From: Magnolia sinica
Taxonomy: Eukaryota; Streptophyta; Magnoliopsida; Magnoliales; Magnoliaceae
Assembly (NCBI RefSeq): GCF_029962835.1
Contig: NC_080578.1
Span: 104,511,759 to 104,575,758 of the forward strand
Reading direction: 5' to 3'
DNA: 64,000 bases
In this document: positions 1-64,000 of the stretch, in pieces
Layout: every line of letters begins with the position of its first letter
Position numbering within the stretch: position 1 is the stretch's first letter
Program-made: the position numbers and the translations under genes
Notes under the pieces: generated by a model
Told to the model about the DNA's origin: nothing
Databases searched by the model: none
Seen by the model: the letters and a program-made list of their open reading frames with translations, nothing else

Positions 1-3000
1 ACATATCTTCGCAAAGATGAGACTATCTCTCTGGCTGAACATCTTCGCAAATTCAAAAGTCTGTGTGATAGCCTTGCCGCTATTGGTTGCCCAGTGACGG
101 ACAAGGTCAAGGTTTTTTCTCTACTCACAAGTCTTGGTCCAAACTATAAGACCTTTGCCACTACGATGCTCAAACCTCCACGTCCAAGTTATACTGAGTT
201 GGTATCTCTCCTTCAAGGATATGAACAAAGATAGACCTTATTTGGAGTCTCTTCTCAAACTACGCAATATGCCTTCTATGGCCAGAAACAATGCTGTCAA
301 CAACAAGCTAATCATAGCCGAGGGTCACAAGTTCCATTCAACTCCAATGGCAGAGGTTTTTAAGCCCATAATAACTCACCAAAACCTGCAGGCTCCACTT
401 TTTTTGCAGGTTCAAACTCCAATCAACAGTCTCGCCGAGACAACAATGATCAAAACCATCAAGCTAGTATGGCCTGAAGACCACCTCCACTTGGCCAACA
501 TAGAATGACCTCCGTTGAAAGAGAAATGTATCGAAATGATCAGTGCCAGTATTGTAGTGTCATGGGTCATATTGCCAAATTTGCTGGTATGTGCCCAAGC
601 CTCCACCGCAGCATGACGAAGTGCCACAAGCCTTAGCTACTCTTACCCTTGACACCACCCTTGCTGACACTAAATGGACCACAGACACAGGAGCTTCCAA
701 TCACATGACAGGTAACAAAGGTATGTTAAAAAATTTACATTCTTATATAGGCTCAGACTCTGTTTTGATTGGTGATGGTACACCTCTTCCAATTAAAGCC
801 ATTAGAGATGCATATATCAAAAATAAAACCACAATACTTCCTTTACATGATGTTTTGCTTGTACCACACTTGGCCAAAAATCTTCTCTCCATTAGTCAAT
901 TAACTGATCAATATCCTGTTACTTGTGATTTTTCTAATACAAATTTTTGTCTTAAGGATCGGAAGACAGGTCACACGGTAATGACAGGAACACGCAAGGG
1001 TGATCTCTATGTCCTCAGCAGTCCACCTGAACTTCACTATTCCAATCGGTCCAGATCTGGGTCTGCAGAAATATGGCATCAGCGTCTCGGTCATCCTCAA
1101 GAGTCTACTGTTCACGTTCTCAAAAATAAGGGATTGATTGATGTTTCAGGGTCCAATAAGTTAAGACATATTTGTGACAGTTGTCAGTTTGACAAACTGA
1201 GTAAACTACCTTTTTCTTATTCAGACAATACTAGTTCAGACATTTTTATTAAAATTCATTGTGATCTATGGGGACCTCCGCCTGTTACCTCTCTAGGAAA
1301 ATTTCGTTATTATGCTTGTTTGGTTAATGATCATTCATGATACACTTGGATTGTTTCCCTAAAAAATAAGTCTGATTTTGTAGATGCTTTTTCAGCTTTT
1401 GAACAATATGTCCTACGCTAATTTGACAAAAAAAAATTAAAATCTTTCATTCCGATGGTGGTGGTGAATTTGTCAACACAAGACTAATGTCTCACTTTCA
1501 AGCATAGGGTATAGTTCACCATATTTCATGTCCCTACACACCGGAGCAAACCGAAATGGTTGAAAGACGACATTGCATTATTCAAGAATTGGGTATGACT
1601 ATGTTATTTCACTCTGGTGCCCCTCTATACCTATGGGTTGAGGCTTTCCAAACCGCTGTATATCTTCTTAACCGTCTTCCTTCCTCTACTCTTAAAAATG
1701 ATATACCATTCTTTAAACTTCATGGCACTCATCTAATTTATTCCTCCTTGCGTGTTTTTGGATCTCAATGCTCTCCTTATACTTGGGATACACGGACAAA
1801 TAAATTTGATCCTAAGAACGTCACTTGTGTCTTTATTGGCTATAGTGACAGGCACAAATGGTACAAATGTTTTCACCCTTTCAGCAAAAAAGTCTTCATC
1901 TCACGACGTATAGTCTTTGATGAAACCAGCTTTCCTTTCAAACACAATCGTACACGTACCATGTTGCCAACCCTGGATTGGTGGCTTAGTATTTTTGACT
2001 CTTGGATTACGTTGCCTATTGATCAATCTAACTCTTTATCTCTTGTGCAGGATCTACTATTTTTGACATTTCTCTACCAAATCCACACGTCCTAAGCAAT
2101 ACAACCCCTACTCATGACAGAGGACGAAATGTGCAGGTGGTTCAACACCTGGACAGTTCACCTCAATATTGAGGTTATTTACATGCACCATCACCTAACC
2201 TGGACCCGCCTTCTTCACCATCAATTATGAGACACGACTCACTAACATCTCGTCTAGACCTGCCAGCTTCATCATCCAATACGCACCTCACAACTGAGCA
2301 TCCCTCCTCTCCACCAGATTCCCTTCATAATGATAGCATTGCTCATCTTAACACCTGTGATACTTCTCAAAAGTATATGCTTTCTAACATTGATCCTTTG
2401 GTGCCTCTACAGGACCATGGTACACAACCCGAGGAAACAGCAGTGCCCATTTCGTCACCCCCACACAGAATGGTTACCCGATCACAACATGGAATTCAGA
2501 AACCAAATCCAAAATATGCGTTGATAGTCAACACACAAGATGTCCCTCAAGAGACATGAAACGTGAAGTCTGCTCTCAGTCATGCAGGTTGGAGGTCAGC
2601 AATGCTTGAAGAGCTTGAGGCTCTACACCGTAATCACACCTGGACGCTCATTCCTCGTCAACGTCACATGCATGTTATTGGATCAAAGTGGGTATTCAAG
2701 TCAAAACTCAAAGCTGATGGTTCACTTGATCGGTTGAAAGCCAGACTTGATGCCAAAGGCTACCACCAACAAGACGGGATAGATTATACGGAGACATTCT
2801 CACCAGTCATCAAACCTGGCACCATACGACTGGTCATCAGTTTCGCCCTGGTTCGACATTGGGACATAAGTCAACTTGACGTAAAGAATGCTTTTCTCCA
2901 TGGTCACATCACAGAAGACATCTACATGGACCAACCTCCTGGCATGACCGATCTCAACCATCCTCATCATGTTTGCAAGCTACAACGAGCTCTCTATGGT

Positions 3001-4077
3001 TTAAAACAAGCTCCGCGAGCCTGGTTTGATCACTTTAGTGCTTTTCTAATCCATCATGGTTTTTTTTGCAGTTTAGCTGATCCTTCATTATTTATTTTAC
3101 ACTCTCCACATGGCAACTTAATTCTACTTCTATATGTGGATGATATGCTTATAACAGGATCTAGTCAAACGTTATTGGACAGCTTCATCAAAATTTTGAG
3201 TTCCGAATTTGCTATGAAGGATCTTGGCCCTCTTCACCACTTCCTGGGTGTTCAGATTACACCAACTCAAGATGGACTTCACTTGTCACAATCTCACTAT
3301 GCTCTTACTATCCTTGAAAAAACACAATTGGTAGACTGTAAACCCATAAGCACCCCCATGCAGTCCAAAACCAAAGGTCTTGATGACACCACACCACTCG
3401 AGGATCCTCGACACTTCAGAAGTATTATCGGAGCACTTCAGTATCTTACACTCACTTGACCTGACATTTCATTTTGTGTTAATTATGCTTCCCAATTTAT
3501 GTCTGCACCTACACTGGCACATATGAAGATGGTACAACGGATACTTCGTTACATCAAGGGTATTATCCACTTTGGCCTTCACTTTTCTTCACATTCTACA
3601 CTTGATCTATGTGCTTTCTCTGATGCAGATTGGGCAGGATGTCCTTCCACGAGACAGTCCACTTCTGGTTACTATAGCTTTCTCGGACGCAATATCATTT
3701 CTTGGTGTGCAAAAAAACAAAACACTGTCTCTCGCTCTAGTACGGAGGCTAAATACCGAGCCATGGCCCATGCCACTACTGAGCTCACTTTTCTACTTCG
3801 TGACTTAAAGATTCCAATGCCACGTCCACTAGTTCTATTTTGCGACAATGTTAGTGCTACTTATTTGGCTTTCAATCCTGTCTTTCATGCTCGGACCAAG
3901 CACGTTGAAATAGACTATCATTTTGTGCGAGAGCGGGTTTTACTTGGTCTTCTTGTTACTCATCATGTCTCCGCTTGCAATCAAGTTGCTGACATATTCA
4001 CCAAGCCACTGTCAAAAACACTCTTGTAACATTTCAGAAACAAACTTCACCTCTTCCCCCGGCCAAGTTTGCGGGAG

Positions 4078-4440
4078 GGTAATAACCAGCGTGATTCCAC
4101 TGCATCAAAAGAATTTGAATTTCAAAAGAATTTGAATTTCAAAATGACCAGCAAAATCTGCAAGGAATTAAACAGGGATTTTGCACAGCCCTACAAAATC
4201 TGCAATGAGTTAAACAGGGATTCTGCACAGCCTTACAAAATCTGCAATGAGTTAAACAGGGATTCTGCACAGCCTTACAAAATCTGCAAGGAGTTAAACA
4301 AGGATTCTGCACAGAATATCTTGTACTAAAAATACTTGTACTGACCTCTATAAAGAAGTACAACTTATGGCTCTTGTACTCATGTTAACTTTTATTAGTA
4401 ATAAGAAAGTTTTTTACTTTTCTTCAATACCTAAGTGCAA
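4078..4440 (+). repeat. Probable 3' LTR of the copia element
   Basis: This stretch follows the end of the RNase H region and a purine-rich tract (TTTGCGGGAGGG) that fits a polypurine tract. It contains a tandem array (4153-4317), a TATA-like CTATAAAG near 4347, and a T-rich pyrimidine stretch near 4410-4427, as LTR promoters and leaders often do. Both ends are uncertain because no partner LTR is present for comparison. Confidence 0.5.
4153..4317 (+). repeat. 42-bp tandem repeat, four units, inside the LTR
   Basis: Units start at 4153, 4195, 4237 and 4279, each opening with AAAATCTGCAA and containing GTTAAACAGGGATT. Units 2 and 3 are nearly identical; units 1 and 4 differ by a few bases. The period is divisible by three, so both strands stay open here, which makes spurious reading frames. 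These are not a gene. Confidence 0.92.
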
Positions 4441-4511
4441 GGTGCAATCGGTAAGGAGACCTAATTAGTTGTTAGAGTTGCCTCATTTGATTTTATTCTA
4501 TACATTTTCAT

Positions 4512-4513
4512 AT

Positions 4514-4573
<60 letters not shown>
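4512..4573. repeat. Microsatellite (CATA)n then (TA)n
   Basis: A run of CATA units passes into a run of TA units, immediately left of the foldback element at 4584. Confidence 0.95.
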
Positions 4574-4579
<6 letters not shown>

Positions 4580-4583
4580 AAAA

Positions 4584-5063
4584 CTTCCCATGAGATTGAG
4601 CTGTGTGGGCCCCACAGTGATGCGTGTCGAACATCTACCCCATCAGTTAGATGACCATTCCCTAGTAAGCCTCAGGCTTTAAAAATCATGTCAATCAGTG
4701 ACTTTTGTGGGCACACCACGTACAAAAGTTGAGAGGGGTTACCCTCCCATTAAAACATTCATAGTCATTTTTTGGGCCCACCGAGGTGTGGTTCACAAAT
4801 CCAGCTCATCCATTATGTGTGTCCCACTTGGATGAGGGATCAGACCAAGTTTCAGATGCATCCAAATTTTAGGTGGGCCCCACCAAGTGCTTTTTATATG
4901 TTTTAAGCATATCTTCACATGATTTTATATGTTATGGCCCACCTGAGTTCCGTATACAGCTGCTTTTTGGGATATCCCATCATTTAAAGGGGACCCATCA
5001 AATGCACAGTGTTGATGTTCGACACGCATCATGGTGGGGCCCACATAGCTCGACCTCATGGGA
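4584..5063 (+). mobile_element. MITE-like element with long terminal inverted repeats (family B, copy 1)
   Basis: The left end opens CTTCCCATGAG and runs through GTGGGCCCCAC and GTGTCGAACATC. The right end carries the reverse complement (GATGTTCGACACGCATCATG, then GTGGGGCCCAC, then CTCATGGGA). The arms match over about 48 bases with few mismatches. No coding capacity. The length (~480 bp) fits a non-autonomous DNA element. The superfamily is not clear because no clean target duplication is visible. Confidence 0.75.
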
Positions 5064-5090
5064 GGCCCACACAAGTCTACCTCATGGGAA

Positions 5091-5495
5091 CTTCCCATGA
5101 GGTCAAGTTATGTGGTCCCCACCGTGATGTGTGTTGAACATCTACCCCATTAGTCAGATGCACCATTCCATAGTGGGCCACAGGTTTAAATATCAAGTCA
5201 ATCCATGACTTTGGTGGGCCACACCACATACAACGTTGAGAGGGGTTACCCTCCCATTAAAACATTCAAAATCATTTATTGGGCCCATCGAGATCAGGTT
5301 CATAAATTCAGACCATCCTTGGATGAGGGGTTAGACCAAGTTTCACCCGCATCCAAAACTTAGGTGGAGCCGCCAAGTACTTTTATATGTTTTAGGCATG
5401 TCTTCATATGGTTTTGGATGGTATGACGGTATGACCCACCTAAGTTCTGGATATGACTGATTTTTGGTATATCCCATAACTTAAAAGGTTTAACT
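5091..5495 (+). mobile_element. Second copy of MITE family B, right end missing
   Basis: This repeats the copy-1 order: CTTCCCATGAG start, GTGTGTTGAACATC, GAGAGGGGTTACCCTCC, then the interior up to a TATCCCATAACTTAAA segment. It lacks the right arm. It is joined to copy 1 through an exact palindrome (CTCATGGGAA/TTCCCATGAG) at about 5080-5102. Confidence 0.75.
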
Positions 5496-6044
5496 TACAA
5501 GTGTCTAAGGTTCTAAATATGGTGATGATTGAGTATGCTTGACATATAGATGTAATGTGGCATCAGTGCCACATGTCATATACCTGGTAGCAGTTAGCTT
5601 GTTTTTGGATCTAAACAAGATCCATATAAGGTTTTAGCGTAGCTTGAAACATGAAAACTCGACTCAATGTTTAGAGGAAGTATGGTCACTCAAAGACTTG
5701 ATTCAATATTTAATAGTTTTAATTAAAGATATTAAACATACCAATAGATAACTTAAATAGTTAGTAGTAATATGAAATAAAAGTATTGTCATGAAGTTTT
5801 AGTTTGTGTTAGTTAAATACTTCTTTACCTCTTCGTGAGGTCACAATATAAAAATGTATTAAAATTACATTATCTTTTTCTTTTCTTTTCTTTTTTTCCT
5901 TGGTATTTGATTTTTTTTTTTTCATTTCCTCTAGAAATACCCTTTAAATAGCACATTATTACTTCTTAACCCCGTTTAAAAGTTAACTAGTATTTCTGCC
6001 TTGAAAAGCAGTCCTAAAAAGACTAACTTAAATTTGTTAGCCTT
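5496..6044. other. AT-rich intergenic, no gene seen
   Basis: A/T-rich with a polypyrimidine stretch (TTTTCTTTTC) near 5875-5930. No frame, repeat or RNA gene recognised. Confidence 0.6.
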
Positions 6045-6437
6045 ACCCTATTTATGTGACATATCCACACCATCCATCTATCCTACAGTAGGACATGAGC
6101 TAAGAAAATAAGGTAGATCCAAAGCTTAAGTGGCCCACACCATGGAAGTAGTGGTCCTTGTTGAAAAGTTTTTTCTTAGGAGTTGCAAGATTGTTTGTTT
6201 GTCCTCTTCGTAAGGTTACACAAACATCGATGATGAGGAAGAAAACACAAATATCAGCTTGATCCAAAACTTCTAGGGCCCATTTTTTTTAACAAAAGCA
6301 ATTCAATTCCCACTACTTCGTGTGGTGTGGTCCACTTGAGCTCTAGATTTGCCTCAATTTTGGGCTCATGCTCTAAAATCAGCTGACAGAATGGATGGAT
6401 TGTATAGATAAGCTACATACATCAGTGGGCCCCACAT
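6045..6437. mobile_element. GC-foldback MITE (family A)
   Basis: The left arm reads ...TATCCACACCATCCATC... AAGTGGCCCACACC. The right arm is its imperfect inverse, ending ...GATGGATTG...CATCAGTGGGCCCCAC. This is the arrangement shared by the family A copies in this window: outer GTGGGGCCCAC, then TATCCACACCGTCCATC, then TGAGGCAGATCCAAAGCTC, then GTGGACCACACCA, then a less conserved middle, then the same in reverse. No coding capacity. Confidence 0.75.
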
Positions 6438-7059
6438 GAAATTCCCGGTATTAAAAATAGTATAGGAATTACATTGGTAATTAATTGTTACATACTTACA
6501 CATTAAATTAAAAAACAAATAGCCCTTTAAGAAATCCATTGACAAATAATAGGGTTCATCAATTATCTACAATCATATCATAGATGCATGCATTAATTCT
6601 GATAGACAATTGAAAATTACACTCTATGGTATGCTAGTTTTTATCCATCTCAGCTGTTGAAGCCTAATTTCTTTCAATCCTAGCCATTCATAAAGTCATT
6701 TGTGACCTGTCCAACATTAAATACGAATCCTCTTTCTTGTTCTTTCCTTTAAGATTGATGTCTCCAACCTTGAATGAGTCCATGATACGGATGGTTTGAA
6801 TTGACATACTTGCGTGCCTGTACAGTAGATGAGACATCACAACTTTAAATGGTGGTGACCTGAGTCCATATCATGCATGTACTCAAAATCTTAGTCAGGG
6901 TTGTCCAAATCATGGGGCCCGGTGGGATGGAACATGCCTTGGGAAATTACATTAATCTTCTAATTTAGGCAACTGAACTTGGAACATTCGAGATAACTTT
7001 CTAGCCATCCATATGATAGCAACCAAATGGACGTTAAAGATGGTCAGTTATTTTGATTT
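6438..7059. other. Intergenic, no gene seen
   Basis: A/T-rich, with scattered short matches to the local repeat families. Nothing I can name. Confidence 0.55.
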
Positions 7060-7745
7060 CCAGCCATGTCTGACGCAGGGATGAACGTGATGAGGTCGAG
7101 CTCCGTCTTTCTTAAGAGGATAACTGTCCCGAATCCACGGAACTTCTCTAGACTCCTCACAAAGGCTTCTCGAATCCACGAGAAAGAAAGCAAGCAAATA
7201 GAAAATAATTTTTATAAAATTTAAAATTAATTAATGAATGAAATAAACGAGTTCACAACCCTCTAAATAGGGATACTAAGCAATGGGAGAGAACTCAGAA
7301 GCAAACTACAACTAAAACTCCTAGAATTCGCAATTTACTATAAATAGTAAACTTACTATTTATAGACGAACGTGATGTCTACTAGTGCGCAAGGTTTTCG
7401 GCCAAAAATAGTTAGTGTCTTATTTGGCTTTACCAAGCTGTTCTCCTAATTATTGTAAGCTCTTTTCAAGTTGGGTGCAACTCCTAAAGCCCAACGGATA
7501 AAGTGTAATAAGGAAACAACTATCGATCCAGGAGTATTTCGTAAATCCAGCTTGCGTAACCTAGCATAGTGGGGTTGGGTGGCTAAAGTAGCTCGTTCTA
7601 CCCCAAAATCATATATTTTACGCCCGATAACTTTTTCCGGATTGTGAGATATGCCCGATCTAAGGTTCGATGGCCTAGGTCAATTCTGTCATCGACCGGG
7701 CCTTTTCTGATCCATCTTGGCCATGAAATTGTCCTCGGCCCGCTC
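7060..7745 (+). repeat. Unclassified dispersed repeat (family R), possibly an LTR remnant
   Basis: An A/T-rich element containing GAATCCACGGAACTTCTC, an internal inverted pair around ACTATAAATAGT/ACTATTTATAG (7333-7362), and GGTGGCTAAAGTAGCTCGTT. A shortened reverse-orientation relative lies at 10861-11165 (AACGAGCTACTTTAGCCA counterpart), which shows that it is dispersed and mobile. No coding region or proven ends, so no family is assigned. Confidence 0.5.
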
Positions 7746-8177
7746 TACATTAATGTCCCACCCATTTTGAGGCTTGGTCTCCACCTTTGGATGGTTCAGA
7801 TTTTATAAAAAGAAAAAAAAATGCTATTTTAAAACTCCCCACCTTCAGTACAAATGTCCACACGTGTATGTTCCATCTTGCACACATGCGCCAAGATCTA
7901 CACATTTGTATTGTTTGTGTGCTTGAAGATCGAATGTGGAGAAATGGCATTTATCACAAGAAAATGTTCTGGTTGGACAGGAAACTACTCCTAGTTTATG
8001 AGCATCTCTCAACAATCATTTCAATAAATTCATTTATTTTTATGAATAAGTTACTATTAATTAATTAATTAATTAATATGAAATTTCTCAAAAATAATTT
8101 TAGGAGGCTTTACTAAGCCCAACACATGGTCTTGGATTCGGAAGTGACCCCTCCGGTACAGTCGTTGACGCTGAAGA
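7746..8177. other. Intergenic, no gene seen
   Basis: Short frames on both strands lack homology and codon character. An AATT-type simple tract lies at 8058-8080. Confidence 0.55.
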
Positions 8178-8196
8178 AGCTTTGTGGGCCTCACCA

Positions 8197-8260
<64 letters not shown>

Positions 8261-8560
8261 CTTATTTTAGGACATTAGCCCAGAAAAGGCGGACCCAAAT
8301 CTCAGATGGACCACACCACAAGAACAATGGTTGAATGCCCACCATAAAAACTTCTTAGGGCTCACCATAATGCTTAGTTGCCTTCTAACATGTTGATTAT
8401 GTCACAAATATATGGCCGAAGGGAAAACACAAATATCATCTTAATCAGAAACTGTTGTGCCCTTTAAGAAGTTTTTTTATGGTGGGTGTGGTGTGGTCCA
8501 CTTGAGAATTGGATCTGCCTAATTTTTGGACTCATGCATGAAAATAAGCTAGCTAAATAG
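8178..8560. mobile_element. GC-foldback MITE (family A) with a (TA)n expansion in its left arm
   Basis: It starts TTTGTGGGCCTCACCATGAT, then changes into a long TA run, then resumes family sequence (GCTTATTTTAGGACAT... AGATGGACCACACCACA) and the inverse arm (GTGGTGTGGTCCACTTGAG...). The TA tract replaces the segment that normally carries the TATCCACACC block. Confidence 0.75.
8199..8257. repeat. (TA)n microsatellite
   Basis: About 59 bases of uninterrupted TA inside the foldback element. Confidence 0.97.
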
Positions 8561-10734
8561 ATTGTTTTGGTCTAAAAATAAAGCTGAGCTAACCTAATAA
8601 ATGGCTTAGATCTCACACCAATGTGCCATGCTCTAAAACATGAACTACCTTGCACATGTGTGTGGGCTTAGCAAATCTTAGTTTTATAAACACTTGTTAC
8701 TATGTTCTCACAAATAAAAGTGTGATGGAGGGGCTATTTGCGAATATAGAAATGCTCATATTTCTACCATATGTGAAAGTGGACCACTGTTATTTTTTCT
8801 GATTTTTTTTCCCTCAATTATACATGGAAGTTGGAACAACACATCGCATGCCCATGTTATCTTACATGAAAGTGGATGTGCATGAAGTCCTTTTCCCTTA
8901 AATGGGAGACATTGGATGTACAGTTTACGAAGGGTTGGTGCCGACATGCCTCCTATCGTCCGAGCATGATGGATGGGAATGTAGAAATGATATTTGAGTT
9001 GTGTTTTGATTTTTACACATTATATGTGGATGTTAAGAGATTGATTTGAGTTACAATGAATATGAGAAAATTATTGTCTAATAAATATGATATTTCCAAA
9101 CTTTCTTTGCAAATCAAACACAATTTATATTTTGGAATCCATTATTATACAACCACAGTAGATATCATCATTATAATTTTGATTTCTTTTCCTATCCTTC
9201 TATCTTTACTGTACATGCAACATTTGAAATCAAGGAAATGATATCATGGATTTTGTTAAGTCCATGAACTTTTCTAATTGATGGATTTACATTAGTTTTA
9301 TTTTTGAAAAATTCCAAAGTCCACTATTTTGGAATTAAGCTACAAATTCTCAGATTTGAGAGCATATACAGAGCCTTGAATTTGGGAGCATTTATGGGAG
9401 TGTTAGAGCATCTATTTGTAATAGAATAACTTTCACTGCTTCTAAGTCTCTCATTTTATTAATTTACTATGTCTTTATGATTTTTGGGAGCTTTGGATTT
9501 ACACCAAATTCATGGATTTATAAGAGAGGAGATTTGTGAAATCAATGAATTTGACAAATAATCAACAAAATATAAACACGAGAGATTTGAAATATATAAA
9601 TTCCACAAATCCCTACCAAAATCCCTCACCCTAACCAGTTCCCAAATGCCTATATAGGTTTACCAAAAAAAAAAAAAACGAATACACCATTTCCCATAAA
9701 TCTGACTTTTTGTTATTTGTTAAGTCTTTTTAATGAAGCTTGTATAAAATATTTTTCTTACTTTTTTTTATCGTTGCTGAAAAATAAATAAATATATTTC
9801 TTGAACTCTACTCCTAAGAAAGACATTTTCCCGCATTGGAAGAAAAACGAATTTATCAACCATTAAACTTAAATGTGCAACCATCTATCTTCAATCACTT
9901 CACATTAATAAGCCATGGTCCATCTTTCATGATGCTCTTAACATGCCACTAAGCTACATTAGCCAATGTGCCACCATCCATCTTCTCTACACCCCACATG
10001 TCTAAAGTGTCTCACATGTGCTCATGCACTGCCTATACACCCCACATATCTCACCATTCAGCTTCTCCAGCACCTCTCAAGTGTAAAGTATCCACATACA
10101 CCAATTTTCCACATGTGTTATCATCCATCTTTAATCACTTCAAGCATCTTACATTCACTAATGATGCTAATTATATATTTTTTTTTATTGTACCAAACAA
10201 TAAATTTAAAATTGGCTGAAAATTTCAACCTAGCTTGAATCACAATGGTACCTGCGTTTTCTGCTGCAAACTGTAAATTTCTATGAAATTCTTATATATA
10301 AAAAAAACGAAATAAGGAAAACAATGTTCAGAGTAGATCCATCAGGTCATTTCGAGGATATCAATTAGATCAAAGACTGATATTGGATCCGCTTGGACAG
10401 AAAGTACCGTAGCAAAAAAATTGAGACGTAATTGGCCCAAAATGTCAAATTTACACGTGTGTTAGATCTAGACCATTCTAATGTGTCCCACCATAAAAAT
10501 CCCCTAATCTACAAATCAGGCTTGCCAACTCATCACCTAGGCCGCACATTTACTGACAAAATGGTTGGTATCTTGATTTTTCTCATGCATGTGTGGGCCA
10601 CCTGATGAGTGGGCCAGATTTTGGGCCAAGAAATGATCGTGGTCTGCGACCTGATGAATGGTCCAGATCTCATGCATTCGTGCCTGGCTAGTACACGTAC
10701 TGGCCGCGTAATGGCATCTTGGATTGCCCAGTGA
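8561..10734. other. AT-rich intergenic, no gene seen
   Basis: Mostly A/T. 9240-9600 has several ATTCATGGATTT-like words that may be an eroded element. 9870-10150 has loosely repeated CACCATCCATCTTC and CCCACAT words. No gene-like frame. Confidence 0.55.
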
Positions 10735-11515
10735 ACTGAGTCTGTGGGGCCTACCGTGATGTAAGTGTTTTATCCACGCCGTCCATTCATTTTCGCACCT
10801 AAGGCACGTTTCCAAAATGAGGCATATCCAAAGCTTACGTGGACCACATCATGTAAAGCAGGCCGCAGACACTTTCATGTCCAAGATGGACTAGAGAAGG
10901 CCCAATTAGAGCCATAAGCCATCAAGACCATAAGAAGCTTAAAACAAACATATCTCGCAAACTAAAATGAATTACTCCACGTACCATATATAATTTTAGG
11001 GTAGGACGAGCTACTTTAGCCAACCAACCCGGGCATATCCATGTTTATTTTCAGTCTTTATTACTTTTAGTAAGCTCTATTTTGATTTTAATTCTTTATC
11101 GGTTGAGCTTTAGGAGTTATGTCCAGCATAAAAATTATTACAAACAGCATATTTACTATAAAGTTACAAATTTTAGGGAGCCACGCCATTGGAAAAGTAG
11201 GGATTAAACACTAACCGTTGAAAACTTCTTGGGGCCCACATAAGTTTTGGATCAAGGTGATATTTGTATTTCCTATCGCCCAGGTGTGTGACTTAATGAA
11301 CAGGCTGGATTGCAAATAAATATCATAATGGGCCCTATCAAGGTATCACCCGTGGACGTCACTAACCCCAATATTTACTGTGGTTTGGTTCAGTTTACCT
11401 TATATCTACCTCATTTTTTAAGTTACGACGTAAAATGAGATGATAAAATGGATGGACAGCGTAATACAATTTCGTTGGGACCCACAGAGTCGGTCACCAG
11501 GGAATCCGCGTCCAT
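10735..11515. mobile_element. GC-foldback MITE (family A), split by an inserted repeat
   Basis: The left half (10735-10860) has CTGTGGGGCCTACCGTGATG, TTTTATCCACGCCGTCCATT and GTGGACCACATCATG. The right half (about 11200-11515) resumes with GGATTAAACACTAACCGTTG and ends with the inverse arm (AAAATGGATGGACAGCG ... GGGACCCACAGAG). The intervening segment is a reverse-orientation copy of the 7.06-7.75 kb repeat. Confidence 0.7.
10861..11165 (-). repeat. Shortened reverse copy of family R inside a MITE
   Basis: It matches the reverse complement of about 7440-7745 through CAAGATGG, CATATCTC, GAGCTACTTTAGCCA and GCTTTAGGAGTT, in the same order. It is shorter than the 7-kb copy at its distal end. 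Confidence 0.6.
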
Positions 11516-12111
11516 CTCTAATCTCGCTGGAATCGCCTAGGCATCTTTTCTCATTTGAGATTTATTATTTGATACTCTGAAAGAGTACGATGGTTTATAC
11601 ACATGCACTTAGATATTGAATACGTGGCATGCTATAACTCAGTTTAAACCATTCCATCCTTCCAAAAACCAGGCTGATTGAAGGATTCTCAATTCTGATT
11701 AAAGGACACCTGTCTATTGAATCCAGGCCGTTGGATGTTTTCAATCAACCTTTAAATACAGACTGAACGGCCAATTAGGAAATCAAATCAGATTATTTTT
11801 CCTTGTTTATTGCCCATCTAGATTGTGGCCCACGATTTGGACGGCTCAACACAGGCGTACGATTTCTTGATGCCTGCGTATCAAGCACTACACTCTGTCA
11901 CAGTATCAGAGGTTTACCCTTTTTTCATTGACAGGAACTGTCCTTTGGTACGGTACAATGATACTTTGGCAAGACCCATGGCGTCCTGTCAACGGCAATT
12001 CTGCATAAAGCCCTGTCAAGCACACGTGCTGATGCAGCACACATGGGGAGATGATGACTGTCCATCATGAGCTTGGACCACTACTCCACGTTATATATAA
12101 AAATAAACATA
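11516..12111. other. Intergenic with a dispersed-repeat remnant
   Basis: 11820-11915 (GGCCCACGATTTGGACGGCT ... CTGCGTATCAAGC) resembles segments at 29.6-29.8, 42.55-42.65 and 47.8-48.05 kb, so it is a remnant of a dispersed non-coding family. No gene. Confidence 0.5.
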
Positions 12112-12515
12112 CATCAGCCGTTACAAGTGAGACCCTGACCGTGGAGCCCACCTCATTTTATGAGTTGTATATCTAGGCCGTCTAATCTGTTTTTCCAGCT
12201 CATTTTAAGCCATGGACCCAAAAATAAAGCAGATACATATCTTAAGTGGACCACACCATGAGAAACAGTGGTCATTGAATGCCCACCATTAAAAACCTCC
12301 TAAGTCCATCGTAATATTTACTTGCCATCAAACCGGTTGAAAAGGTGTAAAGATATTGAGAAGTAAAAACACATATATCAGCTGAATCCACTACACTATG
12401 GCCACCTAAAAATATTTAATGGTTAATAACCACCTGTTCTTATGGTGTGGATATACACTACATACATCAATTCAATGTAGACACCACGGTCAGGTTCCCA
12501 CCCACATGGTTGGTT
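12112..12515. mobile_element. GC-foldback MITE (family A)
   Basis: Contains CCAGCTCATTTTAAGCCATG, AAGTGGACCACACCATGAG, TGAATGCCCACCATTAAAAA and the inverse TTCTTATGGTGTGG arm. The right arm is shortened. No coding capacity. Confidence 0.7.
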
Positions 12516-12679
12516 TGGCTTGCATCTAAGCCACATCCAACCACTAGGGTAACTCTATGCGGTGAGAAATGATTATCGTTGTAAAGATATTATACATGAT
12601 GATATGGGCCAATAAAAGATAAGAAACGAAAATTATAACCGATTTTAAGAATGTATAATTCATTTGGGTCGACTCGGTT

Positions 12680-12884
12680 CTTGGGGCCCGTTTGGCCGGG
12701 CAAAGCGGATGGAAATGGATGGTATTAGAGTGGATTGCACGGATTTCAAGGTAATGATAGCTGTGTTAGTGGAATAGTGCAAGATCTATGGGATTGCTAT
12801 ATCCCGTCTGTTTGGCACGCCCAGTCAATCCCAGGATTAAACCTTCCAATCCCTTTCAATCCTTCGAACCAAACATGCCCCAAG
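12680..12884. mobile_element. Tourist-like MITE (family T)
   Basis: The left end is CTTGGGGCCCGTTTGG and the right end is CCAAACATGCCCCAAG, an inverted pair over 16 bases. The interior has ATGGGATTGCTATATCCCG, a palindromic word shared with the copies at 12.96, 15.66, 22.7 and 22.86 kb. Non-coding. Confidence 0.65.
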
Positions 12885-12961
12885 CAATTTTGAAGGGATT
12901 AGGGTCAATTGGATGGGATTTAAAGGTAATGATGGTGATGTCAGTGGATTCTCTTAAGATC

Positions 12962-13924
12962 CATGGGATTGATATATCCGGGATCAAGATCCCGTGTCTT
13001 TTTGGCATACCTGGCCAATCTCAGGATCTATCTTCCAATCCCTTCTAATCCCTTCCAATTCCATCCAAGCTGCTTGGCAAAAAAGCCCTTTGTGCAACCT
13101 CATTCAGTTTGAATCTTCGATGCCCAGGTGAGTTAAGCTGATTCACACCCAGTGGTAGACTCTCAGGAGTTTCAACACCCAGTCAAGGGTCCAAGTATCC
13201 ATGGGTGGTGAAATCCGACTATGGCATGAATGTGTGAGGGTGTAAATAAAAATTTTAAAAAAAATTTAAAAAATTTAAAAAAAAAAAAAAGGAGAAGAAG
13301 AAGAAGAAGAAGAAGAAGAAGAAGAAAAAAAAAAGAAAAAAGAAAAGCTGATTCACACCTGACTCTCGCGAGTCACAACTCAACTCAAGACAGGCGAGTC
13401 TGTTTGAGTTGCCAAGTCATTTAACCATGATTAAAAGTTTTGGTACAGTCATTTCTTTTTCCTACATGGCTTCACAGGTATAGAATATTGAATCCATGCA
13501 AAAGGTCAGCTGCACCTTGATGATTACATTATCTGAAAGTTAGGCAGGTCCGCTCATTGAGTGGGACACGACATCAAAATCAATGGAAACCCATGGCATG
13601 CCCTACTGGCCCAAGTCAATGAGTGGATTTGCATGACACATCAGGTGACCATCATCACCCAACCCAACTTTTACATGGACTAGATATTTTTCATGTGGCA
13701 AAAGCAACTCTATGAAGCATTTGGCCCTGCTTATTAGGCCAGTTTGATTTCTGAAGTCACTAATAATTTGAAAGAATTGTGCTATCAGGAAAGTTTTATT
13801 ACTATCAAAACTAACATAGGAATGGTTGATAAAAACATGAATATATTTATGAGATAAGTAATTTATAATTATTATACTTTTTTTATAATTTCTATAAAAA
13901 TTTTGTTTTCAACCAATGGTTACA
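12962..13924 (+). repeat. Direct duplication, copy 1
   Basis: From about GGATCTATCTTCCAATCCC onward this matches 15665-16504 nearly base for base, apart from a block missing from copy 2 inside the SINE. It ends at CAACCAATGGT, where the two copies part abruptly. Contents: part of a Tourist-like element, a SINE, and the left part of another MITE. Confidence 0.9.
13150..13344 (+). mobile_element. tRNA-derived SINE (family S), 5'-shortened, with 15-bp target duplication
   Basis: The body starts CAGTGGTAGACTCTCAGGAG and ends with GGTGGTGAAATCC and a T/G-rich then A-rich tail that has grown a (GAA)n run. It is flanked by exact copies of AAGCTGATTCACACC at 13135-13149 and 13345-13359, which are target-site duplications. 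The internal Pol III B-box region is GGGTCCAAGTATCC. The (GAA)n tail is the source of a spurious lysine/arginine-rich frame. Confidence 0.85.
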
Positions 13925-14062
13925 GCTGTAATCTCTGTTAGAAGAGTGGATATTTTTGTTATCTTCTTCTTGTGTTCTGCTGCTGTAATCTCTATTAGAA
14001 AAGTGAAATCTCTTGTTTTCTTCTTCTTATGTTCTGCTGCTATAATATCTATTAGAAAAGTA
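13925..14062 (+). repeat. 57-bp tandem repeat, about 2.4 units
   Basis: Units start at 13925, 13982 and 14039 with GCTGTAATCTCTATTAGAA-type sequence followed by TTCTTCTTCTTGTGTTCTGC. The first unit begins at the base where the direct duplication ends. Confidence 0.85.
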
Positions 14063-15040
14063 TAAGACTGCAGAATTCATTTTTGGGCTTTGATTATTGA
14101 ACTGGGTTTATGAGATTTTTTCTTTTTCTAAGAGCTTAAAAGTATTTTCCCAAACATAGATATTATTGTTTTTTTGTTGGATTTTAAGGAGCTTTGGTTG
14201 AGCTTCAAATAGAAAACAAAAAAATATAACTAGTTTGATTCATCTTTTTTATGAAAAAGAGTATCATGGGTTGCTATCCATTCTAAAGAATCACTTTTAT
14301 TAGGCAATTGATATTTGCAACCATCCTTCCATGGCCTGGAAAGAAGATAGCTATAAGAAATAAGGCCAACTCAAGGATCGATTGGATCATCCAATCAAGG
14401 TGATTTTGCATGCGGCCCATTAAATGTGTTCTGACTCAATGGATAATTCAGAGTGGGCCATAATAACCAATACAAATAGGAGCAGCACTAGAACAATTGA
14501 CGAGTGACCTCTGGTTTTCCTTGCACACTAATGCTACTTCGTTTTGTTGGTCATTGATTGGATTCTAGTTGGACAGATGTTGAACACGTGGCATGTGAGA
14601 AGGAACGTGGTCTCAGTACCACAAGTTGTGGTACATGACCTATACCTATAGGTGATCAGCTCTTATGTGGAGAGGATCGCTAAGCCATCCCCATCCACAT
14701 ACGTGCCAACGTGGGTCATGCCTCTCATCTGGCTGCCCACTCTGTTTAGATCAACGGCCCATAAAATTCATCTATCCTACGCCTCAGGTGGGCCACATGT
14801 AAAATAAAATCACCTTCCGTTTGTTTTTTAATGCTGTGGCTTTCACTTTAGGAGTGTAGCTTGTCTTTCTGATGAGCTGGAGGATCTAACCGGTAGGGCC
14901 CACTTGATGGAAAGCTTGGATCTCAAACACGTGTTCCGTATTGGCACAGGCTAATACTTATTACACCCCCAATAACTCCCGTGGGGTTGATCGTGGCGTG
15001 TAAATAGATGATGTAGAGCATTAGAACACCCATGCAAGTT
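14063..15040. other. Intergenic, no gene seen
   Basis: Short GTGGGCC-containing fragments near 14780 and 14895 hint at eroded foldback elements. No gene-like frame. Confidence 0.5.
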
Positions 15041-15044
15041 TTTA

Positions 15045-15195
15045 TTTATTTATTTTAAGACACGCACACACACACCACTACACACTCACGCCTTACGGGG
15101 ATTTCACCACCTATGGGTACTCAAACCCTTGAACAGGTGTTGATACTCCTAATAAGAGTCTACCACCCGAGCAAGAGCACGGCCCCAATGTAAAA
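15045..15195 (-). mobile_element. tRNA-derived SINE (family S), near full length
   Basis: Read on the minus strand: GGGGCCGTGCTCTTGCTCGG, GTGGTAGACTC (A-box region), GGGTTTGAGTACCC (B-box region, close to GGTTCGANNCC), GGTGGTGAAATCCCC, GTGAGTGTGT, and an A-rich AATAAATAAATAAA tail. This is the clearest full-length head in the window. No exact target duplication found. Confidence 0.75.
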
Positions 15196-15664
15196 CAGTG
15201 CTGTCAAACTCACAACCTGACCTCTTTCTTCTTGACCATCCGATCAGACTCCAATGCATTTCTCACTAGGCCCGACGCCATCTCTCTGATCCAGTCTCAT
15301 CTTATAAAATGATGTATATAGAGGATGATGGACGGCATGGATGAGACACAAACATCATGGTGGGGCCCACATAGCACCGACCCAATCCGTTTCCCTCGTT
15401 GCATGGAATACTGTGCAAGAAGTGGGCGGGCGTTGGAAATGGCAGACATCTAGTTCCATGGGATTGGTCCGGCCATCCCAAACACGAACGGCTACAAATC
15501 GGTGGTTTGAACCGAATCCAACAGCCATCCCAAACACGCTGTCTTTTCGTGGAATTGGTTACATCCCATGGATCATGAGACAATCCACTGACACCATCAT
15601 CATTACCTTAAAATTGATCCCATCCCACCAAATCCCGTGGGATCGGTCCGGCCAAACACGCCCT
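15196..15664. mobile_element. Eroded remnants of GC-foldback and Tourist-like MITEs
   Basis: 15320-15385 has GATGGACGGCATGGATG...CATGGTGGGGCCCACATAG, one family A arm. 15430-15664 has ATGGGATTGGTCCGGCCA and GTGGGATCGGTCCGGCCA followed by AACACGCCC, right-hand arms of family T. No coding content. Confidence 0.5.
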
Positions 15665-16504
15665 TAGGATCCATGGGATTGCTACATCGAGTCTGTTTGG
15701 CACGCCCGGCCAATCTCAGGATCTATCTTCCAATCCCTTCTAATCCCTTCCAATTCCATCCAAGCTGGCAGGCAAACAGGCCCTTTGTGCAACCCCATTC
15801 AGTTTGGATCTTCGATGCCCAGGTGAGTTAAGCTGATTCACACCCAGTGGTAGACTCTCAGGAGTTTCAACAAAAAAAAAAAAAAAAAAAAAAAAGGAGA
15901 AGAAGAAGAAGAAGAAGAAAAAGAAGAAAAGCTGATTCACACCTGACTCTGGCGAGTCACAACTCAACTCAAGACAGGCGAGTCTATTTGAGTTGCCAAG
16001 TCATTTAACCATGATTAAAAGTTTTGGTACAGTCATTTCTTTTTCCTACATGGCTTCACAGGTATAGAATATTGAACCCATGCAAAAGGTCAGCTGCACC
16101 TTGATGATTACATTATCTGAAAGTTAGGCAGGTCCGCTCATTGAGTGGGACACGACATCAAAATCAATGGAAACCCATGGCATGCCCTACTGGCCCAAGT
16201 CAATGAGTGGATTTGCATGACACATCAGGTGACCATCATCACCCAACCCAACTTTTACATGGACTAGATATTTTTCATGTGGCAAAAGCAACCCTATGAA
16301 GCATTTGGCCCTGCTTATTCGGCCAGTTTGATTTCTGAAGTCACTAATAATTTGAAAGAATTGTGCTATCAGGAAAGTTTTATTACTATCAAAACTAACA
16401 TAGGAATGGTTGATAAAAACATGAATATATTCATGAGATAAGTAATTTATAATCATTATACTTTTTTTATAATTTCTATAAAAATTTTGTTTTCAACCAA
16501 TGGT
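15665..16504 (+). repeat. Direct duplication, copy 2
   Basis: Partner of 12962-13924. Outside the SINE the two differ at only a handful of bases over ~750 bp, so the event looks recent. At its right end this copy continues into the second half of a MITE that copy 1 lacks. Confidence 0.9.
15845..15928 (+). mobile_element. SINE remnant (family S), body mostly lost
   Basis: The same insertion as at 13150-13344, with the same flanking AAGCTGATTCACACC at 15830-15844 and 15929-15943. It goes from CAGGAGTTTCAAC straight into a poly-A and (GAA)n tail, so most of the body is missing. Confidence 0.85.
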
Positions 16505-16568
16505 AATTTATAATAATTACACATTTCTTTCAAATTATTGGTAATTTTGGTGAATCAAATACACCTCT
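16316..16568. mobile_element. A/T-rich MITE with inverted arms
   Basis: The left arm (GGCCAGTTTGATTTC ... ACTAATAATTTGAAAGAA) is matched in reverse by the right arm (TTTCTTTCAAATTATTGGTA ... GAATCAAATACACC). The left arm alone is present in duplication copy 1 at about 13737-13924. Confidence 0.6.
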
Positions 16569-16679
16569 AGAAAGGAAGGGATCTATGTCTCTTTCTTCTA
16601 AGATAAACTTTAAATCTACAAGTAGTGAAAAAAAAAAAAAATTTATAGAAGAGGAAATACTAGAAGGAATTTAAAGAAC

Positions 16680-17560
16680 ATCTTGTCTACGAAGCCAATG
16701 ATATGATGGAGAGTTGGTTGTATTCACAACAACATGCCGCTTTGGCATGCGTCACCAGACAAGGCCCACGTGCGTCCACAATTAGATGCTCATGACATTG
16801 TTTGAATGAGTAAATGGTAAAATAAATAACATTGTCTAGATGGTCCGAACCGTCGATCGAACAAGCATGAGCTATTGACCTACTATTTCCATTTTCATCG
16901 CCTACATACAGTGTCTCTTTAAGATGAAGGGAATGTTAAGAATGTTCTCATTAACATTAGCTCATAAGATGAGTTGGCCTAAAAAAACAATCGCAGCCGC
17001 TCGCTATTATTGAAACATGTCATATGTTTATTAGAACAGCATGTTTTCCATATTGCTAGAACATAATTTCTTGAATCTACTCAATAATAGGGATGATCTA
17101 TTTGTAGAAATTAGAAAAAAAAAAAAAATGAAAAAGCAAAAGACAAGGCTCCCATAGACAACCCATATGAAGGTTTCTTAACTTTTTTGTACTAGTAACT
17201 ATATATTAGTCTTTTCATTTAATCCATCATCATTATCTAAACTTTATCCCATTTAATAGAAATCAACTATATAAAACCCATAATACCATTTTTCTCGGTT
17301 CAAAAGCATGTCTTCAATTAAACCATAGGTTATTGAGTTTTTTTTAATTAAAACAAATAAAATAACATTATACAAAAACATAAGAAAAATATTAAATAAA
17401 ATAAGAAAATAATAATAAATATATGGGGTACATGGACATTACATCATCATACTACGTTAATAAAACAAGACATCACAAGCAAGGCTTATGTAATCCCTTT
17501 GAGATAAATTTTGCATGCTCTCAAAACCAAGCATAGTAAGTAAAGCTCATACGCTCAAAA
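16680..17560 (+). repeat. Old tandem duplication, copy 1 (non-coding)
   Basis: Aligns in order with 17705-18720 through CTTGTCTACGAAGCCA, ATGATATGATGGAGAGT, GCATGCGTCACC, GACAAGGCCC, AAGATGAAGGGAATGTTAA, CCCATAGACA and GAGATAAATTTTGCATGC, with many differences and gaps. No coding content. Confidence 0.75.
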
Positions 17561-17704
17561 TAAGTAATTTGTAATCTTTATATTATTTTTAATTAATAAT
17601 TTCGACAAATCAGATTAGTCCTTGACAAACCAAGCGTATGGTTAAAAAAATTAATTGGTTAAAAAAATTAAAAATAGAGAGAGAGACAAAGAGATTCTTG
17701 TCCT

Positions 17705-18720
17705 TTAAATGTCTTGTCTACAAAGCCATTGATATGATGGAGAGTACTTGGCCCTCCAGCATGCGTCACCCGACAAGGCCCGTGTGCCTTCACAATTAAA
17801 TGCTCATTATATGAATGAGGCAATGGTAAAATACATTGGACTGACTAGATCCTAACCATCAATTCAATGGCCATTGGCTAGTGATCACCTACTATTTCTA
17901 TTTTCAACACCTACGGTCAGCATTCTTTAGGATGAAGGGAATGTTAACATGCTTTCATTCATGTTAGTTCCTAAGTTGAGTTTGCCCCAAAAACAATCAC
18001 ATCCGTTTGTCTATTGTTGAGTCATGTCATGTGCCTATTGAAATAGCATGTTCTCCATATTACTTAGAACTCAATTTCTTCATTCTACTCAATAATAAAA
18101 GCCATCTATTTTCTAAAATTAGAAAAAATGGAGAAATGAAACAGCAAAGGATAAGGTTGCCCATAGACATCCATGTTAGAGTCTTTTTTAGCTTTTTTGT
18201 ACTCTGTAATTATTTGTTAGTCTCCTAATTTAATACATTATTATCATCTAAGCCTTATTCCAATTAACTAAAATCAATTATATAAATTCTATTATGTTTT
18301 TTTTTTTTCTACTATGAAGCATATCTTCAATTAAACCATTGATCCTTAAGATTTTTTTACTAAATTAAATAAAGTAATAATATAAAAAAAATATTTAAAA
18401 ATATTAAATAAAATGAGAAACTTTTTATTTTTTATTTTTTTACACACACTCACAACTTAGTGGAATTTCACCACCTATGGGTAGTCAAACCCTTGACCGG
18501 GTGTTGAAACTCCTAAGAGTCTACCACCAGAGGAGGAGTAAGGACCCAATGAAATGAGAAACTAATATTAAGCATACACAGTCCGTGGACCCCACATTTC
18601 ATACTAGATTCACAAAACAAGATACCAAAAGCAAGGCTCATAGTAGCTACCAAAATGCTTGTATTTTATTGGGAATCTTTTTGAGATAAACTCGGCATGC
18701 AATGTAACATGGATGCCTTG
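17705..18720 (+). repeat. Old tandem duplication, copy 2 (non-coding), with a SINE insertion
   Basis: The counterpart blocks are CTTGTCTACAAAGCCA, TGATATGATGGAGAGT, GCATGCGTCACC, GACAAGGCCC, GGATGAAGGGAATGTTAA, CCCATAGACATCC and GAGATAAACTCGGCATGC. It carries the SINE at 18423-18551, which copy 1 lacks. Confidence 0.75.
18423..18551 (-). mobile_element. tRNA-derived SINE (family S), 129 bp, with 12-bp target duplication
   Basis: On the minus strand: CATTGGGTCCTTACTCC head, GGTGGTAGACTCTTAGGAG (A-box region), CAAGGGTTTGACTACCC (B-box region), GGTGGTGAAATTCC, GTGAGTGTGTG and an A-rich tail. Exact AAATGAGAAACT copies flank it at 18411-18422 and 18552-18563. This copy defines the length of the family. 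Confidence 0.92.
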
Positions 18721-20030
18721 TCACATGAATCTATCATCCAATCATGTTGTTTGTAACCATGCATAATATCACATGCAATATTTAAAAACCTAGGCGAGAT
18801 GCAGACCCATTTTCGTGGACCGTCTTTTCCACACTTGCATGTACACTAATCTAATGGGGTGAACCCATAATGTCGAAATTAAATTAATCTAAGATATTAA
18901 GAAAATAACAGTAAAATTATAAAACGGGATGATGATCATTTTAGTAATCATGATTGATGAAAGATGATTTGAAATAATCAACTTTCAATAAAGGTATTAG
19001 GCTTATCAGGTTGAGAATATTTAAATTAGCCATTTGCTCATAAATGCATCAGCACATTAGGAGGGAGAAAAAAATGAGGGAGATGGACGAAAATATCAAG
19101 GCTAATGTAGAGAGAGAGAGAGAGAGTGAGTGAGTGTGTGTGTGTGTGTGTGTGTGTGAAGAGCACTGCAAAAATGATTTTTGTAATAGATGATACATTT
19201 TTATTTTTTCTGATGTTATAGCCTAAGTTTTAGATATGTTTTACTTTGGGCTAATGTCTTAATATGAGATTTTTTAATAAATATATAAAATGGATGTCAA
19301 GTAGTCTTTAAAATAGTCCAATGCAGTTTTTATTGCACTAGCTGATACTGTTTTTAACAATGTTGGATATATACCAAGAGGAGGAGATAGTGAGGGCAAT
19401 CTACTAAATAAGATAGAGTTGAAAAAAAAATCCTCAAGTTGATGCGGCACACACATCTCATTTTGTTTAGAAAACGTAGGGGTAAATGGAATGCATTTGG
19501 AATATAAGTTTTTATTTAGCTTGAATTGCAGTTGAGAAGTATTGAAATTTTTTAATATATTTATAAAAATTAATGCATATAATATCTCGTATATATATAT
19601 ATATATATATATATATGTAACATTTAATAGAATGACTATAATAAGTTTATTGAAATATATACTTTTAACGAAAAAAAATTATCCTTGAGCAGGCATAAAT
19701 GCAAGGATTACAAATCAGCAACTTGTCTATATTTTTTAACCGTCTATTTATATATAACTTTTATATGGTTTGAATAATTCTATTGTTGTGATTCCATCCA
19801 TGTAAGATACCTTTGTTTACTTATGTTAGTTTTGGAGGGAGCTTAAAATGTAACTTCACCCCCATTTACTTAAAATGTCATCTCACCCCATTTAATTGCA
19901 AATCTTCTTTTTCAGAGATAATTTAATTTACTGGGCCCCTAGGGTAGATTTGAGGTGAACCTTCATTAGTGCTACTTGATTGTATCATCCAGACCTTCTA
20001 ATAAATGATATTTCTCTGTCTCACCATTCC
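18721..20030. other. AT-rich intergenic, microsatellites only
   Basis: Holds (GA)n followed by (GT)n at about 19110-19158 and (TA)n at about 19592-19616. No gene-like frame. Confidence 0.6.
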
Positions 20031-20279
20031 ACTGTTCGTTCGCACGGATCTGGTTAACGGCTAGGATTGTTCAAACATTGTAATTTTTATTCTTTGTGAT
20101 CCGTTCAGTACCGGAGCTATTGAATGAACGGTCTGGATCTGATACGAGTGCCATGTGTGCTGCAATAACTTGGATGAACGGTATCTCACCTGCAATATGG
20201 CCACTTGGCCAATCGGATGGGACCCTACATTTCTGTGCAGGTCATCGATACCGGACACATGTACCAAATACAATCTCCA

Positions 20280-20675
20280 TACGGTACGCTTTCCTCATTG
20301 GGCTTTGGGAGCGTACAGTGCACCGTACAACAGTATGGGACGGTGGTACAGGTTTTCAGACGGATTGCATCTATAGAATGATCTGAACCGTTCATATTCA
20401 TGTTATTACTATAAAAAAGCTACGATCATTTAATCGTATTTCATTGATGATCCTGATCTTCGAATCTTTGGTTTGAATACGAACCATCATAAATACTCAG
20501 CTTCACACACAAACGCCAGTCCAACGTATGTTCTTTTTAATGCATAGCCCGGGAAGCAGGGATAACAGTAACTGAACGGTTCAGATCATCATTTAAGATG
20601 CCAACCGGGGTTGGAAGCCTGCCATTGTACCATACCCGGTTATGGTGGCACTGTACCCTATCAAAACTCTTACAA
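20280..20675. mobile_element. Foldback element (family G) with GAACCGTTC arms
   Basis: The left arm (GTACAGTGCACCGTACAA ... GATCTGAACCGTTCA) is matched in reverse by TGAACGGTTCAGATCATC ... GGTGGCACTGTACCC. Relatives lie at 27336-27680 and 30920-31250. Frames of up to 96 codons across it have no homology and are dismissed. Confidence 0.6.
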
Positions 20676-20989
20676 ATAACAGTGTTGATTCACCACCATT
20701 TTAAAATGGCCATGATTCGTCATCGTACGCATGGAATGCGTTTGTGGCAATCTAGACCGCCCAAACAGTGAGACGCTTGTTGGATGGAGCATAGCCTTGA
20801 AAAAAATAACACTCATCCAACTTTCCTGATTCAACAGAATAAATGGGACGGTCAGGATTGTCTGATCATTCTGACGTGAGGCATTACCACACGCGTGTTG
20901 TGAGGTGTCACCATAATATTGGAAATGTGGGTTAACCACAGGGTAATGTATACCATGGAATATATAGCCGCGTTAGGTACCTACCTACT

Positions 20990-21830
20990 GAGGTTACATG
21001 CACAAATCGAGGGCCACGTGGGCAGAACTTTCTTGAGATCCACGCCGTCCATCATGTATGATACCTCGTGTTAACTATAAAACCCAAAAATCATGATATT
21101 CTAGAACTCAGGTGGACCACACCATAAGAAATAGTTGGGATGTAACGTCCACCACTAGTTTTGTGTAGGACCCACCATGGGAAAATACAAAAAATCAAGA
21201 TGAAGTAGGTACCCAAAAATCATAGTATTCCAAAACTCAGGTGGGCCATACCACGTGATTCTATAGGTTTTAGATTCGACCTTATGAGGTGGCCCACATG
21301 TGTGTTGAATGACCCTTGTAGCGTTTTCCATGTAACCCCGCTAGCGTGGCTTGTTTTAGGTACACTCCCTGCATGTCTGACGCCATTTGAATGAAACTTT
21401 CATGAGATCCGAACCGTTCATCAGGTAAATTTTCTCCTTTACACCCTACGATCTAGAAATCCTCAGGATCCAAAATTCAATTAGAACACACCATGCTAAA
21501 AGATTGGGATGAATGGTCACCATTAATTTTTTGTATGGGCTACTGTGATGTTTATGCTTCATCTACTCCATTCATCTAACTTTAATCATCGGGATTAACG
21601 AATGTAACTTAAATAACTTGATTCCAAAACTCAAGGGGGCCATAACATAAGAATTAATAGTTTTTAATGTAATTTCCCATGATTTGGCCCACTTGAGTGT
21701 TGAATCATGGTTTATTTTTGGAATCAAGATTAAAAACTGAGCGATGTACCTGATGGACGGAGTGGATCTCATCAACTTAAAGTCATTCCGCTCACACAAG
21801 CGCTAGACATGCTCCGAGCGTGCACACGCG
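20990..21830. repeat. Two related dispersed repeats around ACTCAGGTGG(A/G)CCA
   Basis: 21000-21345 and 21350-21790 share the order GAGATCC(A/G)..CCGTTCATC, CCAAAACTCA...GGCCATA, ATTTTTTGTATGGGC/TTTTGTGTAGGACC. They look like eroded copies of one non-coding element. No gene. Confidence 0.45.
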
Positions 21831-22618
21831 CGTCACCGAAGAGTTTTCGTTTTCCATACATCACCCTATCGAGAGCCATGAAATGACAAATTAATTGTAT
21901 CGAAAGGACCGATTAGACATGTTTGCAGCTTTTGCTCCTCAATCAAACGGAGGGTAACGTAGCTGTAGTGGGATGCGAATTTACTATAACCGTTGACGTA
22001 GAAAAACATCCGTGGGGCCCACCTTGATGTGTTTGCCACATCCACTCCAATCAGGCCCTGTTTAGTTCTTGGATTTGAATGGTATGGAATCGTATTAGAT
22101 GCTATTAATATCATCGTGGTACAACGATGATTGCATGTCGGGAAGTACCATATTAATGTAACCCTCTCATCTCATGTTTGAGATAATTTTTGCGCTAGGA
22201 AACCAGGCATTAATGTAACCATCCCATCATCTCATGTTTGAGATAAAATTTAATTAATGTAACCACCGCATCTCATGTTGGAGATAAGATTTTTGCTAGA
22301 AAACACGGGATGAAGCAAAATCATGCTATATGGACCATGGAGTTATAATTAATGGACTAAATTTACAACTGATGTCATTCACTTGTTTACATATATAACC
22401 AAGAATGTGACATGTAAACAGTATATATGGATGGATGACATGGATCAACACATGCATCAATATCGGGCCTACATGTAGTACACTTCAAAATTTATAGAAT
22501 TCCAGCAATAATTCCACCCCATCTAATCTATCCTCTCCAAATGCTAGATGCAATTGCGTGAACAGAATATAATTGTATCTCACCTAATCTCATATGATAC
22601 AGTGTGTCAAACACCCCC
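21831..22618. repeat. Intergenic with a short irregular tandem repeat
   Basis: ATTAATGTAACC followed by CATCTCATGTTTGAGATA recurs at 22152, 22209 and 22253. A family A arm (GTGGGGCCCACCTTGATGTG) lies at 22013. No gene. Confidence 0.6.
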
Positions 22619-22985
22619 CCAAGGCCCTGTTTGGCCGGGCAAATCCCATGGAATTAGGAGGGATAGGATGGATTTTAAGGTAATGATAGTGGTGACAGTG
22701 GATTGGTTTAAGATCCATGGGATTGCTATATCCCGAGGTAAGTTCATGGGTCCGTTTGGCACACCCACCATATCCCGGGATTTTACCTTCTAATCCATCC
22801 AATTAAGGGATGGGATCAATGTTAAGGTACTGACGGTGATGTCAGTGGATTGTTTTAAGATCCATGGGATTGCTTATATCCCGTGACAAGTTCATTAGGT
22901 ATGTTTGGCTCATCATGCATATCCCGGGATATCGCGATCCCATCCCTCCTAATACTGTGGGATCGGTCCGACCAAACAGGCCCCA
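22619..22985. mobile_element. Tourist-like MITE (family T), two internal halves
   Basis: The left end is GGCCCTGTTTGGCCGGGCAA and the right end CGACCAAACAGGCCCC, inverted. ATCCATGGGATTGC..ATATCCCG occurs twice (22711 and 22860), so the element looks like two half-units back to back or a nested copy. A 3-bp CAA flanks both sides, but this is weak evidence. Confidence 0.65.
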
Positions 22986-23094
22986 AGGGGTGTTTGTGAC
23001 ATCCTGCTCTAATCCAAAAATGAGGTGGAGAAATAGATGGATGGATGGTAAAGATAAAATGCATATATTATGGTAGGGCCGACATTACCAACTA

Positions 23095-24247
23095 GTAGTG
23101 TTGTACATGAGTCTTGGCTTGTAGCTAACTCCGACTCAAACTCGACTCGGCTCCGTCATCGCTTGTCTTGCTAGCTTGGCTCGATTCAATCAACAGCTTG
23201 ATTGGCATTTTCTCAATTAAGCAAAATGCATCTTCAACTTCTCATAAAAGGTAAAACAATAACAATATTTTAGAGTTATTTCATGAAACACCTAAACGAC
23301 ACTATCAAAATCAAATGTTTGGGTAGGGGTGTACACGAACCGAGCTAGCTTGGTTAGCCCACTTAACTTGACTCGAAAAAGCTTGATTCGACTTGGTTCA
23401 AAGCTGAGTTTGAGCCGAGTCAAGCTGATTTTTTGAGCTCGAAATTAATGAGTTCGAGCAGGCCCCAACTCGACTCGGATCGAATCTAGTTCGAATCGAA
23501 CTCAGATCAAACCAGTTTGGTGACTTGGTTACTTTGCCATTGATGTTGCTTACCAACTGTTTGATAAAATGACTCAATGAAATGTGGCTAGTGGCTAGTG
23601 GCAAGGAAGATATGTACATGAAATAAATGTTATTTTTCTTTGTTTTTCTTAGTTTTTATATTATTTAGAAGGTATTTGATAAAATACTTGTAAAACTATT
23701 GCTTTTGTTTGTAAAACAGTGAGATTTTGAAATTGCAATTCAAGTGTTTGTGGAAAATGCCTCAATGGTGAACTCGGCTCGATCTTGGCTCAAACTTAGC
23801 TCAAGCTACCCAAGCGGCTGACTGAACGGAGCCGAGCTGGCCAGTCAAGCTCAAGGACTAAGCTGAGCCGAGTTCGAGTTGAGGCTAGCTCAACTCGTTC
23901 AACTCAATGTACACCCCTATGTTCGGGTGAGTAGCATTCAAATCAAATGGCTGACATATCCCTTCCTCACCAATATTTCATTGAATCATTTAATCGAACA
24001 CTCGGCGAGCATCATTCATATCAAAGTAATCAAGTCACCTAGCTGATTCAATCAAAGTTTATTTGAGTTAAGGTTTGATCCGAGTTGAGTGAAGCTCGAA
24101 TAAGCTCGAACTTGGCTCAAAATTTATTAGAGCTCCAAAAAACAGCTCGACTCAGCTGATTCTAATTTTGAGCCGCGACAAGTTGAGCTTTCTCGGGGTT
24201 GAGTAGAGCAAGCTGGCCGCCATGGCTCAACTCGTGTACAGCTCTAC
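23095..24247. mobile_element. Non-autonomous hAT-like element (family H), older outer copy
   Basis: The ends are AGTAGTGTTGTACATGAG and CTCGTGTACAGCTCTACT, an imperfect inverted pair. The interior is rich in GAGTTGAGC/GCTCGACTC words. No matching 8-bp target duplication remains, so this copy is eroded. It is interrupted by the younger copy at 23324-23919. Confidence 0.65.
23324..23919. mobile_element. Non-autonomous hAT-like element (family H), younger nested copy
   Basis: Perfect 12-bp terminal inverted repeats, TAGGGGTGTACA and TGTACACCCCTA, are flanked by the 8-bp pair TGTTTGGG/TGTTCGGG (one mismatch). The 8-bp target duplication and short terminal repeats are hAT hallmarks. The 596-bp interior is non-coding and rich in CTCGACTCGG words. 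Confidence 0.88.
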
Positions 24248-24974
24248 TGCTTTGCCTGCTAGTACTGGAGGGGTTAATAGGAAAGCCGAGTCCCATCTCC
24301 CACCCAAATCTTCTTGGGGCCCACCGAAGTTTGGGTCTGGACCACCTTATGAACAGAACGGATGGGATATGAACTTCATGGTGGAGCCCAAGAAGGTTCC
24401 AATGGTGAGCGTCTTAATCCAAACTGTTCCCTTTGGCTGATTTTTGAACGGATCTGATTTTTGTGGAGTTTGTGCACATGATGGACGGACTAGATGTCAC
24501 ACATATCCCAGTGGTCCCACGCATCTGATGTGTGTGATGGTTCATAGACATGCAGTCACAGTTGCATATGATGTCATGCATTAACTCAAATTAGACTGTC
24601 CAAATCTGGGGATCCACTACTTATGGTCCATGTAATAAATTTTAATGTAATAATCCTATCATCTAACTGATGGATACTTCTTTATACTGAATTCTGCCAT
24701 CCATGAGATGTCGACCGATCCACGACATATCAACAGATCTTCCATTTAGAACCACTAGTTTGATAGATTTTGGATATAATGAGCCATATGGATGGGACAT
24801 ATAAAATGGACGGTATCTTTTGAGTTAGATGAGTGATACATGGACGATTTCCTAGTGCATGTGCATGAAGCAACAGTCTGCCAGAGTATTATAGTTATTT
24901 TTAATGGAAATGCACCAAATCGCGGAAGACGCGAATTGCTTTTACTGACCCTACGAGCGTCCCAACTGGTTGGG
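24248..24974. other. Intergenic, no gene seen
   Basis: A TTGGGGCCCACCGAAGTTTG fragment near 24315 looks like a family A middle section. Nothing else named. Confidence 0.5.
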
Positions 24975-25265
24975 GATCTGTGGGACCCATCATGAATTTT
25001 TTATTTTTATTTTTATCAACGCCGTCCATCCAATTTTTCAGCTCATTTTAGGTCATTATCCCAAAAATGAGGCAGATTCAAGACTCAGGTGGACCACACC
25101 AAAGAAAACAGTGACGATTGAACACTCACCATTAAAAACTTCTTGAGGTCACGCAGATTCAATCACCACTGTTTCCTGTGGTGTGGTCCACCTGAGATTT
25201 GGATCTGTCTCATTTTTGAGTTTAGGTGTGGATAAAGCAAATACATCATAGTCTGCCCATAGACA
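24975..25265. mobile_element. GC-foldback MITE (family A)
   Basis: The left arm (CTGTGGGACCCATCATGAAT ... CGCCGTCCATCCAA ... AGGTGGACCACACCA) and its inverse (GTGGTGTGGTCCACCTGAG ... CATCATAGTCTGCCC) lie close together. The middle is short, giving a compact hairpin form. Confidence 0.75.
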
Positions 25266-25395
25266 ACCGACCACAGTAGCTTCGTCGGCAGTGAAGGGTC
25301 AGTACGCAATCCACGTCCGAACGGGTACACCATTATTATTGTAGACGCGGATTGCCCGCGACCCCCGACGGCAGGATGTTGCTGCGGTCGGAAGA

Positions 25396-25712
25396 TAGGT
25401 GGGCCCACCATGATGTTTTGAGAAATCCATCCCCTCCATCCGTTTTGCCAGCTCATGCTAGGCATATGAACGAGACAGATCACAAACCTAAGTGGGCCCC
25501 GCGATAAGAAACATTGAGGATTTAACGCCTACCGTTGAAACTCTCGTGGGGCTTACAGAAGTTTGGGATCAGGCAAATATTTTTGTATTTTCAGTTCATT
25601 CCAGTGGAATCGACACTATGAATTGTTGGACGGAGAGGATTTCCTATCATGAGCTGGAAAAACCGGATGGACGGTGTGGATTTCCCGGAAACATCACGGT
25701 GGGCCCCACCGA
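25396..25712. mobile_element. GC-foldback MITE (family A)
   Basis: It begins GGTGGGCCCACCATGATG and ends CATCACGGTGGGCCCCACC. Inner arms CCATCCGTTTTGCCAGCTCA and TGAGCTGGAAAAACCGGATG are also inverse. Non-coding. Confidence 0.75.
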
Positions 25713-26229
25713 TGCGTGTCCAATTATTGTTTGGAGTGCACCCAAACCATATAAATGGAGCCAGTGCTTCGTTAGTTCAGACCTTTGATATGACGGGACC
25801 CACCTTAATGGTTGCGGCCTTACTGAATGGAAGATCTTAACCATTCCCCTGGCTTTTGCTTTGTTGATCTGTTGACTATCTATTTCGTGCCGTTGATGAA
25901 GGGTAGGATCTCATGACTTGTTTTTATTTTTATTTTTTTGGGTGGGGTCACTTCCAATCTACGGTCGGTCCAATCAGATTAATGGATTGGATCATCGAAT
26001 CATTGGGCCCACTTATATACAACGGTGCATCAGGGCAATATTCTGAGTTGAACCGGAGGATACATTATTTCCTCAGGAGTGAGGCCCACTGCAGCATCAA
26101 ACTGATCGGATGATCCTAACCATCCAAATCGATGCTTTTGAGAAAATGGTGGGCAGTTGTCCAGATTCATAAGCTGAAGGAAGGCTCAGAACCATTCCAC
26201 CAGTGAGATTTCCATATTAGAGAAATGTG
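25713..26229. other. Intergenic, no gene seen
   Basis: Short unsupported frames only. No repeat boundary that I can defend. Confidence 0.5.
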
Positions 26230-26735
26230 CCAACGCTCCCAGAGCACCGTAAGTTATGGTACTCGTTTCATCGGGTAACTTTAATAGTCCGATAGATCGA
26301 TCCAAACTGTCCATCAAGTATAGAAAATGTTTCAACGGCTACTAGACAAAAACAAGACTGATCGGATGATCATATCCATCCTAGGTTAGGCCTTTTTTTT
26401 GTAACCATCCTTTTTCCAGTCCATGGATCGGATGGTTAGGATTGTTTAACAGAAGCGATTCTTGAGAATCAAAATCAATCCATGATGGGAACTATCAAAT
26501 AGATTGATTAAATTGTTGGTTAGACGTATTTTTTACAAATGATCTTGACCCTTCATATTGGAGGCCATGAATCAGATGGTTAGGATCACTCTATCAGTTT
26601 GATATTGGCATGGCATCCCTTGAAATATGTGTTGGATCTAATGTACTGTTTAGATCAATCGATTAGACTGTTTAAGCGTCACGATGCAACTAGGAGTACT
26701 ATATAAGTGCTCTGAGAACAGTAGAGCATCTCTCG
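26230..26735. repeat. Inverted-repeat element with GCTC(C/T)CAGAGCAC arms
   Basis: The left end GCTCCCAGAGCACCGTAAG is mirrored by GTGCTCTGAGAACAGTAGAG on the right. GATCGGATGGTTAGGATTG-type words recur inside. A lone related word (GCTCTGAGAGCACTAGAGC) sits at 37244. Probably a miniature element; family unknown. Confidence 0.45.
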
Positions 26736-27335
26736 TCAGATTCCATTATATGTTTATCCAAAGTGGGGCCCACGATATGGACGGCTTGGATTCACGCTCA
26801 TCATTGTGGATGAGGTGTCACCAATGACTATATAGTGACAAAAAGTAAAAGCTCGCCCTGTAATTTAGCAAATAAAAACACAAAGACACAAAGCCGTGAT
26901 TTGTCTCTTAAACCGATTACAGCTTTTAAACTGCTCTTGGGAAAAGAAATCGAGTTTAATGGGTACTCAGCTTTTACGTTTGTGCATGTGGGTCCAATAA
27001 TTCAGTGATCCTGACCATTGATATGTTGGGTCCCACCATGGATGGTCCATGAACCAAAATCTCCCACATAGGAAAATCCTAACCTTTCACCTCAGATCAT
27101 GAAAATGGACGGTCAAAATTTGAAATACAGCAACAGTCCGGTGAAGGGTGGCTAGGTCACCTGAAATGGATCTTTGTGGAGTCATAATCCAGTGAGCTAA
27201 GTATATGGGAATCTTTCCATGGACATAGTTTCATCCGGACTCTTAACTCACCACATTAATTATCTGGACCGTCCATTACGTCCAGTCCCTCTTCACAGAG
27301 AGTTGGAAAAATAAAAATAAAAAATAAAAAATCAT
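26736..27335. other. Intergenic, no gene seen
   Basis: Contains one GTGGGGCCCACGATATGGAC word (26763), shared with the dispersed repeat at 11.8 kb. No gene. Confidence 0.5.
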
Positions 27336-27680
27336 ACTAACAGATGATCCGAACCGTCCATTTAATGGCATGCAAAATGGATGTAGAAGATTGTTCATGG
27401 CAGATAGGCCCATTTACATATGCTTGGAACCATCTGATGGTTATGAGTTTTGCCCAGCTGGAGAAAAAGAGGAGACTAGACGCATTGGACGGTTCATATG
27501 TGCATGAGAAGGATTCTATAGACATAGCTGACCAGATCATTACTCTTCACTCAGATTGGATCCTAGATCATGAAATGAACCGTTCATGTTCTCATCTCAC
27601 AGCGTTATAGAAGCTATGAACGGTTCAGATAATCATTTAAGATACAATCCGTACGGTGGGCACTTACCCCATCAAAACCC
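27336..27680. mobile_element. Foldback element (family G)
   Basis: AGATGATCCGAACCGTCCAT on the left and GAACGGTTCAGATAATCATT on the right are inverse arms, followed by a GTACGGTGGGCACTTACCCC tail as in the 20.3-kb copy. Confidence 0.55.
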
Positions 27681-28072
27681 ACGGTTGATGTTTTCTCCTC
27701 TTAACCGTCCATTTCTTTGACCACAAACAAACGGTTATGATTTTACTATCGAATTTAGCTTTTTTGAAATGACTATCCATGATTGGGTACGACATACAAA
27801 CGATCTAGATTTAAGTTAAAAAGGGTCCCACTTCTCCAAACTGAAAGCCTGCGCACACCGTGCAAACACTCGGGTCCGGTCGTATATTTCTTCCTCAAAA
27901 CGCCAGGGTTATGTTTGTCATTCCATATTAGATGGAGGATATTTTCATATTTACACAAGACGGGCGTACAGAAGAAGGGCGTAACAGTGAATATATCCTT
28001 CCTTTTCTTTTTCATTTTTTATTTTCTTTTATAAATCTGACACTTAGCCGCTTTGTGTCTCTCCTTCCGTTC

Positions 28073-28079
28073 TATAAAA
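28073..28079 (+). promoter_or_regulatory. TATA box of the VAN3-binding-like gene
   Basis: TATAAAA lies 97 bases before the start codon, a normal distance for a plant leader of about 70 bases. The leader contains CTTATCGTGCGCAC twice (about 28125 and 28150). Confidence 0.65.
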
Positions 28080-28175
28080 GCTAAACTGCACCACCTTCTC
28101 GTAAACTCTCTCTAGAAACCAAGCATCTTATCGTGCGCACCCTCACTCGCTTATCGTGCGCACACCTCATCAGCA

Positions 28176-29116
28176 ATGGAAGAGCTGGCCGATTCATGGC
28201 GGCGCGACGCCCTCTCCCTCGCCGGTTTTCGTCCGCCGGAGACTCCGATGGAGCCGATGGAGTTCCTCTCACGATCTTGGAGCGTCTCCGCCCACGAGGT
28301 CTCGAAAGCGCTAGCTCCGTCTCACCCTCCGCCGCTGCTGCTGAAGACGGCGAGCGGTGGCGGTGGAGCGATACTGGAAGATGTGGCGGGAGAGGCGGAG
28401 GAGGCGGGGATGGTCGCTGGAAATCCCTTTTCCTTCGCTTCCTCCGTCACGTCACAGCTCGTCATGGAACGAATAATGTCTCAGTCGGTAAGTTCTGTAA
28501 AAATAAATAAAAATCGAGTAGTTGAAGAAGAACAAGCAGCAGCTTGGGGTTTTCATAGCAGCTTAGGGTTTTCAAATTAGGTTCTCTCCTCTTCAAATCT
28601 TGTTTTTCTAATTTCAATTTTATTTTTTTTTTTCTGTTTTTGCTTACGTGAATGGGATTTTGAAAAAGCATGGCGTTTTTTTTTTTTTTCCTTCTAGAAA
28701 TTGGATCCTAGTCTTTTCTATAGATTTCTTGACTTGATCTTAAAAAATCATGTTCTTTTTATAGCAATCCTGTTTTATTTTTAGGATTTCTGTTTCCGGT
28801 TTCATTCTTTTTTTAAAAATTATTAAATTTAAATTTCTACTATTCATTGTTTGTTTTCCTTCGTGAAATTTCTCTTTTTTGCTTTTGTTATTTGGCTTTC
28901 TTTGGCTATTTTAAGGTGATTTTTTCAGATATGAAATCTGAAAAATGGAAATCTCTGTTTTTTATTTTTTGCATTTTTGGTGGAAAATGCAGCAGGAAGT
29001 GTCGCCACGTACATCAGGAAGGCTCTCTCATAGCAGTGGGCCACTGAACGGTGGCCAGAGCTGCGGGTCTCTGACTGACAGCCCTCCCGTCTCTCCCTCT
29101 GAGATCGATGATTCTA

Positions 29117-29159
<43 letters not shown>

Positions 29160-32100
29160 GTTTCTTCTCTTTCTTTGTTTGTTTGTTTTCTTGCTGTCAT
29201 CTGATCTGATCGGAGTCATGGGACGCGTGATGGACCGTCCTTATTTAAGTAGAAAAGGATCGAAAAGGTGATTCGGAGCTTTTCTGATTTTAGACGCTCC
29301 AGCACGGAATCGAGAGAGAGAGAGAGAGAGCTTCTTCCATGACATCCATTCATGCAGTACTGAAAGCCTCGCCTTTTCTGTCCAGACATGAAATTTGTAA
29401 TTTTGAGAGCTCTGGAGCCTATTTTTCTAATTCTGGGGGGTTTGGCATGCGAGGAAATGTTACTCTGGCTGAGTGGGCAAGGTGATACGCCTGCACTTGG
29501 AAATTGCATACGTGGAGTACACGTCATATTTACTTGTCAAAATTATTGTTACCAGTCTAGATGTATCAGGAACCAATTTCGTTTATTCTTTACCTGATAA
29601 TCAGATTGGCGGACACTAATTGGACGGTTGAGAATGAACAATATCCTGTGGTTCTAGAAGCAGAGGTCAGGATCAGTGTAACAATCTGATTCTTGGACTG
29701 TGACTTCACAGCAGTGACTTTAGCAATTTCACCGGTTTCATTTGATTAGATGTATGCCAAGTTTACAAGTTCCAAGTGCCTGCGTATCAAGTGTCATACG
29801 CCGCCCGAGTATGATATAACTCCTTGCATGCCCAGCTGGCTAAATTTTGTAAGAGGCTGGTTAGCAGCTTCCCGGACTCCTGATGAAAAGGACGAAAATG
29901 CCCTCGTTACCCCTTATGGGGAAAAGTGCCTTGGACGAGTAGTTGAAAAGGCCTGTACGGTACACGTGTGGAGGATCCGCGCCACTCATCATGTACGTAC
30001 GCTAGCTAAAAAACCAGGCCAGTCCACTCATCAGGTGGGCCACAGGCTCGTGGGCAAAATAAACGGTAGCTTAGCTAACATACGTTAGCCGATGCACACG
30101 TGTGGTCAACATGGTGAGTGGACCTCAGTTGAATTCTAGGCTATGGAATGTTAATGATGCCGCGCACTTATGGTGGTGAGTGGACCTTCTGCTCTTTGAT
30201 TTCAGAAGATTTCCTAGTTTTTACGATGTTCGGGTAGAGCGATTGTACACTACCTTTCCCACAAGCGAGGCCCACTGTTCACTGATCCGAGCCGTTGATA
30301 TTGTGCCCCACCGTCAGATGTCGTACAATCTAGTGTTTTTTTTTGGGCCGAGCCGTTGATATTGTGCCCCACCGTCAGATGTCGTACAATCTAGTTTTTT
30401 TTTTGGGGTGCATGGAGTGATCTGACGCATCAACGTTGTGGATCACTGAAACCATGGCCGTACTTTTATGTACTGAAGGCTCGAACATTGAATACTATTT
30501 CTAAGTGGGTGTATCTATCAATGAGGTGGGTGTAGATATCAAACTTATGGTGTGCCTTTTTAGGATTTACTACAATACATACTGACGAATTGTGACTTTT
30601 TTGTTTGGTATTCAAATGTGTCCGTTGGATCTGGGGTCATTTTGCAATGATCCGAACCATTAAAATGATGGCATCACTATGGATGGTGACACCCAAAAAA
30701 ATTTTTTTAAAAAAATGGATAGTCCTGTCATTGGCCTACGAAGCAACGGTTAGAGGAAACGTTCTATGATCGACGGATTAGAATACTCCAATCTCAGATT
30801 TATTTTTTCTTTTTTGGGGCGTTTAGATCATGGTTAGCTCAGTCGTATCAACGGTTTGGATCACTGCAATAGGATCCCCAAGTCCAACAGCTAGTGCCTT
30901 TTAACATGTTCTATTTTCTTGGGGTTTTGGTAGTCAGCATAGCTCATAGGTACCCGTGATTGTACCTTAAATGATGATCTGAACCGTTCATATTCGAAAC
31001 TCTATTGTACGGCGTCTAGTACGGCGTCTATCAAAAGAAGCATTGGTTGAACTGGTGATTGTTTATAAAGAAGTTATATTTAAATGGCTCGTCTTCCCGT
31101 CAAGATTCAAAGGTCAGGATCATCAATGGAGCATATGATTATATGATCATAGCTTCGATCCATTACTAACGAGAACCTTAAACGGTTCAGATCATTCAAA
31201 GGATGCAACCTGGAGTGTGGTACGGTGACACCGTACCTAATCAAAACTCTTTTTTTTCGTGGGTTTTGGTTTTGATGAAAGCAGGATTAATTGGGCACGG
31301 AATCCTGGAAAGCTTTGTTTTGACACGATAAATCAGGAAACCTCTGCTTGTTTTAATTACCTTTTTAGCCACAGCTTTTCGTTGAATTTTCCGGATGTGT
31401 CCTTGGGAGCGCATGTCACATGGTTCCGCGGCTCACCTGCGCAGGGATGAGGGTAGTGTAGTCTTTTATGAGAAACATGTCGCTGGTTGAAGAGCGTGCC
31501 CGCATCGCCATGTTTTCTCTATATGAATGCACGAGTTGCAGCCTCGTTCCACGCTCCCAACTCAAGCGCCCCACCCTTGTGCACGTGCTGGATGCTGTAG
31601 TTCTGGCGGCCCCTGTTCTTCGTCCATGAGAAATGGAATACTTAAGGAGTGTGACCAATCATCCATACAGTGTGTGGGCCATCTGAAAGACTCTTGATGA
31701 ATGTCCTGGATCCCCCACGTGCCACTTTCGGTGGAAGCAACCTGATTTTCCTTGGTGTGTGATCTGGCAATAGAGGTGGTGGGTGTGGGCGTGCCCCATC
31801 CTGCACGTCTCTGCAGACCTGGAGGTGGGTCATAATTGTCTTCGGACTGCAATTTTTGGGCAGTGGTCCATCCCACTGGGGCTTGCTACATGGATGGTCT
31901 ACTAGCATTTTCATTTGAAGGAGGGCTCACTGCTTTTGTTGTGGGCCAGAATGTTTATTAGGTGGGGACCAGAAGTCAGGCCAGTATGGTTATTAGGTGG
32001 GCCCAAAAGGAAGGAAGAGGTGCAAAATTTGAGAGGTGGTCCATCCAAGTGGGTTTGCCAGATGGATGGTTTAATATCATTTTGCATATGGTCACATGTG

Positions 32101-35100
32101 TTTGTGTAGTTTGGTGAGGGTGCAGGATTGGGTGCATTTGATGCAGGTGGTTCAGTGCTCTATGAGTATGGATACGGTGGGCCCAGCTGAATTCATGGTA
32201 CACCGAATTGATAATTATAGCCATCTCTTCTTCAAATTTCCAAGTTAAGATGGGCAGAGAACAGTCAGCTTCTCAATCTCCAATCCTATGATTTGTCCAA
32301 TGTGGTGGCCCACCTATGTATCAGAACCGTCCTTTCCATGGGTGTGGACATGTGTGGCATTCTATAATGCATTTCTGACATTTGTTTTTCTGTGTTGCAG
32401 TTTTGCCGTTTGAGCAACACTGGAAAAGCCCAATTCCGGGGAGGAGTAGTTGGAGTAGGTGGAGCTGGTGCTGGTGGAGGGGGAGGAAAGACAGTCGGGA
32501 GGTGGTTGAAGGACCGGAGAGAGAAGAAGAAGGAAGAATCCCGGGCCCAGAATGCCCAGCTCCATGCAGCTGTGTCGGTTGCGGGAGTAGCTGCAGCTGT
32601 GGCTGCCATCGCGGCCGCAACAGCAGCTTCATCATCATCAACTGGTTCTGGGAAGGAGGACCAGATGTCGAAGGCGACGGACATGGCTGTGGCTTCAGCG
32701 GCAACATTGGTGGCAGCCCAGTGTGTGGAAGCAGCAGAGGCGATGGGGGCTGAGCGAGAGCACCTTGCAGCTGTCGTCAGCTCCGCTGTTAATGTACGGA
32801 CGCCTGGAGATATTATGACTCTCACTGCAGCAGCAGCTACAGGTAATCACCTTAAACCTATAACCATTCATGCAAAACCAACCACCAATCACTTCTGCAG
32901 AACATCCAAGCCATGAAAAATGTGAGCTGCACCACCATAAAGACTGTCTAGGGTGAAATCCATGATGGCTCACTAACTTGGGAGTGCTACACTGTCCAAA
33001 AGGGAGACAGTTGATGGCCATGTACACTTGTGGGTGGATTTGTCTTATTTTCGCTCTAGGTGGTCTTTATGGTGCGTCCCATATGTTGAATGGCTCGTAT
33101 GTTCTCCAAGAGTGACAGGCGTGGGGATTTTTTCCTATCACCTAGTATATTATCAAGCAATTGTAATTTAATTTGTGATGTATCTTAAAAAAAATAAAAT
33201 AAAATAAGTCCCATAATCTAGCCAGTAAAAATTGAATTTCTTGTATGCCATGTGCATGTGTGAAATTTCTCCGTGTATTCATCTACCACACTAACATGTT
33301 ATTCAATTATGTAAATAACCCTTAATGACTAGGACGTGTGTCAAGGAAAAAAGATTAAAAAAAAATGGTGCTGGTTGGACCTTGTGGTGTGAATGTTGTG
33401 CTGCTCTTGCTCTTTATTTATTCTTTATTCTTTCCCCTACTTACAAGTAACAGAGTAGGTTGCTTGGTTGCTTGGTATTGGGAAAAAAGAAAAAAAAAAT
33501 GCTAGCAAAACATTCTCGAGGAGTGATTAAAGTTATTATTTGCCTCACACGTGCTGACATGACACAAGATCTTACCCGGATATGTATCATCCATCCATCC
33601 ACTTAGTCATAGGCTTGTTAGGAATGTAATGTATTTGTGTAACTCTTATTAGAGTAACCCTATTTAGTTGGCATAAGACTTTGATGATGATGATGAAGTT
33701 TCTTCAATAAATCTCATGTAATGCAAGGCCCATTTATATAAGACAACTCTGGCAGAGTATGGTGTAGTGCTGCAACTTGGGTTCATGTTTATTTTTAGGT
33801 CCATTGGGTTGGAAAACACCTACCTGAATTGAAATCAGCTTGTGTTAGGTCAGGTTGGGAATAATCACGAGTATTTGGCTGGGTTGGTTGGATTAGGGTT
33901 GAGTGTAGAGGAATTCAGGTTTGGTTTGGGTTAGGCACCTAGGGTTGGCTCAGGTTGACCCTTAAACCCGACCCAACCCAACCCCCTCGAGTTGTATGAT
34001 GGATGATATGCAGGCACTTGCATTTGTACATGTGGAATACGCTTATTTAACTAAAATTGAACTGTCCAACTACAAGTTATAAACATAAAAAGAATATTAA
34101 TAGAAAGATTAAGCCTCTGGTTTATCAAAATTCCTGTTTTAAATTCAAACTGTCTGGCAGTTCTGGTGTTTCCTGTCTGGTGTCCATTGGGTATCAATTA
34201 ATTGATTGGGGAATTTCCTCAGTATGGCATTTGAATTGGGGTCTACTAACTGAACAGTTTAATATGAGTTAAAGATAGATCACGAATGGCATCCATCATA
34301 CTCGGCCAGAGTATCGAAGCTTCGTTAATGAGGATTATTTTAGCCTTTTCATAATGCTGGTTATTGTTTTGTCTGGATTGTTATTGTTTTGTCTGCCTCT
34401 ATCTTCCTGATTCTGATAACTTGGTTGATTATTTCTGCAGCTCTTCGAGGGGCTGCCACGCTCAAGGCAAGGGCGCTAAAGGAAGTATGGAACATCGCTG
34501 CAGTTATTCCAGTAGAAAAAGGCATGGGAACCACACCCAATGGTAGTTACAGCGGCGAACTTGTTCCAGAAGAAAACTTCCTCGGTGTATGTAGCCAAGA
34601 GCTCCTTGCAAGGGGCAGTGAACTTCTCAAGCGCACTAGAAAAGGTAAGTGAAATCTGTAAATGCCTAAATCTCTCCATGCAAGAGAAAAAAGAAAATTG
34701 CCATAAGTTCTGCTTTTGGTGTGAATGTGCAGGTGCCCTTCACTGGAAGATCGTCTCTGTTTACATCAACCGTTTGGGGCAGGTGCGTGTGACACCAATT
34801 ACAGTAGGGGAATTATTTGATGCTCTGGTTATGAATGATGCTTGATATGCAGGCACTTAGAAACGATAAAAGTGGCATACATTAGCTCAAAGCAAACTGG
34901 CTAAATTGTGGAACTTAACTGTAGTGAAGTTCCAGTCCAAAGATCAGATTGTTTCTACACCAATCTCTGATTTGTGGACACTTGCTTTTTTTTTTTGTTT
35001 TTTTTGGAAACATGACCATTAGATAATTTTCTTTTTTCAATTATCCAATAAATTTCCACTATTCTGATAATCAGATAATCAATTGAGCTGAACTCTTGGT

Positions 35101-35887
35101 TCACAATACATCTTAAGAGCTTTGAGAAGCCCACACATGCTGATTGGACCAGATTTATTTTTGGGAAAGCATGTATGACGTCAGAACAACCTGATGGATG
35201 GATCATGGATTGGATCCAAGCACCAAAGTGCCATGCTGGCACAATGTATGGCATGTCCATGTACTTCTTGGACCAGTACACGTAATCTGGGTGGTTTAGT
35301 TTGAATTACTCGTGTATGCCGTATATGAAATTTCTTTACTCCTGTGTATCATCCATATGAAATTTTGTGATGCAATTGCAATTTAGTTAGTCACCTCACT
35401 TTATTGTGAATTGAGATTCATTATGATGGTGCATCCAAACGCTAACATGAACTTAACGATGGTGAATTTATTTGGATTCTGTCATCTAATGCAGGTAATG
35501 GTGAAGATGAAGAGCAGACATGTTGCAGGAACCATCACCAAAAAGAAAAAGAGTGAGTCGAAACTTTTGACCTCCCTCTCTACTTTCACTGATAATAGCC
35601 CAACAAGGTTTCTTTTCTCTTTTCCCTTTTCTTTTCTCCTTGGCATTTGTGAAAGTTAAAAGTGGCAAGTGTGGTTGTTTTCAGGTGTAGTTTTGGAAGT
35701 TTGCAAGGAGATACCGGCATGGCCGGGCCGGCACTTGTTGGAAGGAGGAGAGAAGCGGCGTTACTTTGGGCTGAGGACGGTGGCACGTGGGGTCATAGAA
35801 TTCGAGTGCCGGAGCCAGAGAGAGTATGAGATATGGACACAAGGTGTGTCTAGGCTCCTAAGCATTGTCAATGAGAGGAAGCTTTGA
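28176..35887 (+). CDS. VAN3-binding / FORKED-like protein (DUF828 + PH-like), 7 exons, 464 aa
   Basis: Exons: 28176-28487, 28993-29118, 32401-32842, 34441-34644, 34733-34782, 35495-35552, 35685-35887. All introns are GT..AG, phases agree, and the exons sum to 464 codons plus stop. Seen: an N-terminal [19 protein letters not shown] block; [17 protein letters not shown] and [12 protein letters not shown] (residues ~108-144); a basic helix [14 protein letters not shown]; an Ala-rich [19 protein letters not shown] stretch; [17 protein letters not shown] (~294-310); and a C-terminal PH-like fold from [16 protein letters not shown] (~363) to the end. Known for the family: these proteins bind the ARF-GAP VAN3/SFC and phosphoinositides at the trans-Golgi or cell margin and act in PIN1 trafficking and vein patterning. 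The length is usual for the shorter members. Oddities: a tandem acceptor at exon 2, a weak CT-run donor after exon 2, and introns 2-3 (3.3 and 1.6 kb) that make up most of the gene. Which FKD1-like paralogue it is cannot be told here. Confidence 0.93.
30287..30405 (+). repeat. 61-bp tandem duplication in intron 2
   Basis: CCGAGCCGTTGATATTGTGC through TCGTACAATCTAGT and a T run is repeated at 30348 with essentially no change. Confidence 0.93.
30920..31250. mobile_element. Foldback element (family G) in intron 2
   Basis: AAATGATGATCTGAACCGTT on the left pairs with AAACGGTTCAGATCATTCAA on the right. The outer words GATTGTACC and GTACGGTGACACCGTACC match the 20.3-kb copy. Confidence 0.55.
32843..34440 (+). 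other. Intron 3 of the VAN3-binding-like gene
   Basis: No coding content. 33830-33990 is a GGGTTGG/CCAACCC-rich stretch (ACCCGACCCAACCCAACCCC), perhaps an eroded miniature element. Confidence 0.65.
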
Positions 35888-36192
35888 AAAACCTGTTACC
35901 GTAGGGGCAGGTTTGTAACATCAGATGGCCCACCTGAGATCAGAGCTTAGCAAGAATATGTTTGCCCGTTGGTAATCTCTGAGGCGGACCCCGCCTCTCC
36001 TGTAAAATAGTAGTATAATCATCAAAGGGTTCTTTAATGGATTTTTTTGGTTTCTGAAGTGCACAGGAATTTTTGTAGAACACGTTTCAGCACACCACCT
36101 TTTGAGCTGTGTTTGAAGAGAGTTGGGAGTATGAAAAGAAAGAGGAAACAGTGGGGAAAAGAGGGAATATTGAGGGTTACACTGTAATTAGA

Positions 36193-36335
36193 CCTTTTAG
36201 TAAGTTCCATTCAGCTTGTTAGATTGGTGAAGGTGGGGGCCCATAATTCAGTAACACCTTTTAGTAACACCTTTTAGTACATTCCATTCAGCCGTTAGAT
36301 TGGTGAAGGTGGGGCCCCATAATTCAATGATATGA
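36193..36335 (+). repeat. 77-bp tandem duplication
   Basis: CCTTTTAGTAAGTTCCATTC ... TTAGATTGGTGAAGGTGGGG ... CCCATAATTCA recurs from 36270 with small changes, with an extra short CCTTTTAGTAACA between. Confidence 0.85.
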
Positions 36336-36939
36336 AGTGTTGATATAGGGAGCTACACATTGCATGCATGGACTTGCACCAACAGGTGGCCGAGGAAGAA
36401 GAGAAAGGACTGCAGCAGTCCATCTAACAAAGGCCCACTAGACTCTTACATGATCTGCAATCTTGGGTAAACCGCAGTACGTGGCCCCGTAAGGAGTGAA
36501 GACCCCATCAAAGCAGCTGAGTCAAGAGCAGGCCAAGGATTTTCAATTGGGTCATGTGGGTTAATGACTCGTCTGACCTTATGAACAAACTCACGAGTTG
36601 TGACTCAGCTGCAGCTGCTGCTGCCTGAATTGGATTTTGATGAGTCAAAAAAATCCAAGTATCCGGAGTGGCGTAGATCCATGTATGTTCCCCATGGCCA
36701 TTATAAATGGTAATGGCCAAAACCAGATTGCAACACCCCAATAATGGGCCCTGCGATGTTTACCATCTATTATGGCTTCAACATTACTTCAATTGAATTG
36801 CCCCCCTGCCTTCTCTTACCAGAAAAAATAAAAAATGAAAGAAACCCAACAATCCGATCGTTTACTGTCCACAGTGAAAACCAAGCATGTTCTAAATCTG
36901 AGCCCCCATCATTTGTGTATTGGTCTCTTTGCAGAGGAA

Positions 36940-37062
36940 GCTACTCCTGGTAGACTCGCAAGAGTTTCAACACCGGGTCAAGGTAGGTCAACGGGTAGTG
37001 AAATCCCACAAGGGCGTGAGTGTGTGCGTGAAAAGTTAAAAAAAAAACGAAAGGGAATGCTC
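36940..37062 (+). mobile_element. tRNA-derived SINE (family S), diverged
   Basis: CTACTCCTGGTAGACTCGCA, AGAGTTTCAACACCGGGTCA, GTAGTGAAATCCCACAAGGG, CGTGAGTGTGTGCGTG and an A-rich tail, in family order. The B-box region is degraded. Confidence 0.7.
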
Positions 37063-37859
37063 ATTGCTTCAATTGCTCTGAAAGCTGTATAAGTTAATAG
37101 TGCTCGTAATTGCATTTTGATAAAACTTGCATGGTTTGATCCATTGAGATCTTACGACCGTTTCATTAGGTGCAGCCGCACGATTTATGGGCTACCATGA
37201 AAACAACATAACCATTCAATCAAAACAGCCTTGAATATGGATGCGCTCTGAGAGCACTAGAGCAATCCTCGTGTAAGAATTGATTGTTTTCAAGCCCAAT
37301 CTTCTGTTTTAACATCAAAGGACCATAATCCCCTCCCTGTTGTAGAGAAGCACGGTAAAGAACAATGGGATGTGATGCCTAACATGGTGTCTATTCATTA
37401 GGTGGGGGTATGCCCGTGATATGAAGGGACAATCCAAAAATCAGCCTGATCTGAAACTACTGTAATTGACACTGTATGGGCTATTCTCCGTGATGTGGCC
37501 CACCTAGGTTTGCCATTGGCATTGAAATGATCACGGTGAACATGATCAGGGACGGCCCACCTTAGTTTTCCATCCGGATGATTAAGATGAAAATGTAGAC
37601 GTCTACATCACAGAACTTGGGTGTTGAAAGTACTGCTTATAGCAGGTGCGGTAGAGGATTCCTGTCAAACGAATGGCCCACCCTCTCTCAAGGGAGGGCC
37701 TGCTCAAAAATCACTGACACCGGTCGCCTCCCAAATGCTAGAGATTTTCGAGGCATGGGGTCCCTCCCATCCACAACAACGGTCTGGATCACTGAACTCT
37801 GGGACCATTTGTCCGAACTGAGACACAGCATGTTGCCGATTTCCACGGGACAAGGATCC

Positions 37860-38078
37860 TACAACGGGCCTTCATCAAGGAAAAGAAGGCAAAATACAAA
37901 CAGCAGAAGGAATCAAAGCATTCGGGAGGGGGAGGCTCAATGACATTGAAAGAAAGCCAAGCATATATTCAATTCGTTGAGAACTGAAAGCAAGATTGAA
38001 CATTACGGATCGGTTACAGGAACTAACACCTTTTACATGGTCATTGTTGTGATGGCCATTGATGGGCCGGAACACCTT
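37860..38078 (-). other. Likely 3' untranslated region of LIFEGUARD copy A
   Basis: Lies directly after the stop codon on the minus strand and is not repeat-like. It has no counterpart after copy B, so it is probably the native 3' end. The polyadenylation site is not located. Confidence 0.4.
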
Positions 38079-41000
38079 TCAACTATCAGCTGCTCTGAAG
38101 AGTGTGAGGAGTGACAGGAAAAGGTTAATGATGTCGAGATACAAAGATACGGCGGCCCATATATACTCATCATACGAGTAGCGCTTTATCAGGTTGTCCG
38201 TGTCATATATGATGTACCCAGAGAATACAATTGCCGCCAAGCCACCATATATCATCATTGTTAGTTTACCCATTGGGAACAGCATCTGCAATATCAGAAT
38301 TGGGAATGACACGCCTTGATTCAGTACAAGAATACAATACTCCCACAAGATTCAAAAGGTTTAGGAACTAAGAACCACAGTTCCTCTTCGGCTAGCCTGG
38401 CCCAAGCCCACCACAGACCCGGGCTCACTTTGGTCTGCTGCCCTAAGCTGCTTTTCCCCAGCCTGAATTATTTAGGACTGTTGGGCTGAGTGGGGCATCA
38501 CCCATCTCCTTGATTCTTGTTCTGGGTTTGGACATGGGGTCATGGACTCAGAACTATGGTTTTAAGACTCCGACAAATCAACTCGGACTCAGTTGGAACT
38601 GATCCAGTTCGACACGATGGGTCACCCAGATGATCACCCCCACCAGGGAAAGTCATTACGAGTCATCACCAAGTCTTTTAACCATGCTCAGATCGTAGCT
38701 CATGGACCATGCAGCCTTGTTGTAGCCATACCTAACACCAATGACAGATGGGGTTTCATGAGGTGAAGATGTCACATACCTGGATGAGGGAGAACACCAC
38801 CAGCACTATTATGGCGGAAAACAAGAATGGTCCAAGGAAGTTGAAATCATGGCCTCTCCTAGCAGCCCAGAATGTGTAGAGCGTGAGACTCACGACCACC
38901 GCAGTCGTTAAAATAACAGATTCTAAAATAACCTTCCCTGTTTGCAGTGAAAACAATTCAATTTTAATCAGATCTCAAGGTCACAAAGAACATTGAATAG
39001 AATAATGCAGACCCAAACCAGGAGCCAAGATCACATGTTTCAGACTCATATGACAATTGAGGAATTATACTATCCTCCACACGAGGATACACCAGATCAT
39101 TGGGCTATTCAACCCAATGAAGATGAGTCCATGCCCCAAAATCTCCAAACTGGAACTGGTCCTATGTGGACTGGGCTTTCAAAAAAATAAAATAAAATGA
39201 ATGCACAGGCTCTTCCATTCCTAGCTGTCCATTTGCAGCAAGGTATTAGAAAACAGCTGCGTAACAGTCATGATGATTGTTACATAACAGTAATGGTGAG
39301 ACCCAATTGTGTAACAGGGCTGTATGTAATGCCCGATCTGGGTGGTGGGAGTAACATGCCTGTAACAGCCGTTACAGGCCGATACTATTTTTTTTTCCCT
39401 TCAAAAGAAATTCCCATCATTACAGGGCTGCAAGGCCCATATTATAATGTCATACAGCCGGTCGGTATAGTTATAGTTACCGTTGCCTAATGCCTTGATT
39501 CACCACAGACTGTAAAGGTAGAAAGTATAGTCTGGATCACTGAACTGTGTTTCCAATTTAACAAAATGAAAAGAGCATACTGGGCACATCCTCAAGTCAA
39601 GGATCACATCCTCTTTCTTTAAAAAATTGCAAAATTTCAAACGAGTCAAGAATCACTTATATCAAATGTTTAAGCGAAGAGGGAGAATCAGAAGAAATTC
39701 AATTAATCACGAATGACCCATTCAGAGTTTTTAATTGTCCTTTTTTGAAAGCTTGGTCCCATTCTGGATTGGGCATGAGATTGTTTAATTCATAAAATTC
39801 TTTACAAAGTCTAAACCAAAAAAAAAAAATATGTTCAAGTGATAGACAGTTGGAAAGGCATACTTCTCTAAAGAAATGGCAATCACACAATCAGGCATCA
39901 ATTGACCAAGCAGAACCTTGGAAATATCAGACAAACTGCTTTTACTTCAACTAGGGTGTGGCATGTGCGATGCACATAGAGAGAGCAAGGAAGAGAGATC
40001 AGAGGGTAGGGTGTGGCAGAGCGGTTGGTTGCAGGCTGCAAGCTGAGAAAGAGAGAACCACTGAAGCAGTTTCAAATGGTAAGCATCCAATCTAACTGTT
40101 TAGAGTGTTCTGCCCCACTTGAGTTTTAGATCTAGTGACAAGGTATTCAGAACGATAACGGTAGCCGTAACAGCGACTACTGTTACCTTTACAATACGGT
40201 CTGTAACGGCCGTTAACAGACTGTTACGGGGGCTGTAACGGCCTTTACAAGTCATTTTTCCCGTTACGGCCTTTACAACCCCGTAACGTGTGATGGTAGC
40301 CACCGTTTCCTTTATGTAACAGCCTTTAGGCCCCGTAACGGCTGTAACGGCACACCATGAGATATACCATCTGCCCCACTTGAGTTTTAGATACACCTCA
40401 GTTTTGTTCTCCCATCCTAGAATAAGGTGCTGCTACTGATGGATAACAGATGTCACAAAGACATCATGGTGGGACCCATGTGGTTTTTATTGGACAGACT
40501 TCATAGAGGGGAGAGGAGGGTGTGGGCCACTCTCATGAAATAAAATGTGAAATAAATACCCTCAGTTGAAGGGCAGGGCATCAGGTATCCTTTTGTTTAC
40601 TTCTCTTGATGACTAACATCTCGTGGTATATATAGTAAAGATAAATTGCCAAGCTCAAAGATTCATCTTTATTTAGCTACAGCCATTTAAATATGAGCAC
40701 CGTGGATCTCATCAATTACCCATAAGGCAATACAAAGATTGAGAGTCAAGGTGAGACCGATGCTTACACAAATCACCAGCTCCCCTGCATTTTCCATACC
40801 AAAGCACATGATCCGAATTATGGGCCATTCATGAAGTTAGGGTTCTCTAATCCTAGTGTTGCTTAAACTAATGTAAAATTAGAATTCAAATGTAGAGATT
40901 TATACCGTGTTTATGCAATTGCATGCATATAATATGATGACTAGTAGCATTCATCATTTCATCTATAAACTACAATACTAATGTACTGGAGGAACCCGGT

Positions 41001-44000
41001 ACACTTATCAATTACAATATCAATGTAAAATTACCATTGCACATACCCAGCATATGCACTGGAGGGACCCAAAACACTTATCAATTACAATATCCGTGTA
41101 AAATTACTACTGCACATACCTAGTATGGACTGAAGGGACCCACTTGATCCTACCCCAAGTGTTATTGGAGGTAGTATCCCACACAGTTCTAAAAACTCAG
41201 AAATATCGATGCAGACTAGTTTCAAAACTTGGAGAAAAAAAATACTCAATTCAACTTGCCTGAGTTGACACGACTTGACCAGATTTCACCAAGACCCAAG
41301 AAAAACCGTGGTCACAACTCCATGTAAACTCAAGAAGCACTTGACTCAACTCCAAAAAAAAAATAAAAATGGCAGAACTAGATGAAAACCTTTTAAAACT
41401 AGATAAAACTCTTCCCAACATTTTTTTTAATATTAAACGTATATTTTAAATACATTGATTAATACTGAAAAAACTTGGGTTTTAAATATGACGAGAAAAC
41501 AGCCAGAGTTTTCAAGTCGATTCAACTCGACTGGGTATCAAGCCAAATCGATTTTTTTTGTATTTTAAACTATTATATTACGTACCGGTCCCCATACCAT
41601 GTATTGGAATTTGGAAGCAACCTGGGATCCGGGTAAAGGTGGATGAGACCACTCTTTGGGAGACAATCTCCGAGAATGATGCAGATAGAGTATACCAGAG
41701 TCAGCAAACAGACGTCTAAGGATTTCTCAACATCAAGAATTTACCTCTACCATATAAGAGGATACACACAGCGCATACCCAATCCAACAGATGGTTTAGC
41801 ATTCCTAGGCTCATTAACAACGACAAACAAATTTCCATTGCTGCATAATGTGACCAATGGACGGAATAACAGTACCCAAGAGAAGGAAAAAAAAAAAAAA
41901 AACCCCCCCACAAATCAAGCCAAAGATGATAGAGAAAAGAGCACGGGCAGGAAATTCAGGAGCTGACCAATAATATTATCATCAGGTGATGCTGATGTCA
42001 ATAATGGGCCAAAAAGGCTCAGTTTGTGGAGGATAAGGAAATCATCCTTTCTATTTATGAGAAGTTTTAGGGATTTATGATTCATTAATAGATAGAGTCA
42101 AGAGAGGTTTCAAAAGTCCCAAATTTGGGACGTCATCAGTTCAAGTTAAGGACTGTTTTAGTAACAGGTTTCGACCGTTTCAGTGCTTGTTCTTCATTCA
42201 ATAATTAAGGAAAGGGAACTAATCAGGTTATTTTAGAATTGTTTCTTTTCTTGATAACAAGTTTTGTAGCCTTAAATTAGTTTATAAACTAAGTGCTCAA
42301 GTGCTATTTAGTAACACTTCTGTTTAAGATTCCATGCTACAAAAAGAAAAAAATAATAATAATAAAAAAAATTAAAGTTTTAAAAAAAATTAAAAAAAAT
42401 AAAAAATCTTGGTGGTCAGTACATGGACTAGTAATGGACGATTGGAATGAAAAAAATAGTCAGTCCTAATTTGACAAGCAAACTTCTGTTGGCTAGATTT
42501 TACAATTGCTCAATTGATCCAGTTTTGAGCAATGATCCATCCATGGTAGGTCCGAAATTTGGACGGTTTAATTCAGGTTAGTGAATGCCACATCTACGAT
42601 TTGAGTGCCTGGGTATCAACCATCACCTCTGCGGGAGTATCAACTAACTCCCCTTTACATGAATTTGTTTTCTATCAAGCATGCATTGGTTTTCAAAGTA
42701 GGGTTCAAGCCCATAGCTCAATGGTAAACAGGGTGCATTTCAACATTGACGTCTCGTGTTTGAGCCAAGATTTCCCACTTACCTATAAAAAAAGAATTTA
42801 TCAGTTTTCCAAATTCAAGAATTAAAACATTTTGACTTAAAAGCAAACTTAAACTAAGTGTTGTAGCCCCCACAAAAACTTGAAATAATAAGTCAATTGG
42901 ATATGCTCAGGAAATCTAGTAAGTCGTTCATATCAAAGCCTAATGCAACTACAACTCTTAGTTAGCTTGCATGATTTGGACCCTCGAAACTCCAACAAGG
43001 ACCTGTTTGGACACAAGTAACGCAACTTCCACAAAAGTGGGGCTTTCATCAACACACCAAAAGCCAATCCAATCGGTTTTCAGCGAGTGGGCATTTCAGC
43101 GCCTATTTTATCTGTTGACTTGAAAACGATGATTGCAGGTGGGTTTCCAAATGGGCACAAAACCATCGTTTTAGATCGAAATGGGGGTTTCATCTACGAA
43201 CAGTGGTTTTGATAATGTGTCCAGACAGGTACTAAATGTTGTCATTCCCAACCTCCAAACTGTGACCTATAAAATGAATGCATCTAAAACAAACAAACAG
43301 GTTGGTGTGACTAAAGCTAGTTGCATTGCCATCATGGATATGATACCAAAACAACTGTTTTTAATCCATGATTCCACCCAACTACACTCTCATGGGGTCT
43401 GATACTGAGTTCGCCTTCTATGAGAAGATTCCAGGGCACGCTTCAAAAGACGAGGTCCCATGACTCATCCCAAGCCAGTCACCAAACCACACCCCAATCA
43501 TTATAAACTTGGGAAATGGTTCGGTGCAACTAATGCCAGCCATATAACCATTGAGGATGCGACACCAAAACCAATATTTCCAATCCACGATTCCACCCAA
43601 CCGCACTCTTGCAACAACCAACCAAACACATTACAATCCCCGAATCACAGAATTTCAATTCCACAACTCAATTGATTCCGCTCAACGACACTCATGCAGC
43701 GACCAACCAAACACATTAAAAACCCACAAATTGCAGAATTTCAATTCAATTCCAAAATTCAATCATTCTTTCACTCAACAAACCCCCCAAAATCAGATAT
43801 ACCAGATTATTTTTTCCAATATATAGCTAGGGTTAGGGTTTTTCGTTTACTTCCATCTATCCATAATACCATTAAAAAGGAAAAAAAGAAAAGACAAGAT
43901 TAGGGTTTCAATCACATACCACTGGTGAATGCGCACGTCAGCCCGACGGCGAAGCTGAGAGACACCGTAAACACACCAAGGAGAAGGAAGTTCACAGGAT

Positions 44001-44084
44001 GCCATTGATAATAGTAATACAGAGGACAGATAACTGCCAAAGAAGAACAAGAACAAGATGAAGAATCACACAACAGAATCGAAT

Positions 44085-44130
<46 letters not shown>

Positions 44131-44385
44131 ACCAATGAACGGCAGGATGATGATGAAGATGTAGAGGCCCAGCCCCACCCCCGACGAGACGAAGAAGTGG
44201 GAGATAGGGCGGACGGTGACGACTGTTGTAGCAACGGCAATGGTCAGCAGCATCTGGATGGTGAGGATGGAGTATATCTTCCTAATGAAGGCCCACCGCA
44301 GCTCTGGGTTCTCGAGCATCAACGGATAGAGTGGCCGAGCACCGGTCTCGACGTCGCCGGTCTTGCCGTACGCTGGGACCCACAT
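38079..44385 (-). CDS. LIFEGUARD (Bax inhibitor-1 / TMBIM family) protein, copy A, 4 exons, 243 aa
   Basis: Exons in gene order: 44385-44133, 44033-43920, 38937-38780, 38285-38079. All are GT..AG with phases 1, 1, 0, and the sum is 243 codons plus stop, the usual LIFEGUARD length. The start gives MWVPAYGKTGDVETGARPLY; an open upstream extension to 44454 is rejected because family members start here and copy B agrees. Seen: a short soluble head, then about seven hydrophobic segments, with the motifs ELRWAFIRKIYSI (N-terminal), FWAARRGHDFNFLGPFLF (exon 3), YIIYDTDNLIKRYSYDEYIW and LYLDIINLFLSLLTLFRAADS (exon 4). The family consists of multi-pass ER, tonoplast or plasma-membrane proteins that restrain cell death and modulate Ca2+ leak; plant members affect powdery-mildew interaction. 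Intron 2 is ~5 kb and repeat-filled; intron 1 starts with a CT run. It is tail-to-tail with the VAN3-binding-like gene. Confidence 0.93.
39240..39495. mobile_element. MITE-like element with GTAACAG words, in LIFEGUARD A intron 2
   Basis: The left end GCAAGGTATTAGAAAACAG and right end GCCTAATGCCTTGA form an imperfect inverted pair. The interior is rich in GTAACAG/CTGTTAC. The left part is also present at the matching place in copy B (52549-52640). Confidence 0.6.
40140..40365. repeat. GTAACGG/CCGTTAC palindromic repeat cluster
   Basis: About 220 bp carries roughly a dozen GTAACGG or CCGTTAC words, including GTAACGGCCGTTA and CCCGTAACGGCTGTAACGGC. The flanking word AAGGTATTCAGAACG links it to the 39.24-kb element family. 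It can form many short hairpins. Confidence 0.7.
40366..42699. other. Repeat-poor part of LIFEGUARD A intron 2
   Basis: A/T-rich. 40990-41160 repeats a CACTTATCAATTACAATATC / GTAAAATTAC word twice. 42550-42650 is a remnant of the dispersed repeat seen at 11.8 kb. No gene. Confidence 0.55.
42700..42800 (+). mobile_element. Possible second tRNA-related SINE
   Basis: AGCCCATAGCTCAATGGTAA resembles a tRNA A box, and CTCGTGTTTGAGCC resembles a B box ~45 bp later, followed by an A-rich stretch. No target duplication found. It is not the family S sequence and too degenerate to be a tRNA gene. Confidence 0.35.
43300..43740. repeat. Local imperfect duplication in intron 2
   Basis: CAATCCACGATTCCACCCAA ... 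CAACCAACCAAACACATTA ... GAATTTCAATTC recurs two to three times (43310-43390, 43480-43670, 43680-43745). Copy B has a single version near 53925-54010. Confidence 0.6.
44085..44124. repeat. (GA)n microsatellite at the start of LIFEGUARD A intron 1
   Basis: On the gene strand this is a CT run starting about eight bases after the donor GTAATCTT. Confidence 0.95.
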
Positions 44386-44551
44386 CGTTTCTGGATCAGA
44401 GCAGAGTACAGAGAAAGCGTAGACACGCGAGCAGGGAAGGAAATGAGAATTCAAGAAGGAAGAAAATGGCGAGAAAAATGCTGGATTCGTTCGTCGCAGA
44501 GAATTGAATTCGAGTGAAGAAGACGGACGTTTGGAAGCAGAGATAAAAAGG

Positions 44552-45480
44552 GTTAGAGAAAGTTCGAGAGCCTTTAAGACAGAGGATTTTCTAATGGAGG
44601 CTCGCGCAATCTGATCGCTACTTTTTGCTAGACTAAATCATGATCTGGACCGTTGATTTGCATCTTTCCAATGTAGATGGGCCATGGGAAAAAGTAAGGG
44701 AGCCCTTAAGATGGATGATTTTCTAAGGAAGCCTTTGCATCTTTCCAAAGGATTAGAGAAAGTTCGAGAGCCTTTAAGATAGAGGATTTTCTTAGGGAGG
44801 CTTGACACAATTTGGTCACTACTTTTTAATAAATTAAATCATGATCCAGATCGTTGATTCGCATCTTTCCAGTGTAAATGGCTATGGGAAAAAGTAAGGG
44901 AACCTTTAAGACAGGAGATTTTCGAAAGAAGCCTTTGCATCTTTCCAAAGGATTAAAGAAAGTTCGAGAGCCGTTAAGATAGAGGATTTTCTAAGGGCTT
45001 GGGCGCTACTTTTTGCTAGACTAAATCATAATTCAGACCATTTATTTGCATCTTTCCAGTGTAGATGGGCCATGGAAAAAGGTAAGGGAACCTTTAAGAT
45101 AGATGTTTTTTTAAGGGAGCCTCTACATCTTTCCAAAGGATTAGAGGAAGTTGCATGGCCTTTAAGATAGAGGATTTTCTAAGGGAGGCTCGTCCAATCT
45201 GATCACTACTTTTTGCTAGACTAAATCATGATCTAGACCATTGATTTGCATCTTTCCAATGTAGATGGGTCACGGGAAAAAGTAAGGGAGCCTTTAAGAC
45301 GGAGGATCTTCTAAGGGAGCCTTTGTAACTTTCCAAAGGATTAGAAAAAGTTCGAGAGCCTTCAAGTTAAAAGGATTTTCTAAGGGGGGTTTGCGCAATC
45401 TGGTCGCTACTTCTTGCTAGACTAAATCATGATCCAGACCGTTGATTTGCATCTTTCCAATGTAGATGGACCATGGGAAA
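44552..45480. repeat. ~200-bp tandem array, five units, upstream of LIFEGUARD A
   Basis: Units start near 44552, 44751, 44951, 45139 and 45339 with (G)ATTAGAGAAAGTTCGAGAGC. Each continues AAGATAGAGGATTTTCTAAG, TTGCTAGACTAAATCATGAT and CCGTTGATTTGCATCTTTCC; the last is partial. Units are roughly 90% alike by eye. It begins about 170 bases upstream of the start codon, so it sits in the promoter. Copy B has a single unit (54802-54940). Confidence 0.9.
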
Positions 45481-45959
45481 AATATAGCTCATCATAGATT
45501 TCACAGTACATGGATAAGAGATTTTGAAATAATTGTTAGACTAGCATTTCTGAAATCATCTTCATTTTGATAGTGAGAATACGAATGATCAGTTGAAATT
45601 TCAGTAATTAGGATATAAGAGATGGGTCTATCTAGATGAACGGTCTAGATCACGGTGAAAGGAGCGAATAGATGAGCGAGTTTCTATGTGGCGAGCCTTG
45701 CTGCTTAACCGCTTGAGGTGTTTTAGGAACCGTACCAACTACTGCAAAAGGTTCGTGGGAGAGAAAAGGTGCTGACAGGTGGACAAAGTAAAAGCTTAGG
45801 GAGATCTTCGCGCGTGGATAATTAGTGGGGATATTCACGTAGCCATGTGGGGCCCACTGTGGAACAAGGATCAGGTGGGTCCCACCAGTGGAAGCGAGAA
45901 CGTGCTTAGCCCGGAATGGATATTCGAAAAAAAAAAAAGAAGTAATTACCATAGGGTAC
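45481..45959. repeat. Upstream segment shared with LIFEGUARD copy B
   Basis: GGATAAGAGATTTTGAAATA, GATGAACGGTCTAGATCA, GGCGAGCCTTGCTGC and GTGGGGCCCAC..GTGGAAG occur in the same order at 54960-55345. This marks the far end of the local duplication. Confidence 0.8.
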
Positions 45960-47149
45960 AGTTACCTACGGCCCACCGTAATGTGGGAATGCAATCCAAT
46001 CCGTCCAGTAGATGCTCCGCACATTGGGATTCGATCTGGAAACCCCACACGTGGATAACTCAGCTGGGCCACACCTAAGGAAACATTGGGGGATGTAGGG
46101 TAGGGAAGCTATAAACTTCGAAATGAAATGCGGGGTCCACCGTATAGTTTACATGCCATCAATGCCGTTCATCAGGTGGGCCCCACCAAAATGAAGAGAA
46201 AGGTGATATTTGGGTCATTCCAACAAAGTGAGATGGGGCCAATACGTATGTATTAGGAGTGATTGTGCATTGCTCGAACATGTAGAGGATTGGACTGATC
46301 TTGGATCGCTATGATTCTTTTCATGTGCGGTGGATATGAGGAGTTCAATCAGATTTACGGTTTGGATTCTACACAGACATCACCTGCTGGACCACATAGA
46401 TCGCACGTGCTATGTGATCATTCCCCAATAAATCAGATCCATCCATTTTATATTTAATCTAGACGTGTGGCCATCCTGATGACCAGATCCGCCTGATTTT
46501 CGGCCAACCTGAGGAATGGCACTGGACATTAGACGCGTGTCAGTTACGCGCGCGTGTGGCGAGAACTGCCGCGCGTCGCCTTCGAATTTCCGCATGTGTA
46601 TGACGTCCAGGCGCAGGGAGCTCTCGCGTTCGGGACAAACCATCAAAGGACATCATGCGGTATAGGAGGAATACCGGAAATATGGTAGAGCAATCTTCAT
46701 AGAACACGTGGTAAGGTGATGCATCAATCGGGTCCACCCATATGAAGGGAAAAGGACCGATTACTTATTTTAAAAATTAAAAACATGAGAAAATCCTATC
46801 TGTTTGTCAATTTTACACTCATGATCATCATATTCGACGGTTGATATTTTTCTATTTCAACTGTCAATTTATTTTCCTTAGAACAGATTGAAAGATCTTC
46901 GAACTGTTTGATTTTTGATATATAAACCATCCTGGCTAGATAGATATATATGGATGGACAAGATTGATAATTTATACTTCCAAGTGTCCTGTACAGATAG
47001 ATATTGCTCTACCATGTTACGGTTCTTCGTGCTGCACCATATCATTTCCAACCGCGAATGATGCTTCTAGGCTTCTCTCGTCCTGTGGCCCTGGTGATTC
47101 CATACGTACCCTTCTACGCCTCTCTCGTTTCTTCGGAAGCGGATTGCGT
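45960..47149. other. Intergenic with foldback remnants
   Basis: 45965-46195 has CGGCCCACCGTAATGTG and CATCAGGTGGGCCCCACC arms of a decayed foldback element. The rest is unique-looking; short frames near 46.4-46.7 kb have no homology. Confidence 0.5.
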
Positions 47150-47605
47150 GGTCCGGGGGGGCAGGGATCTGTGGGGCCCACCATGATGTAAATGTTTTAT
47201 CCACACCGTTAATACTTTTTATAAGACTATTTTGAGTTATAATCCGAGAAATTATGGAGGTCCACAGATAAAGTGGACCACACAAAAGGAAGAAGAGGTG
47301 ATAATGACACCAACAGTTGAAACTTTCTATGGGCCACCATGATGTTTTTTAACCATCCAACCTATTCATAAGGTCATGTAGACTTGAATGAATGAAAAAA
47401 AAAATATCAGCTTGATCCAAAACTTCTACAGATCCCAAGAAGATTTTAATGGTGGGTATTCAATCCCTACTTTATGGTCCACTTAAGCGTTATTCTGCAT
47501 TGTTTTTGGCTTTAAATACTAAAATGATATCTGTAAATATGTATGGACCGCGTGGATAAAACCATTACATCATGATGGCCTTCACAGAGCCCTGCACGGA
47601 CGGAA
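47150..47605. mobile_element. GC-foldback MITE (family A), best-preserved long form
   Basis: The left arm CTGTGGGGCCCACCATGATG, TTTTATCCACACCGTTAAT, ATAAAGTGGACCACACA; middle GATGTTTTTTAACCATCCAACC and TCAGCTTGATCCAAAACTTC; right arm ATGGACCGCGTGGATAAAA and CATCATGATGGCCTTCACAG. Both ends carry GCAGGGATCTG/GAGCCCTGC-type terminal words. Confidence 0.8.
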
Positions 47606-47689
47606 TCGTTCGGGCGGGGGTACGACGCAAACCGCTTCTTCTCGTTGGATTCGCTTCTAAGTAAGGTAAAAGTTTTGATACTCTGGAGA

Positions 47690-48065
47690 ACACGGTGGAT
47701 GATAATCAGGCCCTGGAAAATGAATATATTATATACAATAAGTCAATATTTAAACTTTAAATGTGATTTTTTTCATGTAGATATATCATTGAGTGAAAAA
47801 TTACGCATATACGGTTACCTGACTATCATATTGGTGGACATTTATTGGACGGTTAACAATGAAATTATCCAATGGTTCTATTTCCATGAGCAAGTGTTCG
47901 CTATCAGATGTTAGGAACGTTCTAGCAATCTAATATTCTGATATTGACTTAGACATGTTTGAGTTGAAGATTTAGTAGCTGTTATTTGAGTAAGTTTGCA
48001 CCACGTGTATGACTACTCAAGTGTATGCGTATCAAGCGTTATCCATGCATGAGAATTATTACAGG
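47690..48065. repeat. Dispersed non-coding repeat (relative in VAN3-binding intron 2)
   Basis: GGTGGACATTTATTGGACGG, GTTAACAATGAA, AATGGTTCTA, AACGTTCTAGCAATCT and GTGTATGCGTATCAAGCG follow the same order as 29600-29800. Unclassified. Confidence 0.55.
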
Positions 48066-48189
48066 AATCCGGGGAAAGAGAACGCGGATTCGGTGTGGCC
48101 GGAAAACAAACACGACTTCCGTGAGGCCGTGACCGTGGGGCCCACCTTGTTGTGTGTGTTATAAATCCATGCCGTCCATCCATTCTAAT
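48066..48189. mobile_element. Partial GC-foldback MITE (family A), one arm
   Basis: GTGGGGCCCACCTTGTTGTG followed by TATAAATCCATGCCGTCCAT. The other arm is missing. Confidence 0.6.
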
Positions 48190-50344
48190 AGGTCATTGTT
48201 GGGCATGATCTCGAAAACACTTCACCCCATGTTGATAAGCTGATAGAGTTTGAACAGGCAGGTGGACAATTACACTCTGATCATAAACCCTAAACTCAGA
48301 AGTTTAAATCTTAAGAAAGTCAATCCTAAAATTCTAAAATCAGCTCATCCAACCCAGCTAACTCAGTCAATCCGATTAGCCTAATCCGAAACCTTAGGAA
48401 CCCAAAACCCTAGAGCATCAATTCGATAAGTCAACTCATTGAGTCAACTCACCCGGTCAGCCTACTCAACCAACAACCCCGTCAACTTACCTAATTAAGT
48501 CCAAAACTAATCTCAATCGAAGAAATGACCTAAATTAGATGTATGGTTAGATGCATACTGCTCGTTGAATATTTAAGACTTAAATTTGTCAGAACCCTAA
48601 GTCTTAAGGTTTTTATTATTATTATTATTATTTAAAATTTTAATTTTATCAGAACCCTAAGTCTTAAGTTGAATAGACCATTGGATGGGTTATACCAATC
48701 TAAGACAATCTTAGGCTAAGAATCATGCGCTAATTTCCTATGGTGAACCATTGGATGGTTGAGATCCGATTTGATGTGGATCGACAATCAAAATCCGAAC
48801 ATCAGATTATGCTGACAAACAAGTTTGATTATTAATCTAACCATCTGATGAGCCGAATTGATCAATCAATGTTAATCATTATAATTGTTTATAAATGGTG
48901 TATGGATGGTTCGGATCAAGTTGATCAACAGTTGTCCCTTAAAAATAATTAAGAGGTGATTAGTGGTTGGTCTTGATCCATCTATCAAACATAATTTGGA
49001 TGCTCATTAAAGTAAATAAATCCTCAAATTTTCGATTAAATATGTCATAATATGACTTTCTTCAATACGAGCTTTGATTCAATTAAAGGTGTCGAAAATA
49101 GTCCAGCAACCAAACTATGTGAAATTCGATTTTTTTTTTTATTCGATCTAAGTATGTTTGATTCGATCGAAGTCGATTATATCGAAAAGTCCCGTCGATT
49201 CGATTCATAGCTTTGTCAATTCGATTGACGGATATCTAGACAATTTTGTTAACTTCCTAGCTTTGATAATTGGTTCAATAAATTCATGATACATATAATA
49301 TAGTTTACAATCGACCATTAATAGGTTGTTTTAAGGTGGTCAAACACTTTTAATTGATCAAGTGGGTCCCACAACAACCTATGAGAATCGAGAACAATAT
49401 GTTAAGGGTTGGGTCCAAAGGAATTAATCCAATTGATTGATACATTTTTTGACCTTGTTATGGAAACTAGATTAATCAAAGGTGGTCCCCACCAAGTGAA
49501 CCAATAGGATCAGTCAGTAATCTCATTTATGTGGTTTGAAGAAGTTCTAATTCAAATTAAACTGATTGCTTTACGAAATCATCTCTACTGAATCAAGGTA
49601 AGTGATCCCGATATGTTTTTCCTCTATGAAGTTAAAATAGATTCATTGTTGATATGTTTGTATGTTTACTTTGATATTGTGTTTATGTTCTCTTACTTGA
49701 TTTGATTACTACATTGATAACGATGATTAGTTACATCATTTGCTTTGATGTATTAATATGATTTTACTGTATAAATGCATCTTGTGATTTGATTGGTTGA
49801 GTGGATATAACTATGAATTGATGTCTATAATGACATAATCAAATGACATAAAAATTGTGTTGATTATAATCTAAGAATTATAACGATTTTTACAATTCAA
49901 GGTTTATAACTACTTTGCTATAATTCTGCATCCATTTACTGCATCCACAATTCGTGCCTGAGTTCATGGGAGACTTCCCTGAATGACATTCCTAGTAAAA
50001 TCGTTACTAGATGCCTATTATACTAGTGGAAGCCTACTCATGAAGTAGATGCGAGACTTGCCCATACCTACCAAAAGGCAGTTGTAAGTTAATGGGTTTG
50101 CAACTCAAGCAAAGTGGACAGATTCCTACTTAATGCATCCACACACATTAATACATATGCACAACATTTACAATTATGAACTTATATTATATATGATTAA
50201 TTGTTGTTACTCTATTTTAATTTGATACGAAGAACTATGTTGGGACTTCTCACTAGGCCTAGCCAACTTACCATGTATTGATGTAAAACTTTACAGATGT
50301 GACTGAGGATGAACCATTGACTTAAGAGTAGCAAGACGTGATCA
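48190..50344. mobile_element. Possible degraded LTR-retrotransposon sequence
   Basis: A long A/T-rich non-coding stretch whose later part (about 49.6-50.3 kb) resembles in style the LTRs of plant Ty3/gypsy elements: CTCACTAGGCCTAGCCAAC, TACAGATGTGACTGAGGATG, and long TTGATT-rich runs. No ends or partner LTR found. Low certainty. Confidence 0.3.
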
Positions 50345-50930
50345 AGCTAGGAAAAGACCCATGTAACACGTGGCCCTATATGACATTAGAAGAAGTGGCA
50401 GCTTTGGACCAGCCATGATTAGTAGTGATATATCATCCACATATACAAGTAAAATAGTAAATTCTTGTACAGAATGACAAACAAAGAGAGAAGTATCGGC
50501 AGAAGATCCAACAAATCCCAAACCTGAAGATAATTTGTAAGGCGAAGATACCACACACGTAGAGCCTGTTTAAAACTATATAAGGCTTTGCTGAAGCGAC
50601 AAACATAATGAGGATTAGATATATCCACAAACCCTTGGGGTTGTGTCATGTCCACTTCCTCAATAAGAATGTCATGAAAGAACGCATTTTGCATTAAGTA
50701 GGCATATAGCCCAACCATAATGAAGGGCAAGAGAGAGAATCAACTGAACCATAATATTCTTGACAACAGGACTGAATGTATCACCATAATCAATACCAAG
50801 TTGCTGATGAAAGCGTTTCACAATGAGGCGAGCCTTATAATGATTAATAGAGCCATCGGAACATTGTTTAACCTTAAAGACTCACTTGCAGCCCTACGAG
50901 GTTTTGCCCAGACTGAGTGATCCAGCTTCA
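50345..50930 (-). mobile_element. Small fossil fragment of a Ty1/copia reverse transcriptase
   Basis: On the minus strand the RVT_2 landmarks run in order: KWVFK-like start, HQQLGIDY, TFSPVVK, then PQGF, ALYSFKQALR and a YVDD region. Only a piece of the reverse-transcriptase domain remains. It is old and carries several breaks. It is unrelated in position to the element at the left edge. Confidence 0.8.
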
Positions 50931-51424
50931 AGGGGTTGGCTTGGGAACTCACTCACCCAAGGGTTAGGAAATCACTCACCCAACAAGGTATAGCTTGGGG
51001 ACTCACTCACCTAACAAGAAAGGAATCACTCACTCACAAATACAAAGTTTGTAGAAAATAACTCAAAGATTTGATCCATTTTCATTACAAAATAGGTCCT
51101 TTTATAGACCAAATACAACCACCCCTCATAAATACATTAATAACAACCATGATCAGTTTCAATGCATTATTACATATTTTCAAAAAAAAAAAAAAACTTC
51201 CAAAATAATTCCAGATACATTTCCAATTCGTACTTCAATTTCAAACTTTTTATTTTCCAAGCATACAACATAGTCCCAAAGCCATGCATCATGAATGCAC
51301 TTGGGCTAGAAATAATGGTTGAATACTGAGGCTTGCGCCTAGTTGATGGGTTGGGCGTTCGCCTTGAATTGGGCTTGCATCAAAGAGGCACACCAAAGTA
51401 CCTTGCTTTTGTCTAATTCAAGTA
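50931..51424. other. Intergenic next to LIFEGUARD copy B
   Basis: 50950-51035 has ACTCACTCACC five times with irregular spacing. No similarity to the 3' region of copy A, so the duplication seems to end near the stop codon. No gene. Confidence 0.55.
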
Positions 51425-52961
51425 TCATCTACTCTTAGCTCTGAAGAGTGAAAGCAGTGCCAAGAAAAGGTTAAGGATGTCGAGATACAAAGTGACAGAG
51501 GCCCATATATACTCATCATATTTGTAGTGCTTCATCAGGCCGCTATATATCATCACTGATAGTTTACCCATTGGGAAGAAGATCTGCAAAATCAGAATCA
51601 GGAGTGTCATGCCTTAATTCAGTACAAGAATACAACACTCCCACAAGATTCAAAAGGTTTTGGAACTTAGAACCATAGTAGTTCCTCTTCGACTAGCCAG
51701 GGTTCCAGATGGGTATCACCCATCTCCTTGATTCTTGTTCTAGGTTTGGACATGGGAGTCATGGACTCAGATCCATGGTTTTAAGACTCCCACAAATCGA
51801 AAACTCAACTCGGCTCGGTCAGCTGCTTGGACTAGATCGATCTGAGTTCTAGTTCAACACCATCAATAACCCAGATGATCACCCCACTAGGGCAAGTCAT
51901 TCCGAGTATTTTAACCATGCTCAGAACATAGCTCATGGACCATATGCAGCCGAGTTGCAACCATACCTAACACCAATAACGTATGGGGTTTGATGAGCTA
52001 AAGATGTCGCATACCTGGATGACGATGAACAACATCAGCACCGATATGGTAGAAAACACGAGCGTTCTAAGGAAGTTGAAATCTTGGCCTCTCCTAGCAG
52101 CCCAGAACGTGTAGAGTGTGAGGCTTATGACCACCACAGTCGTTAAAATAACAGATTCTAAAATAACCTTCCCTGTTTGCAATGAAAACGATTCAATTCT
52201 AATCAGATCTCAAGGTCACAAAGAACATTGAATAGAATAATGCAGACCCAAATCAGGAGTCCAAGATCACATGGTTTCTGGTACATAAACATAAACGTGC
52301 AGTAAGTTTAGGCTAAATGCAGGACATGGTTTCAAATAGGGGATATGGACTTGTATGACAACTGAGGAATTATACGATCCTCCACATGAGGATACACCAG
52401 ACCATTGGGCTGTTGAACCAGCAACGGATAGGGTCCATGCCCCAAAAATCTCCAAACTGGAACTGGTCTTACGTGGACCCGGCATTTTTTAAAATTTTGA
52501 ATGCAGACTCTTTTCGCATCTCTCTTCTTAGCCGTCCATTTGCAACAAGGTATTAGAAAACAGTTACGTAATGGTCATGATGGTTGTTACATAACAGTGA
52601 TGGTGAGACACATTCATGGTACAAGGCTGTATGCAACAACCCCAAAATTTGACATAGGTAGTACACACAGGCACTCCCCACTTAAACTCTTAAACTAAAT
52701 TAAATATTTTATTTTGTCATGAATAAACGAGATTGACTGTTAAGATGCATGGCAAAGGCTCTCTTAATTATGAAAAGGGTTGTACACGAGCCAAGCTATC
52801 TCAAAAAGCTCGCTCGGCTTGACTCATACATGCATACATACATACATACATATATATATAAAAGTTAAAATTTAAAAACTACTCTACCCGTTCGTCCCTT
52901 TCTTACCATTTCCCTTAACCCAACTCGTTGTGAGCTCCACACACACACACACACACACACA

Positions 52962-53008
<47 letters not shown>

Positions 53009-53139
53009 CGCGCCTGCCACTCGCCTAAGCTCGACTCAACGTTCGCCTAACCGGTCTCAGCCATATGGCCTGCACTCGGCCACTCACCTGAGCTCTTTCT
53101 CTCTTAGCACCAACAACAAGGTACTTATATGGCTTTATT

Positions 53140-53189
<50 letters not shown>

Positions 53190-54341
53190 GAATATTTGAT
53201 TTGGGAGTTGAGTTAGGTGCGGGTTGGGTCCATTGAGTCAACTGACTGAGTTGAATCGGGTGTAGGTTGGGTCGGGTTGCTAGGTTGAGTTGGGTTGGGA
53301 GCAGGCTCGACTAGAGGTAAGTTTGCCTTGACTCGATTCACCAGCTCACCTCGAGCTCAACTCAAAAGATTTGGTAAACAAGCCAAGCTCCAATGGTAAG
53401 CTCGAAGCCGAGCTCGAGGAGAGCACGAACAAGTCAAGCCACAAGCTCGGCCCACCTCGACTCGACTCGACTCAGCTCAATGTACAACCCTAGTTATGGG
53501 AGAGGTTGAAGGATCAATTCTTGCCACTCTGGTAAGAAAGGAATGGGATTCCCTTTTCTTTTCTGTTCTTTTTTTTTTCTTCTTCTTTTTTTCTTTTCTT
53601 TTTTTCCTTTGTGCAGTCAACTTATTTTTGTCGGATCTATGCTACAACTAAGATCCCATGCAAAATCTCGTCCTAGAGATTGATTCAGGACTATATGATT
53701 TTGTCAGATCTGTACGAATTATATGATTCCTAAGGCCAAAACATACCAAGGTCCCAAATTCCAATTCGATCTGAATCGTATGCTTGGTTCTTTGATGGAT
53801 CATCGGATGCATCAGATCCCATCTATGCCATCTATGTTAATTCTGGGATAAATCTCAACAACATCCAGAATTCTAGATGGGTCTGATCATCTGGTGGGCC
53901 ACATTGATCAAACAAGGTTAACTGTTAAATTGATTCCACCGAACAGCACTCTCGCAGTAACCAATTACCAAACACACATTAAACCCCAAACTGCAGAATT
54001 TCAATTCAATTCCATAATTCAATCATTCTTTCAGTCATAAACAACCCAAAATCATATATACTAGATTCTCTTCTCCAATTTATAGCTAGAGTTAGGGGTT
54101 TTCGTTTAATTCCATCTATCCATAATACCATTAAAAAAGAAAAAAAAAACAAGATTAGGGTTTTACAGTTTGAGTCACATACCGACGGTGAATGCACACG
54201 ACAGCCCGACGGTGAAGCTAATAGACACTGTAAACAGGCCAAGGAGAAGAAAATTCACAGGATGCCGCTGAGAATAGTAATACAGAGGACATAGAACTGC
54301 CAAAGAAGAACAAGAAGAAGAATCACACAATAGAATCGAAT

Positions 54342-54378
<37 letters not shown>

Positions 54379-54639
54379 GAGAAGATTACCGATGAACGGC
54401 AGGATGATGATGAAGATGTAGAGGCCCAGCCCAGGCCTCGACAAGACGAAGTTCGAGATGGGGCGGACGGTGACGACTATTGCAGCGACGGCAATGGTCA
54501 GCAGCATCTGGACGATGATGATGGAGTATATCTTCCTAATGAAGGCCCACCGCAGCTCTTGGCTCTCGAGCATCATCGGTTGGAGGAGTCGAGCACCGGT
54601 CTCAACGTCGCCGGTTTTTCCGTACGTTAGGGCCCACAT
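51425..54639 (-). CDS. LIFEGUARD (Bax inhibitor-1 family) copy B, 4 exons, 226 aa, internally deleted
   Basis: Exons in gene order: 54639-54390, 54296-54183, 52172-52015, 51583-51425. Splice sites and phases (1, 1, 0) equal those of copy A, and the frame is open for 226 codons. It starts MWALTYGKTGDVETGAR. Against copy A it lacks one residue in exon 1 and 16 consecutive residues in exon 4 (copy-A residues ~192-207), which removes the membrane segment ending in YDTDN; MIYSGL runs straight into MKHYKYDEYIW. FLGPFLF of exon 3 has become FLRTLVF, and the last residues are AKSR instead of AADS. About 13 of 53 exon-3 residues differ, 11 of them in its second half. An expressed variant, a dominant-negative form or a decaying duplicate are all possible. 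I favour relaxed constraint, but the intact frame and splice sites keep it from being called a pseudogene. Confidence 0.85.
52549..52640. mobile_element. Left part of the GTAACAG MITE shared with LIFEGUARD A intron 2
   Basis: CAAGGTATTAGAAAACAG, CATGATGGTTGTTACATAAC and AGTGATGGTGAGAC match 39240-39305. The right part is gone. Confidence 0.75.
52939..53008. repeat. Compound microsatellite (AC)13(TC)14(TG)8
   Basis: Three dinucleotide runs abut without spacers. The AC and TG runs are complementary in inverted orientation, so they can pair around a TC loop. Confidence 0.95.
53139..53187. repeat. (TA)n microsatellite
   Basis: About 49 bases of TA inside the hAT-like element. Confidence 0.95.
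53493..53920. other. Remainder of LIFEGUARD B intron 2, no gene
   Basis: Polypyrimidine run near 53560-53610, then GATC-rich sequence. 53925-54170 aligns with copy A 43680-43905. Confidence 0.55.
54343..54373. repeat. (GA)n microsatellite in LIFEGUARD B intron 1
   Basis: Same position as in copy A, a CT run on the gene strand close to the donor. Confidence 0.95.
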
Positions 54640-54801
54640 TGTTCTTTGATCAGAGCGGAGTACCTAGAAAGAGTAGACACGCAGGCAAGGAAGGAGATGA
54701 GAATTGAAGAAAGAAGAAAATGGCAAGAAAAATGGTGGCTTCGGTCGTCGTAGAGGATTAGATTCGATTGAGAGAGACGTTTGGAACGAAATATAAATAG
54801 G

Positions 54802-54940
54802 ATAAGAGAAAGTACGACGGCCCTTTAAGATAGAGCATTTCTAAGGGAGGCTCACTCAATCTGCTTGCTGCCTTTTGCTACACTAACTCATGATCCAGAT
54901 CGTTGGTCTGCATCTTTACAATGTTAATGGGCATGGGAAA
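54802..54940. repeat. Single unit of the upstream repeat (LIFEGUARD B)
   Basis: ATAAGAGAAAGTACGACGGC, AAGATAGAGCATTTCTAAGG, ACTCATGATCCAGATCGTTG. One unit only, against five in copy A. Confidence 0.85.
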
Positions 54941-55364
54941 ATCTCTCTTATCATAGATATAAGATAACATGGATAAGAGATTTTGGAATAATGGTTAAAC
55001 AAGCATTTCTTAATTCATCTTTATTTTTATCGTGAGGATGTGAAATTTAAATTTTAATGATTAGGATATATGAGATGAGTCCCTCTAGATGAACGGTTTG
55101 GATCATCAAGAAGTGTGCGAAAGGAGCAAATAGATGAACGAGCTTCTATGGGGCGAGCCTTGCTGCCTGACAGTTTGAGGAGATCTGGGAACCGGGCCGC
55201 TGGGTGCAAGAGGTTTGTTGGAGAAAAACGTGCTGACATAGTGACGCGTGGATAAAATAAAAATATAGGGAGAACTTCGCCAGCAGAGAATCTGTGGGAA
55301 TCTTCATTTAGTCCTGTGGGGCCCACCAGTGGAAGGGAGAACGTACCCTGCCCGTCTCTGGCCA
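54941..55364. repeat. Upstream segment shared with LIFEGUARD copy A
   Basis: Aligns with 45500-45900 (GGATAAGAGATTTTGGAATA, AGATGAACGGTTTGGATCA, GGCGAGCCTTGCTGCC, GTGGGGCCCACCAGTGG). Confidence 0.8.
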
Positions 55365-55495
55365 CGAATGGGCCCCACCTTGATGTATCTGTTTATCCAG
55401 TACGTCCATCCCTTCTTTTAGATTGTTTTAAGGTATGTGCATTAAAATGAGGTGGATCCAATGCTCAACTGAAACACACCATATTTAATATATTG
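55365..55495. mobile_element. Partial GC-foldback MITE (family A), left arm
   Basis: AATGGGCCCCACCTTGATGT, TTTATCCAGTACGTCCATCC, TGAGGTGGATCCAATGCTC, then stops. The right arm is missing. Confidence 0.65.
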
Positions 55496-55538
55496 TATTA
55501 AATGTAGAAAACATTAAATGCAGGTTGCATTAAATGTA

Positions 55539-56318
55539 GGATCCTTAGTGCCTGTTTGGGAGCGTGGAATCCGAGCCCCTTAGATTCGGAACCGCCAGGA
55601 TTGGAAACCCCTAGGATTGGCAATCCTCCCCTGTGTTTGGCACCCTAGAGGAGTGTGAATCAACTTTAATTCAAAGATACATATGCATGGTATATATAGA
55701 GGAGTTTGAATTTAATTACTAAATCAACTATAATATTCCTAATTAGTGAGATATATAATTTTTGACGCTATGGTTGTGATAAAATGATGAAATTCCAAGT
55801 CTCGGATGGATCACAAGCACAAGATCATGTCTGAGTGACTAACCAACAATTTTTAATCATTGATTAATATGGACAATGTTTGGTTGGTGCTGGACAATGT
55901 TTGGACGGTGTTGATTTACATGGACAATGTTTGGATGGTGTTGATCATCATTAGTGGCCCATGTACCCAATAGAATGATAGTGCACAGTGACATACATGT
56001 TACACCTGCAACTATTGAAATGATTTTAGGTGTAATCCAAGCTCTCACCATGGATTACAAACCCCCTCAAAGAGGGGATTGGAAACCCCCTAGATTGGCA
56101 ATATAATCCCCCAATCCCCTCCAAACAACCAAGGGGGTTTCCCCCTCCAATCCCCTCCAATCCACGGTGCCAAACGACCCCTTACTCTTGCTCGGGTGGT
56201 AGACTCTCAGGAGTTTCAATACCCGGTCAGGGGTTTGAGCATCCTTAGGTGGTGAAATCCCACTACGGCCTGAGCGTGTGGGGGTGTGTTTGTGCGTGTA
56301 AAAAATAAAAATAAAAAT
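55539..56318 (+). mobile_element. tRNA-derived SINE (family S), split by a Tourist-like element
   Basis: The first nine bases (GGATCCTTA, 55539-55547) lie left of the inserted element and the rest (56185-56318) right: CTCTTGCTCGGGTGGTAGAC, CAGGGGTTTGAGCATCC (B-box region), GGTGGTGAAATCCCACTACG, GAGCGTGTGGGGGTGTG and an A-rich tail. Exact 14-bp copies of TTGCATTAAATGTA flank the whole at 55525-55538 and 56319-56332. Confidence 0.93.
55548..56181. mobile_element. Tourist-like (PIF/Harbinger-type) MITE inserted in the SINE
   Basis: 634 bp with ends GTGCCTGTTTGG and CCAAACGACCCC, flanked by TTA at 55545-55547 and 56182-56184. A TTA/TAA 3-bp target duplication is the PIF/Harbinger signature. Subterminal GGATTGG/CCAATCCCCTCC words are inverted. 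The interior has three TGGACAATGTTTGG repeats (55868-55945). No transposase frame. Confidence 0.88.
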
Positions 56319-56332
56319 TTGCATTAAATGTA

Positions 56333-56389
56333 AGATTTATATGTGGTGGAGGCAGAATGCGTCCTACCCTGTCTCCAGCTAGGAACGGC
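56333..56389. other. Short spacer
   Basis: Host sequence after the SINE target duplication. Confidence 0.5.
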
Positions 56390-56740
56390 TGGATATGTGA
56401 GTGGCCACCTTTACGTATGGGTCTTATCCACACCATCCATCCATTTTTTTAACCTAAAAATGAGGCAGATCCTAGGCTCAAGTGGACCACACCACCGGAA
56501 GCATTAGTGATAATGATTTTCACTATTGAAGCTTCTTTAAGGCCCATCGTGATATTTATTTTCCATCCAACGTATTCATGAAGTCACCTATACCTGGTTG
56601 AAATGAAAACAAAAATATTATGTCCACTTGAGCCTTGGATCTTTCTCATTTTTGGGCTTATATCCTAAATTGATTGAAAAAAAATAGATAAGTGGGATGG
56701 ATATGACTCATGCATTAGGGTGGCCACTCAAAGCTCCTTC
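56390..56740. mobile_element. GC-foldback MITE (family A), terminal GC words weakened
   Basis: GTGGCCACCTTTACGTATGG, CTTATCCACACCATCCATCC, AATGAGGCAGATCCTAGGCT and CAAGTGGACCACACCACC, with inverse counterparts ending GCATTAGGGTGGCCACTC. Confidence 0.75.
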
Positions 56741-57540
56741 CCGCTCCATCGGGTAGGACACAATACGCATTGGTATGTGGTATGTACTAGAACATTAGGT
56801 GCTTATTTTTGCACATATACGGTAACTCCTCAAACTTTTCAATACTGGAGTATTGAAAGTTTTAAGTGTTACCATGAAATTTAATTTAATATATACATAT
56901 ATATGTCACAAATTTAGCTTATCCTAACCTTACATCTATTCTCTGACCTAAATTTGACCGTTGGGAATAATCTTCATCCATAAATCAAGTCATCCAACCG
57001 TTGATTTTTAGGACAAGATTATTATATATCCAAGTATTCTCACTTTTTCATTATACCAACTATTCAATCAACTATTCACTGCTGGGTAAAGATATCTGAC
57101 CGTCCATTTTGAGTTTGGACCACCCGATCATGGTAAACTAACTACCTGATCTCTACATCGCTCGTACATGTATTGAATCGAGATGTTAATCCGTTCATCT
57201 TGTTCACCACCTATGAATATGCTTAACCCATCATCAAAACTATAATTTAAGGAACTTACACATGTAAACAAGTCACTTAAATCTAACGGTATATATGTTC
57301 TACCTCTTGATCACTCAAAAAACCTACTTGTATTTATCCGTTTATAAAATTGACTGTATAATTACCTACATACATGATCAGAGTACTAACCATCAAGTTT
57401 TTCTATTTTTAACATGTCATCTAACTGTTCATCATATTTGGATCCACCTAACAGGCTACCTAAATATTAGAATGAACAGCTCAGTTCGAAGATCATAACG
57501 TATACGCCACAACTACCGGTTGACTTCTCTATTAGATATA
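56741..57540. other. AT-rich intergenic, no gene seen
   Basis: No gene, RNA or repeat boundary recognised. Confidence 0.55.
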
Positions 57541-58640
57541 TGAAAGCGTTGATTTAGACCTCGGGGTGGTATAGCCCATTAAAAAGGCATCTTGGTCATC
57601 TATAAGCAATCAAGGCTCAAAATAGTGCGATGGAAAGAGAATGAAAAATAAAGAATATCTGTGAAATTTTAATACATTTAAATAGTATAGTCCGACGTTA
57701 CAGACGATGGAAGTTGGAAAAATAAAAGATGTCATTAACCTGTAGCCTTGAATTTTAGATCACATGATTCCCATTATCCATTTCATGTAAAATTTTATAA
57801 TATGCCTATTTATCATAAATTAACCATACACGTTGAATTTCATCGCTTAGATCATTGTAAAAGTGGCCTAATTGAATCATTAGCCCCTCAACCAATGATT
57901 TTAGTATCCATCGAGTGAAGAAAGCTCGTAGGCAGTCGTAGTAGAATATTTCCCTTCGTATGAATGACTTGGATTTTCCATCATATAAACCAAGTGTAAA
58001 ATATGAGGTAGGCTTTTTCGTTAGGCCCGAAGTTATCAGTTTTATGCTTACCAACTCTTTTTAAATCTGGAGCTTCCCATTAACCCACTTTACACCATCA
58101 ATCACAACTCAAATTTGGACCACACTTTAGCCTCGCATGACTATAATATCATACAAAATTCAGACCCCGATCGATCTATAATCTTACACTGTTGAATGAT
58201 GACTGACTTAACTCTAATTCCTTCCTTTTGGTGGAAAAGATGAAATTTCAGATGTCTTTTCTACCATTGATCAACCACCAACTTTTGTCCAACTGTTTTT
58301 CTATTATGACTACACATTTCTCCCAAATTTGGTCCCTGATTATTAAGTGTGTACTGTTAATTGAGATTAAGTTCGTTTTGGCACCCGTTAGGAGAATTTT
58401 TAAGATAGGTCAATCTAAATTTCGGGTTACCAAGAAAATTATATAGCCCAAATCTATTCAATAACCCCGACACACTGGACAAATTAGATTTAAAGAAAAA
58501 TCGCTAGAAAAAGTTAAATTGGAGAAACTCAATCCTAGTGGGATGTGAAACACATCCCCTCTTACATGCCCACTCCTTTATAAAAGGAGTGTGCATCCCT
58601 TCTCCACTCATACGCCCAATTTCCCAATATCCAAGGAAGA

Positions 58641-58718
<78 letters not shown>

Positions 58719-60176
58719 TAGACGTCATCATCATCTTCCTTCTCCACATGGATGTTGTCTCCTTCTTGCTCAAGCGATGTCGTGGTTCATGTAAAATTTT
58801 TTTCCTATATCGAGATTTAGGGTTTAGATCTAAGGCAAATGTGAGGGATTCCTTTAAAGCTTACACTAATTTGAGTCAGTATGATTTATCTTATTTTTGC
58901 ATAATTTCATATTACTGTGATTTTTCATGCAATTGATTGATTTACCATTATCAAATATTTATTTTTTAAAAAATTATCATTAAGGTATGATTTTAATTAT
59001 GCGTGATTTTTATGAATTTATTGGGTGTGATGGATACAAGCCTTGCCCTTTGCCAATTTTGATAGCAATGTGTGCTTCTACTTTATATTGAGTTGGCCTT
59101 TTGCTCCTGTCCCCTTAATCTTGTTGAGTTAGCCTATTTGCTACTCATATCTTTTATTAAGATAACTTAATACTACTTTTCTCCTTTATTAAGTCAACCT
59201 TGTGTTACATCCCTTTATAGCTTGGGCATTTGTCTTGGAATTTCAAAACCCTCGTGGTTCGACTTGTTTCTTTATTGATGCAAGTGATGTGTTATATGCC
59301 TCATATATAGTGGTTCGTATATTTTATCGTGGATGTAATGTGCTCTGGATAATGACTCTCTTGGTCGACACATAATTTCATGAATTTTGGTAGTGGTGCA
59401 CAAATCGATGTAAGTAATTCGCAATGTGTGTTACATCACTTTTGGAATTGAATGTCGTAAATAGTCGCTCCGTGAACAAATCGTATTACGTAATTCATCT
59501 GATCCATGTGTTATGCCGTCTTGAGGTGTTCACGTAAATCCACGGTAGCATTGGACACACCGACGAATCTCCATGGTATGGGATACGGGGTAAGCCGGGT
59601 CTTCTATGAATTATATTCCACATTGTGATGATCACTACATATGATGGACCGCACACATTTTGCTAGGTATATATATATATATTGATTGCGCATACTAATA
59701 CCACTCGTAGTGGTGGAGTACGAGACGTATCAGAACCCTCACATTATTCTTATCAATCTCTTGAATTATCGTTAATATTGAAGGATAACCATCACTATGG
59801 GTAGGGAATTAACCCTCTCCAACCATACAGATGTTGCAGGTGAATTACAGGTTGACGATACGGATGATAATCATTCTATGGAAGATATGTTTCAATAATG
59901 AAGAAGAATGACACTGAAATTTATTTATTTATATGTTTTCTATTGTTTACATTAATATAATGTAATAAGCTCACATTGAGAGGGTGTTTGAAAATTAGTT
60001 GAACACTTTTTAGTCAATAATAAATACAGTTGATTTTACTCTTGTGAATGTAACTGGATGTGATATAAATGGAAAAAAAAAAGTGCGATTTTAAAGCATC
60101 CAATTTTTACATCATTAACATCCAGAATTCTCGGGCACGAGTATATATTTGGGCCACAAAAATTCGGGATGTTACA
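57541..60176 (+). mobile_element. Probable solo LTR of a Ty3/gypsy-type element
   Basis: Starts TGAAAGCGTTGATTTAGACC with GGGGTGGTATAGCCCATTAA shortly after, and ends AAAATTCGGGATGTTACA, a 3' end typical of plant chromovirus LTRs. TG..CA limits hold, with TATA on both outer sides (57537-57540 and 60177-60180). A TATAAAAGG promoter-like box lies at 58577 and a (TA)n(GA)n tract at 58645-58715. No internal coding region or second LTR is in view, so it is a fossil. Limits and family are inferred. Confidence 0.5.
58645..58715. repeat. Microsatellite (AT)n then (AG)n
   Basis: About 36 bases AT followed by about 35 bases AG, downstream of the TATA-like box of the LTR. Generates spurious repetitive frames. 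Confidence 0.95.
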
Positions 60177-60249
60177 TATACATTAGACAAGGGAGGGGCG
60201 CGGATTAGGTACTACCCCAGCCTGTTTGGAGCTCGGGACAGGCGGAGGC

Positions 60250-60690
60250 TTTGAGGGCTACTAAGGGGCCACCGTGGTGTATGAATCTTATCAACACCGT
60301 CCATCCCTTTTTTCATATAGAGTACTATACCAAAAACAAGGAATATACAATTCTCAAGTGGACCACACCATAGGAAGCAGCGGTGTTAAGGACGCCTACC
60401 GTTGAAACCTTCCTTAGGCCCAATGTGTCGTTTATTTTCCATCCAACCCCTTGATATGCTCATATACACCTGGATGAAGTGAAAAAACACCTTGATCTAA
60501 AACTTTTGTGGTCCCTAAGAAAATTTCAACGGTAGGAATTTAATCACCAATGTATGGCCTATTTAAAACTTTTATCTTCGCTATATTTGAAATAATATTC
60601 TATAATAATATGAAAAAATGAATGGACAGTGTGGATAGAGTTCATACATCACGGTGGCCCCTCAGTGGCGCTCGGATCCCTAGTGATGAT
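60250..60690. mobile_element. GC-foldback MITE (family A)
   Basis: Left arm AAGGGGCCACCGTGGTGTAT, TTATCAACACCGTCCATCCC, CAAGTGGACCACACCATAGG; right arm TGAATGGACAGTGTGGATAG, CATACATCACGGTGGCCCCT. Arms match well over ~45 bases, and the middle has TCCATCCAACCCCTTGATAT and ACCTTGATCTAAAACTT. Confidence 0.8.
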
Positions 60691-61548
60691 TCGTTCGTTG
60701 CCCAATTAGGACTAAACTTTGTAGCAGGACAATCATGATGTATGGGATAGGTGTCTATTCATTGCTCGATCAAAACTGGACGTCATGGTGAGACGACTGA
60801 TGGGGGGTAGATATTTGTCAATTTGTTTATTGCTTTATTGGAACCAGGATTTGTGGTGAGATGACTGTTGAAAGCCTATTCGTGGTCTTGATCAGAACCA
60901 AACACGTAGAAAGACTGTCGTGGACCGATCCAGCGAGATGTTGTGGATGAATGGTGGAGAGCTAAATTAAGGGTTAAAAACTAAGGGTCCCATGCTATGA
61001 GTAACGATGGGAAGAAACTGAACTAAAATAAAAAGATAAATATCTATGTTGGATAGGAAAGTAAAGACATGTTTGATTGTATTGGCATAAGGCATTAAGC
61101 TCTTCTTCAACTGCTGCTTTTATAGGCTTCCGAGATGCGGTAACCTTGCGTAGTAGCATAGGAAAGATCCGAACGTTCGACGGTGCAAATCTTATTGGTT
61201 CTTCTACGACAAGTTAGCTTATCGTGTATGGTCATGTGTATAAGAGAGACTCGTGAGTCCTCATGTTTTTGGACTCCCATAGTAGAAAGTTGTTGGAGTC
61301 TTTACATCACTTGGATTTGTAATCTTTAAGGAATTACTTTTGACGTGGCTTTAACATTTAATGCTATATAGAAATATTCTTTGATAAAATATTAACATTT
61401 AATGCTTGGAGAGAGAGAGAGAGAGCGAGAGAGAGAGAGAGAGAGAGAGAGTTGCTTGAATGAGACTCTTGTTTTTGATAAAGAGTACTTTTGATAGGAA
61501 TCTAGTATTTAATGTTCTTTCATATGTACGTTTCTTACTCCTCTTTAA
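60691..61548. other. Intergenic, no gene seen
   Basis: Contains a (GA)n tract at about 61407-61451. TTTAGGAATTA/TATTAACATTTAATGC words repeat loosely at 61340-61520. No gene. Confidence 0.55.
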
Positions 61549-61734
61549 GGGAGCGTTTGACTCACGGTATTAGATGGGATTAGGTGGGATGTAAGTACAT
61601 TAGGTCCCGTGTAAATTTCATCTAGTATTTGGGGAGTTGTGTTTGTCTCATGATATCCCATGATAATAGGGGACAATTCCTGTCACATGCAATGATTATA
61701 TATTTTTTTTTAATCCCATGCGCCAAACACTCCC
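61549..61734. mobile_element. Tourist-like MITE, 186 bp
   Basis: Ends GGGAGCGTTTGAC and GCCAAACACTCCC, flanked by TAA at 61546-61548 and 61735-61737. The interior shares GATGGGATTAGGTGGGATG with the neighbour. Confidence 0.85.
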
Positions 61735-61737
61735 TAA

Positions 61738-62339
61738 GGGCGTGTTTGGGCAGTGAGATTGGAAGCGATTAGGTGGGATGGGATTCAAAATACATAATTA
61801 TTACCCATGGCAGGGATTGTCCCCTGTTGCCATGAGATAAGATTAATGCCATGCTTTGTTGATAATACGGTGGTACATTGAATGAATATACCCACCATCA
61901 TTTGAAATTACTGAGAATAACACACATGTGTTATATCTAAACTGTTCATTTGTTTTGTAACCTCATTTTATGGCATGGGCTTAAAAATGAGGTAGATCCA
62001 AAACTTATGTGGCCCCAAAGAAGTTTTCAATGGTAAGTATTCAATCCCTGTTGCTTTCTATGGTGGGGTCCACTTGAGCTTTAGATTTACCTGATTTTTT
62101 GGCCCATGCTCTAAAATAATCTTGAAAAATGGGTGGACGATGTGGATATAGCCCACACATCATGGTGGGACCTACACAACTTGCTAACATTGAGTGAAAT
62201 TGGCACGGGACCCAATGCAATTCCATCTAATCTAATTCCAAGCTTTTCCAATCTTCCCAAACATGGAGTGGAATTGGCATAGGACCATATGAATCTCATC
62301 TCACCTAATCCCTTCTAATCCCACTGCCCAAACACACCC
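61738..62339. mobile_element. Tourist-like MITE, 602 bp, with a nested GC-foldback
   Basis: Ends GGGCGTGTTTGGGCAGTGAG and CACTGCCCAAACACACCC; the arms match over ~43 bases (GATTAGGTGGGATG/CATCTCACCTAATC). TAA flanks both sides (61735-61737 and 62340-62342). Confidence 0.88.
61915..62185. mobile_element. GC-foldback MITE (family A) nested in the Tourist-like element
   Basis: AATGAGGTAGATCCAAAACT ... GGTGGGGTCCACTTGAGCTT ... TGGGTGGACGATGTGGATAT ... CATCATGGTGGGACC. The left terminal GC word is degraded. Confidence 0.7.
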
Positions 62340-62342
62340 TAA

Positions 62343-64000
62343 AATTATCTACACCACATGAGGTAAGGTTATCACATGGCATCTCATTGATCGTTTGATT
62401 TGGGTGCGCCACATCATGTTTAAACAATGTTCTGAGTCCGTGAGTAGAATTTCACTCATCATTTAGCACATAGTGCCAACACGTGACAACATTTCATTGG
62501 TCCATATAGGTTTGTCAAAAATAGGTATAATCATATGCTACATTGGCACAACTGACCAGGGGACTCTCAAAGGGTTGGAATTGATTGGGTCATGTAATAC
62601 CCATGCCAAACTAACCAAGTTGAGGTTTTTCATGTGTCTTTTCAATCTAGTGTATAATTTACTCGTGCTATCGTATGGTGGCTTCAATTAAATTTTAGTA
62701 CAGTGATAGGTTTTGTTATATTATTTGTTTTACTTAGAAATTATGGTAAAAATATTAATTTTATAATGTGAAATATAATAATTACAATTTACTTTATCTA
62801 TTTCTTTTACAAGTATATTTGACTTCCAATTTATGAACGATAATTCATACTCACACAAACACCTAAAAATGATGACAATGACTTTGCATTTTCTAAAAAA
62901 TTAGAAAACCAATCAATTAATGTTGTATGGAGCTTGCAATGAGTTAGGTTTGAATTAGATATGGGGAACTCCTGGTTTGAAAACGGGGCAAGTCAATCTA
63001 AACAATTAAGTCATGGCTGTGGTAACCGGGTTTGGAAATCAGGCAAGCCTTGGTCAATCCCTAACTTAGCCTTGGCTTGTCATGTCAACTTTGTATTTGA
63101 TTGATGGCCTATTTTTAGCAAGTTAGCTTAAGTCATATAGCTCAGTTAAGAAAAGAGTCATGATTTAAAAAAAGAAATAGAAGAAGAAAATTGATGATCA
63201 TGGCACAAAAATGGAAAAAGATGAGAGAGGTCATGAAACATGAATATGTATACTTTTTTTTATTTCCCTTTTATTTTGTTTGGATGGTTTGGATTTGGTT
63301 GAATTTATAAAACAAGTAGAGTTTGGTCTTTTACTTCTTATTTATTTATTTGTAGAAGAAGTTTCTTTTAGCATTAACTTCCCAAAAAAAAAAAAATAAC
63401 TTTGATTTAATTGGGAAGAGGAAAGATTCATGTGGGGTATTTGGTATTGAGGCAGTTGATATGTACATCCACTTTATTGATAATGGCACCTTATTTTTTA
63501 TACATTAAGTAACATGATGATCGTACATATTTGTAATTTTTGTATTTCCAAATGTAAAAACTCGTGCAGGACATTTGTACCATAGAAATGATAGGCTCCC
63601 TCGTGAAAATCACTCGGAATAAAAATATCAACTCAGCTAGCTTATCCAATGGCCCAAATGGGCAACCGATGGCTTGACTCAAAATACAAACGTGGCCCAT
63701 CACACTCATATGGGCCTACTAAAATAATGGACTACAATTACAACCCAATCACGGCACCTAAAGACAAGTGGGGTGGATGGTACATACACCTGCATGCTTG
63801 TGTAAAACTTAAAAAGCATATTGAATATCTTATAATAACGTCCCAATAATCGAACTTCATAGAAATGCGTGCCTCCTGACATTGATCTCATATTTATTAG
63901 ACATGACATGCAAGTGGCAGATGATTTAGATTCGTCTGACCCTGATAGGACCTTTAACCGTCTCACCAGATCTATATCTATATGGGGCTCACCACGATAT
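62343..64000. other. AT-rich intergenic, no gene seen
   Basis: Short frames only, without homology or codon character. No repeat boundary that I can defend. Confidence 0.55.

Follow-up and report, generated by a model that had tools for sequence, protein, structure and literature searches.

We propose that the second of two tandem LIFEGUARD genes in Magnolia sinica is a coding duplicate under relaxed constraint, late in functional loss after losing the channel fold, a reading to which we give a probability of about 0.6. The two genes, copy A (38079-44385) and copy B (51425-54639), lie on the minus strand of the window, the 64,000-nucleotide stretch of NC_080578.1 analysed here (Table 1), and encode proteins of 243 and 226 amino acids, respectively. 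Both match the Pfam profile PF01027 (Bax1-I) above the Pfam cut-off of 34.1 bits, A with 159.7 bits and B with 107 bits, and therefore belong to the TMBIM/LIFEGUARD family by descent. All six introns, three per copy, run GT...AG with phases equal in A and B, and the frame of B is open, containing no frameshift, internal stop or broken splice site. The exon coordinates and intron borders thus bear out the initial annotation, which had credited B with four exons, conserved splice phases and an open frame. That B is more than a chance resemblance is indicated by its profile score, by the correspondence of all four exons and by a frame free of frameshifts and stops, the last judged by the simulation described below. 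Intron 2 is more than twice as long in A (4982 bases) as in B (2010 bases). Intron 1 (A 44034-44132, 99 bases; B 54297-54389, 93 bases) is stop-free and a multiple of three in both copies and contains a CT microsatellite that reads as a Ser-Leu run; a transcript retaining it would remain in frame in A and B alike.

Five family genes, LFG1-5 or GAAPs, are reported from Arabidopsis (PMC5864889), and four of nine members are described as four-exon genes in cauliflower (PMC11395134), a structure shared by A and B. With these plant genes (AtLFG1-5; TMBIM4-like) copy B has in common the PF01027 match as well as the N-terminal and helix sequence, but it differs from them in the absence of the first gate aspartate along with helix 6 and in carrying a new C-terminal tail.

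Table 1. Coordinates of copies A and B and of associated features within the window
Feature	Position	Strand	Remark
Copy A exon 1	44133-44385	-	253 bases
Copy A exon 2	43920-44033	-	
Copy A exon 3	38780-38937	-	
Copy A exon 4 with stop	38079-38285	-	
Copy B exon 1 with start codon	54390-54639	-	250 bases; one codon shorter than in A
Copy B exon 2	54183-54296	-	
Copy B exon 3	52015-52172	-	helix 5; G158R, F160L, L161V, I166S, S172I (A numbering)
Copy B exon 4 with stop	51425-51583	-	
Deletion junction in B (48 bp, A residues 192-207 missing)	51538/51539	-	
48 bp present in A and absent from B (residues 192-207, including D203)	38190-38237	-	
Last codons and stop of B, past the end of A-B homology	51425-51437	-	
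Stretch upstream of B with homology to the tandem unit that precedes A	54799-54941	-	
Decayed remnant of a Copia reverse transcriptase (RVT_2), 3' of B	50672-50881	-	44.7 bits

The lesion that sets B apart is an in-frame gap of 48 bp in exon 4, whose exact placement is ambiguous by a few bases and whose breakpoints share a few bases at most. It removes most of transmembrane helix 6, including D203, a segment that is essential in the family. The topology of the two proteins was derived from hydropathy and from alignment to BsYetJ. By hydropathy only (Kyte-Doolittle, window 19), A has seven hydrophobic segments and B six; the best 19-residue value at helix 6 is 1.83 in A and -0.03 in the remnant left in B. 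BsYetJ, a bacterial TMBIM protein of solved structure (PDB 4pgr and others), aligns with copy A over residues 43-239 and matches D203 and D226 of A to its D171 and D195, the pair reported to form a di-aspartyl closing latch (PMC4416878). Copy A contains both of the paired aspartates of helices 6 and 7, and B keeps D226 without any counterpart of D203 and thus of D171. The initial annotation had stated that B is 16 residues short, that a membrane segment is gone with them and that one acidic gate residue is lost and the other retained, and on each of these points the gap, the hydropathy peaks and the BsYetJ alignments agree with it. The initial annotation also expected the C-terminus of B to be flipped across the membrane, which is an inference in a family of disputed topology.

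How strongly is the missing aspartate conserved? Of 80 bacterial relatives fetched, 10 were dropped by a filter, and all 70 that were aligned have Asp at the position of D203, a residue that was in no search pattern; the pattern did hold LYLD, so that the conservation of D226 is biased by selection. A search of viral contigs for close relatives gave eight pattern hits and no relative by tblastn. In the same alignments the latch arginine of BsYetJ, R60, corresponds to Tyr93 in A and to Ser in B, so that even copy A is without a complete latch. Mutation of the D195 counterpart is reported to abolish the anti-apoptotic action of a viral GAAP, and that aspartate is the one retained by B; the same source describes the topology of the family as disputed, BsYetJ having seven helices and GAAPs, according to one proposal, six and a re-entrant loop (PMC4416878). 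Copy B has neither the seven segments nor the paired aspartates of the TMBIM/LIFEGUARD channel fold.

The alignable stretches of the two copies span A 38092-45864 and B 51438-55334. Within them, identity is 82-85% in the three larger intron pieces that could be aligned, a difference of ~15-18%, which marks the duplication as old and shows that B is neither an allele nor a collapsed-assembly copy of A. The upstream region of B aligns to that of A at 76-77%. A 200-base unit occurs in ~4.7 tandem copies directly upstream of A (44547-45482), and a single homologous stretch is present in B; a promoter expansion in A is a possible interpretation of the tandem units. At the other end of the gene, A-B homology stops at about B 51438, three codons short of the stop of B. 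Copy B ends in KSR and a stop and A in ADS and a stop, endings that show no clear homology to each other, and the 3' flank of B is unrelated to that of A. When A 28000-38300 was compared with 46000-64000, only simple-repeat and short matches were found besides exon 4, and none adjoined the stop of A. The last codons and stop of B are thus probably new, and this new 3' end may mark a duplication breakpoint or a replacement of the original end by other sequence. Three AATAAA-type motifs lie within 400 bases of the stop of B, and none of the four motifs sought is found at A; a transcript of B, if there is any, could still be processed, with the qualification that such motifs are common by chance.

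The substitutions between the copies fit a relaxed constraint. Between A and B, dN is 0.130 and dS 0.257, a ratio of 0.505 by NG86 (bootstrap 0.33-0.78); LWL85, YN00 and maximum likelihood return 0.43, 0.57 and 0.59, respectively, so that the four methods span 0.43-0.59. Taken exon by exon, NG86 gives 0.67, 0.29, 0.82 and 0.33, with few sites in each. If the two branches are assumed equal, the pairwise value would imply a ratio of 0.91 for B were A at 0.1, and of 0.71 were A at 0.3. The proteins differ at 52 amino acids, 43 of which could be scored on the bacterial profile: the relatives favour the A residue at 25 of these and the B residue at 12, with six ties (sign test p 0.047), a polarity that is weak because it rests on distant bacterial sequences. 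At strongly conserved sites the family residue is found in A at six (158, 160, 161, 166, 172, 220) and in B at two (177, 189), a difference that is not significant (p 0.29). The harsh changes G158R and I166S fall in helix 5 of B. Nevertheless, the first 190 residues of B score 83.6 bits against PF01027, versus 87.2 bits for the first 191 of A, and A stripped of residues 192-207 scores 114.9 bits versus the 107 of B, so that most of the loss of family score in B is due to the deletion. Methylation-driven decay of B was considered and rejected: in the coding and flanking sequence that was compared, B has 20 CG to TG/CA changes and A 19, an equal loss that leaves no mark of silencing.

Has B drifted neutrally since its birth? 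The intron pieces contain 21 gaps in 1140 aligned bases, 17 of which are not multiples of three. We simulated the frame over 4000 trials at one half of the intron divergence and one half of the rate of indels, the latter taken from 20 gaps in 1047 bases with the microsatellite intron 1 excluded. The frame stays intact in 45% of trials when 0.1 of the history is neutral, in 21% at 0.2, 10% at 0.3, 2.2% at 0.5 and 0.25% when all of it is. At 0.9 neutral the main run gives 0.4%, rising to 1.9% with half the indel rate and to 3.1% with slower substitution as well. The rarity of an open frame in the neutral simulation argues that B was long kept as a coding gene, and any neutral drift is, under this model, probably recent. 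The silent duplicate suggested by the initial annotation is accordingly unlikely over the whole history of B, given the intact frame and the simulation, and is possible for recent time.

Based on these observations, we envisage that for most of its history B continued to encode a protein, under a constraint weaker than that of the family. Later, the 48-bp in-frame deletion would have taken most of helix 6, and the original 3' end would also have been lost. A seven-helix di-aspartyl pore could not form once helix 6 and its aspartate were missing, and helix 7 would be left inverted or unpacked. Any B protein would most likely be unstable and degraded, although the gene has not yet acquired a stop or frameshift. 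Mutation of a pore aspartate is reported to make mouse TMBIM5 unstable (PMC9206080); the mutated site is the counterpart of the aspartate that B retains, so that the parallel is indirect. This reading is supported by the loss of a hydrophobic segment and of an aspartate found in 70 of 70 relatives, by the dN/dS of 0.43-0.59, by the residue polarity of 25 versus 12, by a frame that full-length neutral drift would rarely leave intact and by the lost 3' homology. It is weakened by the lack of any stop, frameshift or broken splice site, by the score kept in the first 190 residues, by the retention of D226 and by the equal CpG loss, and also by the AATAAA-type motifs near the stop of B, the p of 0.29 at conserved sites and the reliance of the polarity on distant bacteria. 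Partly decayed tandem gene duplicates are a recognised category. Copy B resembles them in having a relaxed dN/dS, in the loss of a conserved segment and in 3' homology that is cut short, with transposon debris nearby, but it differs in being still free of stops and frameshifts. Of the hallmarks of a pseudogene, B thus bears a missing family-essential segment and shows neither a frameshift or stop nor a damaged splice site.

Could B instead be a working LIFEGUARD with six helices and no paired gate, either a decoy or regulator that shares the partners of A or a protein that has taken on a new role? We regard this as unlikely. The frame and splice sites of B have stayed intact for longer than neutrality predicts and the family score of its first 190 residues is kept; however, all 70 aligned relatives possess D203 and its segment, and B is altered at conserved helix-5 sites. 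A six-helix TMBIM protein is known in the human Lifeguard beta-isoform, which like B is one helix short of the full form and is reported to be anti-apoptotic when overexpressed (PMC4148365). That isoform is cut before helix 7 and comes from the same gene as the full form, whereas B is a separate gene in which helix 6 is lost and helix 7 kept, and losing one middle helix would invert helix 7. IRE1 is reported to be bound by Arabidopsis GAAP1/3 (PMC5864889), and the channel may not be needed for this interaction. Viral GAAP monomers are reported to work (PMC3642348), so that poisoning of an oligomer is not required; together with the reported instability of the pore-aspartate mutant TMBIM5 (PMC9206080), this leaves little support for the poisoned partner that the initial annotation had put forward. 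The narrower proposition of a stable six-helix decoy, having an inverted helix 7 and one gate aspartate, incapable of pH-controlled conduction and competing with A for IRE1-like partners, strikes us as distinctly improbable.

Two further explanations dispense with an altered protein. In one, B is transcribed and remains untranslated, acting, if at all, via RNA, for instance through small RNAs against A. The tandem position, the transposon debris 3' of B and the upstream sequence that still aligns at 76-77% would suit such a role, but both copies lie on the minus strand with no inverted arrangement and their introns differ by ~15-18%, and we consider it more improbable again than a stable decoy. 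The other attributes the 48-bp gap to an assembly or sequencing error or to a rare haplotype, the normal B having seven helices. The gap is known from one assembly; yet it is clean, in frame and set in non-repetitive coding sequence, and the bases on either side of it carry ordinary substitutions relative to A, which shows that B was not patched with sequence from A. This is the explanation that we hold least probable of all.

What are the implications of a probably decaying LIFEGUARD copy? As a decaying duplicate, B is ordinary in kind. In the literature covered, consisting of titles and the beginnings of abstracts with subscription papers thinly represented, no plant LIFEGUARD gene lacking helix 6 was visible, which falls short of proving that none is described. 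An expressed and stable B would provide a natural test of whether cell-death suppression by TMBIM proteins needs the paired aspartates or seven helices, and the intact A next door would then serve as its matched control. There is a modest chance that B makes a six-helix protein, one that would merit testing at the bench.

Elsewhere in the window, Copia elements and an Auxin_canalis gene give the DNA the look of a flowering plant. A Copia-type element occupies 558-4026, its Pol_BBD, gag_pre-integrs and RVT_2 matches falling in different open frames. A direct repeat (12993-13920 and 15688-16504; 644 bases at 97% identity and 185 bases at 94%) represents either the product of recent duplication or the two ends of an element. 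On the plus strand, open frames at 28116-28577 and 32368-32913 match Pfam Auxin_canalis (PF05703) and are probably exons of one gene.
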